Program-made: the position numbers and the translations under genes
The notes under the pieces: generated by a model
Told to the model about the DNA's origin: nothing
Database searches by the model: none
What the model saw: the letters and a program-made list of their open reading frames with translations, nothing else
Origin: Aminobacter anthyllidis
GTDB lineage: Bacteria > Pseudomonadota > Alphaproteobacteria > Rhizobiales > Rhizobiaceae
Assembly (NCBI RefSeq): GCF_018555685.1
Contig: NZ_JAFLWW010000001.1
Location: 310,001-374,000 of the forward strand
Length of the DNA stretch: 64,000 nucleotides
Direction: 5' to 3'
Part shown: positions 1-64,000 of the stretch, in pieces
How the letters are laid out: each line of letters starts with the position of its first letter
Numbering within the stretch: the stretch's first letter is position 1

Positions 1-1
1 G

Positions 2-1582
2 CAGAACCCGCGCGCACTGGCCGAACGGCTGGTCGCGGAGCTTGCCAAGGACGTCGACGTGGTCAAGGCCGAGGTTGCCGGCCCAGGCTTCGTCAATCTG
101 AAGCTCAAGGATGGGTTCTGGCACAGGCATCTGGCCGACCTTTTGTCGCGCGGCACCGAATACGGCCGCTCCGGCTTCGGCAACAAGAAGCGCGTCAATG
201 TCGAATACGTCTCGGCCAATCCGACCGGGCCGATGCATGTCGGCCATTGCCGCGGCGCGGTTGTCGGCGATGCACTCGCCAACATCCTGGAATTCGCCGG
301 CTATGATGTATCCAAGGAATATTACATTAACGACGCCGGCGTGCAGATCGACGTGCTCGGCCGCTCGGTGATGCTGCGCTATCGCGAAGCGCTTGGCGAT
401 GAGATCGGCGAGATCCCGGCGGGACTTTATCCCGGCGACTATCTCGTGCCGGTCGGCCAGGCCCTGGCCAAGGAATTCGGCCGCGACCTGCTGCAGAAGC
501 CGGAAGACGAAGCGCTCGCCCTTATCAAGGATCGCACCATCGACGCGATGATGGTGATGATCCGCGAGGATCTGGCGCTGCTCAACGTGCGCCACGAGGT
601 GTTCTTCTCCGAGCGCACGCTGCATGCCGACAACGCCAAGGCGATCCGCTCGGCAATCAGCGACCTGACGCTGAAGGGGCATGTCTACAAGGGCAAGCTG
701 CCGCCGCCCAAGGGCGAGAAGCCTGACGACTGGGAAGACCGCGAGCAGACATTGTTCCGCTCGACCGAGGTCGGCGACGACATGGATCGCGCCCTGGTCA
801 AGTCTGATGGCGCCTTCACCTATTTCGCCGCTGACGTTGCCTATCTCAAGGACAAGGTCGACCGCGGTTTCGAGGAGTTGGTGTTCGTGCTCGGCGCCGA
901 CCATGGCGGTTACGTCAAGCGCATGGAGGCGCTGGCGCGTGCCGTCACCGACGGTGCGGTCAAGCTCGACGTGCTTTTGTGCCAGCTGGTCAAGCTGTTC
1001 CGTGACGGCGAGCCGGTGCGCATGTCCAAGCGGGCAGGGGAATTCATCACCTTGCGCGAGGTCGTCGAGGAAGTCGGTCGCGATGCGATTCGCTTCATGA
1101 TGCTCTATCGCAAGAGCGATGCGCCGCTCGACTTCGATTTCGCCAAGGTCACCGAGCAGTCCAAGGACAATCCGGTGTTCTACGTGCAGTATGCGTCGGC
1201 GCGCTGCCACTCGGTGTTCAGGCAGGCAAAGGAACAGCTCGGCGAAGCAGAGTTCGCGCGCGCCGGCCTGATCGGTGCTGTCGAACGGCTGACGGACGAA
1301 GGCGAGATCGCTCTCGTCAAGAAGCTTGCCGAGTATCCGCGCCTGATCGATTCGGCTGCCCAGTCGATGGAGCCTCACAGGCTGGCTTTCTACCTTTATG
1401 ACCTCGCCAGTAGCTTCCACGGACACTGGAATCGCGGCACCGATAACCCCGACTTACGGTTTGTTAAGGTTAACGATCCAGAATTGACCCATGCCAGACT
1501 CGGGCTGGTGCAGGCTGTTTCGGACGTTTTGACGTCAGGCCTGGCGTTGATCGGAGCGGATGCGCCGACCGAAATGCGCTAG
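2..1582 (+). CDS. argS: Arginyl-tRNA synthetase, 5' end outside window
   Basis: Class I aminoacyl-tRNA synthetase that charges tRNA-Arg in the cytoplasm. The reading frame is open from base 2 and continues upstream, so about 60 N-terminal residues are missing; 526 residues are visible. The HIGH-type motif appears as [10 protein letters not shown] and the KMSKS-type motif as RMSKRAG. A DALR-type anticodon-binding region begins at [13 protein letters not shown] and fills the C-terminal quarter. It is followed after about 100 bases by the SPOR-domain gene, an order common in Rhizobiales. Family assignment is secure; only the true start cannot be seen. Confidence 0.97.
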
Positions 1583-1687
1583 GTTTCCGGAGCTGAATGT
1601 CACCTTTTGCCCACATTGCGCTGGTAAGGGCCAACCTTACGCGACGTTCATTGCGTCCGAAAAAAGTGCGAGAGTTCGGGAAAAAGA

Positions 1688-4600
1688 ATGGCAGACAGAA
1701 CCCAGCTGAAGATCGCAGACAAAAATGATTTCGCCGACGAAGATCCCTTCGCCGAATTGACGAGGATCATGGGCTTCGATCCGCGCCAGCCAGTGGTGCG
1801 CCAGGACGTTGGCGCGCCCGCTGATCGCGTTGAGCCGACTGTTGACGACGACTTCGGCATTGATCTGGAAAAGGAACTTCTTGGCGAACTGGCCAGCGAC
1901 GATCTCGTCGCGGAGCCCCGGTACGAAGCGCCGGCAGCCTATGCCCAGGCAAATGAACCGGCCGCCTATGCGCCCGTCGAAGCACCTGTTGCTTATGCGC
2001 CGGCTGAACAGCACGCCCGTGAACCGGAATTCACTTCCGATGCGTCGTTCGACGATGCCGTTGCCGCGAGCTTCGAGGACTTTTCGCTCGAGGATGAACT
2101 GCTTCGTCCCGAGGAGCCTGCCTATGCGGCGGCGCCTGCCTACGAGCCCACGCCTGAAGTCAATTTTGCCCCGGAGCCTGTCTTCGCGCCCGAAGCCGAC
2201 TTCGATGATGCGGTCGCTGCATCCTTCGAGCAGGACTTTTCGATGGAAGACGAATTGCTGGCGGCCGAAGAGCCTGCCGAGCAGATTGCGGCGCCGGTCT
2301 CCTACGCCGCTTCGACCGAGGTCGATCTCGATGCCGAGTTCGACGTCGCCCTTGCCGATGTCGACATGGATTTCGCGGCAGTCGACGATGATAGCTATGC
2401 AGCCGAGGCCGACGATCAGCTGACGCTGGGCGAGTACCAGCCGGCCGAGCCGGAAGTCGCCTTCTCGCATGCCGATCTGGTTGAGGAGCCGCAAGCGGTT
2501 GCCGCACCTGTCGCGCAGGCTGAGGAATATGACGAGTTCGAGCGCCGCCTGCAGGACGCGCTGCGCGACGAAGAGCCGGCATATGAACCTGCCGCCTATG
2601 AACCTGCCGTTGCTTATGAAACGCCGGCCTTTGAGCCGGTGATCGAAGCCCCGATCGTCGAGCCAGAGGTCGCCCAGCTTGCGACTCCGGCAGCTCCGGT
2701 TGAAGACACCAGCCTCGAAGACGAGCTGAACGCGCTGCTTGGCAATATGAGCAGCCAGGCCAAGGCACTGTCCGATCCGGCGCCGCTTCGTGTCGTTGAG
2801 CCGGTCGCGGCCGAGACCGAGCCGGCATTTGCAAGCTCGCTGTGGGCGCCCGAGCAGCCCGCCGAGGAGCCGGCGCAGGCGTATGAAGATACCGACTATG
2901 CGACGTCCTTCAATGCTGAGGTCGAGGAGTTCGTGGCTGCCGAGGATGCGATCCCGGTCCAGGCGGACGCCGGCTATTCCGAGCCGAGCTACGATCATCA
3001 GGCCGACATCGATGTCAGCTTCGATGACGATGCCTTCGACATGGCGCTTGAGCGCAGTGCCGTGGCCGAGGTGGCCGAAGTCGCAGCGCCGGCAGTTGCC
3101 GTCGCTGCAGCCGCTGCTGCCGCAGCGCCGATACGTCCGCTTGCTGCCTCGCGTTACGAGCAGGCTCGCAACTGGGGTCTGGGCACGCCGGTAGCACCCC
3201 GCGCAGCCGCACCAGCCGTTGCAGCGCAGCCGAGCTACCAGCCGGAAGCTATCCAGAAGCCCGATGCCTATGTGCCGGTTGCGCCGACCTATGTGCCGCA
3301 AACCGAGCCCGAGGCCTATGTGCCCGAGGCCTACGCGCAGCAGGCCGAGCCCGAAGCATATGAGCAGGCAGAACCTGCCGTCGACGATCTGGAAGCCGAG
3401 CTGTTCGCGGCCGTTTCGTCCTTCGATGATGCGCCCGATATCGAGACTGTCGATGTGCCTGAGAAGGCCGTCGCTCTTGCCGACGACCTCGATATTCCCG
3501 AACTGTCGTTCGAGGACGACGCGCCGCCGGCTCCGGCCTATGACGATCTCGACGGTGAATTCTCGAACCTGATGAACGAGATGAACGCGCCTGACGCAAG
3601 CAACAAGGCGGCATCGTCGAACTATGCGTCGAACCCCTACGCCGCCGGCTTCGATCGCAAGACCTTGCGCGATGGCGATGCATCTCAGCCCATCGAACTG
3701 GCAGGCGCTGCCGCAGCGGGTGCCGCGGCCATGTATGCCGGCCGCCAGCAGCAGGATGACCTGAGTGGCTTCGATCTCGGCGGCATGCAGCACGGCCAGG
3801 CAAATGCGCCGCGCCAGCAGGCCCAGGCCGACGAGTTCGATTACGATCCTGACTTCGACGAGGCGATGGAAGCGCTTCCGGGTTCGGCTGCGGCCCGTCC
3901 GGCGCGTCGCGGCATGATGATTGCGGCGATCGTCGGTGCGGTTGCCGTCGTTGGTGGCATCGGTGCCTTCGCGCTGTCATTTGGTGGCGGTGAGGGTGCC
4001 GGCGCACCTGTCATCGTCAAGGCCGACGAAAGCCCGATCAAGATCAAGCCGGAAAACCCGGGCGGCGCCACGGTGCCGAACCAGGACAGCAAGGTCTATG
4101 ACCGTGTCGCCGGTGGCGCAAACAACGGTGCCCCCGCTCAGGACAAGCTTGTCACCAACGCCGAAGAGCCGGTCGACCTCGCGGCACAGGATGCCGAGGC
4201 GAACATGCCTGAAAACCTGCCGCTCAACGGAGATGACATCGCCGCTGAACCGACTGCGAAGTCCGAAGAACGCGTCGCCCAGACGCCGCAGGCTGATCAG
4301 CCGGATGCCAGCACCGAGACGGCTGCCGTTGCCCCACGCAAGGTCCGTACCATGGTGGTGAGGCCTGATGGCACGCTGGTACCGCGCGAAGAGCCGGCGC
4401 CGGCCGCGGTTGCCGCAGCCGAGCCAACCGATCCGGCACCGCAGCGTGTTGCCGAGCCGGCAAGCGAAGCCACCGGTACCGTACAGGCCCAGCCTGCGCT
4501 GGCGCCTGTCGCCAAGCCTGCCCAGTCGGCCAACACCCCGTCCACGGCCCCGATTGCGCCGCAGCGCCCGTCCGAGCAGCCGGTCGATGTCGTTGGCGAG

Positions 4601-4903
4601 GTCAAGCCTGACCAGGTCGCGGCCGTCGCGCCGTCGGCACCGACAACGGCCGCCGCTTCCGGTGCCTGGGCAATGCAGATTGCCTCGCAGCCGAGCGAAG
4701 CCGCCGCAAAGTCGACTTATGCCGATCTCGCCCGCCGTTATGGCAGCGTGCTCAATGGCCGCGAGGTCAGCATCGTCAAGGCGGACATCGCCGGCAAGGG
4801 TACGTTCTGGCGCGTTCGCGTGCCCGCTGGCACCCGCAACGATGCTGTCAGCCTGTGCGAAAGCTACAAGGCCGCCGGTGGTAACTGCTTCGTCTCGAAG
4901 TAA
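1688..4903 (+). CDS. SPOR-domain membrane protein with long acidic cytoplasmic region
   Basis: A 1071-residue protein. Residues 1-740 are very acidic and rich in Ala, Pro, Glu and Tyr. They contain repeated short motifs, for example DDAVAASFEDFSLEDELL and its near copy DDAVAASFEQDFSMEDELL. One membrane segment lies near 742-764 (MMIAAIVGAVAVVGGIGAFA). A Pro/Ala linker follows, then a C-terminal SPOR domain (about 993-1071, from GAWAMQIASQ). SPOR domains bind denuded septal peptidoglycan, so a periplasmic division-site role is inferred, with the acidic part in the cytoplasm. SPOR genes between argS and nagZ/scpA are common in this order. The size is large for the family because of the repeats. 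A hairpin terminator follows. Confidence 0.88.
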   Translation: MADRTQLKIADKNDFADEDPFAELTRIMGFDPRQPVVRQDVGAPADRVEPTVDDDFGIDLEKELLGELASDDLVAEPRYEAPAAYAQANEPAAYAPVEAPVAYAPAEQHAREPEFTSDASFDDAVAASFEDFSLEDELLRPEEPAYAAAPAYEPTPEVNFAPEPVFAPEADFDDAVAASFEQDFSMEDELLAAEEPAEQIAAPVSYAASTEVDLDAEFDVALADVDMDFAAVDDDSYAAEADDQLTLGEYQPAEPEVAFSHADLVEEPQAVAAPVAQAEEYDEFERRLQDALRDEEPAYEPAAYEPAVAYETPAFEPVIEAPIVEPEVAQLATPAAPVEDTSLEDELNALLGNMSSQAKALSDPAPLRVVEPVAAETEPAFASSLWAPEQPAEEPAQAYEDTDYATSFNAEVEEFVAAEDAIPVQADAGYSEPSYDHQADIDVSFDDDAFDMALERSAVAEVAEVAAPAVAVAAAAAAAAPIRPLAASRYEQARNWGLGTPVAPRAAAPAVAAQPSYQPEAIQKPDAYVPVAPTYVPQTEPEAYVPEAYAQQAEPEAYEQAEPAVDDLEAELFAAVSSFDDAPDIETVDVPEKAVALADDLDIPELSFEDDAPPAPAYDDLDGEFSNLMNEMNAPDASNKAASSNYASNPYAAGFDRKTLRDGDASQPIELAGAAAAGAAAMYAGRQQQDDLSGFDLGGMQHGQANAPRQQAQADEFDYDPDFDEAMEALPGSAAARPARRGMMIAAIVGAVAVVGGIGAFALSFGGGEGAGAPVIVKADESPIKIKPENPGGATVPNQDSKVYDRVAGGANNGAPAQDKLVTNAEEPVDLAAQDAEANMPENLPLNGDDIAAEPTAKSEERVAQTPQADQPDASTETAAVAPRKVRTMVVRPDGTLVPREEPAPAAVAAAEPTDPAPQRVAEPASEATGTVQAQPALAPVAKPAQSANTPSTAPIAPQRPSEQPVDVVGEVKPDQVAAVAPSAPTTAAASGAWAMQIASQPSEAAAKSTYADLARRYGSVLNGREVSIVKADIAGKGTFWRVRVPAGTRNDAVSLCESYKAAGGNCFVSK

Positions 4904-4923
4904 GCCATCTCCAACCAGATCGG

Positions 4924-4953
4924 AAAACGGCGCAGCCTGGCTGCGCCGTTTTT
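4924..4953 (+). terminator. Rho-independent terminator after SPOR gene
   Basis: A 12-bp perfect stem (AAAACGGCGCAG paired with CTGCGCCGTTTT) with a short CCTGG loop runs directly into TTTTT, 21 bases after the SPOR stop codon. It separates that gene from the nagZ remnant and scpA. Confidence 0.9.
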
Positions 4954-5015
4954 CGTTTTCAGGCCCCGACAACGGCACGATTCTATCGCTGGTCAAAAGG
5001 CGCTAAGCTGCCGGC

Positions 5016-5201
5016 ATGACCGAATCACCGCCTGACACGTTGGGGAAGCGGCTTTCTGGGGATTACCGGGCAAAGACCGCGGCAATCCTTGCGGCGGGTG
5101 CCGATCTTGTCCTTCACTGCAAAGTCGCCGGCAAGTTGCATGCACGCCCTGAAACCGTGGCGCTGGCGGAATTCGGACATTATTTCGAGGCAGTTGCATA
5201 G
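5016..5201 (+). pseudogene. nagZ: Remnant of beta-N-acetylhexosaminidase NagZ
   Basis: A 61-codon frame whose middle reads LSGDYRAKTAAILAAGADL followed by VLHC. This resembles the C-terminal part of NagZ (the LSGD..AKTAAI.AAGCD.VLHCNG segment). A short N-terminal start MTESP is joined almost directly to this segment. In many Rhizobiales nagZ (about 340 residues) lies exactly here, between the SPOR gene and scpA. The simplest reading is a nagZ that lost its TIM-barrel core, including the catalytic region, by internal deletion. It is not expected to be an active enzyme. The alternative is a small unrelated gene. The match is from memory of the family, not a search. Confidence 0.55.
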
Positions 5202-5224
5202 CCTCCCAAGGAGAAGGCACGGAT

Positions 5225-6067
5225 TTGGCGGAAGCATTGGAAAGCAAGGCGCAAAAGCCAGCACCGATGGACCGTCTGTGGGCGGAGAACGCCGACGACC
5301 GTATGACGGACGACCCTTCGCTGGTTGTCGATGTCGCCGGTTTCGAAGGCCCGCTCGATCTTCTGCTGCATCTGGCGCGCAGCCAGCGGGTCGACCTGTC
5401 CCGCATTTCGATCCTGGCGCTCGTCGAGCAATATCTTGTCTTCGTTTCGCAGGCGCGTGCGCTGAGGCTTGAGCTTGCCGCCGATTATCTGGTCATGGCG
5501 GCGTGGCTCGCCTTCCTCAAGTCGAAGCTCCTGATCCCCAAACTGCCGGGCGACGAGGGCGAGAGCGGTGAGGAACTGGCCGCCGTGCTCCAGTTCCGGC
5601 TGAAGCGGCTTGAAGCGATGCGCGATGCCGCCTCGCGGCTGGTCAACCGCAACCGGCTCGGCCGGGATGTTTTCCAGCGCGGCGCGCCGGAACTCGTCAT
5701 CATCGACAAGCGAAACGAGTATTCGGCCTCGCTGTTTGACCTTTTGAGCGCCTATGCCGGCCAGCGGCAGCGCCAGGCCATCACCAATGTGCAGATATCC
5801 AAGCGCAGTGTGTGGTCGCTCAAGCAGGCGCGCGACATCCTGACCCGCATGGTTGGCGAGCTGAAGGACTGGACCGCGCTCGATCATTTCCTTCTCCGTT
5901 ACATGGCCGGCCCGGAGGAGCGCGCAACCGCCATCGCCAGCTCCTTTGCCGCGAGCCTGGAAATGGTCCGCGACGGAAGTGTCGAAATCCGCCAACACGA
6001 GCCGTTTGCACCGATCTACCTGCGGCAACGCCAGCCCGGGGCCTTGCAGACCGAAGGTGTGTCATGA
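5225..6067 (+). CDS. scpA: Segregation and condensation protein A (kleisin)
   Basis: Kleisin subunit that bridges SMC heads and binds ScpB in the chromosome-condensing SMC-ScpAB complex. The family hallmark begins near residue 37 with VDVAGFEGPLDLLLHLARSQ. The TTG at 5225 is chosen because AAGGAG lies 11 bases upstream; the first ATG, at 5267, would also keep the whole domain. The 3' end overlaps scpB by four bases (ATGA), so the two are translationally coupled. Confidence 0.93.
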   Translation: MAEALESKAQKPAPMDRLWAENADDRMTDDPSLVVDVAGFEGPLDLLLHLARSQRVDLSRISILALVEQYLVFVSQARALRLELAADYLVMAAWLAFLKSKLLIPKLPGDEGESGEELAAVLQFRLKRLEAMRDAASRLVNRNRLGRDVFQRGAPELVIIDKRNEYSASLFDLLSAYAGQRQRQAITNVQISKRSVWSLKQARDILTRMVGELKDWTALDHFLLRYMAGPEERATAIASSFAASLEMVRDGSVEIRQHEPFAPIYLRQRQPGALQTEGVS

Positions 6068-6798
6068 CCGAAGGATCAAACGTCGTTCCGTTCTCTCTCG
6101 ATGATGAGGATGGCGAAACCGTCGAGCGCAACCCGGCGGCCCGGCTGCATCTGGCCGAGGCCGTGCGCATGGCCGAGGCCATCGTCTTCGCCAGTGCCGA
6201 GCCGGTAAGCGAGCGCCAACTCGTCGCGCGCCTGCCAGAAGGCGTCGATGTTCCGGCTGCCATGGCCGAGCTGCAGCGCATCTACGAGCGTCGTGGCGTC
6301 AATCTCGTCAAGGTTGCGGATTCATGGGCCTTCCGCACGGCCGGCGACCTGGCCTTCCTGATGAGCCGCGACACAATCCAGCAAAAGAAGCTGTCGCGCG
6401 CCGCCCTCGAAGTGCTGTCGGTGATCGCCTACCACCAGCCGGTGACCCGCGCCGAAATCGAAGACATCCGCGGCGTCGAAACCTCGAAGGGCACGCTCGA
6501 CACGCTGATGGAAACCGAATGGGTGCGCATGCGCGGCCGCCGAAAGACGCCCGGCCGGCCCGTCACCTACGGCACCACCGACAAGTTCCTCGACCATTTC
6601 GGCCTGGAGGAGATTCGCGACCTGCCCGGCATGGAAGAGCTCAAGGGGGCAGGCCTGCTGTCGTCGCGCATGCCGCCCGGCTTCTCCGTGCCGCTGCCGC
6701 CGTCCGATCCGGACCTGCTCACCGATGATGAGGATCCGCTGACGGACATCGACCTGGAAGAGCTTGGCCTGTTGACACCCCGCGTCACAGATGATTGA
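6064..6798 (+). CDS. scpB: Segregation and condensation protein B
   Basis: A 244-residue winged-helix partner of ScpA. Typical segments are seen: AEAIVFASAEPVSERQL near the start and ALEVLSVIAYHQPVTRAEIE with RRKTPGRPVTYGTT in the second winged helix. The start ATG at 6064 overlaps the scpA stop as ATGA. The acidic C-terminal tail is usual in alphaproteobacteria. Confidence 0.94.
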   Translation: MTEGSNVVPFSLDDEDGETVERNPAARLHLAEAVRMAEAIVFASAEPVSERQLVARLPEGVDVPAAMAELQRIYERRGVNLVKVADSWAFRTAGDLAFLMSRDTIQQKKLSRAALEVLSVIAYHQPVTRAEIEDIRGVETSKGTLDTLMETEWVRMRGRRKTPGRPVTYGTTDKFLDHFGLEEIRDLPGMEELKGAGLLSSRMPPGFSVPLPPSDPDLLTDDEDPLTDIDLEELGLLTPRVTDD

Positions 6799-6837
6799 CC
6801 GGCGCCGGTGTGGAACCGGCCCCCGGAGGTCCATTCT

Positions 6838-7941
6838 GTGACGACCGATCAAGCCCAGACGGCATCCCGTGTAACGGCGGGCGTGACCTTTGCCGCGCGC
6901 CTAGCCTTTGAGAACATCCGCCATTGCTTCGCCTCCGGCGCGGAGACCTTGCGTGATGTCAGCCTTACCGCCGAACCGGGCGAAGTCTTGTGCCTGCTTG
7001 GGCCCTCCGGTTCGGGCAAGACGACGCTGCTCAGGATCGCCGCCGGCATCGAAGCGCAAAAGTCGGGCAGGGTGCTGCTCAATGGCAAGGAAATCGCTGG
7101 CCCCCAGGTGTTCCTGCCACCCGAACAGCGTTCGATCGGCCTGGTGTTCCAGGATTTCGCGCTGTTTCCGCACCTGACGATCCTCGACAATGTGCGTTTT
7201 GGCCTGACCGCGCTGTCGCGCGAGGAGGGCAAGCGCGAGGCGCTGATCGCGCTCGCCCGCGTCGGCCTCGAGCATTACGCCGACAACTATCCGCACGCCC
7301 TGTCCGGTGGCGAGCAGCAGCGCGTGGCATTGGCACGGGCGCTGGCGCCACGACCGGCGGTTCTGTTGATGGACGAGCCGTTTTCGGGCCTTGATTCGCG
7401 GCTCAAGGATTCGGTGCGCGCCGAAACGCTGGCGATCCTACGCGAAAGCCGGGCGACCGCCATCGTCGTCACCCATGATGCCGAAGAAGCCATGCGCATG
7501 GGCGATCGCATCGCGCTGCTGAAGGATGGCAGGCTGGTGCAGACGGGCAGGGCGGACGACCTGTATCTTCGCCCGGCAAATCTGTTCGTCGCCGGCTTCT
7601 TTTCGGAGCTCAACGTCTTTTCCGCCAAGGTCATCGATGGTTATGCCAACACCCCGGTGGGCGAGGTGGAAACCGAAATCGCCGACGGCGCTGAGGTACA
7701 GGTGGCGGTGCGCCTGACCGGCATCGATGTCAGCGAGGATACCGGCGAAACCCAGGCCCGCATCATCTCCAGGCGCTATCTCGGGGTCGTCGAATTGCTC
7801 GAGCTTGCCGTACAGGGCGCCGAGACACCGGTGAGGGCGCGCATACGCTGCGGCGCTTTGTCCGCAAAAGCACGTGATATATGGCTGTCGCTTCGGAAAG
7901 CGGATGTTCTAGTGTTTGAATCCGGAAGCGAAAGAGCCTAG
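6838..7941 (+). CDS. Orphan ABC-transporter ATPase of the PotA/FbpC type
   Basis: A 367-residue nucleotide-binding subunit. Walker A is GPSGSGKTT, the Q-loop is [12 protein letters not shown], the signature is [16 protein letters not shown], Walker B is [10 protein letters not shown] and the H-loop is VVTHDAEE. Residues from about 260 form a TOBE-like regulatory extension. The GTG at 6838 is preferred because GGAGG lies about ten bases upstream. No permease or binding protein is adjacent, so the substrate (iron, polyamine, sulfate or other) cannot be stated. It lies between scpB and tatA and may be an inserted passenger. Confidence 0.85.
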
Positions 7942-7976
7942 ATCAATCGCAGGGAAACCGTTCAAGAGAGAGTTCA

Positions 7977-8195
7977 ATGGGTTCGTTTTCAATCTGGCAC
8001 TGGCTGATCGTCCTGGTCGTCGTGCTGCTGCTGTTCGGTCGTGGCAAGATCCCGGAGTTGATGGGCGACATGGCCAAGGGCATCAAGAGCTTCAAGAAGG
8101 GTATGTCGGAAGACGAAGCTGACGACTCCAAGACAGTCGAGCATCGCAACGACGAGACCGTCAATTCGACCAAGGAAAAGGCCAGCAAGAGCTGA
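7977..8195 (+). CDS. tatA: Twin-arginine translocase subunit TatA
   Basis: A 72-residue protein: an N-terminal membrane helix ([20 protein letters not shown]) with the conserved FGRGKIPEL hinge, an amphipathic helix ([14 protein letters not shown]) and an acidic tail. It forms the polymeric pore of the Tat pathway that exports folded proteins. It starts a tatABC cluster but is separated from tatB by 137 bases carrying two hairpins. Confidence 0.95.
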
Positions 8196-8218
8196 GACCT
8201 CACGCTTGATACGGCGCC

Positions 8219-8300
8219 GCGCGTCCATCCGGACGCGCAACGGACGCTGCAAGCTTCTTGAATCTGTGCGTGTTCCTTTGCAAAAATCGGCAACGATTTT
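8219..8300 (+). other. Two hairpins between tatA and tatB
   Basis: Hairpin one has an 8-bp stem, GCGCGTCC / GGACGCGC, with loop ATCC (8219-8238). Hairpin two has a 7-bp stem, AAAATCG / CGATTTT, with a GNRA-type GCAA loop (8283-8300). They may stabilise the tatA message or attenuate read-through, which would suit the excess of TatA over TatB/TatC. That role is inferred. Confidence 0.5.
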
Positions 8301-8332
8301 CGGCAGGCATGCACTAGCCGGATCGCACCGAC

Positions 8333-9010
8333 ATGTTTGAAATCGGCTGGACCGAAATGCTGGTGATCGCGGTCGTCATGATCGTGGTCGTTGGCCCGAA
8401 GGATTTGCCCAAGATGCTCCGCACCATAGGGCGGATGACGACCAAGGCACGTTCGATGGCGGGCGATTTTCAGCGCCAGTTCAACGAGGCGCTGAAAGAA
8501 GCCGAGCTCGACGACGTCAAGAAATCGGTCGACGAGCTTCGCAGCCTCAATCCGGCCAATGAGATCAGGAAGCAACTCAACCCGTTTGAGAAAGCCGCCG
8601 CCGACGTGCGCGCCGGCCTCGATACGGCGATGAAGCCGAAGTCCGCGACGACGCCAGCCGAGCCCGCGTCCGACGTGACGCATCCGGCTGAACCGCTGAA
8701 GAATGGCGCAACCGTCATGCCGGGTGTTTCAGGACCTGAGACCATGCCTGCAGCACCGGTGTTCCCGGCCGCCGAGGTCAAGGCCACGCCGGTGCCGGCT
8801 GCTGCCAAGGTGGACAAGCCGAAGGCGACCACAAAGCCCAAGGCAACGCCAGAAGCCAAGCCTGCCGCCAAGGCAAGCGTGGCGCCAGCCAAAGCCAAGG
8901 CAAGTGTTGCGCCTGCCAAGGCAGCCGTAGCGAAGACTGTGCCAGCCAAGGCTGCTGCACCCAAGAAGACTGTCGCCGCGAAGGCGACCAAAGCAGGAAA
9001 AGCCTCGTGA
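8333..9010 (+). CDS. tatB: Twin-arginine translocase subunit TatB
   Basis: A 225-residue protein with the TatB start MFEIGWTEMLVIAVVMIVVV then GPKDLPKMLR. A long amphipathic helix follows and, from about residue 100, an Ala/Lys/Pro-rich tail with repeated APAKAKASV-type units. TatB with TatC forms the substrate receptor. The start codon of tatC overlaps its stop as GTGA. Confidence 0.93.
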   Translation: MFEIGWTEMLVIAVVMIVVVGPKDLPKMLRTIGRMTTKARSMAGDFQRQFNEALKEAELDDVKKSVDELRSLNPANEIRKQLNPFEKAAADVRAGLDTAMKPKSATTPAEPASDVTHPAEPLKNGATVMPGVSGPETMPAAPVFPAAEVKATPVPAAAKVDKPKATTKPKATPEAKPAAKASVAPAKAKASVAPAKAAVAKTVPAKAAAPKKTVAAKATKAGKAS

Positions 9011-9897
9011 GCGCCGAAGACGACGAGATCGAAAAGTCCTCGGCCCCGCTGATGGAACATCTGATCGAGCTGCGCACGCGGCTGATGTGGTCCATCGGCG
9101 GCTTCTTCGTCGCCTTCCTTGTCTGCTTCTTCTTTGCCAAGCAGCTGTTCAACCTGCTGGTCATCCCGTTCAAATGGGCGACCGACTGGGCTGGCCTCGA
9201 CCCGCACAAGGTCGAACTGATCTACACCGCGCCGCAGGAATTCTTCTTCACCCAGATCAAGCTCGCCATGTTCGGCGGCCTGGTGATCGCGTTTCCGGTG
9301 ATCGCGGCGCAGATCTACAAGTTTGTGGCGCCCGGTCTCTACAAGAACGAGCGCGCCGCCTTCCTGCCGTTCCTGATCGCCTCGCCGGTCCTGTTTTTGA
9401 TGGGCGCGTCGCTGGTCTATTTCTTCTTCACGCCGATGGTGATGTGGTTCTTCCTCGCCATGCAGCAGGCCGGTACCGACGACCAGGTTCAGATTTCGCT
9501 GCTGCCCAAGGTGTCGGAATATCTCAGCCTGATCATGACGCTGATCTTTTCCTTCGGCCTGGTGTTCCAGCTGCCGGTGGTGACGACGCTGATGGCGCGG
9601 GTTGGAATGGTCACCTCGCAAGGGCTGGCCGACAAGCGCAAATGGGCGATCGTCATCGCGTTCGTCGTGGCAGCCGTGCTGACGCCTCCCGATCCGGTCA
9701 GCCAGATCGGCCTTGCCCTTCCCACGATCCTTCTTTACGAGATTTCCATCTGGACCGCCCGGTTGATCGAAAAGAAGCGCGAGCAGGAGCGTGTGGCACG
9801 CGAGAAGCAGGATGCGGACGAAAGCGCCGCAGAGCAGCAATCGCAGGCAGCGTCGGCCCCGCTCGAAGGCACAGGCAGCGGCACGAACGCCAGCTGA
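9007..9897 (+). CDS. tatC: Sec-independent translocase subunit TatC
   Basis: A 296-residue multispanning protein (six helices expected). The N-terminal cytoplasmic signature MEHLIELRTRL recognises the twin-arginine signal peptide. Conserved IYTAPQEFFFTQIKLA and later KRKWAIVIAFVVAAVLTPPD segments are present. The GTG start overlaps tatB, so translation is coupled. A soluble tail of about 45 residues ends the protein. Confidence 0.96.
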   Translation: MSAEDDEIEKSSAPLMEHLIELRTRLMWSIGGFFVAFLVCFFFAKQLFNLLVIPFKWATDWAGLDPHKVELIYTAPQEFFFTQIKLAMFGGLVIAFPVIAAQIYKFVAPGLYKNERAAFLPFLIASPVLFLMGASLVYFFFTPMVMWFFLAMQQAGTDDQVQISLLPKVSEYLSLIMTLIFSFGLVFQLPVVTTLMARVGMVTSQGLADKRKWAIVIAFVVAAVLTPPDPVSQIGLALPTILLYEISIWTARLIEKKREQERVAREKQDADESAAEQQSQAASAPLEGTGSGTNAS

Positions 9898-9953
9898 CAG
9901 CCCGATCCGCCGTCGCGGTCGTTTTGACAACCGCCGCGACCGGAACCTTTTAA

Positions 9954-11258
9954 ATGCTTGATATCAAATGGATTCGCGAGAACCCTGGAGCCCTTGCCGA
10001 CGCACTTGGCAAGCGCGGGCAATCGGCCGAGGCGGCGAGAGCCACCGTTGACGACCTTGTCGCCAAGGACGAGGCGCGCCGCGCCCATGTCTCGAAGCTG
10101 CAGGAGGCGCAGGAGCGCCGCAACGCCGCATCCAAGGAAATCGGCAACGCGATGCGGAACGGTGATTCCGCGCTCGCCGAGAAGCTGAAGACCGAAGTCG
10201 CCGAGATCAAAGGCTTCATCCAGGACGGCGAAGGCCGCGAGCGCGAACTCGACAAGGCGCTCGACGCAGCCCTTGCCGTGATCCCGAATGTGCCGCTGGA
10301 GGATGTGCCCGTCGGCAAGGACGAAAACGACAATGTCGTGCTGCGCAAGGTTGGCAAGGTGCTGCCGCGCCCGAACTGGGTGAAGGAGCATTTCGAGATC
10401 GGCGAAGCGCTCGGCCTGATGGATTTCGAGCGTGCCGCCAAGCTGTCGGGCGCACGCTTCACCGTGCTCAAGGGCCAGCTTGCCCGGCTCGAGCGCGCGC
10501 TCGGCCAGTTCATGCTCGACCTCCACACGACGGAGCACGGCTATACCGAGGTGCAGCCGCCGCTTCTGGTGCGCGACGAGGTGCTGTTCGGCACCAACCA
10601 GCTGCCGAAGTTCGAGGAAGACCTGTTCTTCGTGCCGCATGGCGACAGCCGTCTTGGCCTGATCCCCACCGCCGAGGTGCCGCTGACCAACCTGGTGCGC
10701 GGGGAAATCCTGGCGAACGAGCAGCTGCCGCTGCGCATGACAGCTTTGACGCCGTGCTTCCGTTCGGAAGCGGGTTCGGCCGGGCGCGACACGCGCGGCA
10801 TGCTGCGCCAGCACCAGTTCTACAAGGTCGAGCTGGTTTCGATCGTGGATGCAGAAAGCGCGCTTGCCGAGCATGACCGGATGACCGAATGCGCCGAAGA
10901 GGTGCTCAAGCGACTCGGCCTGCCGTTCCGCACCATGGTGTTGTGCACAGGCGACATGGGCTTTGGCGCGCGCAAGACCCACGACATCGAGGTCTGGCTG
11001 CCGGGCCAGAACACCTATCGCGAAATTTCGTCCTGCTCTGTCTGCGGCGACTTCCAGGCGCGCCGCATGGACGCGCGCTACCGTCCGAAGGAAGAGAAAG
11101 GCACGCGTTTCGTGCATACGCTCAATGGTTCGGGCGTCGCCGTCGGTCGTGCGCTGATCGCGGTGCTCGAAAACTACCAGAACGAGGATGGCAGCGTAAC
11201 GATTCCTGAAGCGCTGCTGCCTTACATGGGTGGCAAGACCAAGATCGAAGCGAACTGA
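9954..11258 (+). CDS. serS: Seryl-tRNA synthetase
   Basis: A 434-residue class II synthetase. The first 110 residues form the long antiparallel coiled coil that grips tRNA-Ser. Motif 2 is seen as [20 protein letters not shown] and motif 3 as [18 protein letters not shown]. Length is normal. surE follows after one base. Confidence 0.97.
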
Positions 11259-11259
11259 C

Positions 11260-12018
11260 ATGCGCATTCTGCTGACCAACGACGATGGCATCCACGCTGA
11301 AGGCCTTGCCGTCCTCGAGCGTATCGCCAACCAGTTGTCGGACGATGTCTGGGTGGTGGCGCCGGAGACCGACCAGTCGGGGTATGCGCATTCGCTGTCG
11401 ATTTCCGAGCCGCTTCGGCTGCGCAAGATCAGCGACAAGCACTATGCGGTGAATGGCACGCCGACCGATTGCGTCATCATGGGCGCGCGCAAGATCCTGC
11501 CCGAGCCGCCTGACTTGATCCTGTCGGGCATCAATTCGGGGTTGAATGTCGCCGACGACGTGACCTATTCGGGAACGGTGGCGGGTGCCATCGAAGGGGC
11601 GCTGATCGGCATCCGTTCGATCGCGCTCAGCCAGGCCTACATCTACGAGAACGACGAGCGCATCGTGCCGTATGACACAGCCGAAGCACTGGCGCCGGCG
11701 CTGCTGCGCAAGCTGATTGCCACCGAACTGCCGATCGGCGTCTTGCTCAACGTCAATTTCCCCAATTGCCCGCCTGAAGAGGTCGCCGGACCTGTGGTGG
11801 CGAGCCAGGGCAAACTGGCCTACGGCATCTGGGTCGAGGAACGGCGCGACGGCCGCAGCCTGCCTTACTACTGGCTGCGCTTCGGCCGCGACGAGCCGGT
11901 GGTGAAGCCGGGCACCGATCTTCACGCTGTGCGCAACAAGCAGATTTCAGTCACACCGCTCAAGCTCGACATGACGGCGCATGAACTGCGCGATCAATTG
12001 GCCAAGGCAATTGCATGA
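11260..12018 (+). CDS. surE: 5'/3'-nucleotidase SurE
   Basis: A 252-residue metal-dependent phosphatase acting on nucleoside monophosphates, often linked to stationary-phase survival. It starts with the metal-binding motif [10 protein letters not shown] and carries [20 protein letters not shown]. The start at 11260 matches the family; the frame also runs upstream into serS without a family motif. The stop overlaps pcm (ATGA), the classical surE-pcm pair. Confidence 0.96.
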
Positions 12019-12668
12019 ACATGATGCCGGACGACCGTGAGGGCTTCGCCGCCTTTCTTCTTCGCCTGCGTGGGCGCGGCATCGTTCCGAAAAACCTGAT
12101 CGCCGCCTTCGAGGCGACGCCCAGGCGCGATTTCATCGCCGGCCAGTTCCATTCCATCGCCTGGTCGGACCGCATGCTGCCGATCGAATGCGGCGAGGCG
12201 ATCGAGGGAGCCGATCTCCAGGCGGCGGTCATTTCCGCGCTCAACATCGAGGCGGGCAACCGCGTTCTCGAAGTCGGCACAGGTTCGGGCTATACGGCCG
12301 CCGTCATGGCGCGGCTTGCCGGTCGCGTCGTCACTGTCGAGCGCTTCAAGACCCTGACCGAACTGGCGCGCCAGCGCTTCGAGATGCTCGGCCTTGGCAA
12401 TGCGCTGGTCCGCCAGGCCGACGGTTCGAACGGTCTGCCGGGCGAGGGACCGTTTGACCGCATCGTGGTCTGGGCAGCCTTCGACAGCTATCCGCGCATG
12501 TTCGTCGACCAACTGTCGAGCGGCGGCACGATGATCGCACCGATCGGCCCGGAAGAGGGCGAACAGGTGCTGTGCAAGCTGACCAAGATCGGCAGTCGCT
12601 TCGAGCGCGAGGACCTGGGCGTCGTGCGCCTGCAGCCGCTGACCCGCGGCGTCGCCGCCGTCATCTAG
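12015..12668 (+). CDS. pcm: Protein-L-isoaspartate O-methyltransferase
   Basis: A 217-residue SAM-dependent enzyme that repairs isoaspartyl residues in damaged proteins. The SAM-binding motif is [19 protein letters not shown], and the region [10 protein letters not shown] follows. Overlap with surE by ATGA suggests coupled expression. A hairpin follows the stop. Confidence 0.94.
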
Positions 12669-12711
12669 GCAGTACCACCTACATCCGTAGCAGTTTGCGC
12701 CATCGGGGCCT

Positions 12712-12749
12712 CCAGCCCGCCTCGGCAGGCGCGCCTTGGCGTGGGCTGG
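12712..12749 (+). terminator. Terminator-like hairpin after pcm
   Basis: CCAGCCC pairs with GGGCTGG around a 24-base loop that can pair further. It is followed by CGAAGCTTTTGATTT, a weak T-rich stretch. It probably ends the serS-surE-pcm transcript. Confidence 0.45.
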
Positions 12750-12846
12750 CGAAGCTTTTGATTTATTTGATCCTCTTAACCGACCAGTAACATTAACGCG
12801 CTTTAATCAAGCCTAGTTGGTATCGGGTAAAGCGCGGGTCAGTGCG

Positions 12847-14127
12847 ATGCGTTTCAGTATTTTGAAGGCGAATAAACGCTCTCTGGCGCGCGGCGGCGCC
12901 GTTCTGCTGGTTGCCGGCATGGCAGCAGGGTGCAGTTCCGGAGTGTCCAGATTTGGCGGCGGTGGTGTCGATGACATCTTCACCGCATCGACGCCGAACC
13001 AGCGTTCGATCATCAATAATCAGCCACAGCAGCAGCCGTTCCCGGGTGACGCCCAGATGGCAGCGCCGGTCGCCTCGGCCAGTGCCGGTTCGGTCAGCCG
13101 CGGCAGCCTGCAGCCGGTGTCGTCGCAGCCTCTGCCTGCGCCTGTTGCTCAGGCCCCCGCGCTTGCTCCAGCGCCCGTCCAGACGGCACAGGCACCTCTG
13201 TTGGCGCCTGCCGTCGACCGCACGCCGACCGGTTCAGTCGCCCAGCCGCAGACGGCGCAGGACAATACGCTCAAGCTGCCGGGCAAGAAGCAGCTGCCGG
13301 CAACCTTGCCCGCAGACAAGGTTGCGGTGCTGCCGCAGCAGCCCAAGACCAAGGAAACGGCTGCCACTCAAATTGCCTCGGCCGACAACAATGCCAAGCC
13401 GGCGGGTGCCGGCGGTGGCTTCAAGGTTGCCGAGGGCGATACGCTCAATCGCATCGCCAGCAAGCTCGGCGTGACGACGGCAGCGCTCAAGCAGGCCAAT
13501 GGCCTGCAGGACGGCCGCATCCGCATCGGTCAGACGCTGAAGGTGCCGGGCGCGACGTCGACCGTTGCAAAGGCGGCTCCCGCTGTCGATCCAGTGGTTA
13601 CGGCCACGGCTGCCACCGTGGCGCCGAAGCCCAATGTCGCCGCTGCCAAGCCCGCAGCCGAAGCGCCCGCCGTCGCTGCCTACACGCCGCCGAAGAAGGA
13701 CAAGCTGGTGCAGCAGGCCGAGGAATCGGCTGGACCGGCGCCAAATGCCACCGGCATCGATCGCATGCGCTGGCCAGTGCGCGGTCGGGTCGTTGCCAAT
13801 TACGGCAAGGGCGGCGGCAAGTCGAATGATGGTATCGACATCTCGGTGCCGGAAGGCACGCCGGTGAAGGCCGCCGAAAACGGCGTCGTCATCTATGCCG
13901 GCGACGGCCTCAAGGAGTTCGGCAACACCGTTCTGGTGCGCCACGAAAATGGGCTGGTGACCGTCTATGGTCACGCGAGCTCGCTCAAGGTCCAGCGCGG
14001 CCAGAAGGTCAAGCGCGGCGATGAAATCGCGCTGTCGGGCATGAGCGGTTCCACCGATGCGCCGAAGCTGCACTTCGAAGTGCGCAAGAACTCCACGCCG
14101 GTCGATCCGAGCGGCTATCTCGAGTAA
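12847..14127 (+). CDS. LysM/M23 (LytM-like) lipoprotein, probably non-catalytic
   Basis: A 426-residue envelope protein. A signal peptide ends in a lipobox (LVAGMAAGC, lipidated Cys29). A disordered Gln/Pro/Ala linker follows, then one LysM domain (about 191-236, FKVAEGDTLNRIASKLGVTT) that binds peptidoglycan. A C-terminal M23 domain spans about 307-420. Zinc ligands look degenerate: the usual HxxxD segment reads SNDGIDIS (no His) and the usual HLHFE reads KLHFE. That pattern is typical of NlpD/DipM proteins that activate amidases at the division site rather than cut peptidoglycan. The ATG at 12847 gives a proper signal peptide; the frame extends 30 bases upstream. Confidence 0.88.
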   Translation: MRFSILKANKRSLARGGAVLLVAGMAAGCSSGVSRFGGGGVDDIFTASTPNQRSIINNQPQQQPFPGDAQMAAPVASASAGSVSRGSLQPVSSQPLPAPVAQAPALAPAPVQTAQAPLLAPAVDRTPTGSVAQPQTAQDNTLKLPGKKQLPATLPADKVAVLPQQPKTKETAATQIASADNNAKPAGAGGGFKVAEGDTLNRIASKLGVTTAALKQANGLQDGRIRIGQTLKVPGATSTVAKAAPAVDPVVTATAATVAPKPNVAAAKPAAEAPAVAAYTPPKKDKLVQQAEESAGPAPNATGIDRMRWPVRGRVVANYGKGGGKSNDGIDISVPEGTPVKAAENGVVIYAGDGLKEFGNTVLVRHENGLVTVYGHASSLKVQRGQKVKRGDEIALSGMSGSTDAPKLHFEVRKNSTPVDPSGYLE

Positions 14128-14168
14128 GATCTAGCGGGTCGGCTGACCTCCATCAGTCCCGCCATATC

Positions 14169-14197
14169 AGCCCGTCCCGATCAGGGGCGGGCTTTTT
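14169..14197 (+). terminator. Rho-independent terminator between convergent genes
   Basis: AGCCCGTCCC pairs with GGGGCGGGCT (one G-T pair) around a GATCA loop and runs into TTTTTCG. It lies between the M23 lipoprotein and the convergent DUF815 ATPase. Confidence 0.85.
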
Positions 14198-14212
14198 CGT
14201 TTTGGCGAGTGT

Positions 14213-15091
14213 TCAGTCCTTGAGCGGCTTGCCAAGGCGCCCGGCAAGATCCTGGATGAATTGCCAGGCGACGCGGCCCGAGCGGCTGCCGCGTGTCGTC
14301 GCCCATTCCAATGCCTCCGCACGCAGCGTGTCGGCATCGCCGTCGAAGCCATGGTAGCGGGCATAGCCGTTGATCATGTCGAGATATTCGTCCTGCGAGC
14401 ATTTGTGAAAGCCGAGCCACAGGCCGAAGCGGTCGGACAGGGAGACTTTTTCTTCGACGGCCTCGGACGGGTTGATGGCTGTCGAGCGCTCATTGTCGAT
14501 CATGTCGCGAGGCAAAAGATGCCTGCGGTTCGAGGTCGCATAGAAGATGACATTGCCTGGCCTGCCTTCGACGCCGCCTTCGAGCGCTGCCTTGAGCGAC
14601 TTGTAGGAGGTGTCGTCATGGTCGAACGACAGGTCGTCGCAGAACAGGATGAAGCGGTAGGGCGCTGCCTTGAGCAGGTTCATCAGCTTGGGCAGCGTAT
14701 CGATGTCCTCGCGATGAATCTCGATCAGCTTCAGCGGAGCTGCCGTCTTGCCCGAAGCATTGATCGAGGCATGGGCTGCCTTGACCAGCGACGACTTGCC
14801 CATGCCGCGCGCGCCCCACAGAAGCACGTTGTTGGCCGGCAGTCCGGAGGCAAAGCGCTCGGTGTTGTCGACGAGGATGTCGCGAACCCGGTCGACGCCC
14901 TTGATCAGGCCGATGTCGACGCGGTTGACCCGGTGCACGGGTTCGAGAAAGCCCGGATCGGCCGCCCAGACATAGCAGTCGGCGGTGCCGATGTCGGTTT
15001 CGGGAACGGAAGGCGGCGCAAGCCTGGCTACGGCAGCGATCAGAAGATCGAGCTTGGAGTTGAGCGCTTCGATGGTCTTTTCCATGGCCAA
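14213..15091 (-). CDS. DUF815 family AAA+ ATPase
   Basis: A 292-residue P-loop ATPase. Walker A is WGARGMGKSSLV and Walker B is RFILFCDDLSF; an arginine-finger-like YATSNRRHLLP follows. This is the DUF815 family, widespread in alphaproteobacteria next to yajC-secDF and of unknown cellular role. The first residues form a helical region (EKTIEALNSKLDLLIAAVAR). Two start codons lie six bases apart (MAMEK). It is convergent with the M23 gene and divergent from yajC. Confidence 0.87.
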   Translation of the reverse strand: MAMEKTIEALNSKLDLLIAAVARLAPPSVPETDIGTADCYVWAADPGFLEPVHRVNRVDIGLIKGVDRVRDILVDNTERFASGLPANNVLLWGARGMGKSSLVKAAHASINASGKTAAPLKLIEIHREDIDTLPKLMNLLKAAPYRFILFCDDLSFDHDDTSYKSLKAALEGGVEGRPGNVIFYATSNRRHLLPRDMIDNERSTAINPSEAVEEKVSLSDRFGLWLGFHKCSQDEYLDMINGYARYHGFDGDADTLRAEALEWATTRGSRSGRVAWQFIQDLAGRLGKPLKD

Positions 15092-15266
15092 TCCCGTCAG
15101 TCTCTAGATATTAGCTGTGCGCGACGCTGTAACACGCTCAAATTGCGCGGAAAAGCGCCGCTGCTTGGGCCAAGCGCAGTTGCATTGGTGGCATGAGCGA
15201 CTATATTCCGCGCACATTTCCGGGGTCCCGATGTGCGGTATCCCGATACTTTCTCAGGAGACATTC

Positions 15267-15605
15267 ATGTTCGTCACGCCGGCATACGCACAGGCCGCTG
15301 GAGCAACGCCCGACGTTCTCGTCAGCATTTTGCCGTTTGTACTGATCTTCGTGGTCATGTATTTTCTCATCATCCGCCCGCAGCGCACCCAGCTCAAGAA
15401 GCGTGGCGAGATGCTCTCGGCGATCCGCCGCGGCGATACGGTTGTCACCGGCGGTGGTTTCGTCGGCAAGGTGACCAAGGTCATCGACGACCATGAACTC
15501 GAGGTCGACCTGGGCAACGGTCTCAAGGTGACGGCGCTGCGCGCGACGATTTCCGACGTTCGGGTCAAGGGCGAGCCGATCGCCAACCAGAACGCCAAGA
15601 AGTAA
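15267..15605 (+). CDS. yajC: Preprotein translocase accessory subunit YajC
   Basis: A 112-residue single-pass membrane protein with ILPFVLIFVVMYFLIIRPQR and the conserved block RRGDTVVTGGGFVGKV. It associates with SecDF at the Sec translocon. AGGAG lies seven bases before the ATG. It is followed by secDF after 51 bases. Confidence 0.95.
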   Translation: MFVTPAYAQAAGATPDVLVSILPFVLIFVVMYFLIIRPQRTQLKKRGEMLSAIRRGDTVVTGGGFVGKVTKVIDDHELEVDLGNGLKVTALRATISDVRVKGEPIANQNAKK

Positions 15606-15656
15606 CCGTAGGCGAGGCCAAAAGCACCGCTTTCACGCCTTATCGGACGAGGCCAT

Positions 15657-18224
15657 ATGCTCTATTTCTCGCGCTGGAAGACCTACTCGATCTGGGCAGT
15701 CGTGCTCCTCGGGGTGATCTTCACCATCCCGAACATGCTGACCCAGTCTCAGCTCGATTCCCTTCCGGGGTGGTTTCCCAAGCGCGCGCTGACGCTTGGC
15801 CTCGACCTTCAAGGCGGTTCGCACATCCTGCTTTCGATCGACAGGCAGGACCTGATCGACGAGCGGCTGCAGGCGACCCGCGACGACATCCGCACGCTGC
15901 TGCGCGATGCCAAGATCGGCTACACCGGTCTCACTGGCACGGGCACGACGATCCAGGTGCGGATCACCGATCCAAACGAGGTGGAAGCAGCCAAAAAGGC
16001 ACTCGCCGCACTGGTTTCCCCGATCTCGTCGAGCATGTTCGGCGCCGGGTCGGTGAGCGAACTTGCGCTTGAGGAGCCCGAGACCGGGCTCCTGCGCTAT
16101 ACGCTGACCGACGCCGGCATCGACTATCGCGTCAACAATGCCGTGACTCAGTCGATCGAGGTCATCGGACGCCGCGTCAACGAACTCGGTACCACCGAGC
16201 CGATCATCCAGCGTGCCGGTGCCGACCGAATCCTCGTCCAGGTTCCCGGTCTCCAGGACCCGACCCGCCTCAAGGAAATCCTAGGCAAGACCGCAAAGCT
16301 GACCTTCCAGATGGTCGACCAGTCGATGTCGCCACAGGAGGCGCTGCAGGGCCGTCCGCCGGCGGGCTCGACGGTCATGTATTCCCAGGACGATCCGCCG
16401 GTTCCCTACCTGATCGAAAACCGCGTCATCGTGTCGGGCGAAAACCTCACCGACGCCCAGGCGACCTTCGACCAGCGCACTTCAGAAGCGGTCGTTTCGT
16501 TCCGCTTTGACGGTAAGGGCGCTTCGCGCTTCGGCCAGGCCACCCAGCAGAATGTTGGCCGCCTGTTTGCCATCATCCTCGACAACCAGGTGATCTCGGC
16601 GCCGCGCATCAATGAGCCGATCCTTGGCGGCTCGGGCCAGATTTCCGGCAGTTTCACCGCCGAGAGCGCCAATGACCTCGCGGTGCTGCTGCGTGCCGGC
16701 GCGCTGCCCGCGGATCTCACCATCGTCGAAGAGCGCACTGTCGGTCCAAGCCTAGGTGCGGACTCGATCTCAGCCGGCAAATTTGCCTCGATGATCGCAG
16801 GCATCCTCGTCGTCGGCTTCATGCTGGTGGCCTACGGCACGCTTGGCATCATCGCCAATATCGCGCTGGCCGCCAACGTGGCGTTGATCATCGCGATTCT
16901 CTCCATACTGGGCGCGACGCTGACGATGCCAGGCATCGCCGGTATCGTGCTCACCGTCGGCATGGCGGTGGACTCCAACGTCATCATCTACGAACGCGTG
17001 CGTGAAGAGCGCCAACTCGGCCGATCGCTTGTGCAGTCGCTCGATTCAGGTTTCTCGCGGGCGCTGGCGACCATTGTCGACGCAAACTTCACGACCTTCA
17101 TCGCCGCGCTCATCCTGTTCTATCTCGGCTCCGGCCCGGTGCGTGGTTTTGCCGTTACGCTTGCCATCGGCATCGTGACGACCGTGTTCACCGCCTTCAC
17201 CCTGACCCGCTGGCTGGTTTCGATCTGGCTGCGCCGCGCCAAGCCCAAGGAATTGCCCAAGGGCCTGTTGCGTTTCGTTCCCGACAATACCTCGTATTCG
17301 TTCATGGCCTTGCGCCGCTACGCCTTCACGCTGTCTGCCGCGGCGTCCGTTGCGGCAATGACCTTGTTCTTCACCGTCGAGATGAACTACGGCATCGACT
17401 TCAAGGGCGGCACCAGCCTGGAGGTCCAGGCCAAGAACGGTCAGGCAAGTTCGTCGGAAGTGCGTGCACGGCTGAGTGAACTCAACATCGGCGACGTTCA
17501 GGTCCAGGAATTCGGCTCCGCCAGCACCTTGCTGATCCGGGTCGAGGGCCAGAATGCTGGCGACAATGCCGAGCAGAGCGTGGTCGAGAAGGTGCGTGGC
17601 GAACTCGCCAACGACTATGACTTCCGGCGCGTCGAATCGGTCGGACCGACCGTGTCGAGCGAGCTAGCCTGGTACGGAACGCTCGGTGTGGTGACAGCCA
17701 TGCTGGCCATGCTGATCTACATCTGGTTCCGCTTCGAGTGGCAGTTCGGCCTAGGCGCGATCCTGGCGACCATCCACGACGTGACCATGATGATCGGCCT
17801 CTATGTCATCACAGGCATCGAGTTCAACCTGACCAGTATCGCGGCGATCCTGACCATCGTCGGCTACTCGATCAACGATACCGTCGTCGTCTATGACCGC
17901 GTCCGGGAAAATCTGCGCAAGTACAAGAAGATGCCGATCGAGCAATTGCTCGACCTGTCGATGAACCAGACGCTGTCTCGTACGGTTCTGACCGGCCTGA
18001 CCACGCTGCTTGCCTTGATTTCGCTCTACCTGTTCGGTGGCGAGGTCATCCGGTCATTCACGCTGGCAATGATCTTCGGCATCGTGGTTGGTACCTACTC
18101 GTCGATCTTCGTCGCCGGACCGCTGCTCATCCTGTTCAGGTTGCGGCCGGCGGGCGTCGACGCTGACGACAAGGACAAGGGCAAGCCGGCGGTGCCGGCC
18201 GGTGCCCAGCCGACCAAGTCGTAA
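15657..18224 (+). CDS. secDF: Fused protein translocase SecDF
   Basis: An 855-residue fusion of SecD and SecF, which use the proton gradient to pull exported proteins through SecYEG. SecD features include LGLDLQGGSHILLSID near the start and the periplasmic P1 region. The membrane motif GMAVDSNVIIYERVREE then follows. The SecF half starts near residue 555 and contains MNYGIDFKGGTSLEVQ and GYSINDTVVVYDRVREN. Fusion of the two is common in this order. It is followed two bases later by the Mth938-like gene. Confidence 0.96.
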   Translation: MLYFSRWKTYSIWAVVLLGVIFTIPNMLTQSQLDSLPGWFPKRALTLGLDLQGGSHILLSIDRQDLIDERLQATRDDIRTLLRDAKIGYTGLTGTGTTIQVRITDPNEVEAAKKALAALVSPISSSMFGAGSVSELALEEPETGLLRYTLTDAGIDYRVNNAVTQSIEVIGRRVNELGTTEPIIQRAGADRILVQVPGLQDPTRLKEILGKTAKLTFQMVDQSMSPQEALQGRPPAGSTVMYSQDDPPVPYLIENRVIVSGENLTDAQATFDQRTSEAVVSFRFDGKGASRFGQATQQNVGRLFAIILDNQVISAPRINEPILGGSGQISGSFTAESANDLAVLLRAGALPADLTIVEERTVGPSLGADSISAGKFASMIAGILVVGFMLVAYGTLGIIANIALAANVALIIAILSILGATLTMPGIAGIVLTVGMAVDSNVIIYERVREERQLGRSLVQSLDSGFSRALATIVDANFTTFIAALILFYLGSGPVRGFAVTLAIGIVTTVFTAFTLTRWLVSIWLRRAKPKELPKGLLRFVPDNTSYSFMALRRYAFTLSAAASVAAMTLFFTVEMNYGIDFKGGTSLEVQAKNGQASSSEVRARLSELNIGDVQVQEFGSASTLLIRVEGQNAGDNAEQSVVEKVRGELANDYDFRRVESVGPTVSSELAWYGTLGVVTAMLAMLIYIWFRFEWQFGLGAILATIHDVTMMIGLYVITGIEFNLTSIAAILTIVGYSINDTVVVYDRVRENLRKYKKMPIEQLLDLSMNQTLSRTVLTGLTTLLALISLYLFGGEVIRSFTLAMIFGIVVGTYSSIFVAGPLLILFRLRPAGVDADDKDKGKPAVPAGAQPTKS

Positions 18225-18226
18225 CG

Positions 18227-18613
18227 ATGGCAGGACTGATCATCCGCGAGGCGCATTTCCCCGGACGGGCGCCCGTCGACGCATATGGCGACGGCGGTTT
18301 CCGTTTCGCCGACATGTCGCATCGCGGCTCGATCCTGTGCCTGCCGTCCGGCATCTATGGCTGGCAGCCAACCGATCCGCTGGCGCTTCAGGCGGCGGAT
18401 TTCGAAAGGCTGTTCGCCGAAGCAGGCGACGTGGAGATCCTGCTCGTCGGAATGGGCAAGGAGCTTCGCCGGCTGCCGGAAGGACTTCGTACGGCGCTGA
18501 AGGCGGTAAGGATTTCCGCCGACCCGATGTCGACCGGGGCCGCAGTGCGTACCTACAACGTCTTGCTCGCCGAAGACCGCGCCGTGGCGGCAGCCTTCAT
18601 CGCCGTCGACTGA
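18227..18613 (+). CDS. Mth938/DUF498-like protein (NDUFAF3 relative)
   Basis: A 128-residue protein of the Mth938-like family, with IREAHFPGRAPVDAYGDGGF and ILLVGMGKELRRLPEGLRTAL. The mitochondrial member NDUFAF3 is a respiratory complex I assembly factor; the bacterial function is not established. It sits directly after secDF and one base before a phytoene-synthase-like gene, itself related to the complex I factor NDUFAF6. A role in membrane-protein or complex I assembly is inferred from that conserved context. Confidence 0.85.
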   Translation: MAGLIIREAHFPGRAPVDAYGDGGFRFADMSHRGSILCLPSGIYGWQPTDPLALQAADFERLFAEAGDVEILLVGMGKELRRLPEGLRTALKAVRISADPMSTGAAVRTYNVLLAEDRAVAAAFIAVD

Positions 18614-18614
18614 C

Positions 18615-19448
18615 GTGAGTACGACAAGCGACCCGGCGAAGGCCCTGATGGATGCGGTGCGCGTGGCCGACCGCGACCGTTATCTCGCGGCACTCTACGC
18701 GCCCGAGGACAAGCGCCCGGCACTTCTGGCGCTTTATGCCTTCAATGCCGAGATTGCGGCAATCCGCGACCGTGTCAGCGAGCCGATGCCCGGTGAGATC
18801 AGGCTGCAATGGTGGCGCGATGTCATCGCGTCGGGCACCAAGGAACTGGGGGCAGGGCATCCGCTCGCCACAGCCTTGATGACGGCGGCCGAGACTTATC
18901 GCCTGCCGATCGCGGCGTTCGACAACTATCTCGAAGCCCGCATCTTCGACCTCTACGACGATCCGATGCCCTCGCGCACCGATCTCGAGGGTTATTGCGG
19001 CGAGACCGCCTCCGCGATGATCCAACTCGCGGCACTCGTGCTCGATCCGGAAGACGCACCGAAACATGCCGAGCTTTCCGGTCATGCCGGTTGCGCCCAG
19101 GCGATCACTGGCTTGCTGCGCCTGTTACCGAAGCATCGCGCACGCGGCCAATGCTACGTGCCCAAGGACATTCTGGCTGCTTCCGGCCTGACGCCGGAAG
19201 AATTCGTCGCTGGCGGTGACGATCCGCGATCGGCGGTTGCGGTTCAGGCGATGGTCGCCTTGGCGCGAGAACATCTCCGCGCCTTTGAACGCGGCGCCAA
19301 GGCACTGCCGGCCACGTTGCGGCCGGCCTTCCTGCCCTTGTCGCTGACGCCTGCCTATCTCGGCCGAGTCGAACGCGGCAAGGATGGCATGTCCACGCTG
19401 CGCAAGCATCTCACCATGCTCGCGACCGCTTCCCGCGGATGGCGTTAG
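18615..19448 (+). CDS. Phytoene/squalene synthase-like protein (NDUFAF6 relative)
   Basis: A 277-residue protein with the trans-isoprenyl diphosphate synthase fold, seen in DRDRYLAALYAPEDKRPALL, LYAFNAEIAAIRDRVSEPMP and GEIRLQWWRDVI. The first aspartate motif, DxxxD in true synthases, is broken (RDRVSE). No carotenoid or hopanoid genes are nearby. It therefore looks more like the NDUFAF6-type assembly factor than a catalytic synthase, though an enzyme cannot be excluded. The GTG start lies one base after the preceding stop. Confidence 0.8.
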   Translation: MSTTSDPAKALMDAVRVADRDRYLAALYAPEDKRPALLALYAFNAEIAAIRDRVSEPMPGEIRLQWWRDVIASGTKELGAGHPLATALMTAAETYRLPIAAFDNYLEARIFDLYDDPMPSRTDLEGYCGETASAMIQLAALVLDPEDAPKHAELSGHAGCAQAITGLLRLLPKHRARGQCYVPKDILAASGLTPEEFVAGGDDPRSAVAVQAMVALAREHLRAFERGAKALPATLRPAFLPLSLTPAYLGRVERGKDGMSTLRKHLTMLATASRGWR

Positions 19449-19530
19449 ACTGTCGTTGACGTAAACGTCAACGATGCTAGTCTGCCGAGAAATTGCCCCA
19501 TTGGGCGGTTTCGGGAGGAAACTTGTTATC

Positions 19531-19968
19531 ATGAGCCTGCCAGTTCTGGTGGCGATGGTCGTCGTCGGCATTGCCGCCGTGATCGCCGCCGTGCATCTCA
19601 GCGGCGGTAGTGTCAGAACGCGGTTGTCGGGCACGGACCAGGCGCTTCAGCGATTTGCCATGGATTTTCCCGATGTCACGTCCAGTGCAGTGTTCCTGAC
19701 CGAAGACAGCGGCACGGCCTTCCTGCTGCTCGAGAATGGCTCTGTCGGCATAGTCCGCAGCATCGGCGACAAGTTCCTCACCCGCATCGTGGCCAGGGCC
19801 GACGTCGCGGCCCTGCGTGCCCTGGATGACAGGACTGTCTCGCTTCGGCTGCGCGATTTCACCTGGAACGGCGGCGATTTCCGATTCGCCGATACCGAGG
19901 CTGCCGGCGCATTGATGGCAACGCTTTCGGGAAATGTCGGCGCATATGGCACCAGGGAGAATGCGTAA
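19531..19968 (+). CDS. Small membrane-anchored protein, function unknown
   Basis: A 145-residue protein with one N-terminal membrane helix (LPVLVAMVVVGIAAVIAAVH) and a soluble domain predicted outside the cytoplasm. The start at 19531 is supported by GGAGG about 12 bases upstream. Its stop overlaps the start of the hydroxylase gene (TAATG), so both are probably made together. No family is recognised. Confidence 0.75.
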   Translation: MSLPVLVAMVVVGIAAVIAAVHLSGGSVRTRLSGTDQALQRFAMDFPDVTSSAVFLTEDSGTAFLLLENGSVGIVRSIGDKFLTRIVARADVAALRALDDRTVSLRLRDFTWNGGDFRFADTEAAGALMATLSGNVGAYGTRENA

Positions 19969-20918
19969 TGGAGAGTTATGACTTTCCCAAGGTCACGGAA
20001 CTTGCGATCCCGTTCTTCGTGGTCGCGATCCTGATCGAGCTTTGGCTGGTCCGCAGCGGTCGGGCGAAAGGCGCATTCGAAACGCGCGACACGCTGACCA
20101 GCCTGATGATGGGCACCGGCAATGTGGTCGCCGGGCTGCTGCTTGGTGTTTTGTCCTACTGGGCGCTGCTCTGGGTCTGGCAATTCAGGTTCTTCGACCT
20201 TGGCTTGTCGGTCTGGGTCTTCATCGCGGCCTTCCTGCTCGATGACCTGCGCTACTACTGGTACCACCGGATCGCCCATCGCGTGCGCTGGGTATGGGCC
20301 GAGCACGTGAACCACCATTCCAGCCAGCATTACAATCTGTCGACTGCGCTCAGGCAGAGCTGGACCGGGCTGTTCACCGGCATGTTCATCCTGCAGGTGC
20401 CACTGGTTCTGCTCGGCTTCCACCCGGCGATCATCGCCTTCGTCTACGGCTTCAACCTCGTCTGGCAGTTCTGGATCCACACCGAAACGATTGGCAGGAT
20501 GTGGCGCTGGGTGGAGTACATCTTCAACACGCCGTCGCATCACCGGGTGCATCACGCCACCAACCCGCGTTATCTCGACGCCAATTTTGCCGGCACGCTG
20601 ATCATCTGGGATCGCATGTTCGGCACTTTCGTCGAAGAGCGGGAAGAGGATCTGCCGCGCTACGGCATCGTCCACAACATCGGCACCTTCAACCCGTTCC
20701 GCGTCGCCTTCCACGAATGGATCGGGATGTTCAAGGATGCAGCCGCATCCGGCCTCAGCCTGCGCCAGCGCCTTGGCTACCTGTTCATGCCGCCGGGCTG
20801 GAGCCATGACGGTTCGCGCGAAACCTCGGAGAGCCTGAAAGCCGCCTATGTCAGGCGCAATCCCGAAGAGGCGGGCAAGCCCGGGCTGCCAGAGGCAAGG
20901 CCGATGCCCGGCGAGTAG
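19968..20918 (+). CDS. Sterol desaturase / fatty acid hydroxylase family protein
   Basis: A 316-residue membrane di-iron protein. The eight-histidine pattern is seen as HRIAHR, HVNHHSSQHYN and HHRVHHATN. Several hydrophobic segments span the first 170 residues. Family members hydroxylate or desaturate fatty acids, sterols or hopanoid-like lipids; the substrate here is unknown. It is coupled by a one-base overlap to the preceding small membrane protein. Confidence 0.88.
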   Translation: MESYDFPKVTELAIPFFVVAILIELWLVRSGRAKGAFETRDTLTSLMMGTGNVVAGLLLGVLSYWALLWVWQFRFFDLGLSVWVFIAAFLLDDLRYYWYHRIAHRVRWVWAEHVNHHSSQHYNLSTALRQSWTGLFTGMFILQVPLVLLGFHPAIIAFVYGFNLVWQFWIHTETIGRMWRWVEYIFNTPSHHRVHHATNPRYLDANFAGTLIIWDRMFGTFVEEREEDLPRYGIVHNIGTFNPFRVAFHEWIGMFKDAAASGLSLRQRLGYLFMPPGWSHDGSRETSESLKAAYVRRNPEEAGKPGLPEARPMPGE

Positions 20919-20961
20919 GCGCGCGGGTAGCTATGCGCAGGTGCGTGCAAGTGGACAAGCC

Positions 20962-21732
20962 TTAGCTGCGGGGCCGGAGCGAAAATGGGATGACCGTGTG
21001 AGGCTGGCCCTTTGCCTTTGAGACCAACCGCTTCGCTTCGCGCAGGAGTTTCCCAGATAATGATTGGCGTGCCTTGAGGCGCTTTGTGCCTCGGGCATCT
21101 TGCCGTCCCTGTTCAAGCGTGCTGGCTATCTTGCCACTCCCCGGCAGAAACATGTCTTGTATGCAAATGGCCGGTGACAGTTGCCAGCAAGCCGCTTTGT
21201 GCAAATCGAAAATAAAGTCGTCTACCGGTCTGTCGAACTGTTCCGTGGAATTGGCCAACAGCGCGGCGTGCTGCCGAGAGATGATGTAACCAGCTGATCC
21301 GTTGTGGAAGCTGTGCAACTTGACCAGACCGTGGCCTGCGAAATCGAGCTTCTGCTCGCCAACACGAACGGGACTGAGTGTGGTTTCGAGTTTGATCAAC
21401 TCCACACCCGGTGGAATCCAGGACGAGTCGGCCAGGAAAGACGCCGCACCAGGGCAAAGGTGTACGTCGTCTTCAAAGACCGCAGCGTAAGGCTCTGGAC
21501 TGGAAGCAATTTTGTGCCAGACCTCGATATGGCTCAGGAAACAGGCGATCTCGCCGCGCGACCAGCCAGGATTGCCAGATGCGCGACTGATTGCCTCGGC
21601 GGACAGCTGGTCCTTGCTCATTGCTGCATGGCGTTCAAATCCAATTCCGATGTTTCGGAACGCATCTGTCATCCAATCCAGGCGTGCAGCGTCCCGATCA
21701 AGGTTGATGACGTAACGCCGCATCAACCCCAA
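20962..21732 (-). CDS. Glycosyltransferase family 25 (LPS/LOS type)
   Basis: A 256-residue enzyme starting MRRYVINLDRDAARLDWM, with GWSRGEIACFLSHIEVWHKI and the metal-binding AVFEDDVHL. These are GT25 hallmarks found in lipooligosaccharide galactosyltransferases. It probably adds a sugar to a surface glycan; donor and acceptor are unknown. The start (MGLMRRY or MRRY) overlaps the end of the FkbM gene by ten bases, so the two are co-transcribed on the minus strand. Confidence 0.85.
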   Translation of the reverse strand: MGLMRRYVINLDRDAARLDWMTDAFRNIGIGFERHAAMSKDQLSAEAISRASGNPGWSRGEIACFLSHIEVWHKIASSPEPYAAVFEDDVHLCPGAASFLADSSWIPPGVELIKLETTLSPVRVGEQKLDFAGHGLVKLHSFHNGSAGYIISRQHAALLANSTEQFDRPVDDFIFDLHKAACWQLSPAICIQDMFLPGSGKIASTLEQGRQDARGTKRLKARQSLSGKLLREAKRLVSKAKGQPHTVIPFSLRPRS

Positions 21733-22484
21733 TCCAGGGAAATGTGAGACAAACGCTCTGCTGCGATCCGGTCGCGAATTCGGTCCAGGCGTTCGGACAA
21801 GTGCGGAAACAGCCGGTCATGTGTTTCGACCAGCATCCCACCCACGTTGTGATACAGGCCCGCGTCAAATATCGCTTCCAGGCACTCAACCTCTGCGCCC
21901 TCGATATCCATCTTGATCACCGAAATGGGCTCGCGCAGGTCCCGGAGAAACTGCACCAGGTCGATCACTTCGACCTCAAGCTTGCTGCCGCTGGTGTGCT
22001 CGTGGGTCTCAAGCAGGGACGAAGACTGCGTCTTGCCGACATTGGCGATATCGGGTCTCTGGTAGAACACTGCTTTTCGCGCCGTAGCGCCGACCGCCTT
22101 TGGTATGATCGTGACCCGATCGTTGGCGCCAAACCGCTCGACCAAAACCTTTCGCGCCACAGGGTCGGGTTCGAAAGCGATAACACGCATCCCGTAGCCA
22201 AGAGCACGGCTGGTTACATCCCCGACATTTGCACCAAGATCGATGAACAGCCCATCACGAGGTGAAGAATTCATCAGCTGGTAGAAAGTGAATTCTGCCT
22301 TTCGCGTTGGGTTCGGCGGCCGCTTCCAGCGACGATAAAGATGCCAACGCAACATGAATTCTGGATAGCTTTCGCTAAACATAGAAAAAATACCCCCAAG
22401 ATAATCCCCGGCGGAGGTGATACCTCCATTGTCACGTATAAGCAATCTCCGAAATTCAAGAGAATTAATCGTGTCCAGACGCAT
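21723..22484 (-). CDS. FkbM family SAM-dependent methyltransferase
   Basis: A 253-residue protein. SAM-binding motif FIDLGANVGDVTSRAL and acidic motif VIAFEPDP precede the FkbM signature ISVIKMDIEGAEVECLEA. Such enzymes usually O-methylate sugars or polyketides; with GT25 directly downstream a glycan substrate is inferred. The 260 bases upstream (22485-22745) are AT-rich compared with neighbours and hold no convincing gene, so the promoter probably lies there. Confidence 0.87.
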   Translation of the reverse strand: MRLDTINSLEFRRLLIRDNGGITSAGDYLGGIFSMFSESYPEFMLRWHLYRRWKRPPNPTRKAEFTFYQLMNSSPRDGLFIDLGANVGDVTSRALGYGMRVIAFEPDPVARKVLVERFGANDRVTIIPKAVGATARKAVFYQRPDIANVGKTQSSSLLETHEHTSGSKLEVEVIDLVQFLRDLREPISVIKMDIEGAEVECLEAIFDAGLYHNVGGMLVETHDRLFPHLSERLDRIRDRIAAERLSHISLDWG

Positions 22485-22745
22485 TAATATCGGTTAAGCG
22501 CTGCCGGTTTGGTTGGTTGCGGCGAAAACTCCAAGCAGCGAAGAATGCTAGAATGAACTTGGCAAGTTCTCTGAAGGGAGCGCATGCCAAGTGCCCAATC
22601 GAAAACGATGCGAAACGATATCCAGTGGGTAGGTCTAATCCACGCCGCTTGCGTTCGCGCGTCGAATGCATCGGATTGCATGGTCGAAACGCTTCCCTAG
22701 CTCAGCAACACTCTGTCTTGTTGCCCAAGGCTTACGGCCAGGTGA

Positions 22746-23264
22746 CTATGGCCGCTTCAGTTGCTCGCGCCGGGTGAAGAACAGGAATCGGTCCAGCCCG
22801 CGCGAATTGACGTAAGTGCGGACGTCGCGATGCAGGCGCCGGGCCACGCTGGCCGATGAGGTGTTGTCGGTGGCGACGATCGAGCCGATCAGGGGCTCGT
22901 CGGTGTTCGCAAAGCCGAAGGCCATTGCGGCGCGAGCCGCTTCAAGTGCATAGCCGCGTCCGCGCCATTGCGGGGCTATGTGGTAGCCGATTTCCAGGAC
23001 GCGCGTGCCGCCGGCATCCTGCCAGGTCGGGCCGCAATCGCCGATCAGCGCACCGCTGGCCTTGTCGATGATCGCCCACAGGCCGAAACCGTCGCTCTGG
23101 TAGCGGTCGCGGTTGCGCTCGATCCATTCGACCGCCGCGGCTTCGGTGATCATCTCGGGGTAGAAGCGCTGCGCGTAGTCGTCGGCAAAGACCGACAGGA
23201 TCGCGGCGACATCGTCGCGATCCATTTCCCTGAGGGTCAGCCGTGGCGTTTGCAGAAGCGCCAT
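22746..23264 (-). CDS. GNAT N-acetyltransferase (RimJ/RimL-like)
   Basis: A 172-residue acetyltransferase with TPRLTLREMDRDDVAAIL at the N-terminus and the acetyl-CoA loop IAPQWRGRGYALEAARAAM. This is the type that acetylates protein N-termini or small amines; the substrate is unknown. The ATG at 23264 is preferred because the family begins right there. It lies 10 bases downstream of trmFO on the same strand. Confidence 0.85.
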   Translation of the reverse strand: MALLQTPRLTLREMDRDDVAAILSVFADDYAQRFYPEMITEAAAVEWIERNRDRYQSDGFGLWAIIDKASGALIGDCGPTWQDAGGTRVLEIGYHIAPQWRGRGYALEAARAAMAFGFANTDEPLIGSIVATDNTSSASVARRLHRDVRTYVNSRGLDRFLFFTRREQLKRP

Positions 23265-23274
23265 GGCCGGAAGC

Positions 23275-24684
23275 CTACTCCGCAGCCTGTGCTGCAGGGG
23301 CAATGCCCAGCCAGGCGCGGCAATCGACAAGCGCGCGGCCGGTCATCGCCTTCTTCTTGGCGACTGTCTTTTCCTTGCCGCGCAGGCGCTTGCCTTCGAC
23401 TTTCGGCGCTTCCATGACCGGGAACAGGCCGAAGTTGACGTTCATCGGCTGGAACGAGCGTTTGCCCGGCTCATCGTCCGATACGATGTGGCCGCCGGTG
23501 ATGTGGTTGAGCAGCGCGCCGAAGGCGGTGGTGACAGGCGGAGCGCTGATCGGCTGTCCCAGGCGTTCGGCCGCAGCGAACCGGCCGGCCAGCAGGCCCA
23601 TGGCAGCACTTTCGACATAACCCTCGCAGCCGGTGATCTGGCCGGCGAAACGCAGGCCGGGCCGCGACTTGAGCTGCAGCGTCGGGTCGAGCAGGGTCGG
23701 CGAATTGAGATAGGTGTTACGGTGCAGGCCACCGAGCCGCGCGAATTCGGCATTCTCCAGGCCCGGTATCATGCGCAGCACGCCGACCTGATCGCCATGC
23801 TTCAGCTTGGTCTGGAAGCCGACCATATTGTAGAGCGTGCCAAGTGCGTTGTCCTGGCGCAGCTGGACAACCGCATATGCTTTCACCGTCGGGTTATGTG
23901 CGTTGGTCAGGCCCATCGGCTTCATCGGGCCGTGACGCAAGGTCTCGCGGCCACGCTCGGCCATCACCTCGATCGGCAGGCAGCCGTCGAAATAGGGCGT
24001 GCCTTCCCACTCTTTGAACTCGGTCTTCTGGCCGTCGAGCAATGCTTGGACAAAAGCATCGTACTGCTCCTTGTCCATCGGGCAGTTGATGTAGTCCTTG
24101 CCGGTGCCGCCGGGGCCGACCTTGTCGTAGCGCGACTGGAACCAGCAGACATTCATGTCGATGCTGTCGAAATGGATGATCGGCGCGATCGCGTCGAAGA
24201 AGGCCAGTGCGTCAGCGCCGGTGCTGGCGGCAATCGCTTCGGCCAGCGAGGGCGCGGTCAGCGGGCCGGTGGCGATGATCGCCTGATCCCAGTCCGCCGG
24301 TGGCAGGCCGGTGACTTCTTCTCGAACGATTGATATCAGCGGGTGGGCTTCGAGCCGCGCGGTGACGGCGTTGGAAAAGCCATCGCGGTCGACGGCGAGC
24401 GCGCCGCCGGCGGGAACCTGGTTGGCGTCGCCCGCACTCATGATCAGCGAGCCGGCAAGCCGCATTTCGGCGTGCAGCAGGCCAACCGCGTTTGTTTCTG
24501 CGTCATCCGAACGGAACGAGTTGGAGCAGACCAGTTCGGCCAACCCTTCCGTCTTGTGCGCGTCGGTGCCGCGCACCCCGCGCATTTCATGCAGGATGAC
24601 CGGCACGCCGGCCGAGGCCACCTGCCATGCTGCTTCCGATCCGGCGAGGCCGCCGCCGACGATGTGAATAGGTTTTGTGCTCAT
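23275..24684 (-). CDS. trmFO: Folate-dependent tRNA (uracil-54) methyltransferase TrmFO
   Basis: A 469-residue flavoprotein that makes m5U54 in tRNA using methylene-tetrahydrofolate and FADH2. It begins with the FAD-binding motif [16 protein letters not shown] and contains [25 protein letters not shown] and [20 protein letters not shown]. The ATG at 24684 is chosen from these motifs. The frame remains open upstream but then lies antisense to a secreted-protein gene. Confidence 0.96.
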
Positions 24685-24774
24685 CGCGCCGGAATAATCC
24701 CTTGGCCAGGGGAATGCAACGATTGGGCGGCTGGCGAGTTGCGCCCAACGCGGGACATTCACTAGGATATCGCC

Positions 24775-25389
24775 ATGACGAGACGTTCGATCGCCCTGTT
24801 TGCCGGCCTCGTTTACAGCATGGCTGGCGGTCCAGCCATGGATCGTGCCGCGGCCGCGCCGGCAACATCCATAAACATCTGCCATGGCTATGGCTGCGCG
24901 TTTCGTTCGCGTCTCGATCTTGGCCCCGGCGACGACAGGAAGTTCGCGTCGATTCTCGTGGCTGGCCGTGCCTCGCCCGAAGCCGAGCGCAAGGCGATCG
25001 CCAAGGCGGTCAGCTATTACGAGAAGCGGGCGCAGCAGGTCACTGGCGTGCGCGACCAGCCCAAATCGGAGTTTGGTGCCTCGAAGGTCAAGGGGCAGAT
25101 GGATTGCGTCGATGAATCGACCAACACCGATGCGCTGCTGCGCTATCTCGCGCGGCGCGGCCTGCTCAGGCACCACAAGGTTGAAGCCAGGGATTCCAGA
25201 GGTTTTCTGCTCGATGGCCGCTATCCGCACTGGACGGCGGTGATCCGTGCGCCCGATGGCGTCAAATGGGTTGTCGATTCCTGGTATGCGCCGATGGGTG
25301 GCGCACCCGACATCATTCGGCTCGGCGACTGGAAGTCGCGCGGCGTGCTGGAAAGCGGCGCGCTGAACTATAGACCGGATATCCGTTGA
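24775..25389 (+). CDS. Secreted protein of unknown function
   Basis: A 204-residue protein with a signal peptide ([15 protein letters not shown]) and probable cleavage near AAAAPA. It has conserved-looking cysteines ([15 protein letters not shown]) and a segment [21 protein letters not shown]. It is likely periplasmic. It resembles a recurring Rhizobiales hypothetical family with no established role. It is divergent from trmFO with about 90 bases between. Confidence 0.8.
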
Positions 25390-25419
25390 GATCGAAGGCC
25401 TGAACCAGACTCCAAAACG

Positions 25420-25569
25420 ACAACACCCGCCGGGGGAGGACCGGCGGGTGTCGTTTTGGGTGGTCAGCTTATCGGGAGGAAGAAGCTGACCTATTCGCCT
25501 TTGTCGGGGAGGAGGTCGACGCAGGCTGAATTCTGTTCGCCAATCAAAGAGGGCGAAGCTCTCGGGGTA
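25420..25569 (-). ncRNA. CcsR/cuckoo-like small RNA, unit 1 (distal, with terminator)
   Basis: Hairpin C lies at 25493-25531, B at 25462-25491 and A at 25424-25450. Hairpin A is extended by flanking CCAAAACGA / TCGTTTTGG and on the minus strand ends in TTGTCGTTTTGG. It can therefore serve as the terminator of the whole DUF1127-RNA transcript. It could also terminate the convergent secreted-protein gene. Confidence 0.68.
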
Positions 25570-25720
25570 ACAACACCTGCCGGGGGAGGACCGGCAGGTG
25601 TCGTTTTGGGTGGTCAGCTTATCGGGAGGAGGAAGCTGACCTATTCGCCTTTGTCGGGGAGGAGGTCGACGCAGGCTGAATTCTGTTCGCCAATCGAAGA
25701 GGGCGAAACTCTCTGGGGTA
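25570..25720 (-). ncRNA. CcsR/cuckoo-like small RNA, unit 2
   Basis: Hairpin C lies at 25643-25681 with loop CCTCCTCCC, B at 25612-25641, and A at 25574-25600 (CACCTGCC/GGCAGGTG, loop with TCCTCCCCC). The stem of A carries a C-G to T-A double change relative to unit 1. Ends of the mature RNA cannot be fixed from sequence. Confidence 0.68.
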
Positions 25721-25840
25721 ACGACACCCGCCAGGGGAGGAGGTCTGGCGGGTGTGTTAAGGTGGTCAGCTTATCGGGAGGAAGAAGCTGACCTGATCCG
25801 TCCGGGTCGGGGAGGAGGTCGACCCTGACGGAAGCTCTGA
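25721..25840 (-). ncRNA. CcsR/cuckoo-like small RNA, unit 3 (promoter-proximal)
   Basis: Read on the minus strand this begins about 10 bases after the second DUF1127 stop. Hairpin C (25797-25832) pairs TCCGTC-x-GGGTCG with CGACCC-x-GACGGA around a loop with CCTCCTCCC. Hairpin B (25764-25793) pairs GGTCAGCTT with AAGCTGACC around CTTCCTCCCGAT. Hairpin A (25725-25754) pairs CACCCGCCA with TGGCGGGTG, again with CCTCCTCCC. Loops of this kind can pair with Shine-Dalgarno sequences. CcsR RNAs following DUF1127 genes are known in Rhodobacter and rhizobia; assignment here is by motif and context. Confidence 0.72.
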
Positions 25841-25841
25841 A

Positions 25842-25982
25842 TTAGATAGCGCGGCGGGCGATCGACTGGATCTCGCCACGATTGATGCCGAGATCGGCAA
25901 GCTGGCGGTTCGACAGACGGCCAAGCTCGTTCACCGTCTCGCGATAAGCGCGCCAGTTACGGTAAGTGCGGAGCAAGTTCAT
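25842..25982 (-). CDS. DUF1127 small protein, copy 2
   Basis: A 46-residue basic protein, MNLLRTYRNWRAYRETVNEL then GRLSNRQLADLGINRGEI. This is the DUF1127 (YjiS-like) signature. In Rhodobacter the DUF1127 protein CcaF1 is co-transcribed with CcsR RNAs and binds RNA; a similar role is inferred. It lies between the first DUF1127 gene and the RNA array on the same strand. Confidence 0.88.
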   Translation of the reverse strand: MNLLRTYRNWRAYRETVNELGRLSNRQLADLGINRGEIQSIARRAI

Positions 25983-26032
25983 TTTAGTTCTCTTTTCGGT
26001 TCGGACAGGTAGGTCGGGTAGATCGGCTTCGG

Positions 26033-26173
26033 TTAGATCGCCTTGCGAGCGACGAAGTGGATGTCGCTGCGGGTGATGCCGAGGTCGGTCAGTTCACGGT
26101 TCGACAGGCGGCTCAGCTCGGAGACAGTGTCACGGTAGCGGCGCCAGTTGCGGTAATTGCGGATCAGGTTCAT
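26033..26173 (-). CDS. DUF1127 small protein, copy 1
   Basis: A 46-residue protein, MNLIRNYRNWRRYRDTVSEL then SRLSNRELTDLGITRSDI. It shares about two thirds of its residues with copy 2, so the pair is a tandem duplication. The ATG at 26173 gives the usual DUF1127 length; the frame runs further upstream without family features. It is probably first in the operon DUF1127-DUF1127-RNA array. Confidence 0.88.
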   Translation of the reverse strand: MNLIRNYRNWRRYRDTVSELSRLSNRELTDLGITRSDIHFVARKAI

Positions 26174-26219
26174 CTTCGTTTTCCGTTCGTCTTCTTTTCT
26201 CTTCTGTGTACGGGGCGTA

Positions 26220-26247
26220 GATAGGATGCCCTTGCCTAAAATTGAAG
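26220..26247 (-). promoter_or_regulatory. Candidate stress-type promoter for DUF1127-RNA operon
   Basis: On the minus strand CTTCAA (26247-26242), 16 bases, then CCTATC (26225-26220), about 47 bases before the first DUF1127 start. This loosely resembles an RpoH-type promoter (CTTGAA, CCATNT). CcsR operons elsewhere use heat-shock sigma factors. The match is imperfect. Confidence 0.3.
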
Positions 26248-26265
26248 CGCTATGCTCGCATGGCA

Positions 26266-26286
26266 GCAATGCGTTTTGTGCATTGC
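26266..26286. promoter_or_regulatory. Inverted repeat GCAATGC-N7-GCATTGC
   Basis: A perfect 7-bp inverted repeat in the divergent intergenic region, just upstream of the candidate DUF1127 promoter. It could be a regulator site or a small hairpin. Confidence 0.4.
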
Positions 26287-26307
26287 AGCATTAATGGGCA
26301 TTAAGCC

Positions 26308-26329
26308 TTCGGTCATAATTGTGACCGAA
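26308..26329. promoter_or_regulatory. Candidate operator TTCGGTCA-N6-TGACCGAA
   Basis: A perfect 8-bp inverted repeat around TAATTG, in the gap between the divergent DUF1127 and DUF2157 genes, about 70 bases before the DUF2157 start. Its symmetry suits a dimeric repressor; the regulator is unknown. Confidence 0.45.
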
Positions 26330-26397
26330 TCTGAATTTCGCCATGATGACAACGGCTTGGCTTTGATATGGGCCGCCGGGGCAGGGGGAAGTGACAT

Positions 26398-27501
26398 ATG
26401 GCGAGCTATGCCACCAAGGTGAAGAGTGACATCGGCCGTTGGGTCGAGAGCGGACTTGTCGACCGCGCGACCGGCGACGCGCTCATCCGCGATGTCGAGG
26501 CCAACGAGCGCGATGGGCTCAACTTCGGTTCGGTCCTCGCCATCATGGCGGCGCTGCTGTTTGCGGCGGCGATCCTGATCCTCGTCGCTGCCAACTGGGA
26601 AGCGATACCGCGCGCGGCGCGGGTGGGCGCACTGTTTGCCGTGATCTTCGCGGGCTATGTCGGCGGAGCCCTGCTCAAGCAGCGTGACCACGGCGGCTTC
26701 GCCGAAGCCCTGTGGCTGATCGCGGCCGCGGCCTTTGGCGGTTCCATCGCGCTGATCGGCCAGATGTATCATTTCTCCGGCGACGAGGCGGCGGCGATCG
26801 TCACCTGGTCGGTAGGCACGGCCATCGCCGCAGCGGCGCTGCGCTCGAACGCGCTGACCGTGGCGGCAGTCGGCATCGCCGACGCGTGGCTGGTGACGAA
26901 GGGTTTTGAGCTGTTCCGCCGCACGGAGTTCCCGCATGTCTTCATTGCATTCATGGCGGCGTATTGGGCGCTGTCGTTCTGGACCCAAAGCCGAGCTGCC
27001 CGGCATCTGATCGCGCTGTCGGTCATTCTATATGCGGTGCTGCTCGGCTTTCACTACGAGTCGCTGGAGGTCGGGCTGGTGCTCGCGCTGGTTTCCGCGG
27101 CTCTTCTCGCCGTTGCGGCGCTCGCGCCGGCAGCTACGGAACGCATTGCCCAGCTTGGCGGGCGGCTGCCCCTGCACGCTCTGATCGGGTTCCTGTCCGG
27201 CATGGGCATGGTTCAACTCGACCAGATCGATGACGGAGGTTTTGTCATTGCCGCCGCCGTGGCGCTGGCGGTCATTGCGGCGGTGATTGTCTTCCTTGGC
27301 CGCGAGAGCCGCGGCTTGCGCTGGATCGCCTATGTCGGCTTCGCCTTCGAGCTCGCCGTCATCTACATGGTGACCGTTGGCTCGATGCTCGACACGGCGG
27401 GCTTCTTCTTTGCAGCTGCAATCATTCTCGCCGGCCTCGCTTATGCGATCATCCGCATCGAGCGGCGCATGAAATCACAGCCAGCCCAGGGAGTCGCATG
27501 A
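26398..27501 (+). CDS. DUF2157 multispanning membrane protein
   Basis: A 367-residue protein. A soluble N-terminal helix (KVKSDIGRWVESGLVDRATG) resembling the DUF2157 domain is followed by about ten hydrophobic segments from residue 45 on, starting VLAIMAALLFAAAILILVAA. Function of the family is unknown. It overlaps the next gene by ATGA; DUF2157 and GDYXXLXY genes occur together in many bacteria and probably act as one membrane system. Confidence 0.85.
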   Translation: MASYATKVKSDIGRWVESGLVDRATGDALIRDVEANERDGLNFGSVLAIMAALLFAAAILILVAANWEAIPRAARVGALFAVIFAGYVGGALLKQRDHGGFAEALWLIAAAAFGGSIALIGQMYHFSGDEAAAIVTWSVGTAIAAAALRSNALTVAAVGIADAWLVTKGFELFRRTEFPHVFIAFMAAYWALSFWTQSRAARHLIALSVILYAVLLGFHYESLEVGLVLALVSAALLAVAALAPAATERIAQLGGRLPLHALIGFLSGMGMVQLDQIDDGGFVIAAAVALAVIAAVIVFLGRESRGLRWIAYVGFAFELAVIYMVTVGSMLDTAGFFFAAAIILAGLAYAIIRIERRMKSQPAQGVA

Positions 27502-28106
27502 TGGCCCGCTACAAGCTCGTTGTCGCCGCCATCGTTCTGGCGCTGGCCCAGATCGGTTTCCTTGGCTGGATGATCGTTGGACGCGCGGCGATCCTGCGCG
27601 ACGGCAAGGAAGTCCTGCTCAAGGTCGAGCCCGTCGACCCGCGCGACCTGTTGCGCGGCGACTATGTCAGGCTCGGCTATGACATTTCGCGCATCGAGGT
27701 GGAAAAGATTGCCAACCTGCCGCAGGGCGAAGCCGCAACTGCGGAAGGGCCAATCATTGTGCGCCTGAAGAAGGATGCCGACGGCTTTTGGCGGGCGACG
27801 TCGGCCTGGCTGGGAGCCGCTACGACGCCCGCGCCAGGTGATGAGGTTGATCTGCTGGGCCAGGTCTCCAGCGGCTGGAGCCTGACGCCGGGTTCGACCA
27901 TCAGCGTCGACTACGGCATCGAGCGCTTCTACGTGCCCGAAGGCGAGGGGCTGGCGATCGAGGAGGAGATGCGCAAGCGCAACTCCGGCGCGGAGCCCGA
28001 ATTGCGCAGCTTCGGCATCAAGGTGGCGGTGGCCGAAGACGGCAGCGGCCAGATCAAGGCGCTGATGGACGGCGACACCATGCTGTTCGAAGAGCCGCTT
28101 TATTAA
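27498..28106 (+). CDS. GDYXXLXY domain protein
   Basis: A 202-residue protein with one N-terminal membrane helix (LVVAAIVLALAQIGFLGWMI). It has the name-giving motif LLRGDYVRLGYDIS and a C-terminal beta-rich domain probably outside the membrane. Role unknown; it is translationally coupled to the DUF2157 gene. Confidence 0.88.
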   Translation: MMARYKLVVAAIVLALAQIGFLGWMIVGRAAILRDGKEVLLKVEPVDPRDLLRGDYVRLGYDISRIEVEKIANLPQGEAATAEGPIIVRLKKDADGFWRATSAWLGAATTPAPGDEVDLLGQVSSGWSLTPGSTISVDYGIERFYVPEGEGLAIEEEMRKRNSGAEPELRSFGIKVAVAEDGSGQIKALMDGDTMLFEEPLY

Positions 28107-28115
28107 GACAGGGCA

Positions 28116-28144
28116 ACGTCCCCTGATGCTTTACCAGGGGACGT
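28116..28144. terminator. Strong hairpin between convergent genes
   Basis: A perfect 10-bp stem, ACGTCCCCTG / CAGGGGACGT, with a 9-base loop. It overlaps the last codons of the glycosyltransferase on the minus strand. No T-tract follows on either strand, so it may protect 3' ends or slow polymerase rather than terminate alone. Confidence 0.5.
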
Positions 28145-29708
28145 GCAGCACCTCGATCTTGGGCAGGCCGAGCGGAACGATGCCGAGATCCTTGGCAAGC
28201 GCCGCAAAACCTTCGGTCTCGATCAGGAACTTGTAGGGAATTTCCGGGAATTTGAGCCCACCGCGATGAAGCGCTGCATCAACGAGCAGCATCGCACCAC
28301 CAACGCCGTCGAGATTGACACTTTCAACGTCGCGCAGATCGCTGAGATACAACCGCCGCCCTTCCTTAGCCGGGGGCTGGTAAAGCCCTTTCCGCATCGC
28401 CCGCCAGTAGCGGTAGTCTCGCTGCTGGCGGGCAGTGACGAAGCTGTTGAGGTCGAAGCTGCCCTCGCCGGGGACCTTGGTGCAGTCTGGCGTCACGATC
28501 CGCCGCCCTGTTTCGGTCAGTCGCGCGATGATGTCGGTCGGGTAGCGCCAGACGTCGATGTCGATCCACAGCGCCCAGTCGTCGCTTTCGTCGAGGCCTT
28601 GCTCAATAAGGTGATTGCGTATGGCGGCGATTCCAGAGCGGCGCACGCGTTGCAGGTTTGGCTTCCAGCGTTTTGAGCGTTCCAGCTTGTTGCCCAGCGC
28701 CTTCCTGAGCAGGATCACATCTCGGTACTGATCTTTCAACGGCGCCGTCGCTTGCTTCAGCCGCTCCCAACTTCCGTCGGTGCTGTCGCCTTCGCAGAAC
28801 ACCAGCTTGATGCACTCCTTAGGATGCTCAAGGCGCGCCAACGCTGCCAGACTTGGACCGATGTGGTCGGCGGCGTCTCTGAGTGGGATGAGGATGGCAA
28901 TATTGTTTCCGGAAGGCGGCAAGCGTTTGACGGCTGCCGGGTCCACCGCGGCTTGCGCCGCCGCCGCGTCCATCTGCGCGCCCTTGGTGAGCTCGTGGCG
29001 CACGCGGTAGAATGCGCTCCGTAGATGTTCCAGAACAGAGGGTGGTTTGCTGCGGATCCACCACGTACCGCTCCAATGGTGAATCGACAGTGTCGGCGAA
29101 GAGGCTGTCGGATCAAGCGCGGCGGTGCCGTTCCTGTCGGTTGGGGCGAACAGAGCGCTGGGATGGATCGTCAAGGCGGCCTGGTCGCCGTAGCTGAGTT
29201 GAGCGCCGGTGAGCATGCACGGCCCGGTGGCGTCGAGTACGTCGTAGGCGTTTCGCATCGCTGGCAAGCCCGTGATCAGATGCTCCCAGAAAGGATGTGC
29301 CTTCGGGCTCGCCATAGTGCCATTGAACAACAGATAGGGCAGGTTGCGAACACGGATCTGGTCCTGTGCATGGATATCGGGCTCCTTGCACAAGACGACG
29401 CGATCTTCGTGCATGATCGCGTCGAAAGGCCCGATGCACTCGCAATCGAGGTCAGCATAGACCCCACCGAAATGGTGCAGCAGCATGTAGCGTGCCGCGT
29501 CTGCGCGCTGGACGCCATTCCAATAGCTGCAGTAAGTCGGCAGATACTGTGGATAATGTTCGGCGACGAAGTCGAGCAGCATCCTGTCGCTCCACAAGAT
29601 GTGCTGCCAGCCGGGATTATGTTTCTCCCAACTCTTCGACCAGCCGAGGAATTTCTCTGGAATGCTATCGGTTTTCCACGTCTGGTGAAGAATTTTGGGA
29701 ATTGTCAT
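28131..29708 (-). CDS. Two-domain glycosyltransferase: GT32 (Och1-like) plus GT62 (Anp1/Mnn9-like)
   Basis: A 525-residue protein. Residues 1 to about 230 match GT32: IPKILHQTWKTDSIPEKF, RADAARYMLLHHFGGVYADL, with the DxD motif in YADLDCE. Residues about 265-500 resemble the yeast Anp1/Mnn9 family: NNIAILIPLRDAADHIGPSL, FCEGDSTDGSW, GIAAIRNHLIEQGLDESDDW and LWIDIDVWRYPTDII. Both relatives are Golgi mannosyltransferases in fungi. A surface-glycan role is inferred from the neighbouring GT4. ATG 29708 fits the domain start; the frame extends to 29750. Confidence 0.8.
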   Translation of the reverse strand: MTIPKILHQTWKTDSIPEKFLGWSKSWEKHNPGWQHILWSDRMLLDFVAEHYPQYLPTYCSYWNGVQRADAARYMLLHHFGGVYADLDCECIGPFDAIMHEDRVVLCKEPDIHAQDQIRVRNLPYLLFNGTMASPKAHPFWEHLITGLPAMRNAYDVLDATGPCMLTGAQLSYGDQAALTIHPSALFAPTDRNGTAALDPTASSPTLSIHHWSGTWWIRSKPPSVLEHLRSAFYRVRHELTKGAQMDAAAAQAAVDPAAVKRLPPSGNNIAILIPLRDAADHIGPSLAALARLEHPKECIKLVFCEGDSTDGSWERLKQATAPLKDQYRDVILLRKALGNKLERSKRWKPNLQRVRRSGIAAIRNHLIEQGLDESDDWALWIDIDVWRYPTDIIARLTETGRRIVTPDCTKVPGEGSFDLNSFVTARQQRDYRYWRAMRKGLYQPPAKEGRRLYLSDLRDVESVNLDGVGGAMLLVDAALHRGGLKFPEIPYKFLIETEGFAALAKDLGIVPLGLPKIEVLHVPW

Positions 29709-29798
29709 GCAATACCAGTCAACCCGTCGATCCGCGTTGCCTGAAGTCATGGCATCATTAGGCGAGCCTTATCAAGCGGCGATTGGTTCTCAGTCGGT

Positions 29799-31073
29799 CT
29801 AGAGGAGACTGGCTCTCACTGCCGACGAGATGGCCTGGGGGCCAAAGCGTCGCGTGACCGTTTCTCGGGCGCGAAGCCGCCGCGCCTGCAGCCAGCCGGG
29901 ATCGGCGCACAGCGCGGCCGCGCGCGTGGCGAGTTCGTCGTCGGTCTCGGCAAAGTCGATGTCGACGCCGTCAACCAGGCCCAGGCCTTCGGCCGCCAGC
30001 CGGGTGGCGACGACCGGCAGGCCCCAGGCCATTGCTTCCAGTATCTTCAGGCGCGTGCCGCCACCGCTGACGAGTGGCACGATAGCTAGGTGCGCACGGC
30101 TATAAAGCTCCGCCAGGTCGTCGGGATTGGCGATGAGTTCGACGTCGGGCAGGGCGGCCACGTCGGCGAGGCTGCGGTGGGGGCTGCGTCCGGCGATGAT
30201 GAGCCTTGCGCCGCCGAGCTTGGCTTGCAGCCGCGGCAGGATCTGGGTTGCCAGCCGCCGCGCCGCTTCGAGGTTCGGGGGGTAGTTGAGGTGACCGATG
30301 AACAGCAGGGTCGGTTTGCCCTTGTCCATCTCGGGCTGGTCGACCAGCTGTTCGGGGATGAGGTCAAATCGGGGAACGCCATTTGGAATGACATCGGCGA
30401 TGGCGCGTCCGCCGGAGAGACTGCGCAGCCTGTCGCGATCCTGTTCCGAACAGACCCAGACCTTGTCCACCACACGCAGCGACTGCAACTCCATGTCGCG
30501 CATGCGCCTGACATGGCGGGTCGTTTTCGAAAACAGCCCGGCCAGCCAGCCCTTCTTCGGCATCATCTGCCGGGCAAGGTCGGACTCGATGTTGTGCATG
30601 TCGAGCACGAGTGTCGGCGCCAGCGGGCGCAGATGCCGCAGGAGAGGAAACAGCGGTATTCCCTCGACGACGATGGTGTCGGGCCTGAAGTCGCGCGCCG
30701 CGGCCAAGAGGCGCGAAAGCGCAATCTGGGGGATGCGCGTGTCGATGGGGGTCTGGCGCTTGGCGAGGCGCGGCGAAGTCGCGGCCTCGGCAGCATTGGC
30801 AAGGGCCAGCGCCGTGATGCGGTTGTCGTCGAGCTTCGCCGATACGGATGGTTCGTGGACCGACGTCGCCAGGACGTCGCCCAGCGTGGCCAGTGCCTTG
30901 GCATTCTGCCAGTTGCGCAGGTCTCCGCCCGAAATGGGCGGCCACACGGCATCAGAGGCAACGAGCAGGATGCGTCGCGAAGTCGACAGACAATTGCTGT
31001 CGACAGTGGAAGCTGCGCCTATTGGATTTGTCGGTGCGTGCACGGCTGGATCACTCTCGTTCAGAGGTTTCAA
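29799..31073 (-). CDS. Glycosyltransferase family 4
   Basis: A 424-residue GT-B enzyme. The N-terminal Rossmann part starts RRILLVASDAVWPPISGGDL; the C-terminal part contains LLFIGHLNYPPNLEAARRL and the donor-binding PLVSGGGTRLKILEAMAWGL. It transfers a sugar from an activated donor to a surface polymer or lipid. The start is uncertain: a TTG at 31073 or a GTG at 31043, with 20-30 unusual residues before the fold. The gene's 5' end faces the prophage, whose insertion may have replaced its promoter. Confidence 0.82.
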   Translation of the reverse strand: MKPLNESDPAVHAPTNPIGAASTVDSNCLSTSRRILLVASDAVWPPISGGDLRNWQNAKALATLGDVLATSVHEPSVSAKLDDNRITALALANAAEAATSPRLAKRQTPIDTRIPQIALSRLLAAARDFRPDTIVVEGIPLFPLLRHLRPLAPTLVLDMHNIESDLARQMMPKKGWLAGLFSKTTRHVRRMRDMELQSLRVVDKVWVCSEQDRDRLRSLSGGRAIADVIPNGVPRFDLIPEQLVDQPEMDKGKPTLLFIGHLNYPPNLEAARRLATQILPRLQAKLGGARLIIAGRSPHRSLADVAALPDVELIANPDDLAELYSRAHLAIVPLVSGGGTRLKILEAMAWGLPVVATRLAAEGLGLVDGVDIDFAETDDELATRAAALCADPGWLQARRLRARETVTRRFGPQAISSAVRASLL

Positions 31074-31139
31074 GTCCGCCGGGCAGAGCGTTTATGGTGC
31101 GGATGATACGCCCCCTACTTAGCGGGCGCACCTCTTCGT

Positions 31140-31163
31140 AAGATATTGAAAAACCAATATCTT
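31140..31163. other. Perfect 9-bp inverted repeat at prophage left border
   Basis: AAGATATTG pairs with CAATATCTT around AAAAAC and is followed by TTCTGAGG. It lies in a short AT-rich patch between host GT4 and integrase. It may be a terminator or part of the attachment site. Confidence 0.5.
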
Positions 31164-31204
31164 TTCTGAGGTTGTAAAACTCGTATTGCGTCGTTCCGTA
31201 TTTT

Positions 31205-31237
31205 GGTGCCACAAATTGTGCCACAAATTGTGCCACA
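31205..31237. repeat. Three 12-bp direct repeats upstream of integrase
   Basis: TGCCACA occurs at 31207, 31219 and 31231, each copy joined by AATTG, giving a 12-bp period. The spacing of just over one helical turn and the position 17 bases before integrase suggest integrase arm-type sites or autoregulation. Confidence 0.6.
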
Positions 31238-31253
31238 CCTTAGGCGCCGATAA

Positions 31254-32681
31254 ATGCGTAATAACAGAAACGACCAGGATCGTCACCTGATCCAGCGTCG
31301 GGGAATTTATCATTACAAGCGGCGCGTGCCGGCCATTGTGTCCGACATGGACGCTCGCTCACCGCACGTCCGGACTTCCCTGAAGACATCTGACCTGGCG
31401 TTGGCCCGCAGCAAGCGTGACGCCCTCGAAGCCGCTGACGATCAGCTTTGGGCGTCTATGATCGCCGATGAGCCCCGCGCGGCTGCGCAAGCTCGCTACA
31501 AGGCGGCGGTGAAGCGCGTCGAGGCCATGGGCTTCAGCTATCGATCGACGGAGGAAATGCTTGTTTCGCGAGACATGAGGGACACGCTCAGTCGTATCGA
31601 AGCCGTCATGGAGGAGCGGACACCTGCATCTACCAGCATGGCGGTTCTAGGGGTCACAAAAGCACCTTCAGTCACCCTAACCGAGGCGTTCAAGGTCTAT
31701 ACCGATGAGATCGTCCACGACGAGCTCCGGGGCAAGAGCGAGAGCCAAAAGCAGTCTTGGAAGAAGGTGAAGCAGCGGGCCGTCAACAACTTCGTGGAGA
31801 TCGTCAGCGACAAGGCCATATCGGAGATCACCAGAGCGGACGCGCTCAAACTCTACAATCATTGGCTCAACCGGATCGCACCGAAGAAGGGCCGGCCAAC
31901 GCACAAGCCTACCTCTGGCAATCGCGATCTCGGCAATCTTCGTGGCCTCTACGAGAGCTACCACAAGCACCAGGGCATTGAGATCAAGCAGAACCCGTTT
32001 GACGGGCTAGGCTTCGCCGAGAAGACCAAGCGATCGAGGCCGCCGATACCGACTGAGTGGATCAAGACCAAACTGCTGGCCGGCGACGGCCTGACAGGGT
32101 TGAATACTGAGGCGAGAGGTGTCCTGCTTGCCATGATCGAGACCGGGGCCCGGCCGAGCGAACTGTGCAATCTGCAGAAGACCGAGATCTTCCTCAAGGC
32201 TGAGGTGCCCTACATTCGCATCGAGCCGCGGGAGGATCATGACAATCCCCGTGAGATCAAGACTGAATCGTCTGTCCGGTCAGTTCCGCTGGTTGGGGTT
32301 GCGCTGGCCGTATTCCAAGCCCACCCGAATGGCTTCCCGCGCTATGTGAACAAGGAAAACAGCCTCACGACGGCAATCAACAAATACCTGCGCGAGAGCG
32401 AGTTGCTGCCCACCGACAAGCACACGTTCTACAGCTTGCGGCATTCCTTCGAGGATCGGATGAAAGAGGGCGGGCTCGATGAGGAACTGCGCCGGGGCCT
32501 CATGGGCCATACTATTCAGCGGCCGAAATATGGTAGCGGTGGCGCGCTAGCCTGGCAGCGAGACGAGCTCAATAAGATTGCTCTGCCTTTTGACGCAGCG
32601 ATCGTTCTGCACGCTCAAACACGCCGGCCAACTCGTCGTCCGACTGGCGAAGAGACTCCGCCTCCTCCTCAAGCCACTTGA
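31254..32681 (+). CDS. int: Phage tyrosine-recombinase integrase
   Basis: A 475-residue site-specific recombinase. The first 70 residues form an arm-binding-like domain (IQRRGIYHYKRRVPAIV), followed by a SAM-like core-binding domain. The catalytic domain shows Arg in GARPSELCNL, His-x-x-Arg in YSLRHSFEDR, GH in LMGHT and the likely Tyr in RPKYGSGG. The last 35 codons overlap a convergent phage gene by 113 bases. It integrates and helps excise the prophage. Confidence 0.93.
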   Translation: MRNNRNDQDRHLIQRRGIYHYKRRVPAIVSDMDARSPHVRTSLKTSDLALARSKRDALEAADDQLWASMIADEPRAAAQARYKAAVKRVEAMGFSYRSTEEMLVSRDMRDTLSRIEAVMEERTPASTSMAVLGVTKAPSVTLTEAFKVYTDEIVHDELRGKSESQKQSWKKVKQRAVNNFVEIVSDKAISEITRADALKLYNHWLNRIAPKKGRPTHKPTSGNRDLGNLRGLYESYHKHQGIEIKQNPFDGLGFAEKTKRSRPPIPTEWIKTKLLAGDGLTGLNTEARGVLLAMIETGARPSELCNLQKTEIFLKAEVPYIRIEPREDHDNPREIKTESSVRSVPLVGVALAVFQAHPNGFPRYVNKENSLTTAINKYLRESELLPTDKHTFYSLRHSFEDRMKEGGLDEELRRGLMGHTIQRPKYGSGGALAWQRDELNKIALPFDAAIVLHAQTRRPTRRPTGEETPPPPQAT

Positions 32682-32817
32682 ACATCGGAAGCAGCCGAGG
32701 AGCATGTTCGCGGTTCTGCATCATGATCACGGCCAAGCGATCCAGGCACTTCTCGATGCGCTCGAGCGTGATCGGGGCGTCATCGGGACGCGGTTGTGCG
32801 ACCCGCGCCCTCGTCAT
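32569..32817 (-). CDS. Small phage protein, last gene of leftward operon
   Basis: An 82-residue, helix-rich, acidic protein (ITLERIEKCLDRLAVIMMQN). The ATG at 32817 overlaps the previous stop as ATGA. It converges on and overlaps the integrase 3' end. No family recognised. Confidence 0.7.
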   Translation of the reverse strand: MTRARVAQPRPDDAPITLERIEKCLDRLAVIMMQNREHAPRLLPMFKWLEEEAESLRQSDDELAGVFERAERSLRQKAEQSY

Positions 32818-33164
32818 TCCGCCTTTTCCTTCTGTGCAGAGACGGGGGCGGGCGGGGGCATCGGGAATGGATGCCACAGAAGCGCAGATGGTGGTCGGCC
32901 TGCGACGATGTCATCCTCATGCATCCACCAGTAACCGGCTACGGTCCCGCTTTTGGGCTGCCATCCGGCGACGATAACGCGTTCGAAGTCGGGCGCCGTC
33001 TCGATAGGCTGCCAGCCGCCCGCCTCCAGTTCAGCTATTCGCTTATCCTTGGCGTCGAGTTCGTCGGCTGCGCGATGCATCGCTATTGAGGCGGCAGGGC
33101 ATTCGTAGCCAGACCCGATCAGCGGAGCCCACGCCCGCAGTTCGTCAGCGATCTTGTCAGTCAT
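32814..33164 (-). CDS. Phage DUF551-like protein
   Basis: A 116-residue protein. The central GWQPIETAPDFERVIVAGW then TVAGYWWMHEDD and ALLWHPFPMPP match the DUF551-type pattern common in early phage operons; function unknown. Overlaps both neighbours by a few bases. Confidence 0.75.
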   Translation of the reverse strand: MTDKIADELRAWAPLIGSGYECPAASIAMHRAADELDAKDKRIAELEAGGWQPIETAPDFERVIVAGWQPKSGTVAGYWWMHEDDIVAGRPPSALLWHPFPMPPPAPVSAQKEKAE

Positions 33165-33423
33165 GTTTGCTCTCCTGGAGGGCGAGACCGGGCGAGGGTT
33201 CGTTCGTTTCGGTCCGATCAGTCAGCGTCATGAAGCCGATGAAGTAGCAGGGCCTATTGAGCCCGAGGCGCACCACAATCCCGGTTCGACTGGCAAGGCG
33301 GTAGACGATCCTGCGAACGGTCCACGGACCGCCAGCGCGGTAGTGGGCGGCGACAAAACGAACATCGTCATCGACGGTGTAGTCTGTGGCTTTCCGCCAC
33401 CAAAAGGTGATGTAGGGCTTCAC
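33157..33423 (-). CDS. Small phage protein
   Basis: 88 residues, basic and aromatic-rich (MKPYITFWWRKATDYTVDDD). It overlaps the upstream gene by ATGA and the downstream gene by 8 bases. No known domain. Confidence 0.65.
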   Translation of the reverse strand: MKPYITFWWRKATDYTVDDDVRFVAAHYRAGGPWTVRRIVYRLASRTGIVVRLGLNRPCYFIGFMTLTDRTETNEPSPGLALQESKHD

Positions 33424-33926
33424 GTCCGCACCTCTTCAGCGAGAGCACGGATGGCGGCAAGAACCTCGCGCGCAACCCGCATCCGTTCGATTGCATCGCT
33501 ATGGCTGTTGCAGGTGATGTGGATTTCACTGCCACAATAGGCCGCGTCTTGGTCACAGAGCGCGCCGAACGCCTCCAGCGCCTTCTTCCGCGTCTCTGCT
33601 AGTAGGGCGGGGAGGGATCTGCTGTCGGCGGGGAGAAAGTCTTCAGCGGCGTTGGCGCGTTCCCGAAGGCGACGAACATCAGCACTCGGCGGGCCTTGCC
33701 GGTAGCCGGGCGGGCAAGCCATGATGACTTTGCCCAACTCCTCCAATGCGGCGTCCCGTTCCGCCTCTGCTGCTGCAAGAGCCTCTTGGAGGCGGGTGTT
33801 GTCAGCCACAGTCGCATCAAGGCGCTCGACAAAGATATCGCGCCATTCGTCCCCGAAGCCTACTTGGCCCCGGATGAAGGACCGCAGGTTCTGGACCCAA
33901 ACGAGTTCGCTGACAGCCATCCTCAC
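33420..33926 (-). CDS. Phage coiled-coil protein
   Basis: 168 residues with a central coiled coil (LQEALAAAEAERDAALEELG) and several cysteines. Starts with GTG overlapping the previous stop (GTGA) or at the ATG six bases on. Looks like the Ea22/Lambda-type accessory proteins that fill early operons; no function can be given. Confidence 0.65.
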   Translation of the reverse strand: MRMAVSELVWVQNLRSFIRGQVGFGDEWRDIFVERLDATVADNTRLQEALAAAEAERDAALEELGKVIMACPPGYRQGPPSADVRRLRERANAAEDFLPADSRSLPALLAETRKKALEAFGALCDQDAAYCGSEIHITCNSHSDAIERMRVAREVLAAIRALAEEVRT

Positions 33927-34222
33927 GCCTCCGCCTGTGAAGCGCTATCCTGCACGCCGGTACTAGGGGTGGAGCGGAGGGTTTTGAGGGCTTCGGATGC
34001 TGCATCCAGCGCGGCATCAGCGCATTGCGGGCATAGGTCGGTGAAATCGAGCCGACTCTTGCCGCCGTAGCTGTCAGCGGAACGCGCGCCTTCCATCCGG
34101 GCAGACCCCCATGCCTTGGGTTTGGAAAAGCTGCGCGATGTGTGCGAGCCGGATACGGTCTTCTCTTCGACCTTGCCGCAGTTGTCGCAGCGGATCTTCG
34201 GGGTGATGTCTACGTCAGCCAT
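33923..34222 (-). CDS. Phage zinc-ribbon protein
   Basis: 99 residues with two CxxC pairs (CDNCGKVEE, LCPQCADAAL), suggesting one zinc site. It overlaps the upstream HNH-fusion gene by 8 bases. Confidence 0.7.
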   Translation of the reverse strand: MADVDITPKIRCDNCGKVEEKTVSGSHTSRSFSKPKAWGSARMEGARSADSYGGKSRLDFTDLCPQCADAALDAASEALKTLRSTPSTGVQDSASQAEA

Positions 34223-35840
34223 TTTCTACCTCCGTGCGGGCTCGCGGCGCGCAATACCCGAGATGCTCGGTCCTGAACTCCATCACTTCTTGAACGACTG
34301 TTTGGAGGTTCATCATGGCGACGTTCATTTTCACGTCGTGGTCGTGATCGTCACGCCAGTTGCCCTTGATCATCTGTTCGAACATGGCAACGATGCCGTC
34401 ACCGACCGTCTGCAAGAGATGCTCGGTCTTCTCCACCACCCCCACAGGCGCTGAGACTGGCATAGGAGTGGGGTGGAGCGCAGAGCGGATGGCTGCGTCC
34501 GTCTCGACCCATTTGGCGCACAACTGCTCCATGGTCGTTTCGTAGCGGTTGGTGCCCTTATCGCGGCCATAGAACGCAATCGACAGCACCATGGCTTCAA
34601 GTGCCTTGAGCAGCGCGGTTTCCAGCGCCTTGATCTCCGGCTCTCCTGCAGGTGCTGGGACGGGGGAAGCGTAGAGGGGCCTGCGCTCGTAGTGATCCGG
34701 CCAGTCTTCAGGCCAAGGTGAGGCCACTAAAGACCAGTCTTGCGAGACGTTGGCTCGGTAGCGCCACGCGACCGGCACCGCCTCTTTCTGGCTGAGGCGT
34801 TCGTATGCCTCGTACCGTCCCGCCTGAGCGGTAATGGCTTTGAACCGTTCGACAGAAATAGTTACGGTATCCGCCTCGTTCTGGCTGACTGGCGACCGAG
34901 AGGCTTCGAGGGCGGCGATGATGGCCTTTTCGTAGCGGGTCTGTTCAGCGGCTTTGCGGTCTGCAAGTTCGCTGGAGGGTGCTTCGCTGTGCTTTGCGAG
35001 CTTGTATTTGCCTGCAAAGCAGACATCGGCATAGAAGCCGAGAGGGTTTCCCCCTCGCCAGCATGGAATGTCTTCGTCCGATCCGCTCCAATATTCGACC
35101 CACTCCAACTGCTTCACGCGCGGTGTCTGCTCCTCCGTCACTCCTGCTGAAGTGGAAGAGAGGTAGGCGAGAACGTCGGGCACAAGGTTGCGCAATTTGA
35201 GGAGGTCGGTGAAGCCTTCGCCGAGTTCTTCGACAGCGTCTGGCGTCATGCGGTTTTCTGGCCAAGCAGCAACCTTTTCGTATGCGGCGGACAGGCGAGC
35301 GGCCAGAGGCTCAGGATGCTGGCACGAACCGTCGCAATAGCCGACATGCTGACAAACGCAGTCATTGCCGAGCTTCGCGCCCGATTTACTGTCGCCAGTG
35401 GATACGGGTGGCTGTGTTTTTCGCCGTCGAGACGGATAAGCAGGTGCGGCCCTGGAGGGCTTGCTTGCTGCCCTTCTCGCGGCTCGCTGTGCTTCTTTGT
35501 CGGGCTTTGGAAAGCCGGCGGATTTGAGATTGCCGGCTGGTTGATGAAGGCCATTGGCGCGGTTGTACTGCCTCTTGCCCTTGGCTATCGCCTTCACGTC
35601 CTTGTTGGTCTTGCCGTCGGGGCCTCGATGGCAGCACATACCGAGTAGCTGACCTTCAGCGACGGTGATCTTTGCCTTCTTGTCAGCCTCAGGACGCAAT
35701 GCCTCGGGGATGACATGGTCGATCTCGTGGGGCTTCCCGCCGAGAACCTGGCGGCATCCTTCGCAGCAGATCACGCCGTCGCGCTTGGAGCGCTCAACGA
35801 TCTCTTCGCGCTGGTTTCGGGTGAACTCGCGGCGGCTCAT
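34215..35840 (-). CDS. HNH endonuclease fused to phage accessory protein
   Basis: A 541-residue protein starting MSRREFTRNQREEIVERSKR. Residues 20-80 carry an HNH nuclease fold: ICCEGCRQVLGG, HEIDHVIPEALRPEAD, LLGMCCHRGPDGKTNKD. A basic linker leads to about 400 residues resembling phage Ea22-like accessory proteins (VKQLEWVEYW, ALETALLKALEAM). Normally such HNH proteins are about 130 residues, so this is a fusion, perhaps created by loss of an intervening stop. ATG 35840 overlaps the preceding 57-residue gene as ATGA. Confidence 0.72.
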   Translation of the reverse strand: MSRREFTRNQREEIVERSKRDGVICCEGCRQVLGGKPHEIDHVIPEALRPEADKKAKITVAEGQLLGMCCHRGPDGKTNKDVKAIAKGKRQYNRANGLHQPAGNLKSAGFPKPDKEAQRAARRAASKPSRAAPAYPSRRRKTQPPVSTGDSKSGAKLGNDCVCQHVGYCDGSCQHPEPLAARLSAAYEKVAAWPENRMTPDAVEELGEGFTDLLKLRNLVPDVLAYLSSTSAGVTEEQTPRVKQLEWVEYWSGSDEDIPCWRGGNPLGFYADVCFAGKYKLAKHSEAPSSELADRKAAEQTRYEKAIIAALEASRSPVSQNEADTVTISVERFKAITAQAGRYEAYERLSQKEAVPVAWRYRANVSQDWSLVASPWPEDWPDHYERRPLYASPVPAPAGEPEIKALETALLKALEAMVLSIAFYGRDKGTNRYETTMEQLCAKWVETDAAIRSALHPTPMPVSAPVGVVEKTEHLLQTVGDGIVAMFEQMIKGNWRDDHDHDVKMNVAMMNLQTVVQEVMEFRTEHLGYCAPRARTEVENG

Positions 35841-36010
35841 TCCGGCCTCCACACGAAAGCGTAGAGCCCAAGCGCTAACCATATGACGGCGAACGGCCAA
35901 TTGACCCATGCGGCATCAGGCGAAAACAGCATGTCGGGAGACGTTCCGTTTGCTCGCGATGCAGCGCCGAAGCCCGTAACCAGGCAGGCCATGCAATAGG
36001 CGGTCCTCAT
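35837..36010 (-). CDS. Small phage membrane protein
   Basis: 57 residues: a Cys-containing N-terminus (MRTAYCMACLVTGFGAASRA) and a C-terminal membrane helix (WPFAVIWLALGLYAFVW). Starts TGATG-coupled to the gene before and ends ATGA-coupled to the HNH fusion. Those junctions are the main evidence. Confidence 0.65.
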   Translation of the reverse strand: MRTAYCMACLVTGFGAASRANGTSPDMLFSPDAAWVNWPFAVIWLALGLYAFVWRPE

Positions 36011-36204
36011 CAGAAGCTCTCCTGTATCCGCTCGGCTTGCGCCCGCGAAAAACTGGCAAGCACGGTTTCAAGCTCGGCAACAAGGACGAACGGCACATGG
36101 TCGAAGTTCGCGACCTCGGCCCGAAGCTGGTCAGTGGTTTTCGCGAATTGCGGATAGCCGGCGGGCTGGCGCATGTAGGATGAGACGGACACGAGCTTTT
36201 TCAT
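36010..36204 (-). CDS. Small phage protein
   Basis: 64 residues (MKKLVSVSSYMRQPAGYPQF ...). The start overlaps the upstream stop by ATGA; the stop overlaps the downstream start by one base. No known domain. Confidence 0.65.
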   Translation of the reverse strand: MKKLVSVSSYMRQPAGYPQFAKTTDQLRAEVANFDHVPFVLVAELETVLASFSRAQAERIQESF

Positions 36205-36374
36205 GCTGCCTGCTCCCACTTCTTGGCAATGACAGGCCATTTGCGCGTGATGGCCGAAATGATGCCCTCCGCCGCAAGGTCGTGAGCCATCATTTCGTAG
36301 ACCTGGCATTCGGCTTGGAGTTCCTCGATACGGTTTTCGAGGTGCTGTATCTTGCGTTCGAGGGAGGCGGTCAT
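36201..36374 (-). CDS. Small phage coiled-coil protein
   Basis: 57 residues; MTASLERKIQHLENRIEELQ is a clear coiled coil. Linked on both sides by ATGA overlaps, which supports it despite its length. Confidence 0.68.
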   Translation of the reverse strand: MTASLERKIQHLENRIEELQAECQVYEMMAHDLAAEGIISAITRKWPVIAKKWEQAA

Positions 36375-36790
36375 GCCGCCCTCCGCTTCCGTTCGTGGAC
36401 ATACCCGTAGGTTTCGGAAAGCCAGCGCTCGGCGGCGGTGAAGAAGGCTTCGAACTCGCCTTCTTCCATCTTGTCGAAGCTGGTCGAGCCCGGAATCGCG
36501 ACCTTCATGCCATTCGGCAGTGCGATCAGATCCACGACGCCCGTTTCGAGTTTCAGGACTTCATGCAGGCGCTCGGCTGACAGCGCGCATTCGGTGGCGT
36601 CGACCACTTCCTGCAGCATTGCCCAATAGGCGCGGTGGCGACCGACGTTGCGGAATTCCTTGATCTCGATACGAACCCGCTGGCCCTGGCTGATGCCGTC
36701 GAGTGCATGGACATCCATGTCCCATTCGGGCACCAGCGTGTTGCCGCGGCGGATGAAGGCGAAAACTGGCCGCTCTGGTTTCTTGGCCAT
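36371..36790 (-). CDS. Phage DUF1367-like protein
   Basis: 139 residues. Segment NVGRHRAYWAMLQEVVDATE then LSAERLHEVLKLETG resembles the DUF1367/recombination-associated phage proteins found next to recT. DNA metabolism is likely; the exact role is unknown. The stop overlaps the next gene. Confidence 0.65.
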   Translation of the reverse strand: MAKKPERPVFAFIRRGNTLVPEWDMDVHALDGISQGQRVRIEIKEFRNVGRHRAYWAMLQEVVDATECALSAERLHEVLKLETGVVDLIALPNGMKVAIPGSTSFDKMEEGEFEAFFTAAERWLSETYGYVHERKRRAA

Positions 36791-36793
36791 CGC

Positions 36794-37666
36794 TCACATC
36801 CCGTTCAAAGGGTGAATCTGGGTCAGCCGGTTGATCTTGATCTTGTCGGCCAGTTCGCGGCTTTCGGCGTCATCCTGGAACATTGCCTCGACATCGAAAT
36901 CGGCCCAAACCTGCTCGACCGATTCCGCGTCGGTGGCCTCATTCATGGCGCGCTGCAGGTTTTCGAAGACCTCGCCGTAGTCGATGCCGTCACCCTCAAT
37001 GATCGCGTCGACAGCCTCGCCGGTTTCCTCGACGATCTCGGTGTGTTCGATGATCTCGGCTTCGGCCATGAGATCTGATGGCGATGGCGGGCGCATCACC
37101 GTCGGTCGCGGTGGGGGCGTTACATCGCGCATGTCTGCAATCTTCGCGCCTTCATCCTCATCGTAGATGCCGGAGAAGCCGAAGGCGTAGCGCGCCGCCT
37201 GGATCATCGCCTTATGGCGAAGCATACGGTGCTTCATCTTCCACGGCTGCGTGTCACGCTTGCACTCGTCATAGTATTCGGTGACGACCACTGGTCGGGC
37301 CCGGTCTTTCCGGTACATGTGGCAGGTGATGGATACGAGTTCCTTGCCTTCATGCTCGACATCGAATTCGAAGCCGTCGCAAGCCGGATGCGAGTTGACG
37401 AGATTGACCCACCCGTCGATCGACACGATTGGAACGATGCCGCCGCCTTGCTTGGGGAAAGCGTAGATTTCTCGCAACATCGGGTTGAGATCGTATTCAC
37501 GGGCGACCATCAAGAATGCCGCGAACTCCTCGTTCGAGGCGGTCGGCAAGCCGCATGTTTTGCGAACGGTATCGGCGAACTCCTGCGGCTTCAGCCCGTA
37601 CTTGTCGGCCATGAAGTCAAGCAGCATGACCTTCTGCTGCGGTTCGGTCTTCGTCAGGGCGTTCAT
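36794..37666 (-). CDS. recT: Phage single-strand annealing protein, RecT/Bet family
   Basis: A 290-residue annealing protein that binds single-stranded DNA ends and pairs them with complementary DNA. Recognised by FLMVAREYDLNPMLREIYAF, IVPIVSIDGWVNLVNSHP and WKMKHRMLRHKAMIQAARYA. The C-terminal 90 residues are acidic. No partner exonuclease is obvious next to it. Confidence 0.88.
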   Translation of the reverse strand: MNALTKTEPQQKVMLLDFMADKYGLKPQEFADTVRKTCGLPTASNEEFAAFLMVAREYDLNPMLREIYAFPKQGGGIVPIVSIDGWVNLVNSHPACDGFEFDVEHEGKELVSITCHMYRKDRARPVVVTEYYDECKRDTQPWKMKHRMLRHKAMIQAARYAFGFSGIYDEDEGAKIADMRDVTPPPRPTVMRPPSPSDLMAEAEIIEHTEIVEETGEAVDAIIEGDGIDYGEVFENLQRAMNEATDAESVEQVWADFDVEAMFQDDAESRELADKIKINRLTQIHPLNGM

Positions 37667-37667
37667 T

Positions 37668-38669
37668 TCAAGCCACCTTTGCCTGTTCTTCGACCGAAAC
37701 GCCGGGGACGGTATGGCCCTTGGCCACAGCCCGCTTGGCGAGATCGAACATGCAGTCCTTGAGGTCGGGATGGTCTTTCAGGAACTCATAGAGCGCCTTC
37801 TGATCAGTGATCGCTGTCACGACGTTGACGACGCTGACCGATGCGGCACGGCCATAGCTGCCCTTGATCGGCGTCGGGGCCGAAGCTGCTACAGGCTGCG
37901 TGACGGGCTCATCAACGGGGTCGAAGGTTTCGTCGGCCCGTTCTGCCGCAATGCGGGCCTGCTCTGCTGCAAGCCGCGCGGTCTCGGCCTGACGATCAGC
38001 TTCGCGCCGCAAATGGAGCTTCTTGGTTTCCCAACCATCCATGGCGCCGCGAATTGATTTGGCCTCGGCCTCGGCGTCTTTCGCCAACGGGAGCCATTTG
38101 CGGTCAACGACGCGACCGGCTTCAAGATGAGGCTCCTTCTCCTTCTTGTGCTTCTTCTCGGCTTCGCCCTTCAATTCGAGCAGACGGGACCGCAGTCCCT
38201 GCGCCTTGGCCAACGTCTCGTCGTCGTTGATGACCTTGTAGGTGTTGCCCTTGCGGGCGGCGTCGATCTGGTCGCGCAGCGCCTCGGCTTCGTCGACGGT
38301 GGCGCTGTTGTGGCCGGTGCCGGCGATCTGTTCTGCAACGACAGGATCAGCATCCGGCCAGTTCGCGCCGGCATCGACCGCGTTATAGGTCGCCTCGGAA
38401 ACCGGATGGCGGGCACAAAACGACCAGACATTGGACGGATCGGCTGCGGCACCACCGACAAGGGCAACCATGCCGCCCTCGGTGTTCCAGATCGCGACCG
38501 GAACGAACGGGCCGTCCTCGTGGGTGCGCTTGCGGTAGAACCCTGGCTGCGGATCGCCTTCGGAAATGCCGAGGGTCGAAAGCTGGCTGCGGGTCAACTC
38601 GCCGCAATCGCCAGCCATGGCGAGCGCCTTGAAGTACCATGCGTACTGAGGCGGGAAATGCGCGTTCAT
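37668..38669 (-). CDS. Phage protein with central coiled coil, recT-linked
   Basis: 333 residues. The N-terminal 90 residues form a compact domain. Coiled-coil helices follow from about 120 (DEAEALRDQIDAARKG to EKKHKKEKEPHLEAGR), then ADRQAETARLAAEQARIAAE. A small C-terminal domain ends the protein (YEFLKDHPDLKDCMFDLAKR). It lies directly upstream of recT and may be its partner. No nuclease motif seen. Confidence 0.6.
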   Translation of the reverse strand: MNAHFPPQYAWYFKALAMAGDCGELTRSQLSTLGISEGDPQPGFYRKRTHEDGPFVPVAIWNTEGGMVALVGGAAADPSNVWSFCARHPVSEATYNAVDAGANWPDADPVVAEQIAGTGHNSATVDEAEALRDQIDAARKGNTYKVINDDETLAKAQGLRSRLLELKGEAEKKHKKEKEPHLEAGRVVDRKWLPLAKDAEAEAKSIRGAMDGWETKKLHLRREADRQAETARLAAEQARIAAERADETFDPVDEPVTQPVAASAPTPIKGSYGRAASVSVVNVVTAITDQKALYEFLKDHPDLKDCMFDLAKRAVAKGHTVPGVSVEEQAKVA

Positions 38670-38671
38670 AT

Positions 38672-38854
38672 TCAGTCCTCCCGTGTGACAAGTTCACGCT
38701 CGCGATCCCGAAGGACGCGGCGGAGTTCTTGCGAAATGTCGGATGCGAATAGGGTTTCGAGGGCTTGAAGCTGGTCGTGTTTGCTCGGCCGCCAGAGTTC
38801 GCGGCTTGGCGTCTCAGCCTGCAGCGAAGCGCCTCGGACGAAAGGGGCGTTCAT
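38672..38854 (-). CDS. Small phage protein
   Basis: 60 residues, helical and charged (HDQLQALETLFASDISQELR). Overlaps the upstream gene as ATGA and lies two bases from the next. Confidence 0.62.
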   Translation of the reverse strand: MNAPFVRGASLQAETPSRELWRPSKHDQLQALETLFASDISQELRRVLRDRERELVTRED

Positions 38855-39834
38855 GGGAGCGCCGCCATTTCATTAGGGTCACCGATTGGCAGCTGACCGA
38901 CGGCCATTTCTGGCATCCCCAGGTTGGCCTCTCGGTGATTGGTTTCGGCGGCGGGCAATAGCACCTTGGCCCTGTCAGGCACCCCGGCTTGGGCCCACCG
39001 CCATGCCTGCCACAGATCGCGCAGCAGGCGTTTTTCCATGTATCTCTGAGCGCGACGATGGATATGGCCATCGCTGACGAATTCGTCTTTGCGCTTTGCC
39101 GGTATCTTCGCCGACGGGGCGACAATCAGACCGCTAGCCTCAGCCCGCTGGCGCTCGTAATCCTTCCGCGCCAGATAGACGGCTCGATAGGTGTCGCCAG
39201 ACTTGATCATCGTATCGCCGATGACGAACATGCGGGACCGACGCTCGCCGTTGTACCCGTGTTCAATCCAGTCCTGCTTGGATGCCGACTTGGACAGGCC
39301 ACCCTGTCGCACACCATCCATGACGGCGAGGCCCATGCGCTTCCAGAGGTGGCCCTTCTTCGGATAGGCGGACAGATCGCCAGCCTCGGCTACGATCACG
39401 GCGAGCGAGCGGGCACCGAAGCCGCGAACGTGCTGGCCGAAGTCCGACCATGCCGGCAGTTGAACGGCGAGGCGTTCCATTTCCTTCGTGGTGGCCGCTT
39501 CGATATTATCGAATGGCGAACGAGCCTTGATGCTCGCCATGATGAGGTTCTGCCATTCGATGAAATCGTGGTCGTCGAGGCCGATGACTACCTTTTGCTT
39601 TTCGACTGGCTTCGCGCTCTGCTTGGCGAGATCCGCGCCGATGTCTACCAAGAATGCAGCCTTGGCTTTGATGGCGTCCGCTTCGGCCTTCGGCAGGTCG
39701 AGACGCCAGCCGAGCACCATGCGGAGGAATGATCCGAGTGCGAGGTCCGCACGCTTCCGTTGATCCATCGCATAGACGCGCTGGCGGTGCTGGTAGCGTA
39801 TCTGAGCACAGATATCCTGGATGTCAGGCTGCAT
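38851..39834 (-). CDS. Phage protein with IS110-transposase-like HhH domain
   Basis: 327 residues. Segment FGQHVRGFGARSLAVIVAEA then GDLSAYPKKGHLWKRMGLA resembles the C-terminal helix-hairpin-helix domain of IS110-type transposases. The usual DEDD catalytic part is not recognisable, and the gene sits inside a tightly overlapping operon. It is therefore a phage gene using this fold, not an insertion sequence. DNA binding is inferred. Confidence 0.65.
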   Translation of the reverse strand: MQPDIQDICAQIRYQHRQRVYAMDQRKRADLALGSFLRMVLGWRLDLPKAEADAIKAKAAFLVDIGADLAKQSAKPVEKQKVVIGLDDHDFIEWQNLIMASIKARSPFDNIEAATTKEMERLAVQLPAWSDFGQHVRGFGARSLAVIVAEAGDLSAYPKKGHLWKRMGLAVMDGVRQGGLSKSASKQDWIEHGYNGERRSRMFVIGDTMIKSGDTYRAVYLARKDYERQRAEASGLIVAPSAKIPAKRKDEFVSDGHIHRRAQRYMEKRLLRDLWQAWRWAQAGVPDRAKVLLPAAETNHREANLGMPEMAVGQLPIGDPNEMAALP

Positions 39835-40462
39835 CGGTCAACTCCGCTGCTTTTTGGATGATGCGTTCCAGTTCCTGCACGCCGACATAGAGGCGTATCG
39901 GAGAGTTGTGATCCGGCGGGACGCCCTTGTTGCGGATCATCTTCAAGACCGCGATTTCGCGGCCACCTTCGGAGATCAGGCGATCAAGTGACGACCACGG
40001 CACATCGCCAATGGCGCGACCGTCACGGACCCTGAAGGAGTCGAGAACGGTCAATGCGATCTGCTTGGCACCGGATTTTGCCGCCTTGAGGTAAGAGGCC
40101 GACACGGGGCGAGGCGCAGGTAGTATGGCCTTGTTGGCACGAAAAGAATGGCCTGCCCCGTGTCGTTTTGGCGATGGTGAGGATGGAAGTGGCAGAGTGG
40201 CCTCATCGGCACTGCAAGGAAGGCCATCCTCACCATCATCTAAGCGGGAAGCGGCGGCGTATCCCGCTAGGCCGTCGTCGGCAATCGAATTTTGGCCACC
40301 GCTTCCCTTTCCGAATGCGGCGTTCAACATGGCCAGAGCCACACCGTATTCGCCGCCATTGTTCTGAAATTCAGCGAACGCAAGCTGGAGCCTGACGTCT
40401 CGCCCCACGATCCCGTGGCGCTCGAAAGCCGCACTTATTGCGGTTGCGTTCGGGCCGTTCAT
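39824..40462 (-). CDS. Phage protein, function unknown
   Basis: 212 residues with a low-complexity middle (LPLPSSPSPKRHGAG). The C-terminal part is folded (QIALTVLDSFRVRDGRAIGD to YVGVQELERIIQKAAELTDA). The ATG at 40462 overlaps the preceding 33-residue gene as ATGA. Possibly replication-related; this is unproven. Confidence 0.62.
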   Translation of the reverse strand: MNGPNATAISAAFERHGIVGRDVRLQLAFAEFQNNGGEYGVALAMLNAAFGKGSGGQNSIADDGLAGYAAASRLDDGEDGLPCSADEATLPLPSSPSPKRHGAGHSFRANKAILPAPRPVSASYLKAAKSGAKQIALTVLDSFRVRDGRAIGDVPWSSLDRLISEGGREIAVLKMIRNKGVPPDHNSPIRLYVGVQELERIIQKAAELTDAA

Positions 40463-40560
40463 GGCAACCAACCCTCCACAGCATCGACGACAAGCGCAAA
40501 CATGATGGCGAGGCCGACGAACTCGAATGGTTCAAGGTTGTTGATGATACGGGCGATCAT
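40459..40560 (-). CDS. Very small phage membrane protein
   Basis: 33 residues, one hydrophobic helix (FEFVGLAIMFALVVDAV). Both ends overlap neighbours by ATGA, which is the reason to accept it. Confidence 0.55.
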   Translation of the reverse strand: MIARIINNLEPFEFVGLAIMFALVVDAVEGWLP

Positions 40561-40949
40561 GACGCCACCCGCTGGTCAGTGAGCACGTTCTCCGACAGCC
40601 GCTTCATCGTCGCGATCAGCGGATTGACGAATTCGACCTCGATGTTGTTTTCGCGGCCAAGATCGATGACCGAGCCAAGCGCGGTCATGAATTCATTCAT
40701 GCGGGCTTCATCGGGGCTCGGCAGGGAGGCTACGAACGCGTCAGCCTTTGCCAACATTGCCGTGATGTCGGCGTCGTTGAAAAACTCGTAGTGGTTGTTG
40801 TATTTTACCTTGATGTTGTCCCAAGTCAGGTAGACCTGAGGTTCAACGTTGGCGCGCAGGTTGAATTTGGCATCTGGATTGCGCAGCCCCTTGGCCATCA
40901 TCGCCTTGGCGAGAGCATTCAAGCGCTTCTGAATGACATTGGTGTCCAT
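40557..40949 (-). CDS. Phage protein, function unknown
   Basis: 130 residues (MDTNVIQKRLNALAKAMMAK ...), a mixed alpha/beta composition. The start is coupled to the previous gene by TGATG; a GTG three bases upstream is also possible. Confidence 0.68.
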   Translation of the reverse strand: MDTNVIQKRLNALAKAMMAKGLRNPDAKFNLRANVEPQVYLTWDNIKVKYNNHYEFFNDADITAMLAKADAFVASLPSPDEARMNEFMTALGSVIDLGRENNIEVEFVNPLIATMKRLSENVLTDQRVAS

Positions 40950-41164
40950 CACGCGGCCTCCTGCTCGGAATAGAACTCGTCGATTTCGGCCATGGCTTCG
41001 TCGATCGAACCGGCGAAGCCGCAGCGGCTGTCGCTCGGACCGTCATCGGCATAGACTGGCGTCGGGTCGTAATCCTTGTGGGCGTAGGTCCAGTCCGAAG
41101 CAGCCATGTAGCTGACCAGCGACGGGCGAATTTCGAAGTCGCGATAGGAGACGACGACACGCAT
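40949..41164 (-). CDS. Small acidic phage protein
   Basis: 71 residues, rich in Asp, Glu and Tyr (VVVSYRDFEIRPSLVSYMAA). The C-terminal half DEAMAEIDEFYSEQ is helical. One-base overlap with the upstream gene. An acidic DNA-mimic role is conceivable but unsupported. Confidence 0.65.
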   Translation of the reverse strand: MRVVVSYRDFEIRPSLVSYMAASDWTYAHKDYDPTPVYADDGPSDSRCGFAGSIDEAMAEIDEFYSEQEAA

Positions 41165-41481
41165 TAGCTTGCCCTCACGAAACGCGAGGCAGGATCATTG
41201 TAGCCAAGCCCACGACACACGATGCCTTCGCGCTCGTTGATCTTGTCGTGAAGCCATGATGCCGTTTCGGCCTGTTCGATAATCGTGAACGCCAGCATCT
41301 TGGTCATGGTCGACTTGCTCTTGAGCAGATCGACGCCATCCTTGATCACTTCGTCGAAGTGGTATTCCGGCAGTCCGTTCCTGATCTCGACCGATGCCGA
41401 AAGCTGGCATTCGTAGTCGTCGATGATGATCGCGCCTGTGTCGGGATCGGCAATGTGGGTGCAGAAATCATAGAGGCTCAT
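41164..41481 (-). CDS. Phage protein, function unknown
   Basis: 105 residues starting MSLYDFCTHIADPDTGAIII. The ATG at 41481 is supported by CCGGAG upstream; a TTG at 41499 would couple it to the previous gene. No known family. Confidence 0.65.
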   Translation of the reverse strand: MSLYDFCTHIADPDTGAIIIDDYECQLSASVEIRNGLPEYHFDEVIKDGVDLLKSKSTMTKMLAFTIIEQAETASWLHDKINEREGIVCRGLGYNDPASRFVRAS

Positions 41482-41495
41482 CTGCGTTGCTCCGG

Positions 41496-41576
41496 TCAAA
41501 ACGTGTTGCGGCAGACTTGAACAAGAAGCGCGTATGACAGCAGGCCGAAGGTGATCAGGATGGCGATTGCGGTCAT
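41496..41576 (-). CDS. Very small phage membrane protein
   Basis: 26 residues, MTAIAILITFGLLSYALLVQ and a short tail. It begins one base after the previous stop and shares its first codons and a 20-base stretch with that gene's start, as if created by a small duplication. Confidence 0.45.
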   Translation of the reverse strand: MTAIAILITFGLLSYALLVQVCRNTF

Positions 41577-41577
41577 G

Positions 41578-41859
41578 TCAGGCACCAGCCGGGACGAAGA
41601 CTGCGCGAGCTTCAGCAGTGCCGTAGCAAGTCTTGAGCGGGCCGATGCCATGCTGTGCGCCAGCAACTGGGAACCAGTAGCCCTTCCACGTGACAAGGCG
41701 TCCCGCCTTCACCTCGCGTTGAAGCGCCTTCTTCCAGACGCCCTTCACTTGGCCAATGTTGGGAATGACAACTTCGCCAGCCAGAACGGCGTGCAGTTCG
41801 CTTTCAGGGAACCACTCGGTCCAGATATTTGCGTTGGTGAATTCGGCGATTGCGGTCAT
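41578..41859 (-). CDS. First gene of leftward early operon, function unknown
   Basis: 93 residues (MTAIAEFTNANIWTEWFPES ...). It lies 47 bases downstream of operator O1 and 78 of O2, so it should be the first product from the leftward promoter. No domain recognised. Confidence 0.65.
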   Translation of the reverse strand: MTAIAEFTNANIWTEWFPESELHAVLAGEVVIPNIGQVKGVWKKALQREVKAGRLVTWKGYWFPVAGAQHGIGPLKTCYGTAEARAVFVPAGA

Positions 41860-41905
41860 GTCAGTTGCCCCCCCCGTTAGTTCTCTGCGTCTATGGAGAG
41901 ACATT

Positions 41906-41951
41906 ATCACATGGCGTGATGTACGCAAGCAAAATAATCACGCTGTGTGAA
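41906..41951. promoter_or_regulatory. Phage operators O1 and O2 (leftward control)
   Basis: O1 at 41906-41920 is ATCACATGGCGTGAT; O2 at 41937-41951 is ATCACGCTGTGTGAA. Both are 15-bp near-palindromes with the same half-site as O4 in front of the Cro-like gene. Centres are 31 bases apart, about three helical turns. They should let the repressor close the leftward early promoter. Confidence 0.72.
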
Positions 41952-41970
41952 TTTTCCTGATGAGCGCAAC

Positions 41971-41992
41971 AAAAAACCCGCCGAAGCGGGTT
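41971..41992 (-). terminator. Rho-independent terminator for the Arc-like gene
   Basis: Read on the minus strand: AACCCGC, TTCG tetraloop, GCGGGTT then a run of T. It ends the Arc-like transcript before the leftward operators. Confidence 0.85.
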
Positions 41993-42024
41993 GATAGGCC
42001 GGGATGACTGGCGAGGGCGCCTGG

Positions 42025-42291
42025 CTACTTCGTTGTGGTTGGCTTTGCCAGTATGGCGCCAACGTTCACGAGTAGTTCACCAAGTTTCACTTTATCCGGT
42101 TCGCTAAGTGACGCCATAGGTTGCAGCAGTTCACTGATTAACTGAGTGGGTTCCGGGGTGAATGAAGCCTCTAAGCGGGCCAGAATCTCCGCATTCATGC
42201 TCCGCCCGCTATCTATAGCCGAGTGAGCTAATTTAGCCTTCAGTAACGGAGGCAATCGGAGATTGTGGCGGGGATCATCACGCTGCGGCAT
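42025..42291 (-). CDS. Arc-like ribbon-helix-helix DNA-binding protein
   Basis: 88 residues. NLRLPPLLKAKLAHSAIDSG then RSMNAEILARLEASF is the Arc/MetJ ribbon-helix-helix pattern. Probably a phage transcription regulator within the immunity region. It has its own terminator and is divergent from the next plus-strand gene. Confidence 0.82.
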   Translation of the reverse strand: MPQRDDPRHNLRLPPLLKAKLAHSAIDSGRSMNAEILARLEASFTPEPTQLISELLQPMASLSEPDKVKLGELLVNVGAILAKPTTTK

Positions 42292-42375
42292 GACATCTTA
42301 TGGCCTAAAGGTCAGGCGTCCGGAATGGTGCAAGATGGGTGGAAATGTGCCTCTGATGTGCCACGATCGGCGCAG

Positions 42376-42417
42376 GTCAACAGACGAGGTTGACTTACGG
42401 ATAAGGAATATGTTCCT
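42376..42417. promoter_or_regulatory. Candidate promoter with two inverted repeats
   Basis: GTCAAC-N7-GTTGAC (42376-42394) overlaps a -35-like TTGACT, and AGGAATATGTTCCT (42404-42417) follows. They lie between the divergent Arc-like gene and the small plus-strand gene, so Arc-like autoregulation is plausible. Confidence 0.45.
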
Positions 42418-42453
42418 ATCGAATGGCGATTGGTAAGCGGAGGGCTTAGTGAC

Positions 42454-42678
42454 GTGCATGAAGAGTTCTTAAAGCGCAGCGCGTGTCAAATTGCGGCTCA
42501 ACTGCCCGAAAACGTTGATGATGCGCTCAAGGTGTTGAGTTATGTCAATGATATTCTGGTCAATTTAGGTGGTGGGTGGGGCGCTAGCCAACCATCCGTT
42601 CCGAAAGATCAGGTAGCAGCTCCAGTAATTGCCCTGGTAGCCCGTCGCGCTTACCGAGATATATCCAGTCCAGAGTGA
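42454..42678 (+). CDS. Small phage protein beside the repressor
   Basis: 74 residues from a GTG with GGAGG ten bases upstream (HEEFLKRSACQIAAQLPENV ...). The last 30 codons run antisense to the 3' end of the repressor gene. Function unknown; moderate support. Confidence 0.5.
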   Translation: MHEEFLKRSACQIAAQLPENVDDALKVLSYVNDILVNLGGGWGASQPSVPKDQVAAPVIALVARRAYRDISSPE

Positions 42679-42868
42679 CACCGGTTCTTAGCTGGATCCG
42701 GAAGGCGACATCGAGGTCGGGGCGACGAATACCCCTTTCGTAGTTATTCATAGCGGGCTGCGAAACCTCGATCAGTGCGGCGAATGCCGTCTGGTTCTTC
42801 CCGAGCGCCTCCCTCAGTGCGACGAGGCGCTTCGCTATGTCTTTGTTCGATTTTCCGCCATCTGACAT
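42584..42868 (-). CDS. Phage repressor, XRE-type HTH
   Basis: 94 residues with a lambda-type helix-turn-helix (NQTAFAALIEVSQPAMNNYE) and RRPDLDVAFRIQLRTGVTLD. There is no C-terminal S24 peptidase domain, so induction by RecA-stimulated self-cleavage is not expected. It is divergent from the Cro-like gene with operators between, which makes it the likely lysogeny repressor. Confidence 0.82.
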   Translation of the reverse strand: MSDGGKSNKDIAKRLVALREALGKNQTAFAALIEVSQPAMNNYERGIRRPDLDVAFRIQLRTGVTLDWIYLGKRDGLPGQLLELLPDLSERMVG

Positions 42869-42885
42869 GTCGCGACGTATCGCAT

Positions 42886-42944
42886 ATCACGCAGCGAAAA
42901 AATAATAACACGTGCCGGCTTGATTTATCATCACGCTACGTGAT
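42886..42944. promoter_or_regulatory. Phage operators O3 and O4 (rightward control)
   Basis: O4 at 42930-42944 is the perfect palindrome ATCACG-CTA-CGTGAT, 11 bases before the Cro-like start. O3 at 42886-42900 keeps only one half (ATCACGCAGCGAAAA). Together with O1/O2 they give a consensus near ATCACGC-N-CGTGAT. Confidence 0.75.
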
Positions 42945-42955
42945 ATTGAAGTCAT

Positions 42956-43177
42956 ATGGCACCTGATGTTGGCAAACTGATTGATGAGCTTGGAGGCCCG
43001 TCCAAGGCGGCCGCAGCGCTCGGAATAAAGAACCCCAGTGTCGTCATGAATTGGCGGGCGAGGGGCCAAATCCCCGGCAACTGGGCACGCAAGGTCGAGA
43101 GCCTGACCGGCGTTTCCTGCCACGATCTCCGCCCTGACATTTTCGGCCCAAGCCCTGACCAAGGGGCCGCGGCATGA
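42956..43177 (+). CDS. Cro/YdaS-like antirepressor-type HTH protein
   Basis: 73 residues. KLIDELGGPSKAAAALGIKN then PSVVMNWRARGQIPGNWARK is the YdaS/Cro-like helix-turn-helix. It is the first rightward gene after the operators and probably antagonises the repressor. ATGA overlap with the next gene. Confidence 0.82.
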   Translation: MAPDVGKLIDELGGPSKAAAALGIKNPSVVMNWRARGQIPGNWARKVESLTGVSCHDLRPDIFGPSPDQGAAA

Positions 43178-43476
43178 AATCGAACATCACACCTATCACC
43201 GACCACGTCATGGGTTCGAACTATGATGGAGACATCAAAAGCTTGGTCCATCGGTTGCTGGCGGTCGAGGATCGCATTGACCATGAGAACAAGCTCAAGG
43301 CGCTGATCTTCGCGGAAGCCAAGGTCAACAACGTCGATATCGGCGCGTTGAAGGCGACGATCCGCACAATTCGCTACATGCCGCAAAGCGGAGCCGAAAA
43401 CCTTTTCGGCCTCAGTGAGACCGTCAAGTCCTATCTGGACATCGTCGTTCCGAAACGTGGCTCGGAGAAGCGATAG
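43174..43476 (+). CDS. GapR-like (DUF2312) DNA-binding protein
   Basis: 100 residues. LVHRLLAVEDRIDHENKLKA then LIFAEAKVNNVDIGALKATI aligns with the coiled-coil and AEAK...FD...LR motif of GapR. GapR is the alphaproteobacterial nucleoid protein that grips overtwisted DNA near replication forks. The C-terminal 30 residues are phage-specific. Role in phage replication or transcription is inferred. Confidence 0.68.
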   Translation: MKSNITPITDHVMGSNYDGDIKSLVHRLLAVEDRIDHENKLKALIFAEAKVNNVDIGALKATIRTIRYMPQSGAENLFGLSETVKSYLDIVVPKRGSEKR

Positions 43477-44589
43477 ATGTCGACCTCCGCCGCGCTCCGC
43501 GAAATCTTCACGGCAGGCCGTCCTCTGGTCGAAACGTGGCTTGAGGTTGGCGAGCAGATCGCTGCGCTTCGCGACGTCGCGACCATGAAGGGCCTCGACT
43601 GGTCGCAGGTCAAAGCACTGCTCAAGGCGCAAATCCAGGATGAGCGCGACGACGACGGCAAAGGCAAGCGCGTCAAGCGCATCGTCGAGAAGGCCGAGTT
43701 CGCTTCCGCCTACGCCGACATGCTCGGCTTGGCGAATATGAACGAGAAAATTTATTTTGCCGAAACGACAGCCGACCGTTCCGACGGCGGCGCCAACATC
43801 AACATGCGCCATAGCGGAATTGCGACGGACCTGCCGCCGCATGACGAAGACGGCGTCATTTTCGAAGATGAGCCGGAAACGGCAACGGAATCGCCGAGCG
43901 GCATTGCGACCGGCTCGGATGACCACAGTGGCGATGAGATCGTCACCAATGCGGGAGAGGGCCATGTAGATCGCAGCGCAACCGCGCGCACACCGGCAGG
44001 TGAGGAAGATATTGCGCTGACTGGGCAGGTAGAAACCCAGGTAGATGCTGAAATCATAGACGGGAATGCCTCGCTGGCCGCGCGTGAGGATGAAGAAGTC
44101 GCGGCATTCAATCACGATGTTCCCGTGCATGTCGGGGATGAACGCACGGAACAGCCCGAGGATGGCCTGAGCGCCTCGGGCGACAATTCTGAAATTGAGC
44201 ATTCGGCGCCATCCTCCCAGGTTGCCGCATCGGCTGGCGAGCTAAGCACACCCACCTCGCCAGCCGTCTTTTCTTCCCCTGCCGCTGTTTCTCCACGGGT
44301 TGACGACGGGCGACCTGACCAAAGTTCCGATGAAGTGCCGAGCGGGCAGGGTGGCGACAAGCCAAGGCTGTATAGCGGCCAATCGGGACAACAGACCGCC
44401 AGCGCAGCGCAGGACCGGAATGAGCCGGTATCCGTGAGCGGGGCGTCCGCCACCATTTCCGAAGCCGACGTTCCCGACTTCCTGAAACGCAAAGACGGCT
44501 GCCTCGATCAAGCCGGCTGCAAGGTGAAGACCTATTCCATTCTCTGCGCGCGCTGCGCTGCCGAACGTGTTCGGGCGAGGGCAGCATAA
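43477..44589 (+). CDS. Phage protein with long acidic disordered region
   Basis: 370 residues. The N-terminal 90 are folded (LREIFTAGRPLVETWLEVGE ...); about 100-330 are acidic and Ser/Ala-rich without structure. The C-terminus has a cysteine cluster (DGCLDQAGCKVKTYSILCAR, CxxC) suggesting a small zinc site. Starts one base after the GapR-like stop. Confidence 0.62.
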   Translation: MSTSAALREIFTAGRPLVETWLEVGEQIAALRDVATMKGLDWSQVKALLKAQIQDERDDDGKGKRVKRIVEKAEFASAYADMLGLANMNEKIYFAETTADRSDGGANINMRHSGIATDLPPHDEDGVIFEDEPETATESPSGIATGSDDHSGDEIVTNAGEGHVDRSATARTPAGEEDIALTGQVETQVDAEIIDGNASLAAREDEEVAAFNHDVPVHVGDERTEQPEDGLSASGDNSEIEHSAPSSQVAASAGELSTPTSPAVFSSPAAVSPRVDDGRPDQSSDEVPSGQGGDKPRLYSGQSGQQTASAAQDRNEPVSVSGASATISEADVPDFLKRKDGCLDQAGCKVKTYSILCARCAAERVRARAA

Positions 44590-44750
44590 TGGCCGATCAT
44601 CTCAAGTGGAGAACTGCCGGCTGCCTCGCCTTCTTGGTCTGGGCGTTCATGGCACCCGATGGGGCTCCAGTGGAGAACCTCGCTGCCCTCTTGGTCATTG
44701 CAGCGGTAGCCTTTGCCACTGCTGCCATTCTCAAGGCGCTCGGCAAATGA
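44589..44750 (+). CDS. Small phage membrane protein
   Basis: 53 residues with two hydrophobic segments (GCLAFLVWAFMAP and ALLVIAAVAFATAAILKAL). TAATG overlap with the preceding gene. Confidence 0.62.
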   Translation: MADHLKWRTAGCLAFLVWAFMAPDGAPVENLAALLVIAAVAFATAAILKALGK

Positions 44751-45117
44751 TGCGCGCCTCACCGATCCTGCTGCCGTTCAACGCCCCCCGCCTGGCAGCA
44801 GGTTTCCGTGGGGAGGCTGGAGCGCTTGGCGCTTGCCTCCCCACGGGTTTCGGCCGGTGGTGGGGACGACACTCGGCTGAACTCCATTTTGTACTGGGTG
44901 CCTTGAGCGGCTGCGGTTTCGCGCCTGCTCGGCTCGCCTTGAATTCTGTCGGGACTTTTTGGGGGCCCCGAAGACCCATTGCCACGCCGTTCCAGCCTCG
45001 CAAGCAATCGAGCGGCGTCCTTAGCATCCTGTTCGGTCCACCGTTCGGGGCCGCAGTCCAGTTCCTTTCGTTGCTCGCCCTTGTTCATAGCAAGGACCGT
45101 AACGAAGGATCGGTGAG
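44751..45117. other. 367-base stretch without a confident gene
   Basis: A plus-strand frame from ATG 44750 (140 codons) is start-coupled to the previous gene but has an odd, repeat-like composition. On the minus strand 44731-44979 could encode an 82-residue protein starting MGLRGPQKVPTEFKAS. That loosely resembles the start of P27-type small terminase subunits. Neither is convincing; the second could be a relic. Confidence 0.4.
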
Positions 45118-45522
45118 ATGTCCGGCAAAAGAGTTTCCGAAAACGGAAAAAGAGTTTCCGAGGACGACATGAGTAGTGCAGCGCTATCTGAAGCCACGAA
45201 GTGGACAAAGGAACTTATGGACGCCGAATGGCAGGGCCGTGGGGACAAGGAAAACCTTGTTCGTTATCGCCTCGCCAAGAACATCGGCGTTCGTGAAAGC
45301 TACCTCTATCGGCTCCAGTACAAGAAACAGGAAATGACGGATGTGCGTGGTTCCGTCTACCGCGCGCTGATGTTGGCCCGCCAGTTGTACGGCATCGTCG
45401 CCGCGTCTGGTGAGGCTGCTTACGAAAAAGAAAAGGCACTGGCCGATGCGCGCAATTCGAAAATGGCTGGCCTGGCTGCTGCTGTTGCTGGACCGAAAAT
45501 CCAAAGGACCATGAGCAAATGA
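45118..45522 (+). CDS. Phage protein, function unknown
   Basis: 134 residues. The start region contains a 13-base sequence twice (AAAGAGTTTCCGA), encoding KRVSE twice. Later KNIGVRESYLYRLQYKKQEM looks helix-turn-helix-like. It precedes a tiny membrane gene and a sigma factor, so a regulatory role is possible. Confidence 0.62.
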   Translation: MSGKRVSENGKRVSEDDMSSAALSEATKWTKELMDAEWQGRGDKENLVRYRLAKNIGVRESYLYRLQYKKQEMTDVRGSVYRALMLARQLYGIVAASGEAAYEKEKALADARNSKMAGLAAAVAGPKIQRTMSK

Positions 45523-45611
45523 TGTGGGCTGAAGCAAGTTTCTACAGCGTCGCGGCGATCTGCGTGGCGGCTGTGCTCATCACAATTCTTGTCGTCGCAA
45601 TTCGAGACTGA
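45519..45611 (+). CDS. Very small phage membrane protein
   Basis: 30 residues, a single hydrophobic helix (SVAAICVAAVLITILVVAI). ATGA overlap with the previous gene supports it. Confidence 0.5.
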   Translation: MMWAEASFYSVAAICVAAVLITILVVAIRD

Positions 45612-45635
45612 CCTCCAAAGCGGGGCGTGGGGCAA

Positions 45636-46160
45636 ATGGTCGATTCCGAATTCGGTCTGGCAGTCGAAGCGCAGCGTGCAGGGCTCAAGGCTTCGGCCAT
45701 GAAGCTCGCGCGCAACGTCGACACTGCCAATGACCTTGTTCAGGAGGCCATGGCCAAGGCACTTCGCTACGAGGGTAGGCTGGCACCCGACACCAACATC
45801 GGTGCCTGGATGACGACCGTTCTACGGAATGAGTTCTTCACCCAAGCCCGGAAATCGCAGCGTGTCGCCGCCCTCGATGATCCTGATGCCATCATCGCGA
45901 TGATGCCGGCACCCGATGATCAGGCCGCAGCGCTCGAGGCCAAGGATGCTCTGGCGCGCGTCTTCGAATTGCCGGCCCGCGATTGCAGCGACCTGATGAT
46001 GGTCGGGGCTGGCTTCACCTACGACGAGATCGCCGAGCGTGATGGATCGACCATGAAGGCCGTCAAAAGCCGCATCTGCCGTGGTCGCGAAGAACTTCAA
46101 CAGCGGCTCGATCATCAGCCGAGCCGGCTTCTCGCCGCATATCGAACCCCACACCCCTGA
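45636..46160 (+). CDS. Phage-encoded ECF-type RNA polymerase sigma factor
   Basis: 174 residues. Region 2: DTANDLVQEAMAKALRYEGR, then NIGAWMTTVLRNEFFTQARK. Region 4: ARVFELPARDCSDLMMVGAG with FTYDEIAERDGSTMKAVKSR. The region 2 style recalls EcfG, the alphaproteobacterial general-stress sigma factor. It may redirect host polymerase to phage or stress promoters. No anti-sigma factor is recognised next to it. Confidence 0.8.
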   Translation: MVDSEFGLAVEAQRAGLKASAMKLARNVDTANDLVQEAMAKALRYEGRLAPDTNIGAWMTTVLRNEFFTQARKSQRVAALDDPDAIIAMMPAPDDQAAALEAKDALARVFELPARDCSDLMMVGAGFTYDEIAERDGSTMKAVKSRICRGREELQQRLDHQPSRLLAAYRTPHP

Positions 46161-46172
46161 AAAGGAACGAAC

Positions 46173-46397
46173 ATGAACCACACCGCCAAGGCCTATGGCC
46201 CATCCGATTATGACGCCATGACGCCGCAGCCTGACAACGCATTCAGCCGCCTGGATCGTGCCGTCGATACTCTGATGAAGGCCGAAAGCGTCGTTCGCGA
46301 ACTTGCCGAACAGCTCATTGGCACGGTCCCGGTCCCGATCCAAGGTGGAGAGTCCAAGGGCAGCATCCGTGAGGACGGCCTATGCATGTCGGGCTGA
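46173..46397 (+). CDS. Small phage protein
   Basis: 74 residues (MNHTAKAYGPSDYDAMTPQP ...) with a C-terminal helix SRLDRAVDTLMKAESVVREL. AAGGAA precedes the ATG. No family. Confidence 0.62.
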   Translation: MNHTAKAYGPSDYDAMTPQPDNAFSRLDRAVDTLMKAESVVRELAEQLIGTVPVPIQGGESKGSIREDGLCMSG

Positions 46398-46486
46398 TCG
46401 GCGCTGTCGGCGAGAGGGCCGAGCGGATCACGCTTCTCGCCGAGCGGATCATCAACAGCGCCATGCGCGTCAACTCGCAGCTTTGA
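46382..46486 (+). CDS. Very small phage protein
   Basis: 34 residues (MHVGLIGAVGERAERITLLA ...), overlapping its neighbours by 16 and 1 bases. Evidence is the gene-to-gene coupling only. Confidence 0.42.
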   Translation: MHVGLIGAVGERAERITLLAERIINSAMRVNSQL

Positions 46487-46686
46487 TGCCGGCACCACTC
46501 CGCAAAATCCTGATCCGTCACGCCTCCGAAGATGACGTCGATCAACAGGCCAGAGCAGACATCGAAAGTTCGGAACAGGGGACGGCAGATTATGAGATCG
46601 AACGGCTTTCCATACCTAACCGACACAGTGACGGACCAGGGCTGCGCGAACTGGCCTGCCTGCGGGTGCCAGATCGATCGGTGTGA
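46486..46686 (+). CDS. Possible small phage protein
   Basis: 66 residues from an ATG coupled as TGATG. It overlaps the next, better supported gene by 95 bases in another frame, so it may be partly or wholly spurious. Confidence 0.33.
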   Translation: MPAPLRKILIRHASEDDVDQQARADIESSEQGTADYEIERLSIPNRHSDGPGLRELACLRVPDRSV

Positions 46687-47089
46687 TGCCGACGAACAAG
46701 TGGCCAAGCCGCTCATGGTTGTTCTGCTGAACCTAGCAGCGTGGGTCTTCCTGCTACTCGCTCTCGCTGCGTTCGCGATGGGTGTCGTCGGCATGGTGAA
46801 GGCATATGCCCATGAGGCAGCGAGCGGATGGGATTACCCGCTTAGCTGTTGCTTCGGCACGGCCAGCGGCGGCGATTGCCAAGCGATATCGAGCAAGACC
46901 GTCACCCCGATTGCAGGCGGCTATCGCATCACTTTGGTGCCCGGCGACCACAACCAAGTCACCAAGCCGCATGTGTTCGAAGTGCCGGCCGACAAGGTCC
47001 GCATCTCCGAAGACACCAGCTACCACATCTGCCTGTGGCCGACCGAAGACAAGGTCCAGTGCTTCTTTGCTCCTCCGATGAGCTACTGA
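46592..47089 (+). CDS. Phage membrane protein with cysteine motif
   Basis: 165 residues. AGGGGA lies nine bases before the ATG. N-terminal GCANWPACGCQIDRC suggests a metal site. A membrane helix spans about 42-66 (MVVLLNLAAWVFLLLALAAF). The C-terminal 95 residues, with PLSCCFG and CLWPTEDKVQCFF, are predicted outside. Function unknown. Confidence 0.65.
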   Translation: MRSNGFPYLTDTVTDQGCANWPACGCQIDRCDADEQVAKPLMVVLLNLAAWVFLLLALAAFAMGVVGMVKAYAHEAASGWDYPLSCCFGTASGGDCQAISSKTVTPIAGGYRITLVPGDHNQVTKPHVFEVPADKVRISEDTSYHICLWPTEDKVQCFFAPPMSY

Positions 47090-47090
47090 C

Positions 47091-47831
47091 ATGCGCACAT
47101 CAGACATCATCCCTGGCCTTGTCATCGGCCACCTTACCGTCGTCTCCAAGACGATGAAGACCCTATCGAGCGGACGCAAGATGCCCGCTTGGTCCCTTCG
47201 CTGCAGTTGCGGTGTCGTTGTCGTCGCAATGACGGTCAATCTGACCAAGGGCAAACACATGTCCTGCGGTTGCAAGCGGTCCGAGGCTATCAGCGCCCAC
47301 TATCCCGGCGACACGAAGAAGCCGGAGTATCGCGTCTACCGGCAGATGCTCGACCGCTGCTATCTCGAAACCGCCCCGAACTACGCATGGTATGGCGGGA
47401 AGGGCGTGGCGGTCTGCGACCGCTGGCGGCGAGGCACGAATGAACAGACCGGATTCCAGTGCTTCATGGCTGACATGGGCGAACGCCCGGCGGGCCTCAC
47501 CCTCGAACGCAACGATCCCCGTCTTCCGTACGATCCAGGCAACTGCCGTTGGGCCACTTGGGCCGAGCAGGCCGTAAACCGTCGCGAACACCACTTGTCG
47601 GTTTTCGAGCGGGACGCCCTTCGTCGTCGGCGCAGCGAAGCTCGTCAGGGCGAGAAGGCACCACGGGCGAAGCTCACTGACCAGCAGGTCACCATCATCA
47701 AGCGTCGATTGGCCGAGGGCGCACGCACCTCGGTTCTCGCTGCGCAGTTCGGCATTTCACCGCAGACGATCAGCGGCATCAAGGCCGGTCGGAAATGGAC
47801 GCATATCGTGTCATCGCCGAGGGGCTTCTGA
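47091..47831 (+). CDS. HNH-like homing endonuclease with C-terminal HTH
   Basis: 246 residues. A zinc-ribbon N-terminus (LRCSCGVVV, MSCGCKRSE) leads to the core YRQMLDRCYLETAPNYAWYG, then LTLERNDPRLPYDPGNCRWA. That pattern is shared by many phage homing-type nucleases. The C-terminus has a resolvase-like helix-turn-helix (AEGARTSVLAAQFGISPQTI). It begins one base after the preceding stop. Confidence 0.72.
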   Translation: MRTSDIIPGLVIGHLTVVSKTMKTLSSGRKMPAWSLRCSCGVVVVAMTVNLTKGKHMSCGCKRSEAISAHYPGDTKKPEYRVYRQMLDRCYLETAPNYAWYGGKGVAVCDRWRRGTNEQTGFQCFMADMGERPAGLTLERNDPRLPYDPGNCRWATWAEQAVNRREHHLSVFERDALRRRRSEARQGEKAPRAKLTDQQVTIIKRRLAEGARTSVLAAQFGISPQTISGIKAGRKWTHIVSSPRGF

Positions 47832-47833
47832 TC

Positions 47834-48206
47834 ATGGGCGAACATCTCCTTTTCAGCGAGCACCTGACCGAAGCCAAGTGCGATAGCCCGATCCGAGAAA
47901 CGTTCCTCGGCCAGGCCCATATCGCCGGCACCGGTCCCGAAGGCACGACATGCCGCGAATGCATCTGGTGGCGCCTGATCGGCAAGAAGCGTCAGGCGGG
48001 GGGGGGGCATCGTCGAGTTCGTGAAGGCGCCCGCCTATTTCGGCAAGCGCCACAAGGACGCGCCCGGCGAACTCAAGAAGCAGCGCTGTACCCGGCCAAT
48101 CCTAAACAAGGCCAATCGCCTCATTCCTCATCACGCCAAGTCCTGCCGGCTGTTCGAACAGAACGAACAGGCACCTGTGGCCAAAAAGCTGGTCGAGGGT
48201 AAGTGA
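47834..48206 (+). pseudogene. Zinc-motif phage protein interrupted by a poly-G frameshift
   Basis: The first frame runs from ATG 47834 (GEHLLFSEHLTEAKCDSPIR ... TCRECIWW). The second frame carries the rest (IVEFVKAPAYFGKRHKDAPG ... HHAKSCRLFEQNEQ) to a stop coupled to the next gene. They join at a run of ten G (47998-48007); nine or twelve would be in frame. CxxC on one side and HxxxC on the other suggest one zinc site split by the shift. Cause: indel, sequencing error or slippage. Confidence 0.72.
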
Positions 48207-48727
48207 TGGGCAAGCGCAGCGATTTCCCCCGTCGTCCCATGGACGGCTACCAGACCATCGACCCGCGCGCAGTGGCAGCGCTGGTGCCATATCTCGCTGG
48301 CGTCGAGACGTTCGCTGAGCCTTGTGCCGGCGAGGGCCATCTGATCCGCCAGTTGGAAGGTGCCGGCCTTCGCTGTGGCTATTCCGGCGATCTCTCGACT
48401 GGTCAGGATGCGCTCAAGATCAAGTTCTTCGACGGCTACGACGCGATCATAACGAACCCGCCTTGGACCCGCGAAATCCTTCACCCGATGATCCGTCATT
48501 TCCAGCGCATGGCGCCGACGTGGCTGCTGTTCGATGCGGACTGGGCTCATACCGGCCAATCCGCACCATTCATGGCCCAGTGCAGCCACATCGTTTCCGT
48601 CGGTCGACTGCGCTGGATCGAAGGCACCAAGCACACCGGCAAGGACAACGTTGCTTGGCATAGGTTCCATGCCCAGCACCACGAAGGGCCGCGCTTCGTC
48701 GGGCGTCCAATGAAGGAGGCCGCATAG
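48206..48727 (+). CDS. Phage adenine-type DNA methyltransferase (NPPW)
   Basis: 173 residues. SAM motif FAEPCAGEGHLIRQL and catalytic motif AIITNPPWTREILHPMI, the NPPY/W type of N6-adenine methyltransferases. There is no recognisable target-recognition domain, so specificity is unknown. TGATG-coupled to the previous gene and directly followed by a GcrA-like gene. A non-DNA substrate cannot be excluded. Confidence 0.75.
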   Translation: MGKRSDFPRRPMDGYQTIDPRAVAALVPYLAGVETFAEPCAGEGHLIRQLEGAGLRCGYSGDLSTGQDALKIKFFDGYDAIITNPPWTREILHPMIRHFQRMAPTWLLFDADWAHTGQSAPFMAQCSHIVSVGRLRWIEGTKHTGKDNVAWHRFHAQHHEGPRFVGRPMKEAA

Positions 48728-49345
48728 ATGCTCGCACCATCCTATCAACCACACGAAATCGTCAAGATCGGCGAACTGCTTAAGGATCGCAAAAGCGCTT
48801 CCCAGATCGCGGCCGAGATGAGCGCCATGCGCGGGAGCAAGATTTCCCGCAACGCGATCATCGGCAAGGTGCATCGGCATCCGATCCTGAAGGCGATCGG
48901 GTTCGCTGAAAAGAAGTCGCCGACAAGCAAGAAGGGCGTGCTCGCAAAGCCGGCCAAGACGGTCGAGCGCCTGAAGCCGTCCAAAACACCCGATGCTCTG
49001 CTCCACGCGAAGCTCACCAGCACGCGGGCGCATACGGGGCCGACAGCACTGCCGGCGCGCCTGCGGGTGGCCATGTCCAATGATTTCGAGGGCTCATTCA
49101 TGGAAGTCGCCGACCTCGCCATCCTCACCAACGTTCCGCGCCCCCGCGCCGAAGACCTCGGCGACCCCAAGGCATATGACGCCGAAAGCCGGGGTATCCC
49201 GCTGCTTGAGCTTGCGCGCCATGATTGCCGCTGGCCGGTGAACGATGCCGAGAAGGGGGCTGAGCATCTGTTCTGCGGACGTCCCTCCGCACCTGAGCGT
49301 CCTTATTGCCGGGCCCACTCCCTTCGCGCCGTGCAGTGCAGGTAG
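48728..49345 (+). CDS. Phage GcrA-like cell-cycle regulator
   Basis: 205 residues. N-terminal IGELLKDRKSASQIAAEMSA with SRNAIIGKVHRHPILK is the GcrA helix-turn-helix. C-terminal CRWPVNDAEKGAEHLFCGRP with YCRAHS is the GcrA metal/sigma-binding part. Host GcrA binds sigma-70 and works best at CcrM-methylated GANTC sites. Here the gene follows a methyltransferase, so phage control of methylation-sensitive transcription is inferred. The central linker is long and basic. Confidence 0.8.
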   Translation: MLAPSYQPHEIVKIGELLKDRKSASQIAAEMSAMRGSKISRNAIIGKVHRHPILKAIGFAEKKSPTSKKGVLAKPAKTVERLKPSKTPDALLHAKLTSTRAHTGPTALPARLRVAMSNDFEGSFMEVADLAILTNVPRPRAEDLGDPKAYDAESRGIPLLELARHDCRWPVNDAEKGAEHLFCGRPSAPERPYCRAHSLRAVQCR

Positions 49346-49353
49346 GAGGCCAG

Positions 49354-49686
49354 ATGCCAGCCCCATCGATCCGCAGGCAGATCAATTTCGAGTTGAACCC
49401 CAAGGTCTACGACACCTTGGCGGCGCGCGCGAAGCTCATGGGCTACACCCCATCGGCTTATGCTCGCCTGTTGTTCGATGCTGCATTTGCGGAACGTGTC
49501 GGATGGGAAAAGCAGAACCCGGCAAGCAATCCTGATCTGGATGAAACCGTTCGGGCCGTCTTCTGCCTCGCCGGCCAGTTCGAACCGGCCACGATTTCAC
49601 GGGTCACCGGTGCGCCTGAGACGCTGATCAAGAAAATCCTTTCGGGCTGGAAGGCTCATTCGAAGTCGTCGGCGAGGGCAATATGA
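49354..49686 (+). CDS. Phage protein, possible ribbon-helix-helix
   Basis: 110 residues from ATG 49354 with AGGAGG upstream. IRRQINFELNPKVYDTLAAR then AKLMGYTPSAYARLLFDAAF fits a ribbon-helix-helix DNA binder. The C-terminal half has a second helical unit. Regulatory role inferred. Confidence 0.62.
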   Translation: MPAPSIRRQINFELNPKVYDTLAARAKLMGYTPSAYARLLFDAAFAERVGWEKQNPASNPDLDETVRAVFCLAGQFEPATISRVTGAPETLIKKILSGWKAHSKSSARAI

Positions 49687-49877
49687 CCCTCCAGGACAAA
49701 CTCGACTGCATCAACGGCATCATCCAATCCAAGATGACATGGCTCGAGCAGCACGGCCAAGGCCGCGGCAAGCGCCCAGACCACGAAATCGAGCAGATGC
49801 GCGCCCAAGTCGAAGCCCTGCACGAGATCGCTGATGACTATCGGAGATCGATAGAGCGGAAAGGGGCTGCGGCATGA
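49683..49877 (+). CDS. Small phage coiled-coil protein
   Basis: 64 residues, helical (EIEQMRAQVEALHEIADDYR). ATGA overlap on both sides. Confidence 0.65.
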   Translation: MTLQDKLDCINGIIQSKMTWLEQHGQGRGKRPDHEIEQMRAQVEALHEIADDYRRSIERKGAAA

Positions 49878-51226
49878 ACGCCATAGCTCGCCAAAGCACC
49901 GTCTCCGACATCATCGATGAGTATGATGCGAAGGCCGCCAGTGTGGAACAGGCCATCAAAGCCTACGAAGACGCCTGCACAGCTATCGAAATGGCAGGCA
50001 CCATCATGGGCACTTATGTAGAGCCGATATTGCGCGGCAAGGCCTACGTCCACGCCGACAACATGCGCAAGAACCTTGTGTCGTCGGGTTGGAAGGCGAT
50101 CTATTCCCGTCTGAATATCGACCGGATCGCCAGCGCCAAGGACAAGAAGCTTTTCGAGCGCACGCTGGCAGCGCCGCCGGAACTGACGTTCGACAACGCC
50201 AAGGCTACGTTCGGGCCTTATCTGGAGAACCCGCGCTCGCACATTCTTCGCGGACTTGCCGAAACATTCGCGGATCTTGATCCCGCGTACAAGTCGCACA
50301 GCAAGGTGAGGATCGGTGTCAAAGGGCTGCCCAAGCGCGTCATCATAAGCAGTTGGGGCAACTATTCCGGTACATACGGCAAGGACAAGTTCCGCGACAT
50401 CGTGAACGCGCTTGCTGCCTATCGCGGCCAGCCGCTCATGGAATGGGAAGAGTTCAACGCCATCGCCATGATGCACCGGGCGGGAGGGGATGGCATCCTT
50501 GACGGCCGGGAAGCTTCAGAGACCGATCGCTACGGCAAGGTGACAACTGCCCAGACTATCGACCGTGGGATGACGGTTCGAACCTTCAGCAATGGCAATG
50601 CTCATGTGTTCTTCGCGCCGGACACGCTGACGGACATTAACAAAGCACTCGCCGAGTTCTATGGCGAAGTTCTGCCTGATGCGGAGGAAGAGGAAGCTAA
50701 GCCGCGCGCCGGCACGTCGGTCTCCAAAGACCTGCAATTCTACTGGTCGCCGGCTGATGTTGTCGAACGCGCGCTCGAGTTTGCGGGCGTCTACAATCTC
50801 CGTGAATGGCGCAATAACCCACCTGAGCCGTCGCGCATTCTTGGCGGCGATGGCCGGATCATGGATGCAATCAGGTCGCACGGGCACCGTGCGTTCGGCA
50901 TCGAGTACCACTCCAGCCGCGCCGCTGAGGCGAGAGCCAAAGGCCACAATGTCCTGACGGCAAACTTCCTCGAATGCCCGGTTAAGCCGGAGTTCGATTT
51001 TGTGCTGATGAACCCGCCGTTCTATGGCCGGCACTACGTCAAGCATGTTCGCCATGCGCTGCAGTTCTTGAAGCCGGGCGGCATCCTCGTTTCGATCCTC
51101 CCGGCGACAGCCTGGTACGACCATGGCGAACTCAAAGGCGAATGGCGCGACCTGCCAGTTGGCAGCTTCGCCGATGCAGGCACGAACGTGCCGACGGGGC
51201 TGTTGAAAATCCGGAGGCCGGCATGA
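49874..51226 (+). CDS. DUF4942-like protein with N6-adenine methyltransferase domain
   Basis: 450 residues. The N-terminal 270 residues resemble DUF4942, often fused to phage and plasmid methyltransferases. The C-terminal 170 are a SAM methyltransferase with IEYHSSRAAEARAKGHNVLT and catalytic FVLMNPPFYGRHYVKHVRHA. It is the second adenine-type methyltransferase of the phage. Likely protects phage DNA or alters host methylation; specificity unknown. Confidence 0.8.
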   Translation: MNAIARQSTVSDIIDEYDAKAASVEQAIKAYEDACTAIEMAGTIMGTYVEPILRGKAYVHADNMRKNLVSSGWKAIYSRLNIDRIASAKDKKLFERTLAAPPELTFDNAKATFGPYLENPRSHILRGLAETFADLDPAYKSHSKVRIGVKGLPKRVIISSWGNYSGTYGKDKFRDIVNALAAYRGQPLMEWEEFNAIAMMHRAGGDGILDGREASETDRYGKVTTAQTIDRGMTVRTFSNGNAHVFFAPDTLTDINKALAEFYGEVLPDAEEEEAKPRAGTSVSKDLQFYWSPADVVERALEFAGVYNLREWRNNPPEPSRILGGDGRIMDAIRSHGHRAFGIEYHSSRAAEARAKGHNVLTANFLECPVKPEFDFVLMNPPFYGRHYVKHVRHALQFLKPGGILVSILPATAWYDHGELKGEWRDLPVGSFADAGTNVPTGLLKIRRPA

Positions 51227-51498
51227 CGCAAGTGCAATGGGCTGGCCCGCTGTTCTATCCGCCTGTCGGAATGATCGCTGTCATGGACAGCGGCTCGCGT
51301 ATTGAGGTTTGGCCAGACGAGTCCGAGTCGAAAGACTGCTTTACAGGCGTGATGTTGCTCGAAGGCCGGACAGATGATCAGCGCGCCGTTTTCGATACAT
51401 CATGCATGTGGGGCCGCTGCTTCATCGATCACATCGAAACCCCGACGGAAACCGACTTACGGCTCGGTGGCTTGCTCCGAGAGGATCCCAATGCATGA
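51223..51498 (+). CDS. Small phage protein
   Basis: 91 residues (TQVQWAGPLFYPPVGMIAVM ...), beta-rich. ATGA overlap with both neighbours. Confidence 0.65.
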   Translation: MTQVQWAGPLFYPPVGMIAVMDSGSRIEVWPDESESKDCFTGVMLLEGRTDDQRAVFDTSCMWGRCFIDHIETPTETDLRLGGLLREDPNA

Positions 51499-51869
51499 AA
51501 CAGGAACGGATGACGGCGGCCGAATTCCGCGCGGAAAAGCCCAAGCCGAAACGCAACAAGTACGGTGCCCGCAAGACTGTGCTCGACGGCATCACCTTCG
51601 ATAGCAAGGCAGAAGCCAACCGTTGGGGCACGTTGAAGCAGTGGGAAAAGCTTGGCGTGATCTACGATCTGCGCCGGCAGGTCTGGCACGAACTGAAGGC
51701 CGCCAACGGGGCCGTAGCCTGCCGGTACCGCGCCGACTTCGACTATTTCGATACGAGTTCAGGACTGCCCATCACTGAGGATGTGAAGGGTGTGTTGACG
51801 CGGGATTTCAAGGTCAAGGCCAGGCTCTTCAAGGAGCAGTACGGCCGCGAGATCAGGATTGTAAAATGA
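51495..51869 (+). CDS. DUF1064 nuclease-like phage protein
   Basis: 124 residues. NKYGARKTVLDGITFDSKAE, RADFDYFDTSSG and EDVKGVLTRDFKVKARLFKE follow the DUF1064 pattern, a PD-(D/E)XK-type fold thought to act as a phage endonuclease. Candidate for DNA end or junction processing in replication. Overlaps both neighbours by ATGA. Confidence 0.78.
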   Translation: MKQERMTAAEFRAEKPKPKRNKYGARKTVLDGITFDSKAEANRWGTLKQWEKLGVIYDLRRQVWHELKAANGAVACRYRADFDYFDTSSGLPITEDVKGVLTRDFKVKARLFKEQYGREIRIVK

Positions 51870-52411
51870 CCGACAGACAGCCAATCAGCAAGCGGCTGCG
51901 CTTTGAAATATTCAAGCGCGATGAATTCACGTGCGCCTACTGCGGTGCGCATCCGCCGGATGCCTTGCTTGAAGTAGACCATATCCACCCGGTGGTTGCC
52001 GGCGGTGAGAATGACCAAGACAACCTTGTCACGGCTTGCTTTGACTGCAACCGGGGGAAGGGCGCGAAGCTACTGACGTCGGTGCCTCAGTCCCTTGCAG
52101 ATAAGGCGAATGAGACAGCAGAACGTGAAGCTCAAATCCGCGCCTACTACGAAATCCTCCAGGCAAAGAAGGATCGTAAAGAGGACGAACTATGGGCTGT
52201 GGCCGACATCTATATGGAGCGGTTCAGCGACGACAGCATCCTTCGTTCGCGGCTCGCCAGCATCCGCATGTTCCTGGACCGACTGGACTATTTCACCGTC
52301 ATCGAGGCCATGGAATTGGCCACCAACAAGATGCACAGCAAGGCACCGGCCTTCCGCTATTTCTGTGGAGTTTGCTGGCGCCGCATTATAGGTCACGGGG
52401 GCAGCGAATGA
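51866..52411 (+). CDS. HNH endonuclease with C-terminal extension
   Basis: 181 residues. RLRFEIFKRDEFTCAYCGAH, LEVDHIHPVVAGGENDQDNL and TACFDCNRGKG form a classical zinc-bound HNH nuclease. The C-terminal 100 residues are helical. It lies among replication genes with tight overlaps, so it may be part of the phage core rather than a free homing gene. Confidence 0.82.
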   Translation: MTDRQPISKRLRFEIFKRDEFTCAYCGAHPPDALLEVDHIHPVVAGGENDQDNLVTACFDCNRGKGAKLLTSVPQSLADKANETAEREAQIRAYYEILQAKKDRKEDELWAVADIYMERFSDDSILRSRLASIRMFLDRLDYFTVIEAMELATNKMHSKAPAFRYFCGVCWRRIIGHGGSE

Positions 52412-52932
52412 GCCGCATCCGTTCCCTCCATCCTGGATTTTTCACTGATGAGAGGATGGTCACCGCCAGTTTCCCGGCGCGGCTCGTGTTCCTTGGCCTT
52501 GGTGTTGAATCCGACGACAAGGGCATATTCGAGTGGAAGCCAATCACGCTCAAGATGCGGCTCTTCCCGGCAGACAATATCGACGTGGCATCGATGCTCT
52601 CCGAACTGGAGGCTGTTGATGCAATCCGCTGTTACGAAGTTGACGGCCGTAAGTACGGCGCAATTCGGAATTTCAGGAAGTATCAGCGGCCAAAAACTCC
52701 GAATGATATCCATCCCATCACCCCTGAAATCCGAACGTACGTCCTATTACCGGAGGTGACTTCGGAAAAGCCACAGGCTGAAGTCACTCCATTTCCCCAA
52801 AAAGGGGAAAAGTCTCCGCAGATGGAGGAGGGAAGAGGGAGAGAAGGAAAATCTGGCGATTTTCTCAAGCGCGCAAGCGCGCAAAAAAAGACTGCCGAGG
52901 GTTTGATCATGGGAGCATTCGCCAATGACTGA
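52408..52932 (+). CDS. Phage replication protein, O/DnaD-like
   Basis: 174 residues. SRIRSLHPGFFTDERMVTAS then ARLVFLGLGVESDDKGIFEW and LFPADNIDVASMLSEL is a winged-helix pattern shared by many phage replication initiators. The tail is charged and flexible. With the DnaA-like gene two genes on it probably helps start phage replication. Confidence 0.72.
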   Translation: MSRIRSLHPGFFTDERMVTASFPARLVFLGLGVESDDKGIFEWKPITLKMRLFPADNIDVASMLSELEAVDAIRCYEVDGRKYGAIRNFRKYQRPKTPNDIHPITPEIRTYVLLPEVTSEKPQAEVTPFPQKGEKSPQMEEGRGREGKSGDFLKRASAQKKTAEGLIMGAFAND

Positions 52933-53572
52933 CCTCATCGCCAAAGACGCCTTTGATCGCCTTCCCGAGCAATATCGGAAACGTGCCAGAGAGATCGCTG
53001 CACGGGTTCGTGACATCGATGCCGTCCTGAAACCATGTGAGCCGGCCAAGATCGGCGAGGCCGTGGTGCGCATGTTCCGCCAGTTCCGGGATCAGCCTGG
53101 TGTCGACCATGCCGACATGGCCGCCGAGTACCGGACGGCATGTTTTGATCTGCCGGAATGGGCGGTGTCCGAAGCGGCGAACGATTTCCTCGCCGGCCGC
53201 GTCGAAAACCACACCGGGCAGTTCATGCCGACATGCGCCGAGTTTGCGCGGCGGGCACGGCACATTCTGACGCCCATTCTGGCCGAACGCTCGGCGCTGC
53301 GTGTCGAGGCCGGGAAGTTGGTCGAGCGCGCCGAAGATGATCGCCGCCGGCATCTGATCGAACTGGAGCGGCACGACCCGAACGTGCGTGATCGTGTTGC
53401 TGCTCTGGCCGAAAGCGCTGCCGCTGGCGGGTTGAAGCGGGGCGCGCTGACGCATACCGGGCTGAGCGCGGAGAAGCAATCACGCCTTGATGCGCTGAAA
53501 AGGCCGCGTTCATTTGAATCCAAGATCACCACAACCAGGATCGGCAAAGGCGAGGCTCGCAATGCACGCTGA
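52925..53572 (+). CDS. Phage replication-module protein
   Basis: 215 residues, helical. Central MFRQFRDQPGVDHADMAAEY and FMPTCAEFARRARHILTPIL resemble proteins in the helicase-loader position of phage replication modules. No catalytic motif. Overlaps the preceding gene by 8 bases. Confidence 0.6.
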   Translation: MTDLIAKDAFDRLPEQYRKRAREIAARVRDIDAVLKPCEPAKIGEAVVRMFRQFRDQPGVDHADMAAEYRTACFDLPEWAVSEAANDFLAGRVENHTGQFMPTCAEFARRARHILTPILAERSALRVEAGKLVERAEDDRRRHLIELERHDPNVRDRVAALAESAAAGGLKRGALTHTGLSAEKQSRLDALKRPRSFESKITTTRIGKGEARNAR

Positions 53573-54044
53573 ACACCAAAACGCGATGTACAGCCGGCAA
53601 TTCGTTCGCGCGGTCTTAGCACGGCGCCAGGAACAGGCGCGGCTCGCCGCCATGGCGCAGGAAGCTGCAGCCAGCGAGGCCCGACGGGTGGCGCAGCAAC
53701 AGGCTGATCGGGCTCTGAGGGAAGAACGAGCGGTCGAAGAATACCGCGTCATCGATGTGAGCGGAGGAACTGATCGGCTCCCAGCCCGAAGCATCATCGA
53801 GCGCGTTTCGAGAGCCACTGGCATCCCATATGCCGAGATCGTCGGGGCATCGCGGAGTCGTCCTATCGCCGAAGCCAGAATGATCGCGATGTACGAGATT
53901 CGGAAACGGCGACCGGATTTCAGCTTGCCGCAGATCGGGCGGATCTTCGGCGGTCGGGACCATACGACGGTTCTGCATGCCGTTCGCAAGATCGAAGGCC
54001 AACGCGCCGGCGAATCCGCGAAGGAGCCCGCTCAATGCGCCTGA
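53562..54044 (+). CDS. DnaA domain IV-like DNA-binding protein
   Basis: 160 residues. After a coiled coil rich in Arg/Ala/Gln, the C-terminal 85 residues match the origin-binding domain of DnaA: IIERVSRATGIPYAEIVGAS, IAMYEIRKRRPDFSLPQIGR, signature IFGGRDHTTVLHAVRKIEGQ. The AAA+ domain is absent. It could bind DnaA boxes in the phage origin or compete with host DnaA. Coupled to the next gene. Confidence 0.85.
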   Translation: MHAEHQNAMYSRQFVRAVLARRQEQARLAAMAQEAAASEARRVAQQQADRALREERAVEEYRVIDVSGGTDRLPARSIIERVSRATGIPYAEIVGASRSRPIAEARMIAMYEIRKRRPDFSLPQIGRIFGGRDHTTVLHAVRKIEGQRAGESAKEPAQCA

Positions 54045-54349
54045 CCACGGCTCAATCCGAATTGCTCGAGCAGATCATCGGCGGCTTGGCGCTGTGGTGC
54101 CATTTCGACAGGGAACGCACGGTCTGGTGGACGCTGGAGCCGAACGGGCAAGAGGTTTCACATTCACTGGTCGAAGCGCTGATGACCAAGGGCGCGCTGC
54201 TGTTTGGCGAGCCTCAGCGGAAGCCTGGCGGGCGGTCTGATGCCCGGTATGTGGTGACTGATCGCGGTCGATCTGGGGTGGTGCTCAAAACGCCAGTTTC
54301 CATCCCGGAAGCCTTGGAAACTATGGTTTTGGAGGTGGTGCCCAAATGA
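54035..54349 (+). CDS. Phage protein, function unknown
   Basis: 104 residues (MRLTTAQSELLEQIIGGLAL ...), winged-helix-like ending (ARYVVTDRGRSGVVL). Overlaps both neighbours. Confidence 0.62.
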   Translation: MRLTTAQSELLEQIIGGLALWCHFDRERTVWWTLEPNGQEVSHSLVEALMTKGALLFGEPQRKPGGRSDARYVVTDRGRSGVVLKTPVSIPEALETMVLEVVPK

Positions 54350-54678
54350 CACCCAAGCAAGCCTACAATCTCCTTTTTGCTTATGACGAGTGTCAGAAGC
54401 CCGCCCGGCAGTGGACCCCGTTCGAGATGAAAATCGTTCTTCATCATTACGGCAGCATAGCTGAATTCGGCGGCTGTGCCGCACCGATCTACCCAGAGAC
54501 AATTTCTCGGTTGAAGGAACTTGGCGTCTTGGAAGACCGGATTGCCACACATGATGAGGACAAGAACCCATATCAGACAACCGTTCTCGGAAACGCCCTC
54601 GTCGAGATGTGGTGTCAGCAGCCTCTCCCTGTCGTGACCTATGTCGACCCACGCTTTGCGGAGGGCCAGCCACGATGA
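54346..54678 (+). CDS. Phage winged-helix-like protein
   Basis: 110 residues. ETISRLKELGVLEDRIATHD and YQTTVLGNALVEMWC resemble a winged-helix sensor for the end of a gene. ATGA-coupled on both sides. Confidence 0.6.
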   Translation: MTPKQAYNLLFAYDECQKPARQWTPFEMKIVLHHYGSIAEFGGCAAPIYPETISRLKELGVLEDRIATHDEDKNPYQTTVLGNALVEMWCQQPLPVVTYVDPRFAEGQPR

Positions 54679-54875
54679 GCGACCAGCCCAAATGCTCGAA
54701 TTGCGACAGCACTGGATGGGTTTGCGAGAACCATCCGCATGTCTCATGGGGTGATGGTGACGGCTGCTGTGGCGGTGCCGGCGAGCCTTGTCGGGTCTGC
54801 AACATGGAATCGCCGCCGCGCGAGCTTGCTGGCTCTACAGTCATCTGGACCGCTGCTGATGGGTGGGCGAACTGA
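54675..54875 (+). CDS. Small cysteine-rich zinc protein
   Basis: 66 residues with CSNCDSTGWVCENH, GDGCCGGAGEPCRVC: a DnaJ-like zinc-ribbon pattern. One-base overlap with the next start. Confidence 0.68.
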   Translation: MSDQPKCSNCDSTGWVCENHPHVSWGDGDGCCGGAGEPCRVCNMESPPRELAGSTVIWTAADGWAN

Positions 54876-55069
54876 TGAGCGGTAAAACAACAGCATTCGT
54901 CTGCTGGCTTGTAGGGCACAAGCCTGTGTCTACGCTCAGCCGATCACCCAACACCGTCTATACGCACATGCGCAAAGAGACCTGCGCGCGTTGTGGAAAG
55001 GTGCTGGTGGAAGAGCGCATGTACTACGACGCGCGCACCGAGCCCGAGATGTTTCGAGGGGACAAATGA
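54875..55069 (+). CDS. Small phage zinc-ribbon-like protein
   Basis: 64 residues. CARCGKVLVEERMYYDARTE gives one CxxC pair, with GHKPVST at the front. ATGA overlap with the NusG-like gene. Confidence 0.66.
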   Translation: MSGKTTAFVCWLVGHKPVSTLSRSPNTVYTHMRKETCARCGKVLVEERMYYDARTEPEMFRGDK

Positions 55070-55611
55070 ACGAAGATATTCCCAAATGGTATGTCCTGCG
55101 TCCGACGATCCGCGGCGATCGCCGTGCCGCCGAAGAATTGAAGGAAGCCGGCATCAACCATTTCGTGCCGACCTTCAATCGCATCACATTGGTCCGCCAT
55201 ACCAAGGCACAGGTCAAAACGGTCGAGATGCTGCTTATGCCGGGCTATGTCTTCGCCCAGCTATCGATTGAGCAGACGAAAACCGTCAACAAGCATAACC
55301 GCAAGTTCCAGCATGTGGCCCAGATCGTCAGGGTTCCGGCGACGGATCGCGCCATGCCGGTCGATGCCAAGGCCGTCGAGCAGTTGCGCTATCTCTGCGA
55401 TACCAACTCATTCGATCAAGGCAAGCGCGCCGGTTCCGGCTTCGTCCATGGCGACAAGGTTCTGATCATCGGCGGCCCGTTCGACAACATCGTGGCCACA
55501 TTCAGGGGCGGCAAGGTCAAGCCAGGCTTTGCAAAGCTCATTCTCTCCAAGATGTTCGGCAGCAAGGATATCGAGGTTCTTGTGCCTGATGATCTGATAC
55601 AGGCGGCGTAG
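55066..55611 (+). CDS. Phage NusG/RfaH-like antitermination factor
   Basis: 181 residues. An NGN-type N-terminal domain (PKWYVLRPTIRGDRRAAEEL, with MLLMPGYVFAQLS) and a KOW-type C-terminus (HGDKVLIIGGPFDNIVATFR). NusG paralogues travel with RNA polymerase and can suppress termination. Its position as one of the last genes before the packaging genes suggests it lets polymerase reach the long late operon. Confidence 0.83.
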   Translation: MNEDIPKWYVLRPTIRGDRRAAEELKEAGINHFVPTFNRITLVRHTKAQVKTVEMLLMPGYVFAQLSIEQTKTVNKHNRKFQHVAQIVRVPATDRAMPVDAKAVEQLRYLCDTNSFDQGKRAGSGFVHGDKVLIIGGPFDNIVATFRGGKVKPGFAKLILSKMFGSKDIEVLVPDDLIQAA

Positions 55612-55620
55612 GAGGAAGTG

Positions 55621-55920
55621 ATGAGAGACGATATCGAAGAATTTCGCCAGAACGAACTAAAGGAAGTGCTGGACACACACAGCGGCGACCTAAGTGGATT
55701 CGCGCCGGGCGGCATGGGCTGTCATGAAGCCCTGCATATGGCGAGCGTCTACGCCGATGATGTCTACAGCCGCCTTGCCGAGCATCCTGCCGTTATCCTC
55801 AACCCTGATTGGTTTAGGCTTGCAATGGAAGCTGGCGACAGGCTGTTCGCTCTGTACCAAGCCATCGGGGCGGTGCATCTTGCCGATGACGCCGCTATAC
55901 GACAGCAGGAGAAGTCATGA
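55621..55920 (+). CDS. Small phage protein
   Basis: 99 residues (MRDDIEEFRQNELKEVLDTH ...), helical and acidic. AGGAGG precedes the start. ATGA overlap with the next gene. Confidence 0.64.
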   Translation: MRDDIEEFRQNELKEVLDTHSGDLSGFAPGGMGCHEALHMASVYADDVYSRLAEHPAVILNPDWFRLAMEAGDRLFALYQAIGAVHLADDAAIRQQEKS

Positions 55921-56180
55921 GCGAGATGATCGTACGAGTCGCCGCGCGGATTGAGCGCGAACTGGACGTGGTTGAAATGGTTTCGGCCTCGCCAGAGGTG
56001 ATCAGGCATCTCAGGGCAATGCGCGTTGCCCGCATTGCGATCGAAGAAATGCGCAATCCGACCATCGCGATGGTCGCAGAGGGCGAAAGCGCTGCAACAT
56101 TCGGAATCGGCAAGCCTGCGGACGACGTGGCTGTCCTCCGCGTCTGGCAATGGATGATCGATGAGGCGTTGAAGCCATGA
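55917..56180 (+). CDS. Small phage protein
   Basis: 87 residues, helical (IRHLRAMRVARIAIEEMRNP). ATGA overlaps on both ends. Confidence 0.64.
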   Translation: MSEMIVRVAARIERELDVVEMVSASPEVIRHLRAMRVARIAIEEMRNPTIAMVAEGESAATFGIGKPADDVAVLRVWQWMIDEALKP

Positions 56181-56338
56181 CCGTCAAAGAGCTGATAGAA
56201 GCGCTGTCGAAATTCCCCGAAGACATGCGGGTTTGCATACCTAATGAGGATTTTGGGGATACAGATGTCATAGGTATTCGACTGTCAAAGGATTATGAAC
56301 AAGGCAATTGGCCTCCGTTCGTGCTTGTCGTCGGGTAG
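56177..56338 (+). CDS. Small phage protein, last of the early rightward genes
   Basis: 53 residues. MTVKELIEALSKFPEDMRVC is a start shared by many small phage proteins that lack a known function. ATGA overlap with the previous gene. Confidence 0.68.
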   Translation: MTVKELIEALSKFPEDMRVCIPNEDFGDTDVIGIRLSKDYEQGNWPPFVLVVG

Positions 56339-56895
56339 GACGGCCCATAACTGTGTGTTCTTGTTCTGATCATACCCCACATATTGATTTTTAAGACCAA
56401 ATCACCTTATACAGCATCCGGGACGAATGCTGATCAGTTCGCGGCCTTCTAGGTCGAGCGACTAGCGCCCGTTCCCCGTTGCGGCGACAGGGCCTAACGG
56501 AGTGCGTAAGCAGTTCCCAAACGAATTCACAGTTGCCCAAAAGGATGGCGCTGCTCGCCAGTACCCGAAAGCCAACCATGGAACGGCTCAGGCGAAGACA
56601 GCAGAGAGGCCACGTACCGGCTTAAGTGTCGGGGGCAGACAATTCAGGACGGCGGCGTTGAAGGAAACGCAGCGACTGCAAGGGTGGCTGGCAAAGTGCC
56701 GGTGAAAACCGGCCTGCTTCGAGGGCATGGAAGCCCGGCTCGTAGCCTAAATATCGACGACGCCAGCTTAGCCGGTATCAAGCCCGGCCCGTCCTGATCA
56801 TTCCGTACCCACATTCCCGCGCGAGGTAGCCCCATGGCCTCCCATACATGGACTGAACAGCAGGATGCGCCTGCATCGTCGGGTGGTGTGGCCTG
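56339..56895 (+). other. 557-base gene-less, hairpin-rich stretch; possible structured RNA
   Basis: No convincing reading frame. Hairpins include GCCGGT-GAAA-ACCGGC near 56700 (GNRA loop), GCGTT-GAAGGA-AACGC near 56660, and a long-range CCGTT/AACGG pair near 56475-56500. Composition stays close to neighbours. No tRNA, tmRNA or intron core was recognised. It may hold the late promoter, an antitermination site for the NusG-like protein, a packaging site, or a structured phage RNA. Confidence 0.5.
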
Positions 56896-57489
56896 ATGCC
56901 TGCCCTATCAAACCGCAAATGGGAAGCATTCGCGCAGAGGCTCGCTGAGGGTGAGCCGGCATACAAGGCCTACGAGAGCGCCGGGTATGCCAGTAACCAC
57001 GGCAACGCGAGCACTCTAAACAAGAATCAAAAGGTTCAAAACCGCGTGGCCGAGATACTGGCCGAGCGGGAACAGGCTGAGCGTGAAGCCACCAAGAAGG
57101 CCATTAATGCCATCGGAGTCACCAAGGAGCAGGTGATCGAAGAACTGCGGCGCATCGGCTTCGCAGATATCCGCAAGGCGGTCAAATGGGGTCCAACCCA
57201 GCGCATTAGCGAGATGATAGACGGATCGATCGTGATGTCCAACGGCGTCACGCTGATCGACAGCAGCGACATCGACGATGCCACGGCTGCGGCCATTTCC
57301 GAGGTGGGCAACACCAAGGAAGGCATCAAGATCAAGTTCCACGACAAGAAGGGCGCGCTGATCGAGCTGCTGCGCCTGTTGAACGTGTCGGCGCCGCCCA
57401 AGGCCGAGGATGAGCCCCAGCCAGGGGCCGATCTGCCCGCCGGCAGCAATGTTGTGCATTTCGATGCCGCGCTTAAGCGGTTTGGGTGA
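56896..57489 (+). CDS. Terminase small subunit
   Basis: 197 residues. NRKWEAFAQRLAEGEPAYKA with YESAGYASNHGNASTLNKNQ and a coiled coil (RVAEILAEREQAEREATKKA) is the small terminase DNA-binding plus oligomerisation pattern. It recognises phage DNA for packaging and partners the large subunit 12 bases downstream. Confidence 0.85.
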   Translation: MPALSNRKWEAFAQRLAEGEPAYKAYESAGYASNHGNASTLNKNQKVQNRVAEILAEREQAEREATKKAINAIGVTKEQVIEELRRIGFADIRKAVKWGPTQRISEMIDGSIVMSNGVTLIDSSDIDDATAAAISEVGNTKEGIKIKFHDKKGALIELLRLLNVSAPPKAEDEPQPGADLPAGSNVVHFDAALKRFG

Positions 57490-57500
57490 GGCGAAAATGA

Positions 57501-59210
57501 ATGCAACTCATATACAAGGGCCAACGCTACCGCACCGGTAAGGTGCAGGCTGACCTGATCGAGTTCGTCGAGGCCGGCAAGCTCCACAGCCTCGACTTCA
57601 TCGAAGCCCTGCAGTTCTACATGGAGATCGTGCCCCATCTCAGCAGGGGCGGGCTGGCATATCTCGGCAGCGTCGATCGGTTCTTCCTGCTAGCCGATAT
57701 CCTTGGCCGCCACGATATCCTGCACCCATGGCTCTATGATCGGTGCCGTGAGGTTGAACTGGCGCCCTACGGCCACATCGATCTCTGGGCGCGTGAGCAC
57801 GGGAAGTCGTCGGTCATCACGTTCGCTGGGTCGATCCAAGAGATCGTCAACGATCCCGAGATCACCATCGGCATCTTCTCGCATACCCGGAAGATCGCGA
57901 AAGCGTTCGTCAAACAGATCCGTGGCGAGTTCGATCGCAACGAGCGGTTCCGCGAAATCTACGCCGATATCTGCTGGCCCAAGAGCAGCCAGGCGCCGCT
58001 GTGGACGGAAGAAGCCTTCACGGTCAGGCGCAAGGGCAACCCGAAGGAAGCGACGGTTGAGGGATGGGGCCTTGTCGACGGCCAGCCAACATCGAAGCAC
58101 TTCAAGCTCCGTACCTATGACGACGTCGTCACGCTTGAATCGGTGAATACGTCGGAACAGATCAAGAAGACGACTGAAGCATGGGAAATGTCCGACAACC
58201 TCGGGGCGCAGGGCGGGCAGGTCCAATACATCGGCACCCGATACAATTTTGCCGATACCTACGCGGAAATCCTTGATCGCGGCATCGTCACGCCGCGCAT
58301 CTATCCAGCCACCCACAACGGCAAGCCTGATGGCAAGCCGGTCCTGTTTACACAGGAAGCATGGGAAGAGAAGCGAAAGACCCAGCGGTCGACGCTTGCA
58401 GCCCAGATGCTGCAGAACCCGCTGGCGGACAAGGAACAGCGCTTTGAACCGCAGTGGTTCAGACCCTGGATCACACGGCCGGCAACGATGAACGTCTACA
58501 TTCTCGGCGATCCAAGCCGGGGGCGGACATCGAGCAGCGATCGTACCGCAATCGCGGTTATCGGGTTGGACGCAGGCGGCAACAAGTACCTGCTCGACGG
58601 CTTCTGCCATCGCATGACGCTGTCGCAGCGTTGGGACCATCTGAAGCATATCCATAAGAAATGGAGCGCGGTTCCCGGCGTCGGCATGGTCAAGGTCGGC
58701 TACGAGCGCTTCGGCCAGCAGAGCGACGACGAGTATTTCACGGAACGGATGCGGGCTGAGAAATACGTCTTTTCGATCCAGGAACTGGCATGGCCCCGTG
58801 AGGGTGGCGCGTCCAAGGTTCACAGGGTCGAGCGGCTGCAGCCTGATTTCGAGTTTGGCTCGTTCTTCCTGCCCGGGCTGGTTCACGTCACAGGCGTCGG
58901 CACCTGTATCTGGTCCGCCGATCTTGAGCTTGGACAGATGAACTTCCGGCCAATGCAAGGTGAGTTGCAGGCCATCTCAGTGGTCAAGGCGAGGGGGCAA
59001 GAGTATCTGGCCTGCAAGCCATTGAAGCGACAGAACGAAGACGGCGATGTCTACGATCTCACCCGCATGCTGATGGATGAGATGCTGTTCTTTCCTTTTG
59101 CTACACACGACGATTTGGTCGATGCCACGAGCCGGATTTACGACATCGAACCGGTGGCGCCATCGATCCACGATGAAATCCCAGAACTCCCGGCTGCGGC
59201 CGATGCTTAG
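57501..59210 (+). CDS. Terminase large subunit
   Basis: 569-residue packaging motor. ATPase part with the Walker A-like REHGKSSVITFAGSI. The nuclease part has acidic residues at YILGDPSRGRTSSSDRTAIA and ATHDDLVDATSRIYD. Length and order (small subunit, large subunit, portal) fit a tailed phage. Two other genes separate it from the portal region, one a homing endonuclease. Confidence 0.88.
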   Translation: MQLIYKGQRYRTGKVQADLIEFVEAGKLHSLDFIEALQFYMEIVPHLSRGGLAYLGSVDRFFLLADILGRHDILHPWLYDRCREVELAPYGHIDLWAREHGKSSVITFAGSIQEIVNDPEITIGIFSHTRKIAKAFVKQIRGEFDRNERFREIYADICWPKSSQAPLWTEEAFTVRRKGNPKEATVEGWGLVDGQPTSKHFKLRTYDDVVTLESVNTSEQIKKTTEAWEMSDNLGAQGGQVQYIGTRYNFADTYAEILDRGIVTPRIYPATHNGKPDGKPVLFTQEAWEEKRKTQRSTLAAQMLQNPLADKEQRFEPQWFRPWITRPATMNVYILGDPSRGRTSSSDRTAIAVIGLDAGGNKYLLDGFCHRMTLSQRWDHLKHIHKKWSAVPGVGMVKVGYERFGQQSDDEYFTERMRAEKYVFSIQELAWPREGGASKVHRVERLQPDFEFGSFFLPGLVHVTGVGTCIWSADLELGQMNFRPMQGELQAISVVKARGQEYLACKPLKRQNEDGDVYDLTRMLMDEMLFFPFATHDDLVDATSRIYDIEPVAPSIHDEIPELPAAADA

Positions 59211-59395
59211 AATTCGGGGAGGCGGATGACGATGGTCTCGGTTGGGGCCTCGTCGCATTGCCACTGATATTCGAACATCAGCAGGTCCATCAGTTCCTCT
59301 GGCCGGTAATGGCCGGCGACAGGAATTCGGATTGAGAAGCCATCCAGTTTGGGCAGCTTTTTGTACGTGAAGATGATTTCAACGTCATCGCTCAT
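59207..59395 (-). CDS. Small minus-strand phage gene (possible moron)
   Basis: 62 residues (MSDDVEIIFTYKKLPKLDGF ... AGHYRPEELMDLLMFEYQWQ). It is the only minus-strand gene within the rightward late region and overlaps the terminase stop by 4 bases. Protein-like composition suggests it is real. Function unknown; a lysogeny-expressed accessory gene is possible. Confidence 0.55.
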   Translation of the reverse strand: MSDDVEIIFTYKKLPKLDGFSIRIPVAGHYRPEELMDLLMFEYQWQCDEAPTETIVIRLPEF

Positions 59396-59423
59396 GACAG
59401 CAATTCTAACTTAAGGCGGTCCC

Positions 59424-59984
59424 ATGGTGAAGCCCATCAATAAGGTCTGGTGGTGTGATCGCGGCTGGCAACCGATGAGCTTCGGCTTCTGCCCATCGAA
59501 ACGGGCATGGAAGCGTGAAATGAAGCGGCTCGGTGTCAAGGATGAGCCTTATCCCGACACTGCCGGCCGCTGCACCGTCCTAGAAAACAAGCGCAGCGGT
59601 GAGATCACAGTGCTGGTGACGATCTCCGAGAAGGCCAGCGAGCGTTCCGCAGTCGAGGTCATCGGCTTGCTTGTCCATGAGGGCACGCACGTCTGGCAGC
59701 AGATCAAACGAGACATCGGCGAGGACAATCCGTCGCCTGAGTTCGAAGCCTACTCCATGCAGGCCATCACTCAGGGGCGATCCAAGCCTATCAGGAAACG
59801 AGAGGACCACTCCATGGCAACCGGTGATGTACGCACGGTTTCGTTCACCTGGCTTTCGGTGATCCTGAAGGCCGAGCCCGAATTCTACGCCAAGCGCAAG
59901 GACGAGCGGCTCTACGAATGGTCCAACGGACGTGAGTTTCGCGGCGATCCTCGGCGTGTAGGGACGGCTTATCCAGATGAATGA
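59424..59984 (+). CDS. Phage protein with HExxH metallopeptidase motif
   Basis: 186 residues. VIGLLVHEGTHVWQQIKRDI carries HEGTH, a zincin-like HExxH, with a possible third ligand Glu in PEFEAYSMQAI. N-terminal CDRGWQPMSFGFCPSKRAWK. Seen in various phages next to terminase; protease activity is inferred only from the motif. Confidence 0.68.
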   Translation: MVKPINKVWWCDRGWQPMSFGFCPSKRAWKREMKRLGVKDEPYPDTAGRCTVLENKRSGEITVLVTISEKASERSAVEVIGLLVHEGTHVWQQIKRDIGEDNPSPEFEAYSMQAITQGRSKPIRKREDHSMATGDVRTVSFTWLSVILKAEPEFYAKRKDERLYEWSNGREFRGDPRRVGTAYPDE

Positions 59985-60576
59985 ATCGATGCGCTGTTCC
60001 ATTGCGGAGTGTGGCGACCAAGTGCTGGCGCGCGGCTGGTGTAAACATCACTATGACCGATGGAGAAACCACGGAGATCCGGTTGGCGGCACAGGGCGAA
60101 GGTCCGGCGATGCTGAACGCTATTTCCGCGAAGTGGTTATCGCGTACGAAGGCGACGAATGCCTTGCTTGGCCATTCAGCCGGAGTAGCAATGGCTACGG
60201 GCAGGTATGGGTCGATGGCAAAGTGCATGCTGTCCATCGCCTCGTCTGCGAGGAAGTCAACGGCTTGCCGCCTACGCCAGAACATGAGGCTGCTCATAAA
60301 TGCGGGAAAGGGCATGAATCCTGCTGCACTAAGGCTCATCTCGTCTGGAAGACGCATGCTGAGAACATGGCTGACATGTTCGATCATGGCACAGGTCATC
60401 GCAAACTTAGTGAAGAGGACGTGCGAGAAATCCTCTCCCTCAAGGGCAAGTTGCTGCATCGCGAGATAGCGGCACGCTTTGGCATCCACAAATCCAACGT
60501 CAGCCATATCCTTCGTGGGAAGACCTGGGGGTGGTTGGCCAATGCTCAAACACACCCCGGACGAGTGAGCAGCTAA
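59977..60576 (+). CDS. HNH homing endonuclease between terminase and portal
   Basis: 199 residues. N-terminal zinc-finger CSIAECGDQVLARGWCKHHY, HNH core VHAVHRLVCEEVNGLPPTPE with AAHKCGKGHESCCTKAHLVW, and a C-terminal helix-turn-helix (HREIAARFGIHKSNVSHILR). This domain set is typical of free-standing phage homing endonucleases that spread by inserting near conserved genes. Confidence 0.85.
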   Translation: MNESMRCSIAECGDQVLARGWCKHHYDRWRNHGDPVGGTGRRSGDAERYFREVVIAYEGDECLAWPFSRSSNGYGQVWVDGKVHAVHRLVCEEVNGLPPTPEHEAAHKCGKGHESCCTKAHLVWKTHAENMADMFDHGTGHRKLSEEDVREILSLKGKLLHREIAARFGIHKSNVSHILRGKTWGWLANAQTHPGRVSS

Positions 60577-60579
60577 CCC

Positions 60580-60996
60580 ATGCAGTTCCAGCCGCAACTC
60601 AAATACGAGCATCCCGGTCTCGGTGATGACTTGTCGCCCGATCCGTTCGCAAAGCCGAAAATGGCTATCGCGAAATGGACCGGCGATTTGCTCAATCGCG
60701 AGTACGCCGGCCATGCCTGGCATGTCGAGGTCACCATGAGCGCCACGGGCGGCATCATCAAGATCCGCCTCAACGGCATCATGCCCGGCAATCGCTGGTA
60801 TGTGGTCAAGCTCGACGAAGTTCTGACCGATCCGGGCGGCAAGCGCACCGTATTGCGTGGCGCCGGCGAATTGCTCGAGCGCTACCAGATCAGGCGCGGC
60901 GGCTTCAATCTCGACCAATGGCGCAACGCGCTGGCGGCAATGCCCATCCAGGATCGCATCAGCGGACGAGGTCACCTTGCCCCACTCCTCGGGTAA
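60580..60996 (+). CDS. Phage late protein upstream of portal
   Basis: 138 residues, beta-rich middle (WHVEVTMSATGGIIKIRLNG). No known family; position suggests a head or packaging accessory role. Confidence 0.62.
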   Translation: MQFQPQLKYEHPGLGDDLSPDPFAKPKMAIAKWTGDLLNREYAGHAWHVEVTMSATGGIIKIRLNGIMPGNRWYVVKLDEVLTDPGGKRTVLRGAGELLERYQIRRGGFNLDQWRNALAAMPIQDRISGRGHLAPLLG

Positions 60997-63160
60997 CGAT
61001 CCACTGGAAGACGGCTTGGCCGATGGTGCGGCGTCCGAAACGGGCGCCGACGATGGAAGCATGCTGAACGACAAGGACTGGATTCGCATGTTCCGCGATT
61101 CCCTGAAGTCGGCGTCGGATTTCCAGCAGACCAAGCTACGCGCCCCATGGAGCCGGAACTATCGCGCCTTCGCCAACCGCCATATGAGCGGTTCGAAGTA
61201 CGATACCTCACGCTATCGGCACCGTTCCAAGCTGTTCAAGCCGAAAACCCGCATGGCGGTGCGTAAGAACGATGCCACCGCAGCCTCGGCGATGTTCTCG
61301 ACGGCTGATGTGGTGTCGATCACACCGGAGCGGTCCTCGGATCGTCTCCAGATGATGACGGCGCGCTTCATCCATGCCGCGCTGAACTACCGCCTGGATC
61401 GCAGCACGCGGTTGACTGGTCCGAACTGGTTCCTGACCGCTATCGGTGCACGTCAGGATACCCAGCTCACCGGCATCTGTGTTTCCAAGCAGTACTGGGA
61501 GTTCGAAGAGCGCGAATATGACGTTCTGGTCGATGCGCCCGTGCTCGACGTCAATGGCATGCCGGTCATTGATCCACTGACCAATGAAGGCACCACCGAA
61601 GAGACCGTCGAGACCAAGCGCGAGAAAATCCGCGACCGGATTCAAATCACGCTGATCGAGCCGGAGCACGCCTTTATTGACCAGACCGCAGACTGGCGCG
61701 ATCCGATCCAGGAAGGCGGGTTCTTCATTGCCGGCTATCCGATGCGCAAGGAAGACCTCGAAACCATCATTGCGCAGAATTCCTCACGTCCCATGATGGG
61801 TGGTGGTGCCTGGCGCTCTGATATCGATGTCGCCAAGATCACGCAGGCCAGTTCCGGCGAAATGCGCCGCAGCGAGGGTGTCAGACGCGCCCGCGACGAT
61901 GGCACCGATCGCTATGAAAGCCGTCACGCCGACAAGAATGGCGAAGTGATCTGGCTCTACGAGAACTTCTATCGCTATGATGGCGAGGACTGGCATTACT
62001 GGATGTTGGGTGAAACCATCCTCCTGTCTGATCCGCGCCCGACCCGCGACAGCTATCCTGAACAGAAGGGCGACCGCCCCTATGTCATGGGCGTCGGTGC
62101 TCTGGAAAGCCACAAGACCCATCCGACTGCACCTGTCGAGACCTGGCAGCCGTTGCAGCAGGAACTGAACGACATCACCAATCTCGGGCTCGATGCCCGC
62201 AAGATGGCGATTTCGCCGATCACCAAGATCAGACGCGGCCGCAACATCGACTGGAAGCAAGTCCAGAACCGCGGCCCCGACGCCATGATCATGGTCGAGG
62301 AACATGACGACGTCACCTTCGACAGGGCGCCGAGCCCGGATGGTGGCGCCCAACTCGAATTGAACACGCTCAACGTCGATTTCGATGAGCTTGCCGGGGT
62401 GTTTTCGACAGGTTCGGTGCAATCCAACCGCCAGTTGAATGAGACCGTTGGCGGCATGAACCTGATGGCATCGTCTTCAAATGCCCTGACCGAGTTCGAT
62501 CTCAGGGTGTGGGTCGAGACATGGGTGGAACCCTGCCTTCGTCAATGCGTCCGTGCCATCCAGTACTACGAATCCGATGAGATCGTCATGGCGGTTGCCG
62601 GCGAAAAGGCCGGTTTGCTCTCTGCGACGCAGAAGCCAAGTGCCCTCGACGGCCCGCCACAGGAAGAGCCGGGTGAACAGCCGATCTCGTTCCAGGATGT
62701 GATGAATGTTCTTGGTGACGCTCAGATTTCCGTGAAGGTCAACGTCGGCATCGGTGCCCTCGACAGCCGCCAGAAGCTCGAAAAGTTCATGGGCGGCGTC
62801 AAGATGACAATGGAAATGGCCCCGCTGCTCGCCGCCGATGGCATCAAGCCGAATGGTGCCGCCATGGCACAGGAGGCGTGGGGCCTGCTTGGTTACAAGG
62901 ATGCCGATCGCTTCTTCGAACGCATGCCGGAAGACAAGGAAAAACAGCCTCCGCCAGATGTCCAGAAACAGATGATGGAGATGGCTCAATCCAAGGCCGA
63001 GCATGACGCCGAGATGAAGCGCGTGCAGCAGGAAATGGCCTTCGCTCAAGAAAAGCATGACGCCGACATGGCGAAGATGAGGTCAGAACAGCAGGCCGAT
63101 CAGGCTCATGCGGTCCTCGACCAGATATCGCAGATGCTCGGCAAAAAGGATCAACAATGA
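60977..63160 (+). CDS. Portal protein (P22-like size)
   Basis: 727 residues from TTG 60977, which has GAGG five bases upstream; ATG 61061 is the alternative. The body (DSLKSASDFQQTKLRAPWSR, FWEFEER-type beta segments, YPEQKGDRPYVMGVGALESH) and the long C-terminal coiled coil (SKAEHDAEMKRVQQEMAFAQ) fit podovirus-type portals such as that of P22. It would form the dodecameric DNA entry ring at one head vertex. Position after terminase supports this. Confidence 0.78.
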   Translation: MPHSSGNDPLEDGLADGAASETGADDGSMLNDKDWIRMFRDSLKSASDFQQTKLRAPWSRNYRAFANRHMSGSKYDTSRYRHRSKLFKPKTRMAVRKNDATAASAMFSTADVVSITPERSSDRLQMMTARFIHAALNYRLDRSTRLTGPNWFLTAIGARQDTQLTGICVSKQYWEFEEREYDVLVDAPVLDVNGMPVIDPLTNEGTTEETVETKREKIRDRIQITLIEPEHAFIDQTADWRDPIQEGGFFIAGYPMRKEDLETIIAQNSSRPMMGGGAWRSDIDVAKITQASSGEMRRSEGVRRARDDGTDRYESRHADKNGEVIWLYENFYRYDGEDWHYWMLGETILLSDPRPTRDSYPEQKGDRPYVMGVGALESHKTHPTAPVETWQPLQQELNDITNLGLDARKMAISPITKIRRGRNIDWKQVQNRGPDAMIMVEEHDDVTFDRAPSPDGGAQLELNTLNVDFDELAGVFSTGSVQSNRQLNETVGGMNLMASSSNALTEFDLRVWVETWVEPCLRQCVRAIQYYESDEIVMAVAGEKAGLLSATQKPSALDGPPQEEPGEQPISFQDVMNVLGDAQISVKVNVGIGALDSRQKLEKFMGGVKMTMEMAPLLAADGIKPNGAAMAQEAWGLLGYKDADRFFERMPEDKEKQPPPDVQKQMMEMAQSKAEHDAEMKRVQQEMAFAQEKHDADMAKMRSEQQADQAHAVLDQISQMLGKKDQQ

Positions 63161-63405
63161 CCCAACAGTCAAAATCCTTCCTCGGCGCAGCGCGTCATGC
63201 AGTCGCGATCACGCCGCACCTGACGACAATATTCCAGGAGACCCGCGCGATCACATGTACGGGTGATGGCACAGCGGCCATCCGGTTCGCAGATAGCGCG
63301 GCCGATGTGACTGTCTCTCTGGTCGCTGGTACCGTCTATCCCTACGCGATTACGTCGTGCCGCATAACTGGCACCACGGCCACAGGCATCGTCGGGCTGT
63401 ACTGA
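63157..63405 (+). CDS. Small virion-type protein
   Basis: 82 residues, beta-rich (AITCTGDGTAAIRFADSAAD then VTVSLVAGTVYPYAITSCRI). Such proteins recur after portals in alphaproteobacterial phages and may be a head-decoration or fibre-base component. ATGA overlap with portal. Confidence 0.6.
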   Translation: MTQQSKSFLGAARHAVAITPHLTTIFQETRAITCTGDGTAAIRFADSAADVTVSLVAGTVYPYAITSCRITGTTATGIVGLY

Positions 63406-63406
63406 G

Positions 63407-63541
63407 ATGATGCTCGCTATCAACCTCGGGCTTTCCATGCTGCGGGGCCGGAAAGTCACTTCGACTCCCGGTGTCCCCGGCGAGTTGGTGTTCTCCGACG
63501 CCGCTAACAGCGGCCTACTCGTTCTTCTAGAGGATATCTGA
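63407..63541 (+). CDS. Very small phage protein
   Basis: 44 residues (MMLAINLGLSMLRGRKVTST ...). It begins two bases after the preceding stop and ends one base before the next start. Function unknown. Confidence 0.55.
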   Translation: MMLAINLGLSMLRGRKVTSTPGVPGELVFSDAANSGLLVLLEDI

Positions 63542-63542
63542 C

Positions 63543-64000
63543 ATGGCAACGATGACGGTAAAGAATGCCGCTGGCGGCGACGAAACCGTCGAGAAGCCGC
63601 TTGCTCCCGGTTCGGCTGCGGCTGCCGCGTCAAGACCTGTCGCGCTCTCGACCGAGGATGTAGCCCGCGTCGGTATTATCACTGAGACGGCGCCAGCCTC
63701 CGATACCGCATCCAGTGGCCTCAATGGACGCCTGCAGCGCATTGCGCAGCGCGTGACCTCATTGATTGCGCTTGTTCCGGCCTCGCTTGGTTCGAAGGCT
63801 GCGGCCTCGTCCTTTGCAGTGACGGATTCGACGGAAGACATCGCCCGGATGGGCATCATCACGGAAACCGCCCCTGCATCGGATACGGCCTCGAGCGGCT
63901 TGAATGGCAGGCTTCAGCGTATTGCCCAGAACCTCACTACGCTGATCGGGTATTCAGACGCCGTCGAGACCAAGCTGGATTCGATCATCACCAATTCAGG
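63543..64000 (+). CDS. Phage structural protein with internal repeats, cut by window end
   Basis: Open frame of 152 residues to the window edge. A block beginning GIITETAPASDTASSGLNGR then LQRIAQ occurs twice, about 61 residues apart, with many synonymous DNA differences between the copies. Such repeats are typical of phage appendage or head-linked proteins. The 3' end is not visible. Confidence 0.65.
   Translation, partial: MATMTVKNAAGGDETVEKPLAPGSAAAAASRPVALSTEDVARVGIITETAPASDTASSGLNGRLQRIAQRVTSLIALVPASLGSKAAASSFAVTDSTEDIARMGIITETAPASDTASSGLNGRLQRIAQNLTTLIGYSDAVETKLDSIITNS

Follow-up and report, generated by a model that had tools for sequence, protein, structure and literature searches.

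A temperate phage, dormant as a prophage in its soil-bacterium host, encodes counterparts of several proteins that the host uses to control DNA replication and gene expression. On balance, the stretch of rightward early and replication genes in this rhizobial phage is best explained as an assortable kit: DNA-binding regulators of host type that would chiefly serve the phage's own DNA. Its genes are gained and lost between phages; GapR and GcrA are mutually independent, and GcrA and a DnaA domain IV (DnaA-IV) form a recurrent pair. Moreover, the DNA-binding heads of the first rightward genes are interchangeable, a new point that goes beyond the original prediction, which had described one prophage with relatives of five host regulators (GapR, ECF sigma, GcrA, DnaA and NusG) and two methyltransferases as a possible cell-cycle programme. 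The following features were assigned in the window, i.e., the whole 64,000-nucleotide stretch of DNA that was analysed:

31254..32681, plus strand: integrase (DUF6538 and Phage_integrase; Pfam 2.4e-7)
36794..37666, minus strand: RecT recombinase of the leftward arm (Pfam 8.3e-25)
42584..42868, minus strand: CI-type repressor (HTH; HTH_3 1.7e-11)
42956..43177, plus strand: Cro-like gene, the first rightward gene, named by position alone
43174..43476, plus strand: gene A, putative divergent GapR-like protein ('p1' family; hhalign probability to host GapR 90%)
43477..44589, plus strand: gene B, with a helical head ('p8'), a low-complexity linker and a four-cysteine tail
45636..46160, plus strand: ECF-type sigma factor (sigma-70 region 2, E 5.8e-9)
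48206..48727, plus strand: small methyltransferase, NPPW (phrog_799 'DNA methyltransferase', E 3.8e-32)
48728..49345, plus strand: GcrA-like protein with both conserved ends (PF07750, 1.6e-19)
49306..49686, plus strand: small gene after GcrA (relatives in L371, 3.6e-22, and L377, 1e-22)
49874..51226, plus strand: DUF4942 with methyltransferase, NPPF (DUF4942, E 2.2e-32)
51495..51869, plus strand: DUF1064/resolvase-like (start chosen inside the searched frame 51402-51869)
52408..52932, plus strand: replication initiation protein (phrog_1408, 1.6e-26; start taken from the profile match within frame 52192-52932)
53562..54044, plus strand: DnaA domain IV (PF08299, Bac_DnaA_C, 1.3e-23)
55066..55611, plus strand: NusG paralogue, UpxY/RfaH-type antiterminator (PF02357, E 1.3e-11)
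56896..59210, plus strand: terminase small and large subunits (family match)
60857..63160, plus strand: SU10-type portal protein, start uncertain (Pfam 8.3e-28)

The prophage's left end is probably close to the integrase, which has a glycosyltransferase gene immediately to its left. The Cro-like gene, which follows the minus-strand repressor, has a relative in the equivalent place in Devosia (L238, E 2e-32), and every gene with a family match from 43174 to 63160 is a plus-strand frame, a layout consistent with the predicted rightward early operon. The small gene at 49306, whose true start probably lies inside that frame, has its relatives downstream of GcrA in two other prophages.

Profile searches did not misplace two or more of the five regulators, and all five family placements stand, GapR as a divergent relative only. 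The GcrA-like protein passes the curated PF07750 cut-off (71.3 bits, cut-off 26.9) over residues 19-203 of 205, and both its N- and C-terminal parts align with a solved GcrA chain (8e-9), the N-terminal part weakly. The 53562 product (160 amino acids) is a domain IV without AAA+: PF08299 is its sole Pfam match, no AAA+ ATPase domain was found in it, the DHTT signature is present, and it matches the solved DnaA chain 1j1v at 7.8e-13. The sigma factor, with regions 2 and 4 only, passes the NCBIfam sigma70-ECF cut-off (58.5 bits, cut-off 42.9), with region 4 (24.5) slightly below the Pfam cut-off of 25.7. The NusG domain of 55066 likewise passes its Pfam cut-off (45.2 bits, cut-off 22.2); the nearest named family is the UpxY antiterminator (E 1.7e-16), NCBIfam subfamily cut-offs are missed, and the protein shows a 76% match to a prophage in genome G006.

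GapR is a tetrameric ring that binds overtwisted DNA. Gene A yielded no match to Pfam PF10073 (GapR) at E<=1, and against NCBIfam GapR it reached 16.3 bits (E 0.0078) where 140 are required; thus, its predicted GapR/DUF2312 placement failed in Pfam, but profile-profile comparison supports a divergent relative. In particular, its four-member family (relatives in L003, L156, and L238) aligned with a 31-sequence host GapR profile at an hhalign probability of 90% and a score of 36.9, against 18.9 for the best of 200 column-shuffled controls, and the homology at profile level covers a helical core with an FAEAK..D..ALk motif. A host-GapR HMM placed 43174 first among 38 window frames (E 5e-4), and the Devosia family member scored 21.5 bits against the PF10073 cut-off of 22.6. 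In related phages, the head of gene B is swapped for a true GapR domain and the linker and four-cysteine tail are retained; the preceding gene, in the position of 43174, shows similar head variation. The head of 43477 is predicted to form three helices, one long and two further (pLDDT 78.7). Its homology to GapR is weak (hhalign score 20.8 against 19.3 for the highest of 200 shuffles; probability 11%), and GapR was absent among the matches listed for its fold in a limited comparison of 10 chains. A single-sequence tblastn search of 50,697 phage records gave no match for 43174 or 43477 and one each for GcrA and NusG; scans of viral sequence with either of the latter two proteins alone returned no relatives.

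These sequences allow a further reading, offered tentatively, in which the first two rightward genes would be a reassorting GapR-type pair that gives each phage its own DNA clamp, replacing or outcompeting host GapR, and in which this pair, together with the GcrA/DnaA-IV pair, would amount to rebuilt host control of replication and transcription. In the same tentative scheme, three head types (true GapR, the divergent 43174 type, and the 43477 type) would be exchanged between phages and partly between both genes, joined to four-cysteine, MUG113/T5orf172, or ParB-like tails.

The two adenine-type methyltransferases of the original prediction were recovered as methyltransferase matches, the term 'adenine-type' being drawn solely from the NPPW/NPPF motifs. 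The CcrM counterpart of the host network did not emerge: the N6_N4_Mtase Pfam domain of CcrM-type enzymes, presumably PF01555, is absent from 48206 and 49874 at E<=1, and judging from their domains, both enzymes are not CcrM-type. The 48206 product shows a 64% match to phage RHph_I3_18, and 49874 a 30% match to protein 079 of RHph_TM3_3_3 over 402 aligned positions. According to section 3.4 of PMC5537653, GANTC is methylated by phage enzymes that resemble these two in size, motif, and gene location. In that section, the GANTC-specific enzymes PhiLM21_p027, Phi2LM21_p21, Phi3LM21_p21, and those of Paracoccus prophages have 179/218 amino acids (small) or 456/599 (large) and, like those of the window, an NPPW/F/Y motif and genes upstream of replication genes (PMC5537653). 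The one known GANTC enzyme compared, p027, could not be aligned with 48206 (E 0.086).

The layout is similar to that of two isolated rhizobial phages, phiLM21 and RHph_TM3_3_3; thus, its parts are not new. Sinorhizobium phage phiLM21 (KJ743987) has a similar order of repressor, Cro, p022, methyltransferase p027, DnaB, DnaA p033, NusG p034, and terminase, in which p022 occupies the position of 43477 and p033 is a DnaA-IV; p034 has no blastp match to 55066, and no GapR or GcrA profile match was found in 14 of the 26 annotated coding sequences of record stretch 8000-24000. In Rhizobium phage RHph_TM3_3_3 (MN988468), the repressor, DUF2312, two methyltransferases, DUF1064, and DnaA-like genes are ordered as in the window, with methyltransferase 079 and DnaA-IV 086 in shared order. 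Its protein 071 (annotated DUF2312) is a GapR domain with a four-cysteine tail, so that the gene B head there is a true GapR; unlike the window, the compared stretch has no GcrA or NusG annotation. Within 10 kb, Devosia ZB163 repeats the window's order of Cro, gene A, gene B, GcrA, and NusG. A 2025 survey of phiLM21-like prophages tabulates ORFs for GcrA, DnaA, and UPF0335, the GapR family, each in a row of its own (PMC12429752). The phiCbK-like Caulobacter phages, which are large siphophages of 205-280 kb, also encode a phage GcrA; it was discussed in cell-cycle terms already in 2012 and proposed to alter the host replicative state (PMC3556154), and the word GapR is absent from the available portion of that article. 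Erythrobacter phage R34L1 carries a phage GapR, claimed as the first in any phage genome and labelled an auxiliary metabolic gene, with no fusion described in the available portion of the report (PMC12185513).

Co-occurrence was counted in 73 non-redundant loci picked by DnaA-IV, from a set of the best 80 of at least 492 confirmed among 600 candidates; L005, nearly identical to L004, was left out, L213 duplicates L154, and L240 duplicates L155. Some of the loci matched by the phage-trained profiles for DnaA-IV and GcrA are themselves part of those profiles. Within these 73 loci, GapR was found in 24, on the DnaA-IV strand in 23 and upstream of it in 21, and GcrA in seven. The check gave a divided answer: GapR and GcrA were present together at chance (2/73, 2.3 expected; Fisher p = 1.0), but GcrA adjoined DnaA-IV in five of the seven loci with both (expected 0.73, p ~8e-5, with mechanical ORFs of at least 100 amino acids as the null and a final sum from rounded values). 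In 10 prophage loci picked by GcrA, eight of them chosen by eye among the matches listed with at most 11 candidates scored per genome, no DnaA-IV lay within ~10 kb. None of the three genes occurred in 120 stretches of viral sequence selected by an arbitrary 14-base pattern, a control unmatched for host group, and seven RecT-picked loci held GapR once, GcrA twice, and DnaA-IV never; thus, the single-gene base rate in rhizobial phages may be high.

These counts bear on the proposal that the set is one selected programme, in which the phage rebuilds the host GapR/GcrA/DnaA/adenine-methylation circuit, timing its replication to, or freeing it from, the cell-cycle stage; CtrA is the central regulator of the host circuit. 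Such a joint programme is possible and agrees with the location of all genes in one early region, the recurrence of GapR/GcrA/DnaA-IV-type genes among the early genes of other phages, the GcrA/DnaA-IV adjacency, the clustering of all three in no more than 2.4 kb of the viral contigs L162 and L236, the position of GapR behind GcrA in L373 (immediately adjacent) and L377 (one gene further on), and the phage enzymes of CcrM-like specificity (PMC5537653, section 3.4). The independence of GapR and GcrA, the GcrA-picked loci, and the absent CcrM-type enzyme nevertheless make it rather unlikely, as does the lack of site enrichment. Of 24 GANTC sites between 42869 and 63405, none falls in the non-genic DNA of the right arm (1303 bases, ~1.5 expected from length), which gives no sign of phage promoters as GcrA targets; the whole window has 22 DnaA-box sites with at most one mismatch where 37 would be expected, with no cluster, and neither kind of site marks phage promoters.

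It is similarly doubtful that the proteins are anti-host factors, i.e., partial or diverged copies competing with their host counterparts (DnaA, GapR, and GcrA) and halting host replication and division. The DNA-binding signature of DnaA-IV, retained without an ATPase domain, and the large divergence from the host copies (GcrA 39% over the last 50 amino acids, DnaA 42%) are in keeping with this; however, the genes are located within a run of replication and regulatory genes, and in other phages (L171, L175, and RHph_TM3_3_3) replication genes likewise precede DnaA-IV. Ordinary drift, with unrelated host regulators captured at different times and sharing no common role, would fit the patchy presence across relatives but is highly improbable given how alike the genes' order and placement are in phiLM21, RHph_TM3_3_3, Devosia, and the window, the common tails with swapped heads, and the GcrA/DnaA-IV adjacency.

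The assortable kit is favoured by the similar gene order in the three relatives, the strand and position of GapR, its independence of GcrA, and the empty 120-stretch control; the few DnaA-box sites, the missing non-genic GANTC, the weak homology of 43477 to GapR, the scarce tblastn matches, and the unmatched control count against it. Such a kit might work as follows. Once the repressor is lifted, 43174 and 43477 would make GapR-type proteins acting on phage DNA topology during replication and transcription, and the ECF sigma factor and the GcrA-like protein would guide the host's RNA polymerase to promoters of the phage or of the host. The methyltransferases may mark phage DNA, and DnaA-IV, which lies in the replication gene cluster, may bind DnaA-type sites and either support or divert initiation; finally, the NusG/UpxY-type protein would carry the polymerase onward into late genes.

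Phage GcrA, GapR, DnaA-IV, and GANTC-type methyltransferases have previously been reported singly. Viewed together, as a single early region of recurrent order with its often paired GcrA and DnaA-IV and its GapR fusions of exchanged heads, they constitute a defined set for genetics in rhizobia, and the fusions are natural GapR variants for studying how proteins sense overtwisted DNA.

The temperate phage spans the region from an integrase to past the right end of the window, which covers positions 310001-374000 of contig C1 in the 6.7-Mb host genome (G000). Its main features are the following:

31254, integrase, probably near the left end of the phage
leftward arm, RecT and further genes
42584-42868, HTH repressor
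42956, rightward, Cro-like gene, followed by rightward genes up to the terminase and portal
43174-43476 (+), divergent GapR-like protein
43477-44589 (+), helical head (p8), low-complexity linker and four-cysteine tail
45636, ECF sigma factor
48206 and 49874, two methyltransferases
48728, GcrA-like protein
53562, DnaA domain IV protein (DnaA-IV)
55066, NusG-like protein
56896-59210, rightward, terminase
downstream of the terminase, rightward, SU10-type portal

When 42000-64000 was compared with 50,697 phage records, the nucleotide match consisted of a single 92-base piece in the small terminase gene of phiLM21 (81%). Words of the ATCACG..CGTGAT type, spotted by eye at 42931-42948 and 41905-41950 near both divergent promoters, are possible repressor operators. 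Three HNH endonuclease genes lie in or near the early region (47091-47831, 51866-52411 and 59977-60576).

The gene at 43477 belongs to a type in which the head is exchanged on a common body. In a prophage of the same genus (G006; locus L143), the protein in this place starts with a true GapR domain (E 4.2e-13) but continues with the linker of the window protein (94% across 32 aa) and ends in its C-terminal tail (52% across 50 aa). A tail profile built solely from seven GapR-headed proteins and searched against 1048 proteins returned five of the six p8-headed proteins as its top five matches (E 4.6e-13 to 0.027; 2.1e-5 for that of the window); the sixth, from L156, was absent from the match list. 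The GapR head with the four-cysteine tail is found in the viral or prophage loci L003, L143, L159, L171, L209, L224 and L232 and in RHph_TM3_3_3 071, and the p8 head with this tail in the window, L154, L155, L156, L157 and Devosia sp. ZB163 (L238); L004, L153 and L239 have p8 frames in which no such tail was seen. L381 was also counted among the loci with either head on the common linker and tail. The preceding gene varies as well. In the window, L003, L156 and L238 it encodes a GapR of the divergent type; in L155 (8557-9006), an incomplete GapR domain that covers profile positions 3-54 of 72, followed by MUG113/T5orf172; in L159 (2005-2484), 39 residues resembling the p8 head, with MUG113; and in L157 (9362-9991), a T5orf172 protein. 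In L175 and L217, GapR heads are joined to a third tail type, which looks ParB-like, although a family search of L175 gave no ParB-type match. The L175 protein aligns with phiLM21 p022 along 366 positions at 43% identity. The p8 head, possibly itself a GapR relative, is modelled as three helices and scored 20.8 against the GapR profile (shuffle maximum, 19.3); GapR was not among the rows of a ten-chain structure comparison for this head. The main hint that p8 and GapR heads may function equally is their exchange in the same place. The frame that follows, 44567-45172, has no match in Pfam or PHROG, but the G006 prophage conserves 99 aa of it at 60%, and phiLM21 p023 agrees with it at 50% across 30 aa.

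The assignment of 43174 to GapR, as originally predicted, held in profile-profile comparison but not at the Pfam GapR threshold, below which the protein falls. A four-member profile of its family matched 31 host GapRs with a probability of 90% and a score of 36.9 (200 column shuffles: mean 11.0, maximum 18.9), and the Devosia member reached 21.5 bits against a Pfam cut-off of 22.6. Relatives are rare: among 297 genomes from the family, G000 itself was the single one with the gene; none of the 50,697 phage records has it, and it occurs in the viral contig L003, then L156 and L238. 43174 is taken as a probable divergent GapR.

The other regulators were placed as predicted, all above their Pfam cut-offs: GcrA (71.3 bits; cut-off 26.9), DnaA domain IV (83.2; 31.5), NusG (45.2; 22.2) and the ECF sigma factor, via sigma region 2 (36.1; 24). 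By sequence, the NusG relative appears to be of the UpxY/RfaH kind rather than a housekeeping NusG. Alignment to solved GcrA indicates that the phage protein keeps both the DNA-binding N-terminal part and the sigma-binding C-terminal part. The GGRDHTTVLHA.RKIE signature of solved domain IV (1j1v) is also present in the phage DnaA protein, in which an AAA+ domain was looked for and not found. The host has its own GcrA (C12), DnaA (C27), standalone DnaA-C protein (C12) and GapR (C26), and over the aligned parts the phage copies are 39% (GcrA) and 42% (DnaA) identical to those of the host. The standalone host domain IV protein (G000:C12:361620-361829), present besides DnaA, belongs to a type of approx. 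130-200 aa that many relatives also have.

The prediction that these genes form a joint set found partial support: among DnaA-IV loci, GcrA and DnaA-IV are often neighbours, but GapR and GcrA occur together at chance level. Among the best 80 of 492 confirmed viral loci picked by the phage DnaA-IV, 23 carried GapR or the 43174 type, eight GcrA and two both (E<=1e-5). None of the three genes was found at this threshold in 120 viral stretches chosen by an arbitrary 14-base pattern, which are shorter on average (1.01 vs 1.33 Mb in all); seven RecT-picked loci contained GapR once, GcrA twice and DnaA-IV never. With further DnaA-IV loci added, duplicates dropped and E<=1e-3, 74 loci remained (73 without L005), and in these 73, GapR occurred in 24, GcrA in seven and both in two (2.3 expected; Fisher p = 1.0); thus, the two show no mutual attraction among DnaA-IV loci. 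GcrA and DnaA-IV, however, were neighbours (gap <=300 bases) in five of the seven loci (0.73 expected, p 8e-5). All three genes lie inside 2.4 kb in L162 and L236; in the window, GcrA and DnaA-IV are 4.2 kb apart. In ten GcrA-picked prophage loci (G006, G013 and eight others), GapR was nearby in four, once on the opposite strand, and DnaA-IV in none. The nine p8-headed loci (window, L004, L153-L157, L238 and L239) included GcrA in four, DnaA-IV in five and an adjoining GapR-type gene in four; NusG, for which seven of the nine were searched by Pfam profile, was present in four (window, L153, L154 and L238). In L376 (9062-10278), GcrA lies directly 3' of a 52925-type gene, a slot held by DnaA-IV in the window and L171.

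The methyltransferases are a 173-aa protein with NPPW (48206), for which 39 of the 50,697 phage records hold a relative (E<=1e-3; best 64%; hosts mostly alphaproteobacterial), and a 450-aa protein with DUF4942 and an NPPF methyltransferase (49874), which is 30% identical to RHph_TM3_3_3 079 over 402 aligned positions. A Pfam domain search of both proteins led to rejection of a CcrM-type identity. Phage enzymes that are unrelated to CcrM but similar to these in size and motif have been shown to methylate GANTC, and their genes lie upstream of replication genes (PMC5537653). By analogy, GANTC specificity is a fair guess for the window enzymes, yet 48206 gave no alignment to PhiLM21_p027 (E 0.086). 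Neither GANTC sites nor DnaA boxes indicate targets within the phage. GANTC is depleted there, but arbitrary viral stretches show that the depletion is not specific.

Published work describes GcrA in phiCbK-like phages (PMC3556154) and GapR in an Erythrobacter phage (PMC12185513), and for phiLM21-like prophages it lists GcrA, DnaA and UPF0335 ORFs, each in a row of its own (PMC12429752); a paper on CtrA states that GcrA, SciP and DnaA sites are not unevenly spread across phage genomes (PMC9437464). Titles and abstract openings among the matches listed contained neither GapR fusions nor an account of the set as one programme. Parts of these kinds are known, and the region as a whole is similar to that of rhizobial phages already isolated. 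What is new is the pair of GapR-type genes with exchanged heads and the proximity of GcrA to DnaA-IV. As a hypothesis, the GapR, GcrA, DnaA and methylation genes may together constitute a cell-cycle programme of the phage.
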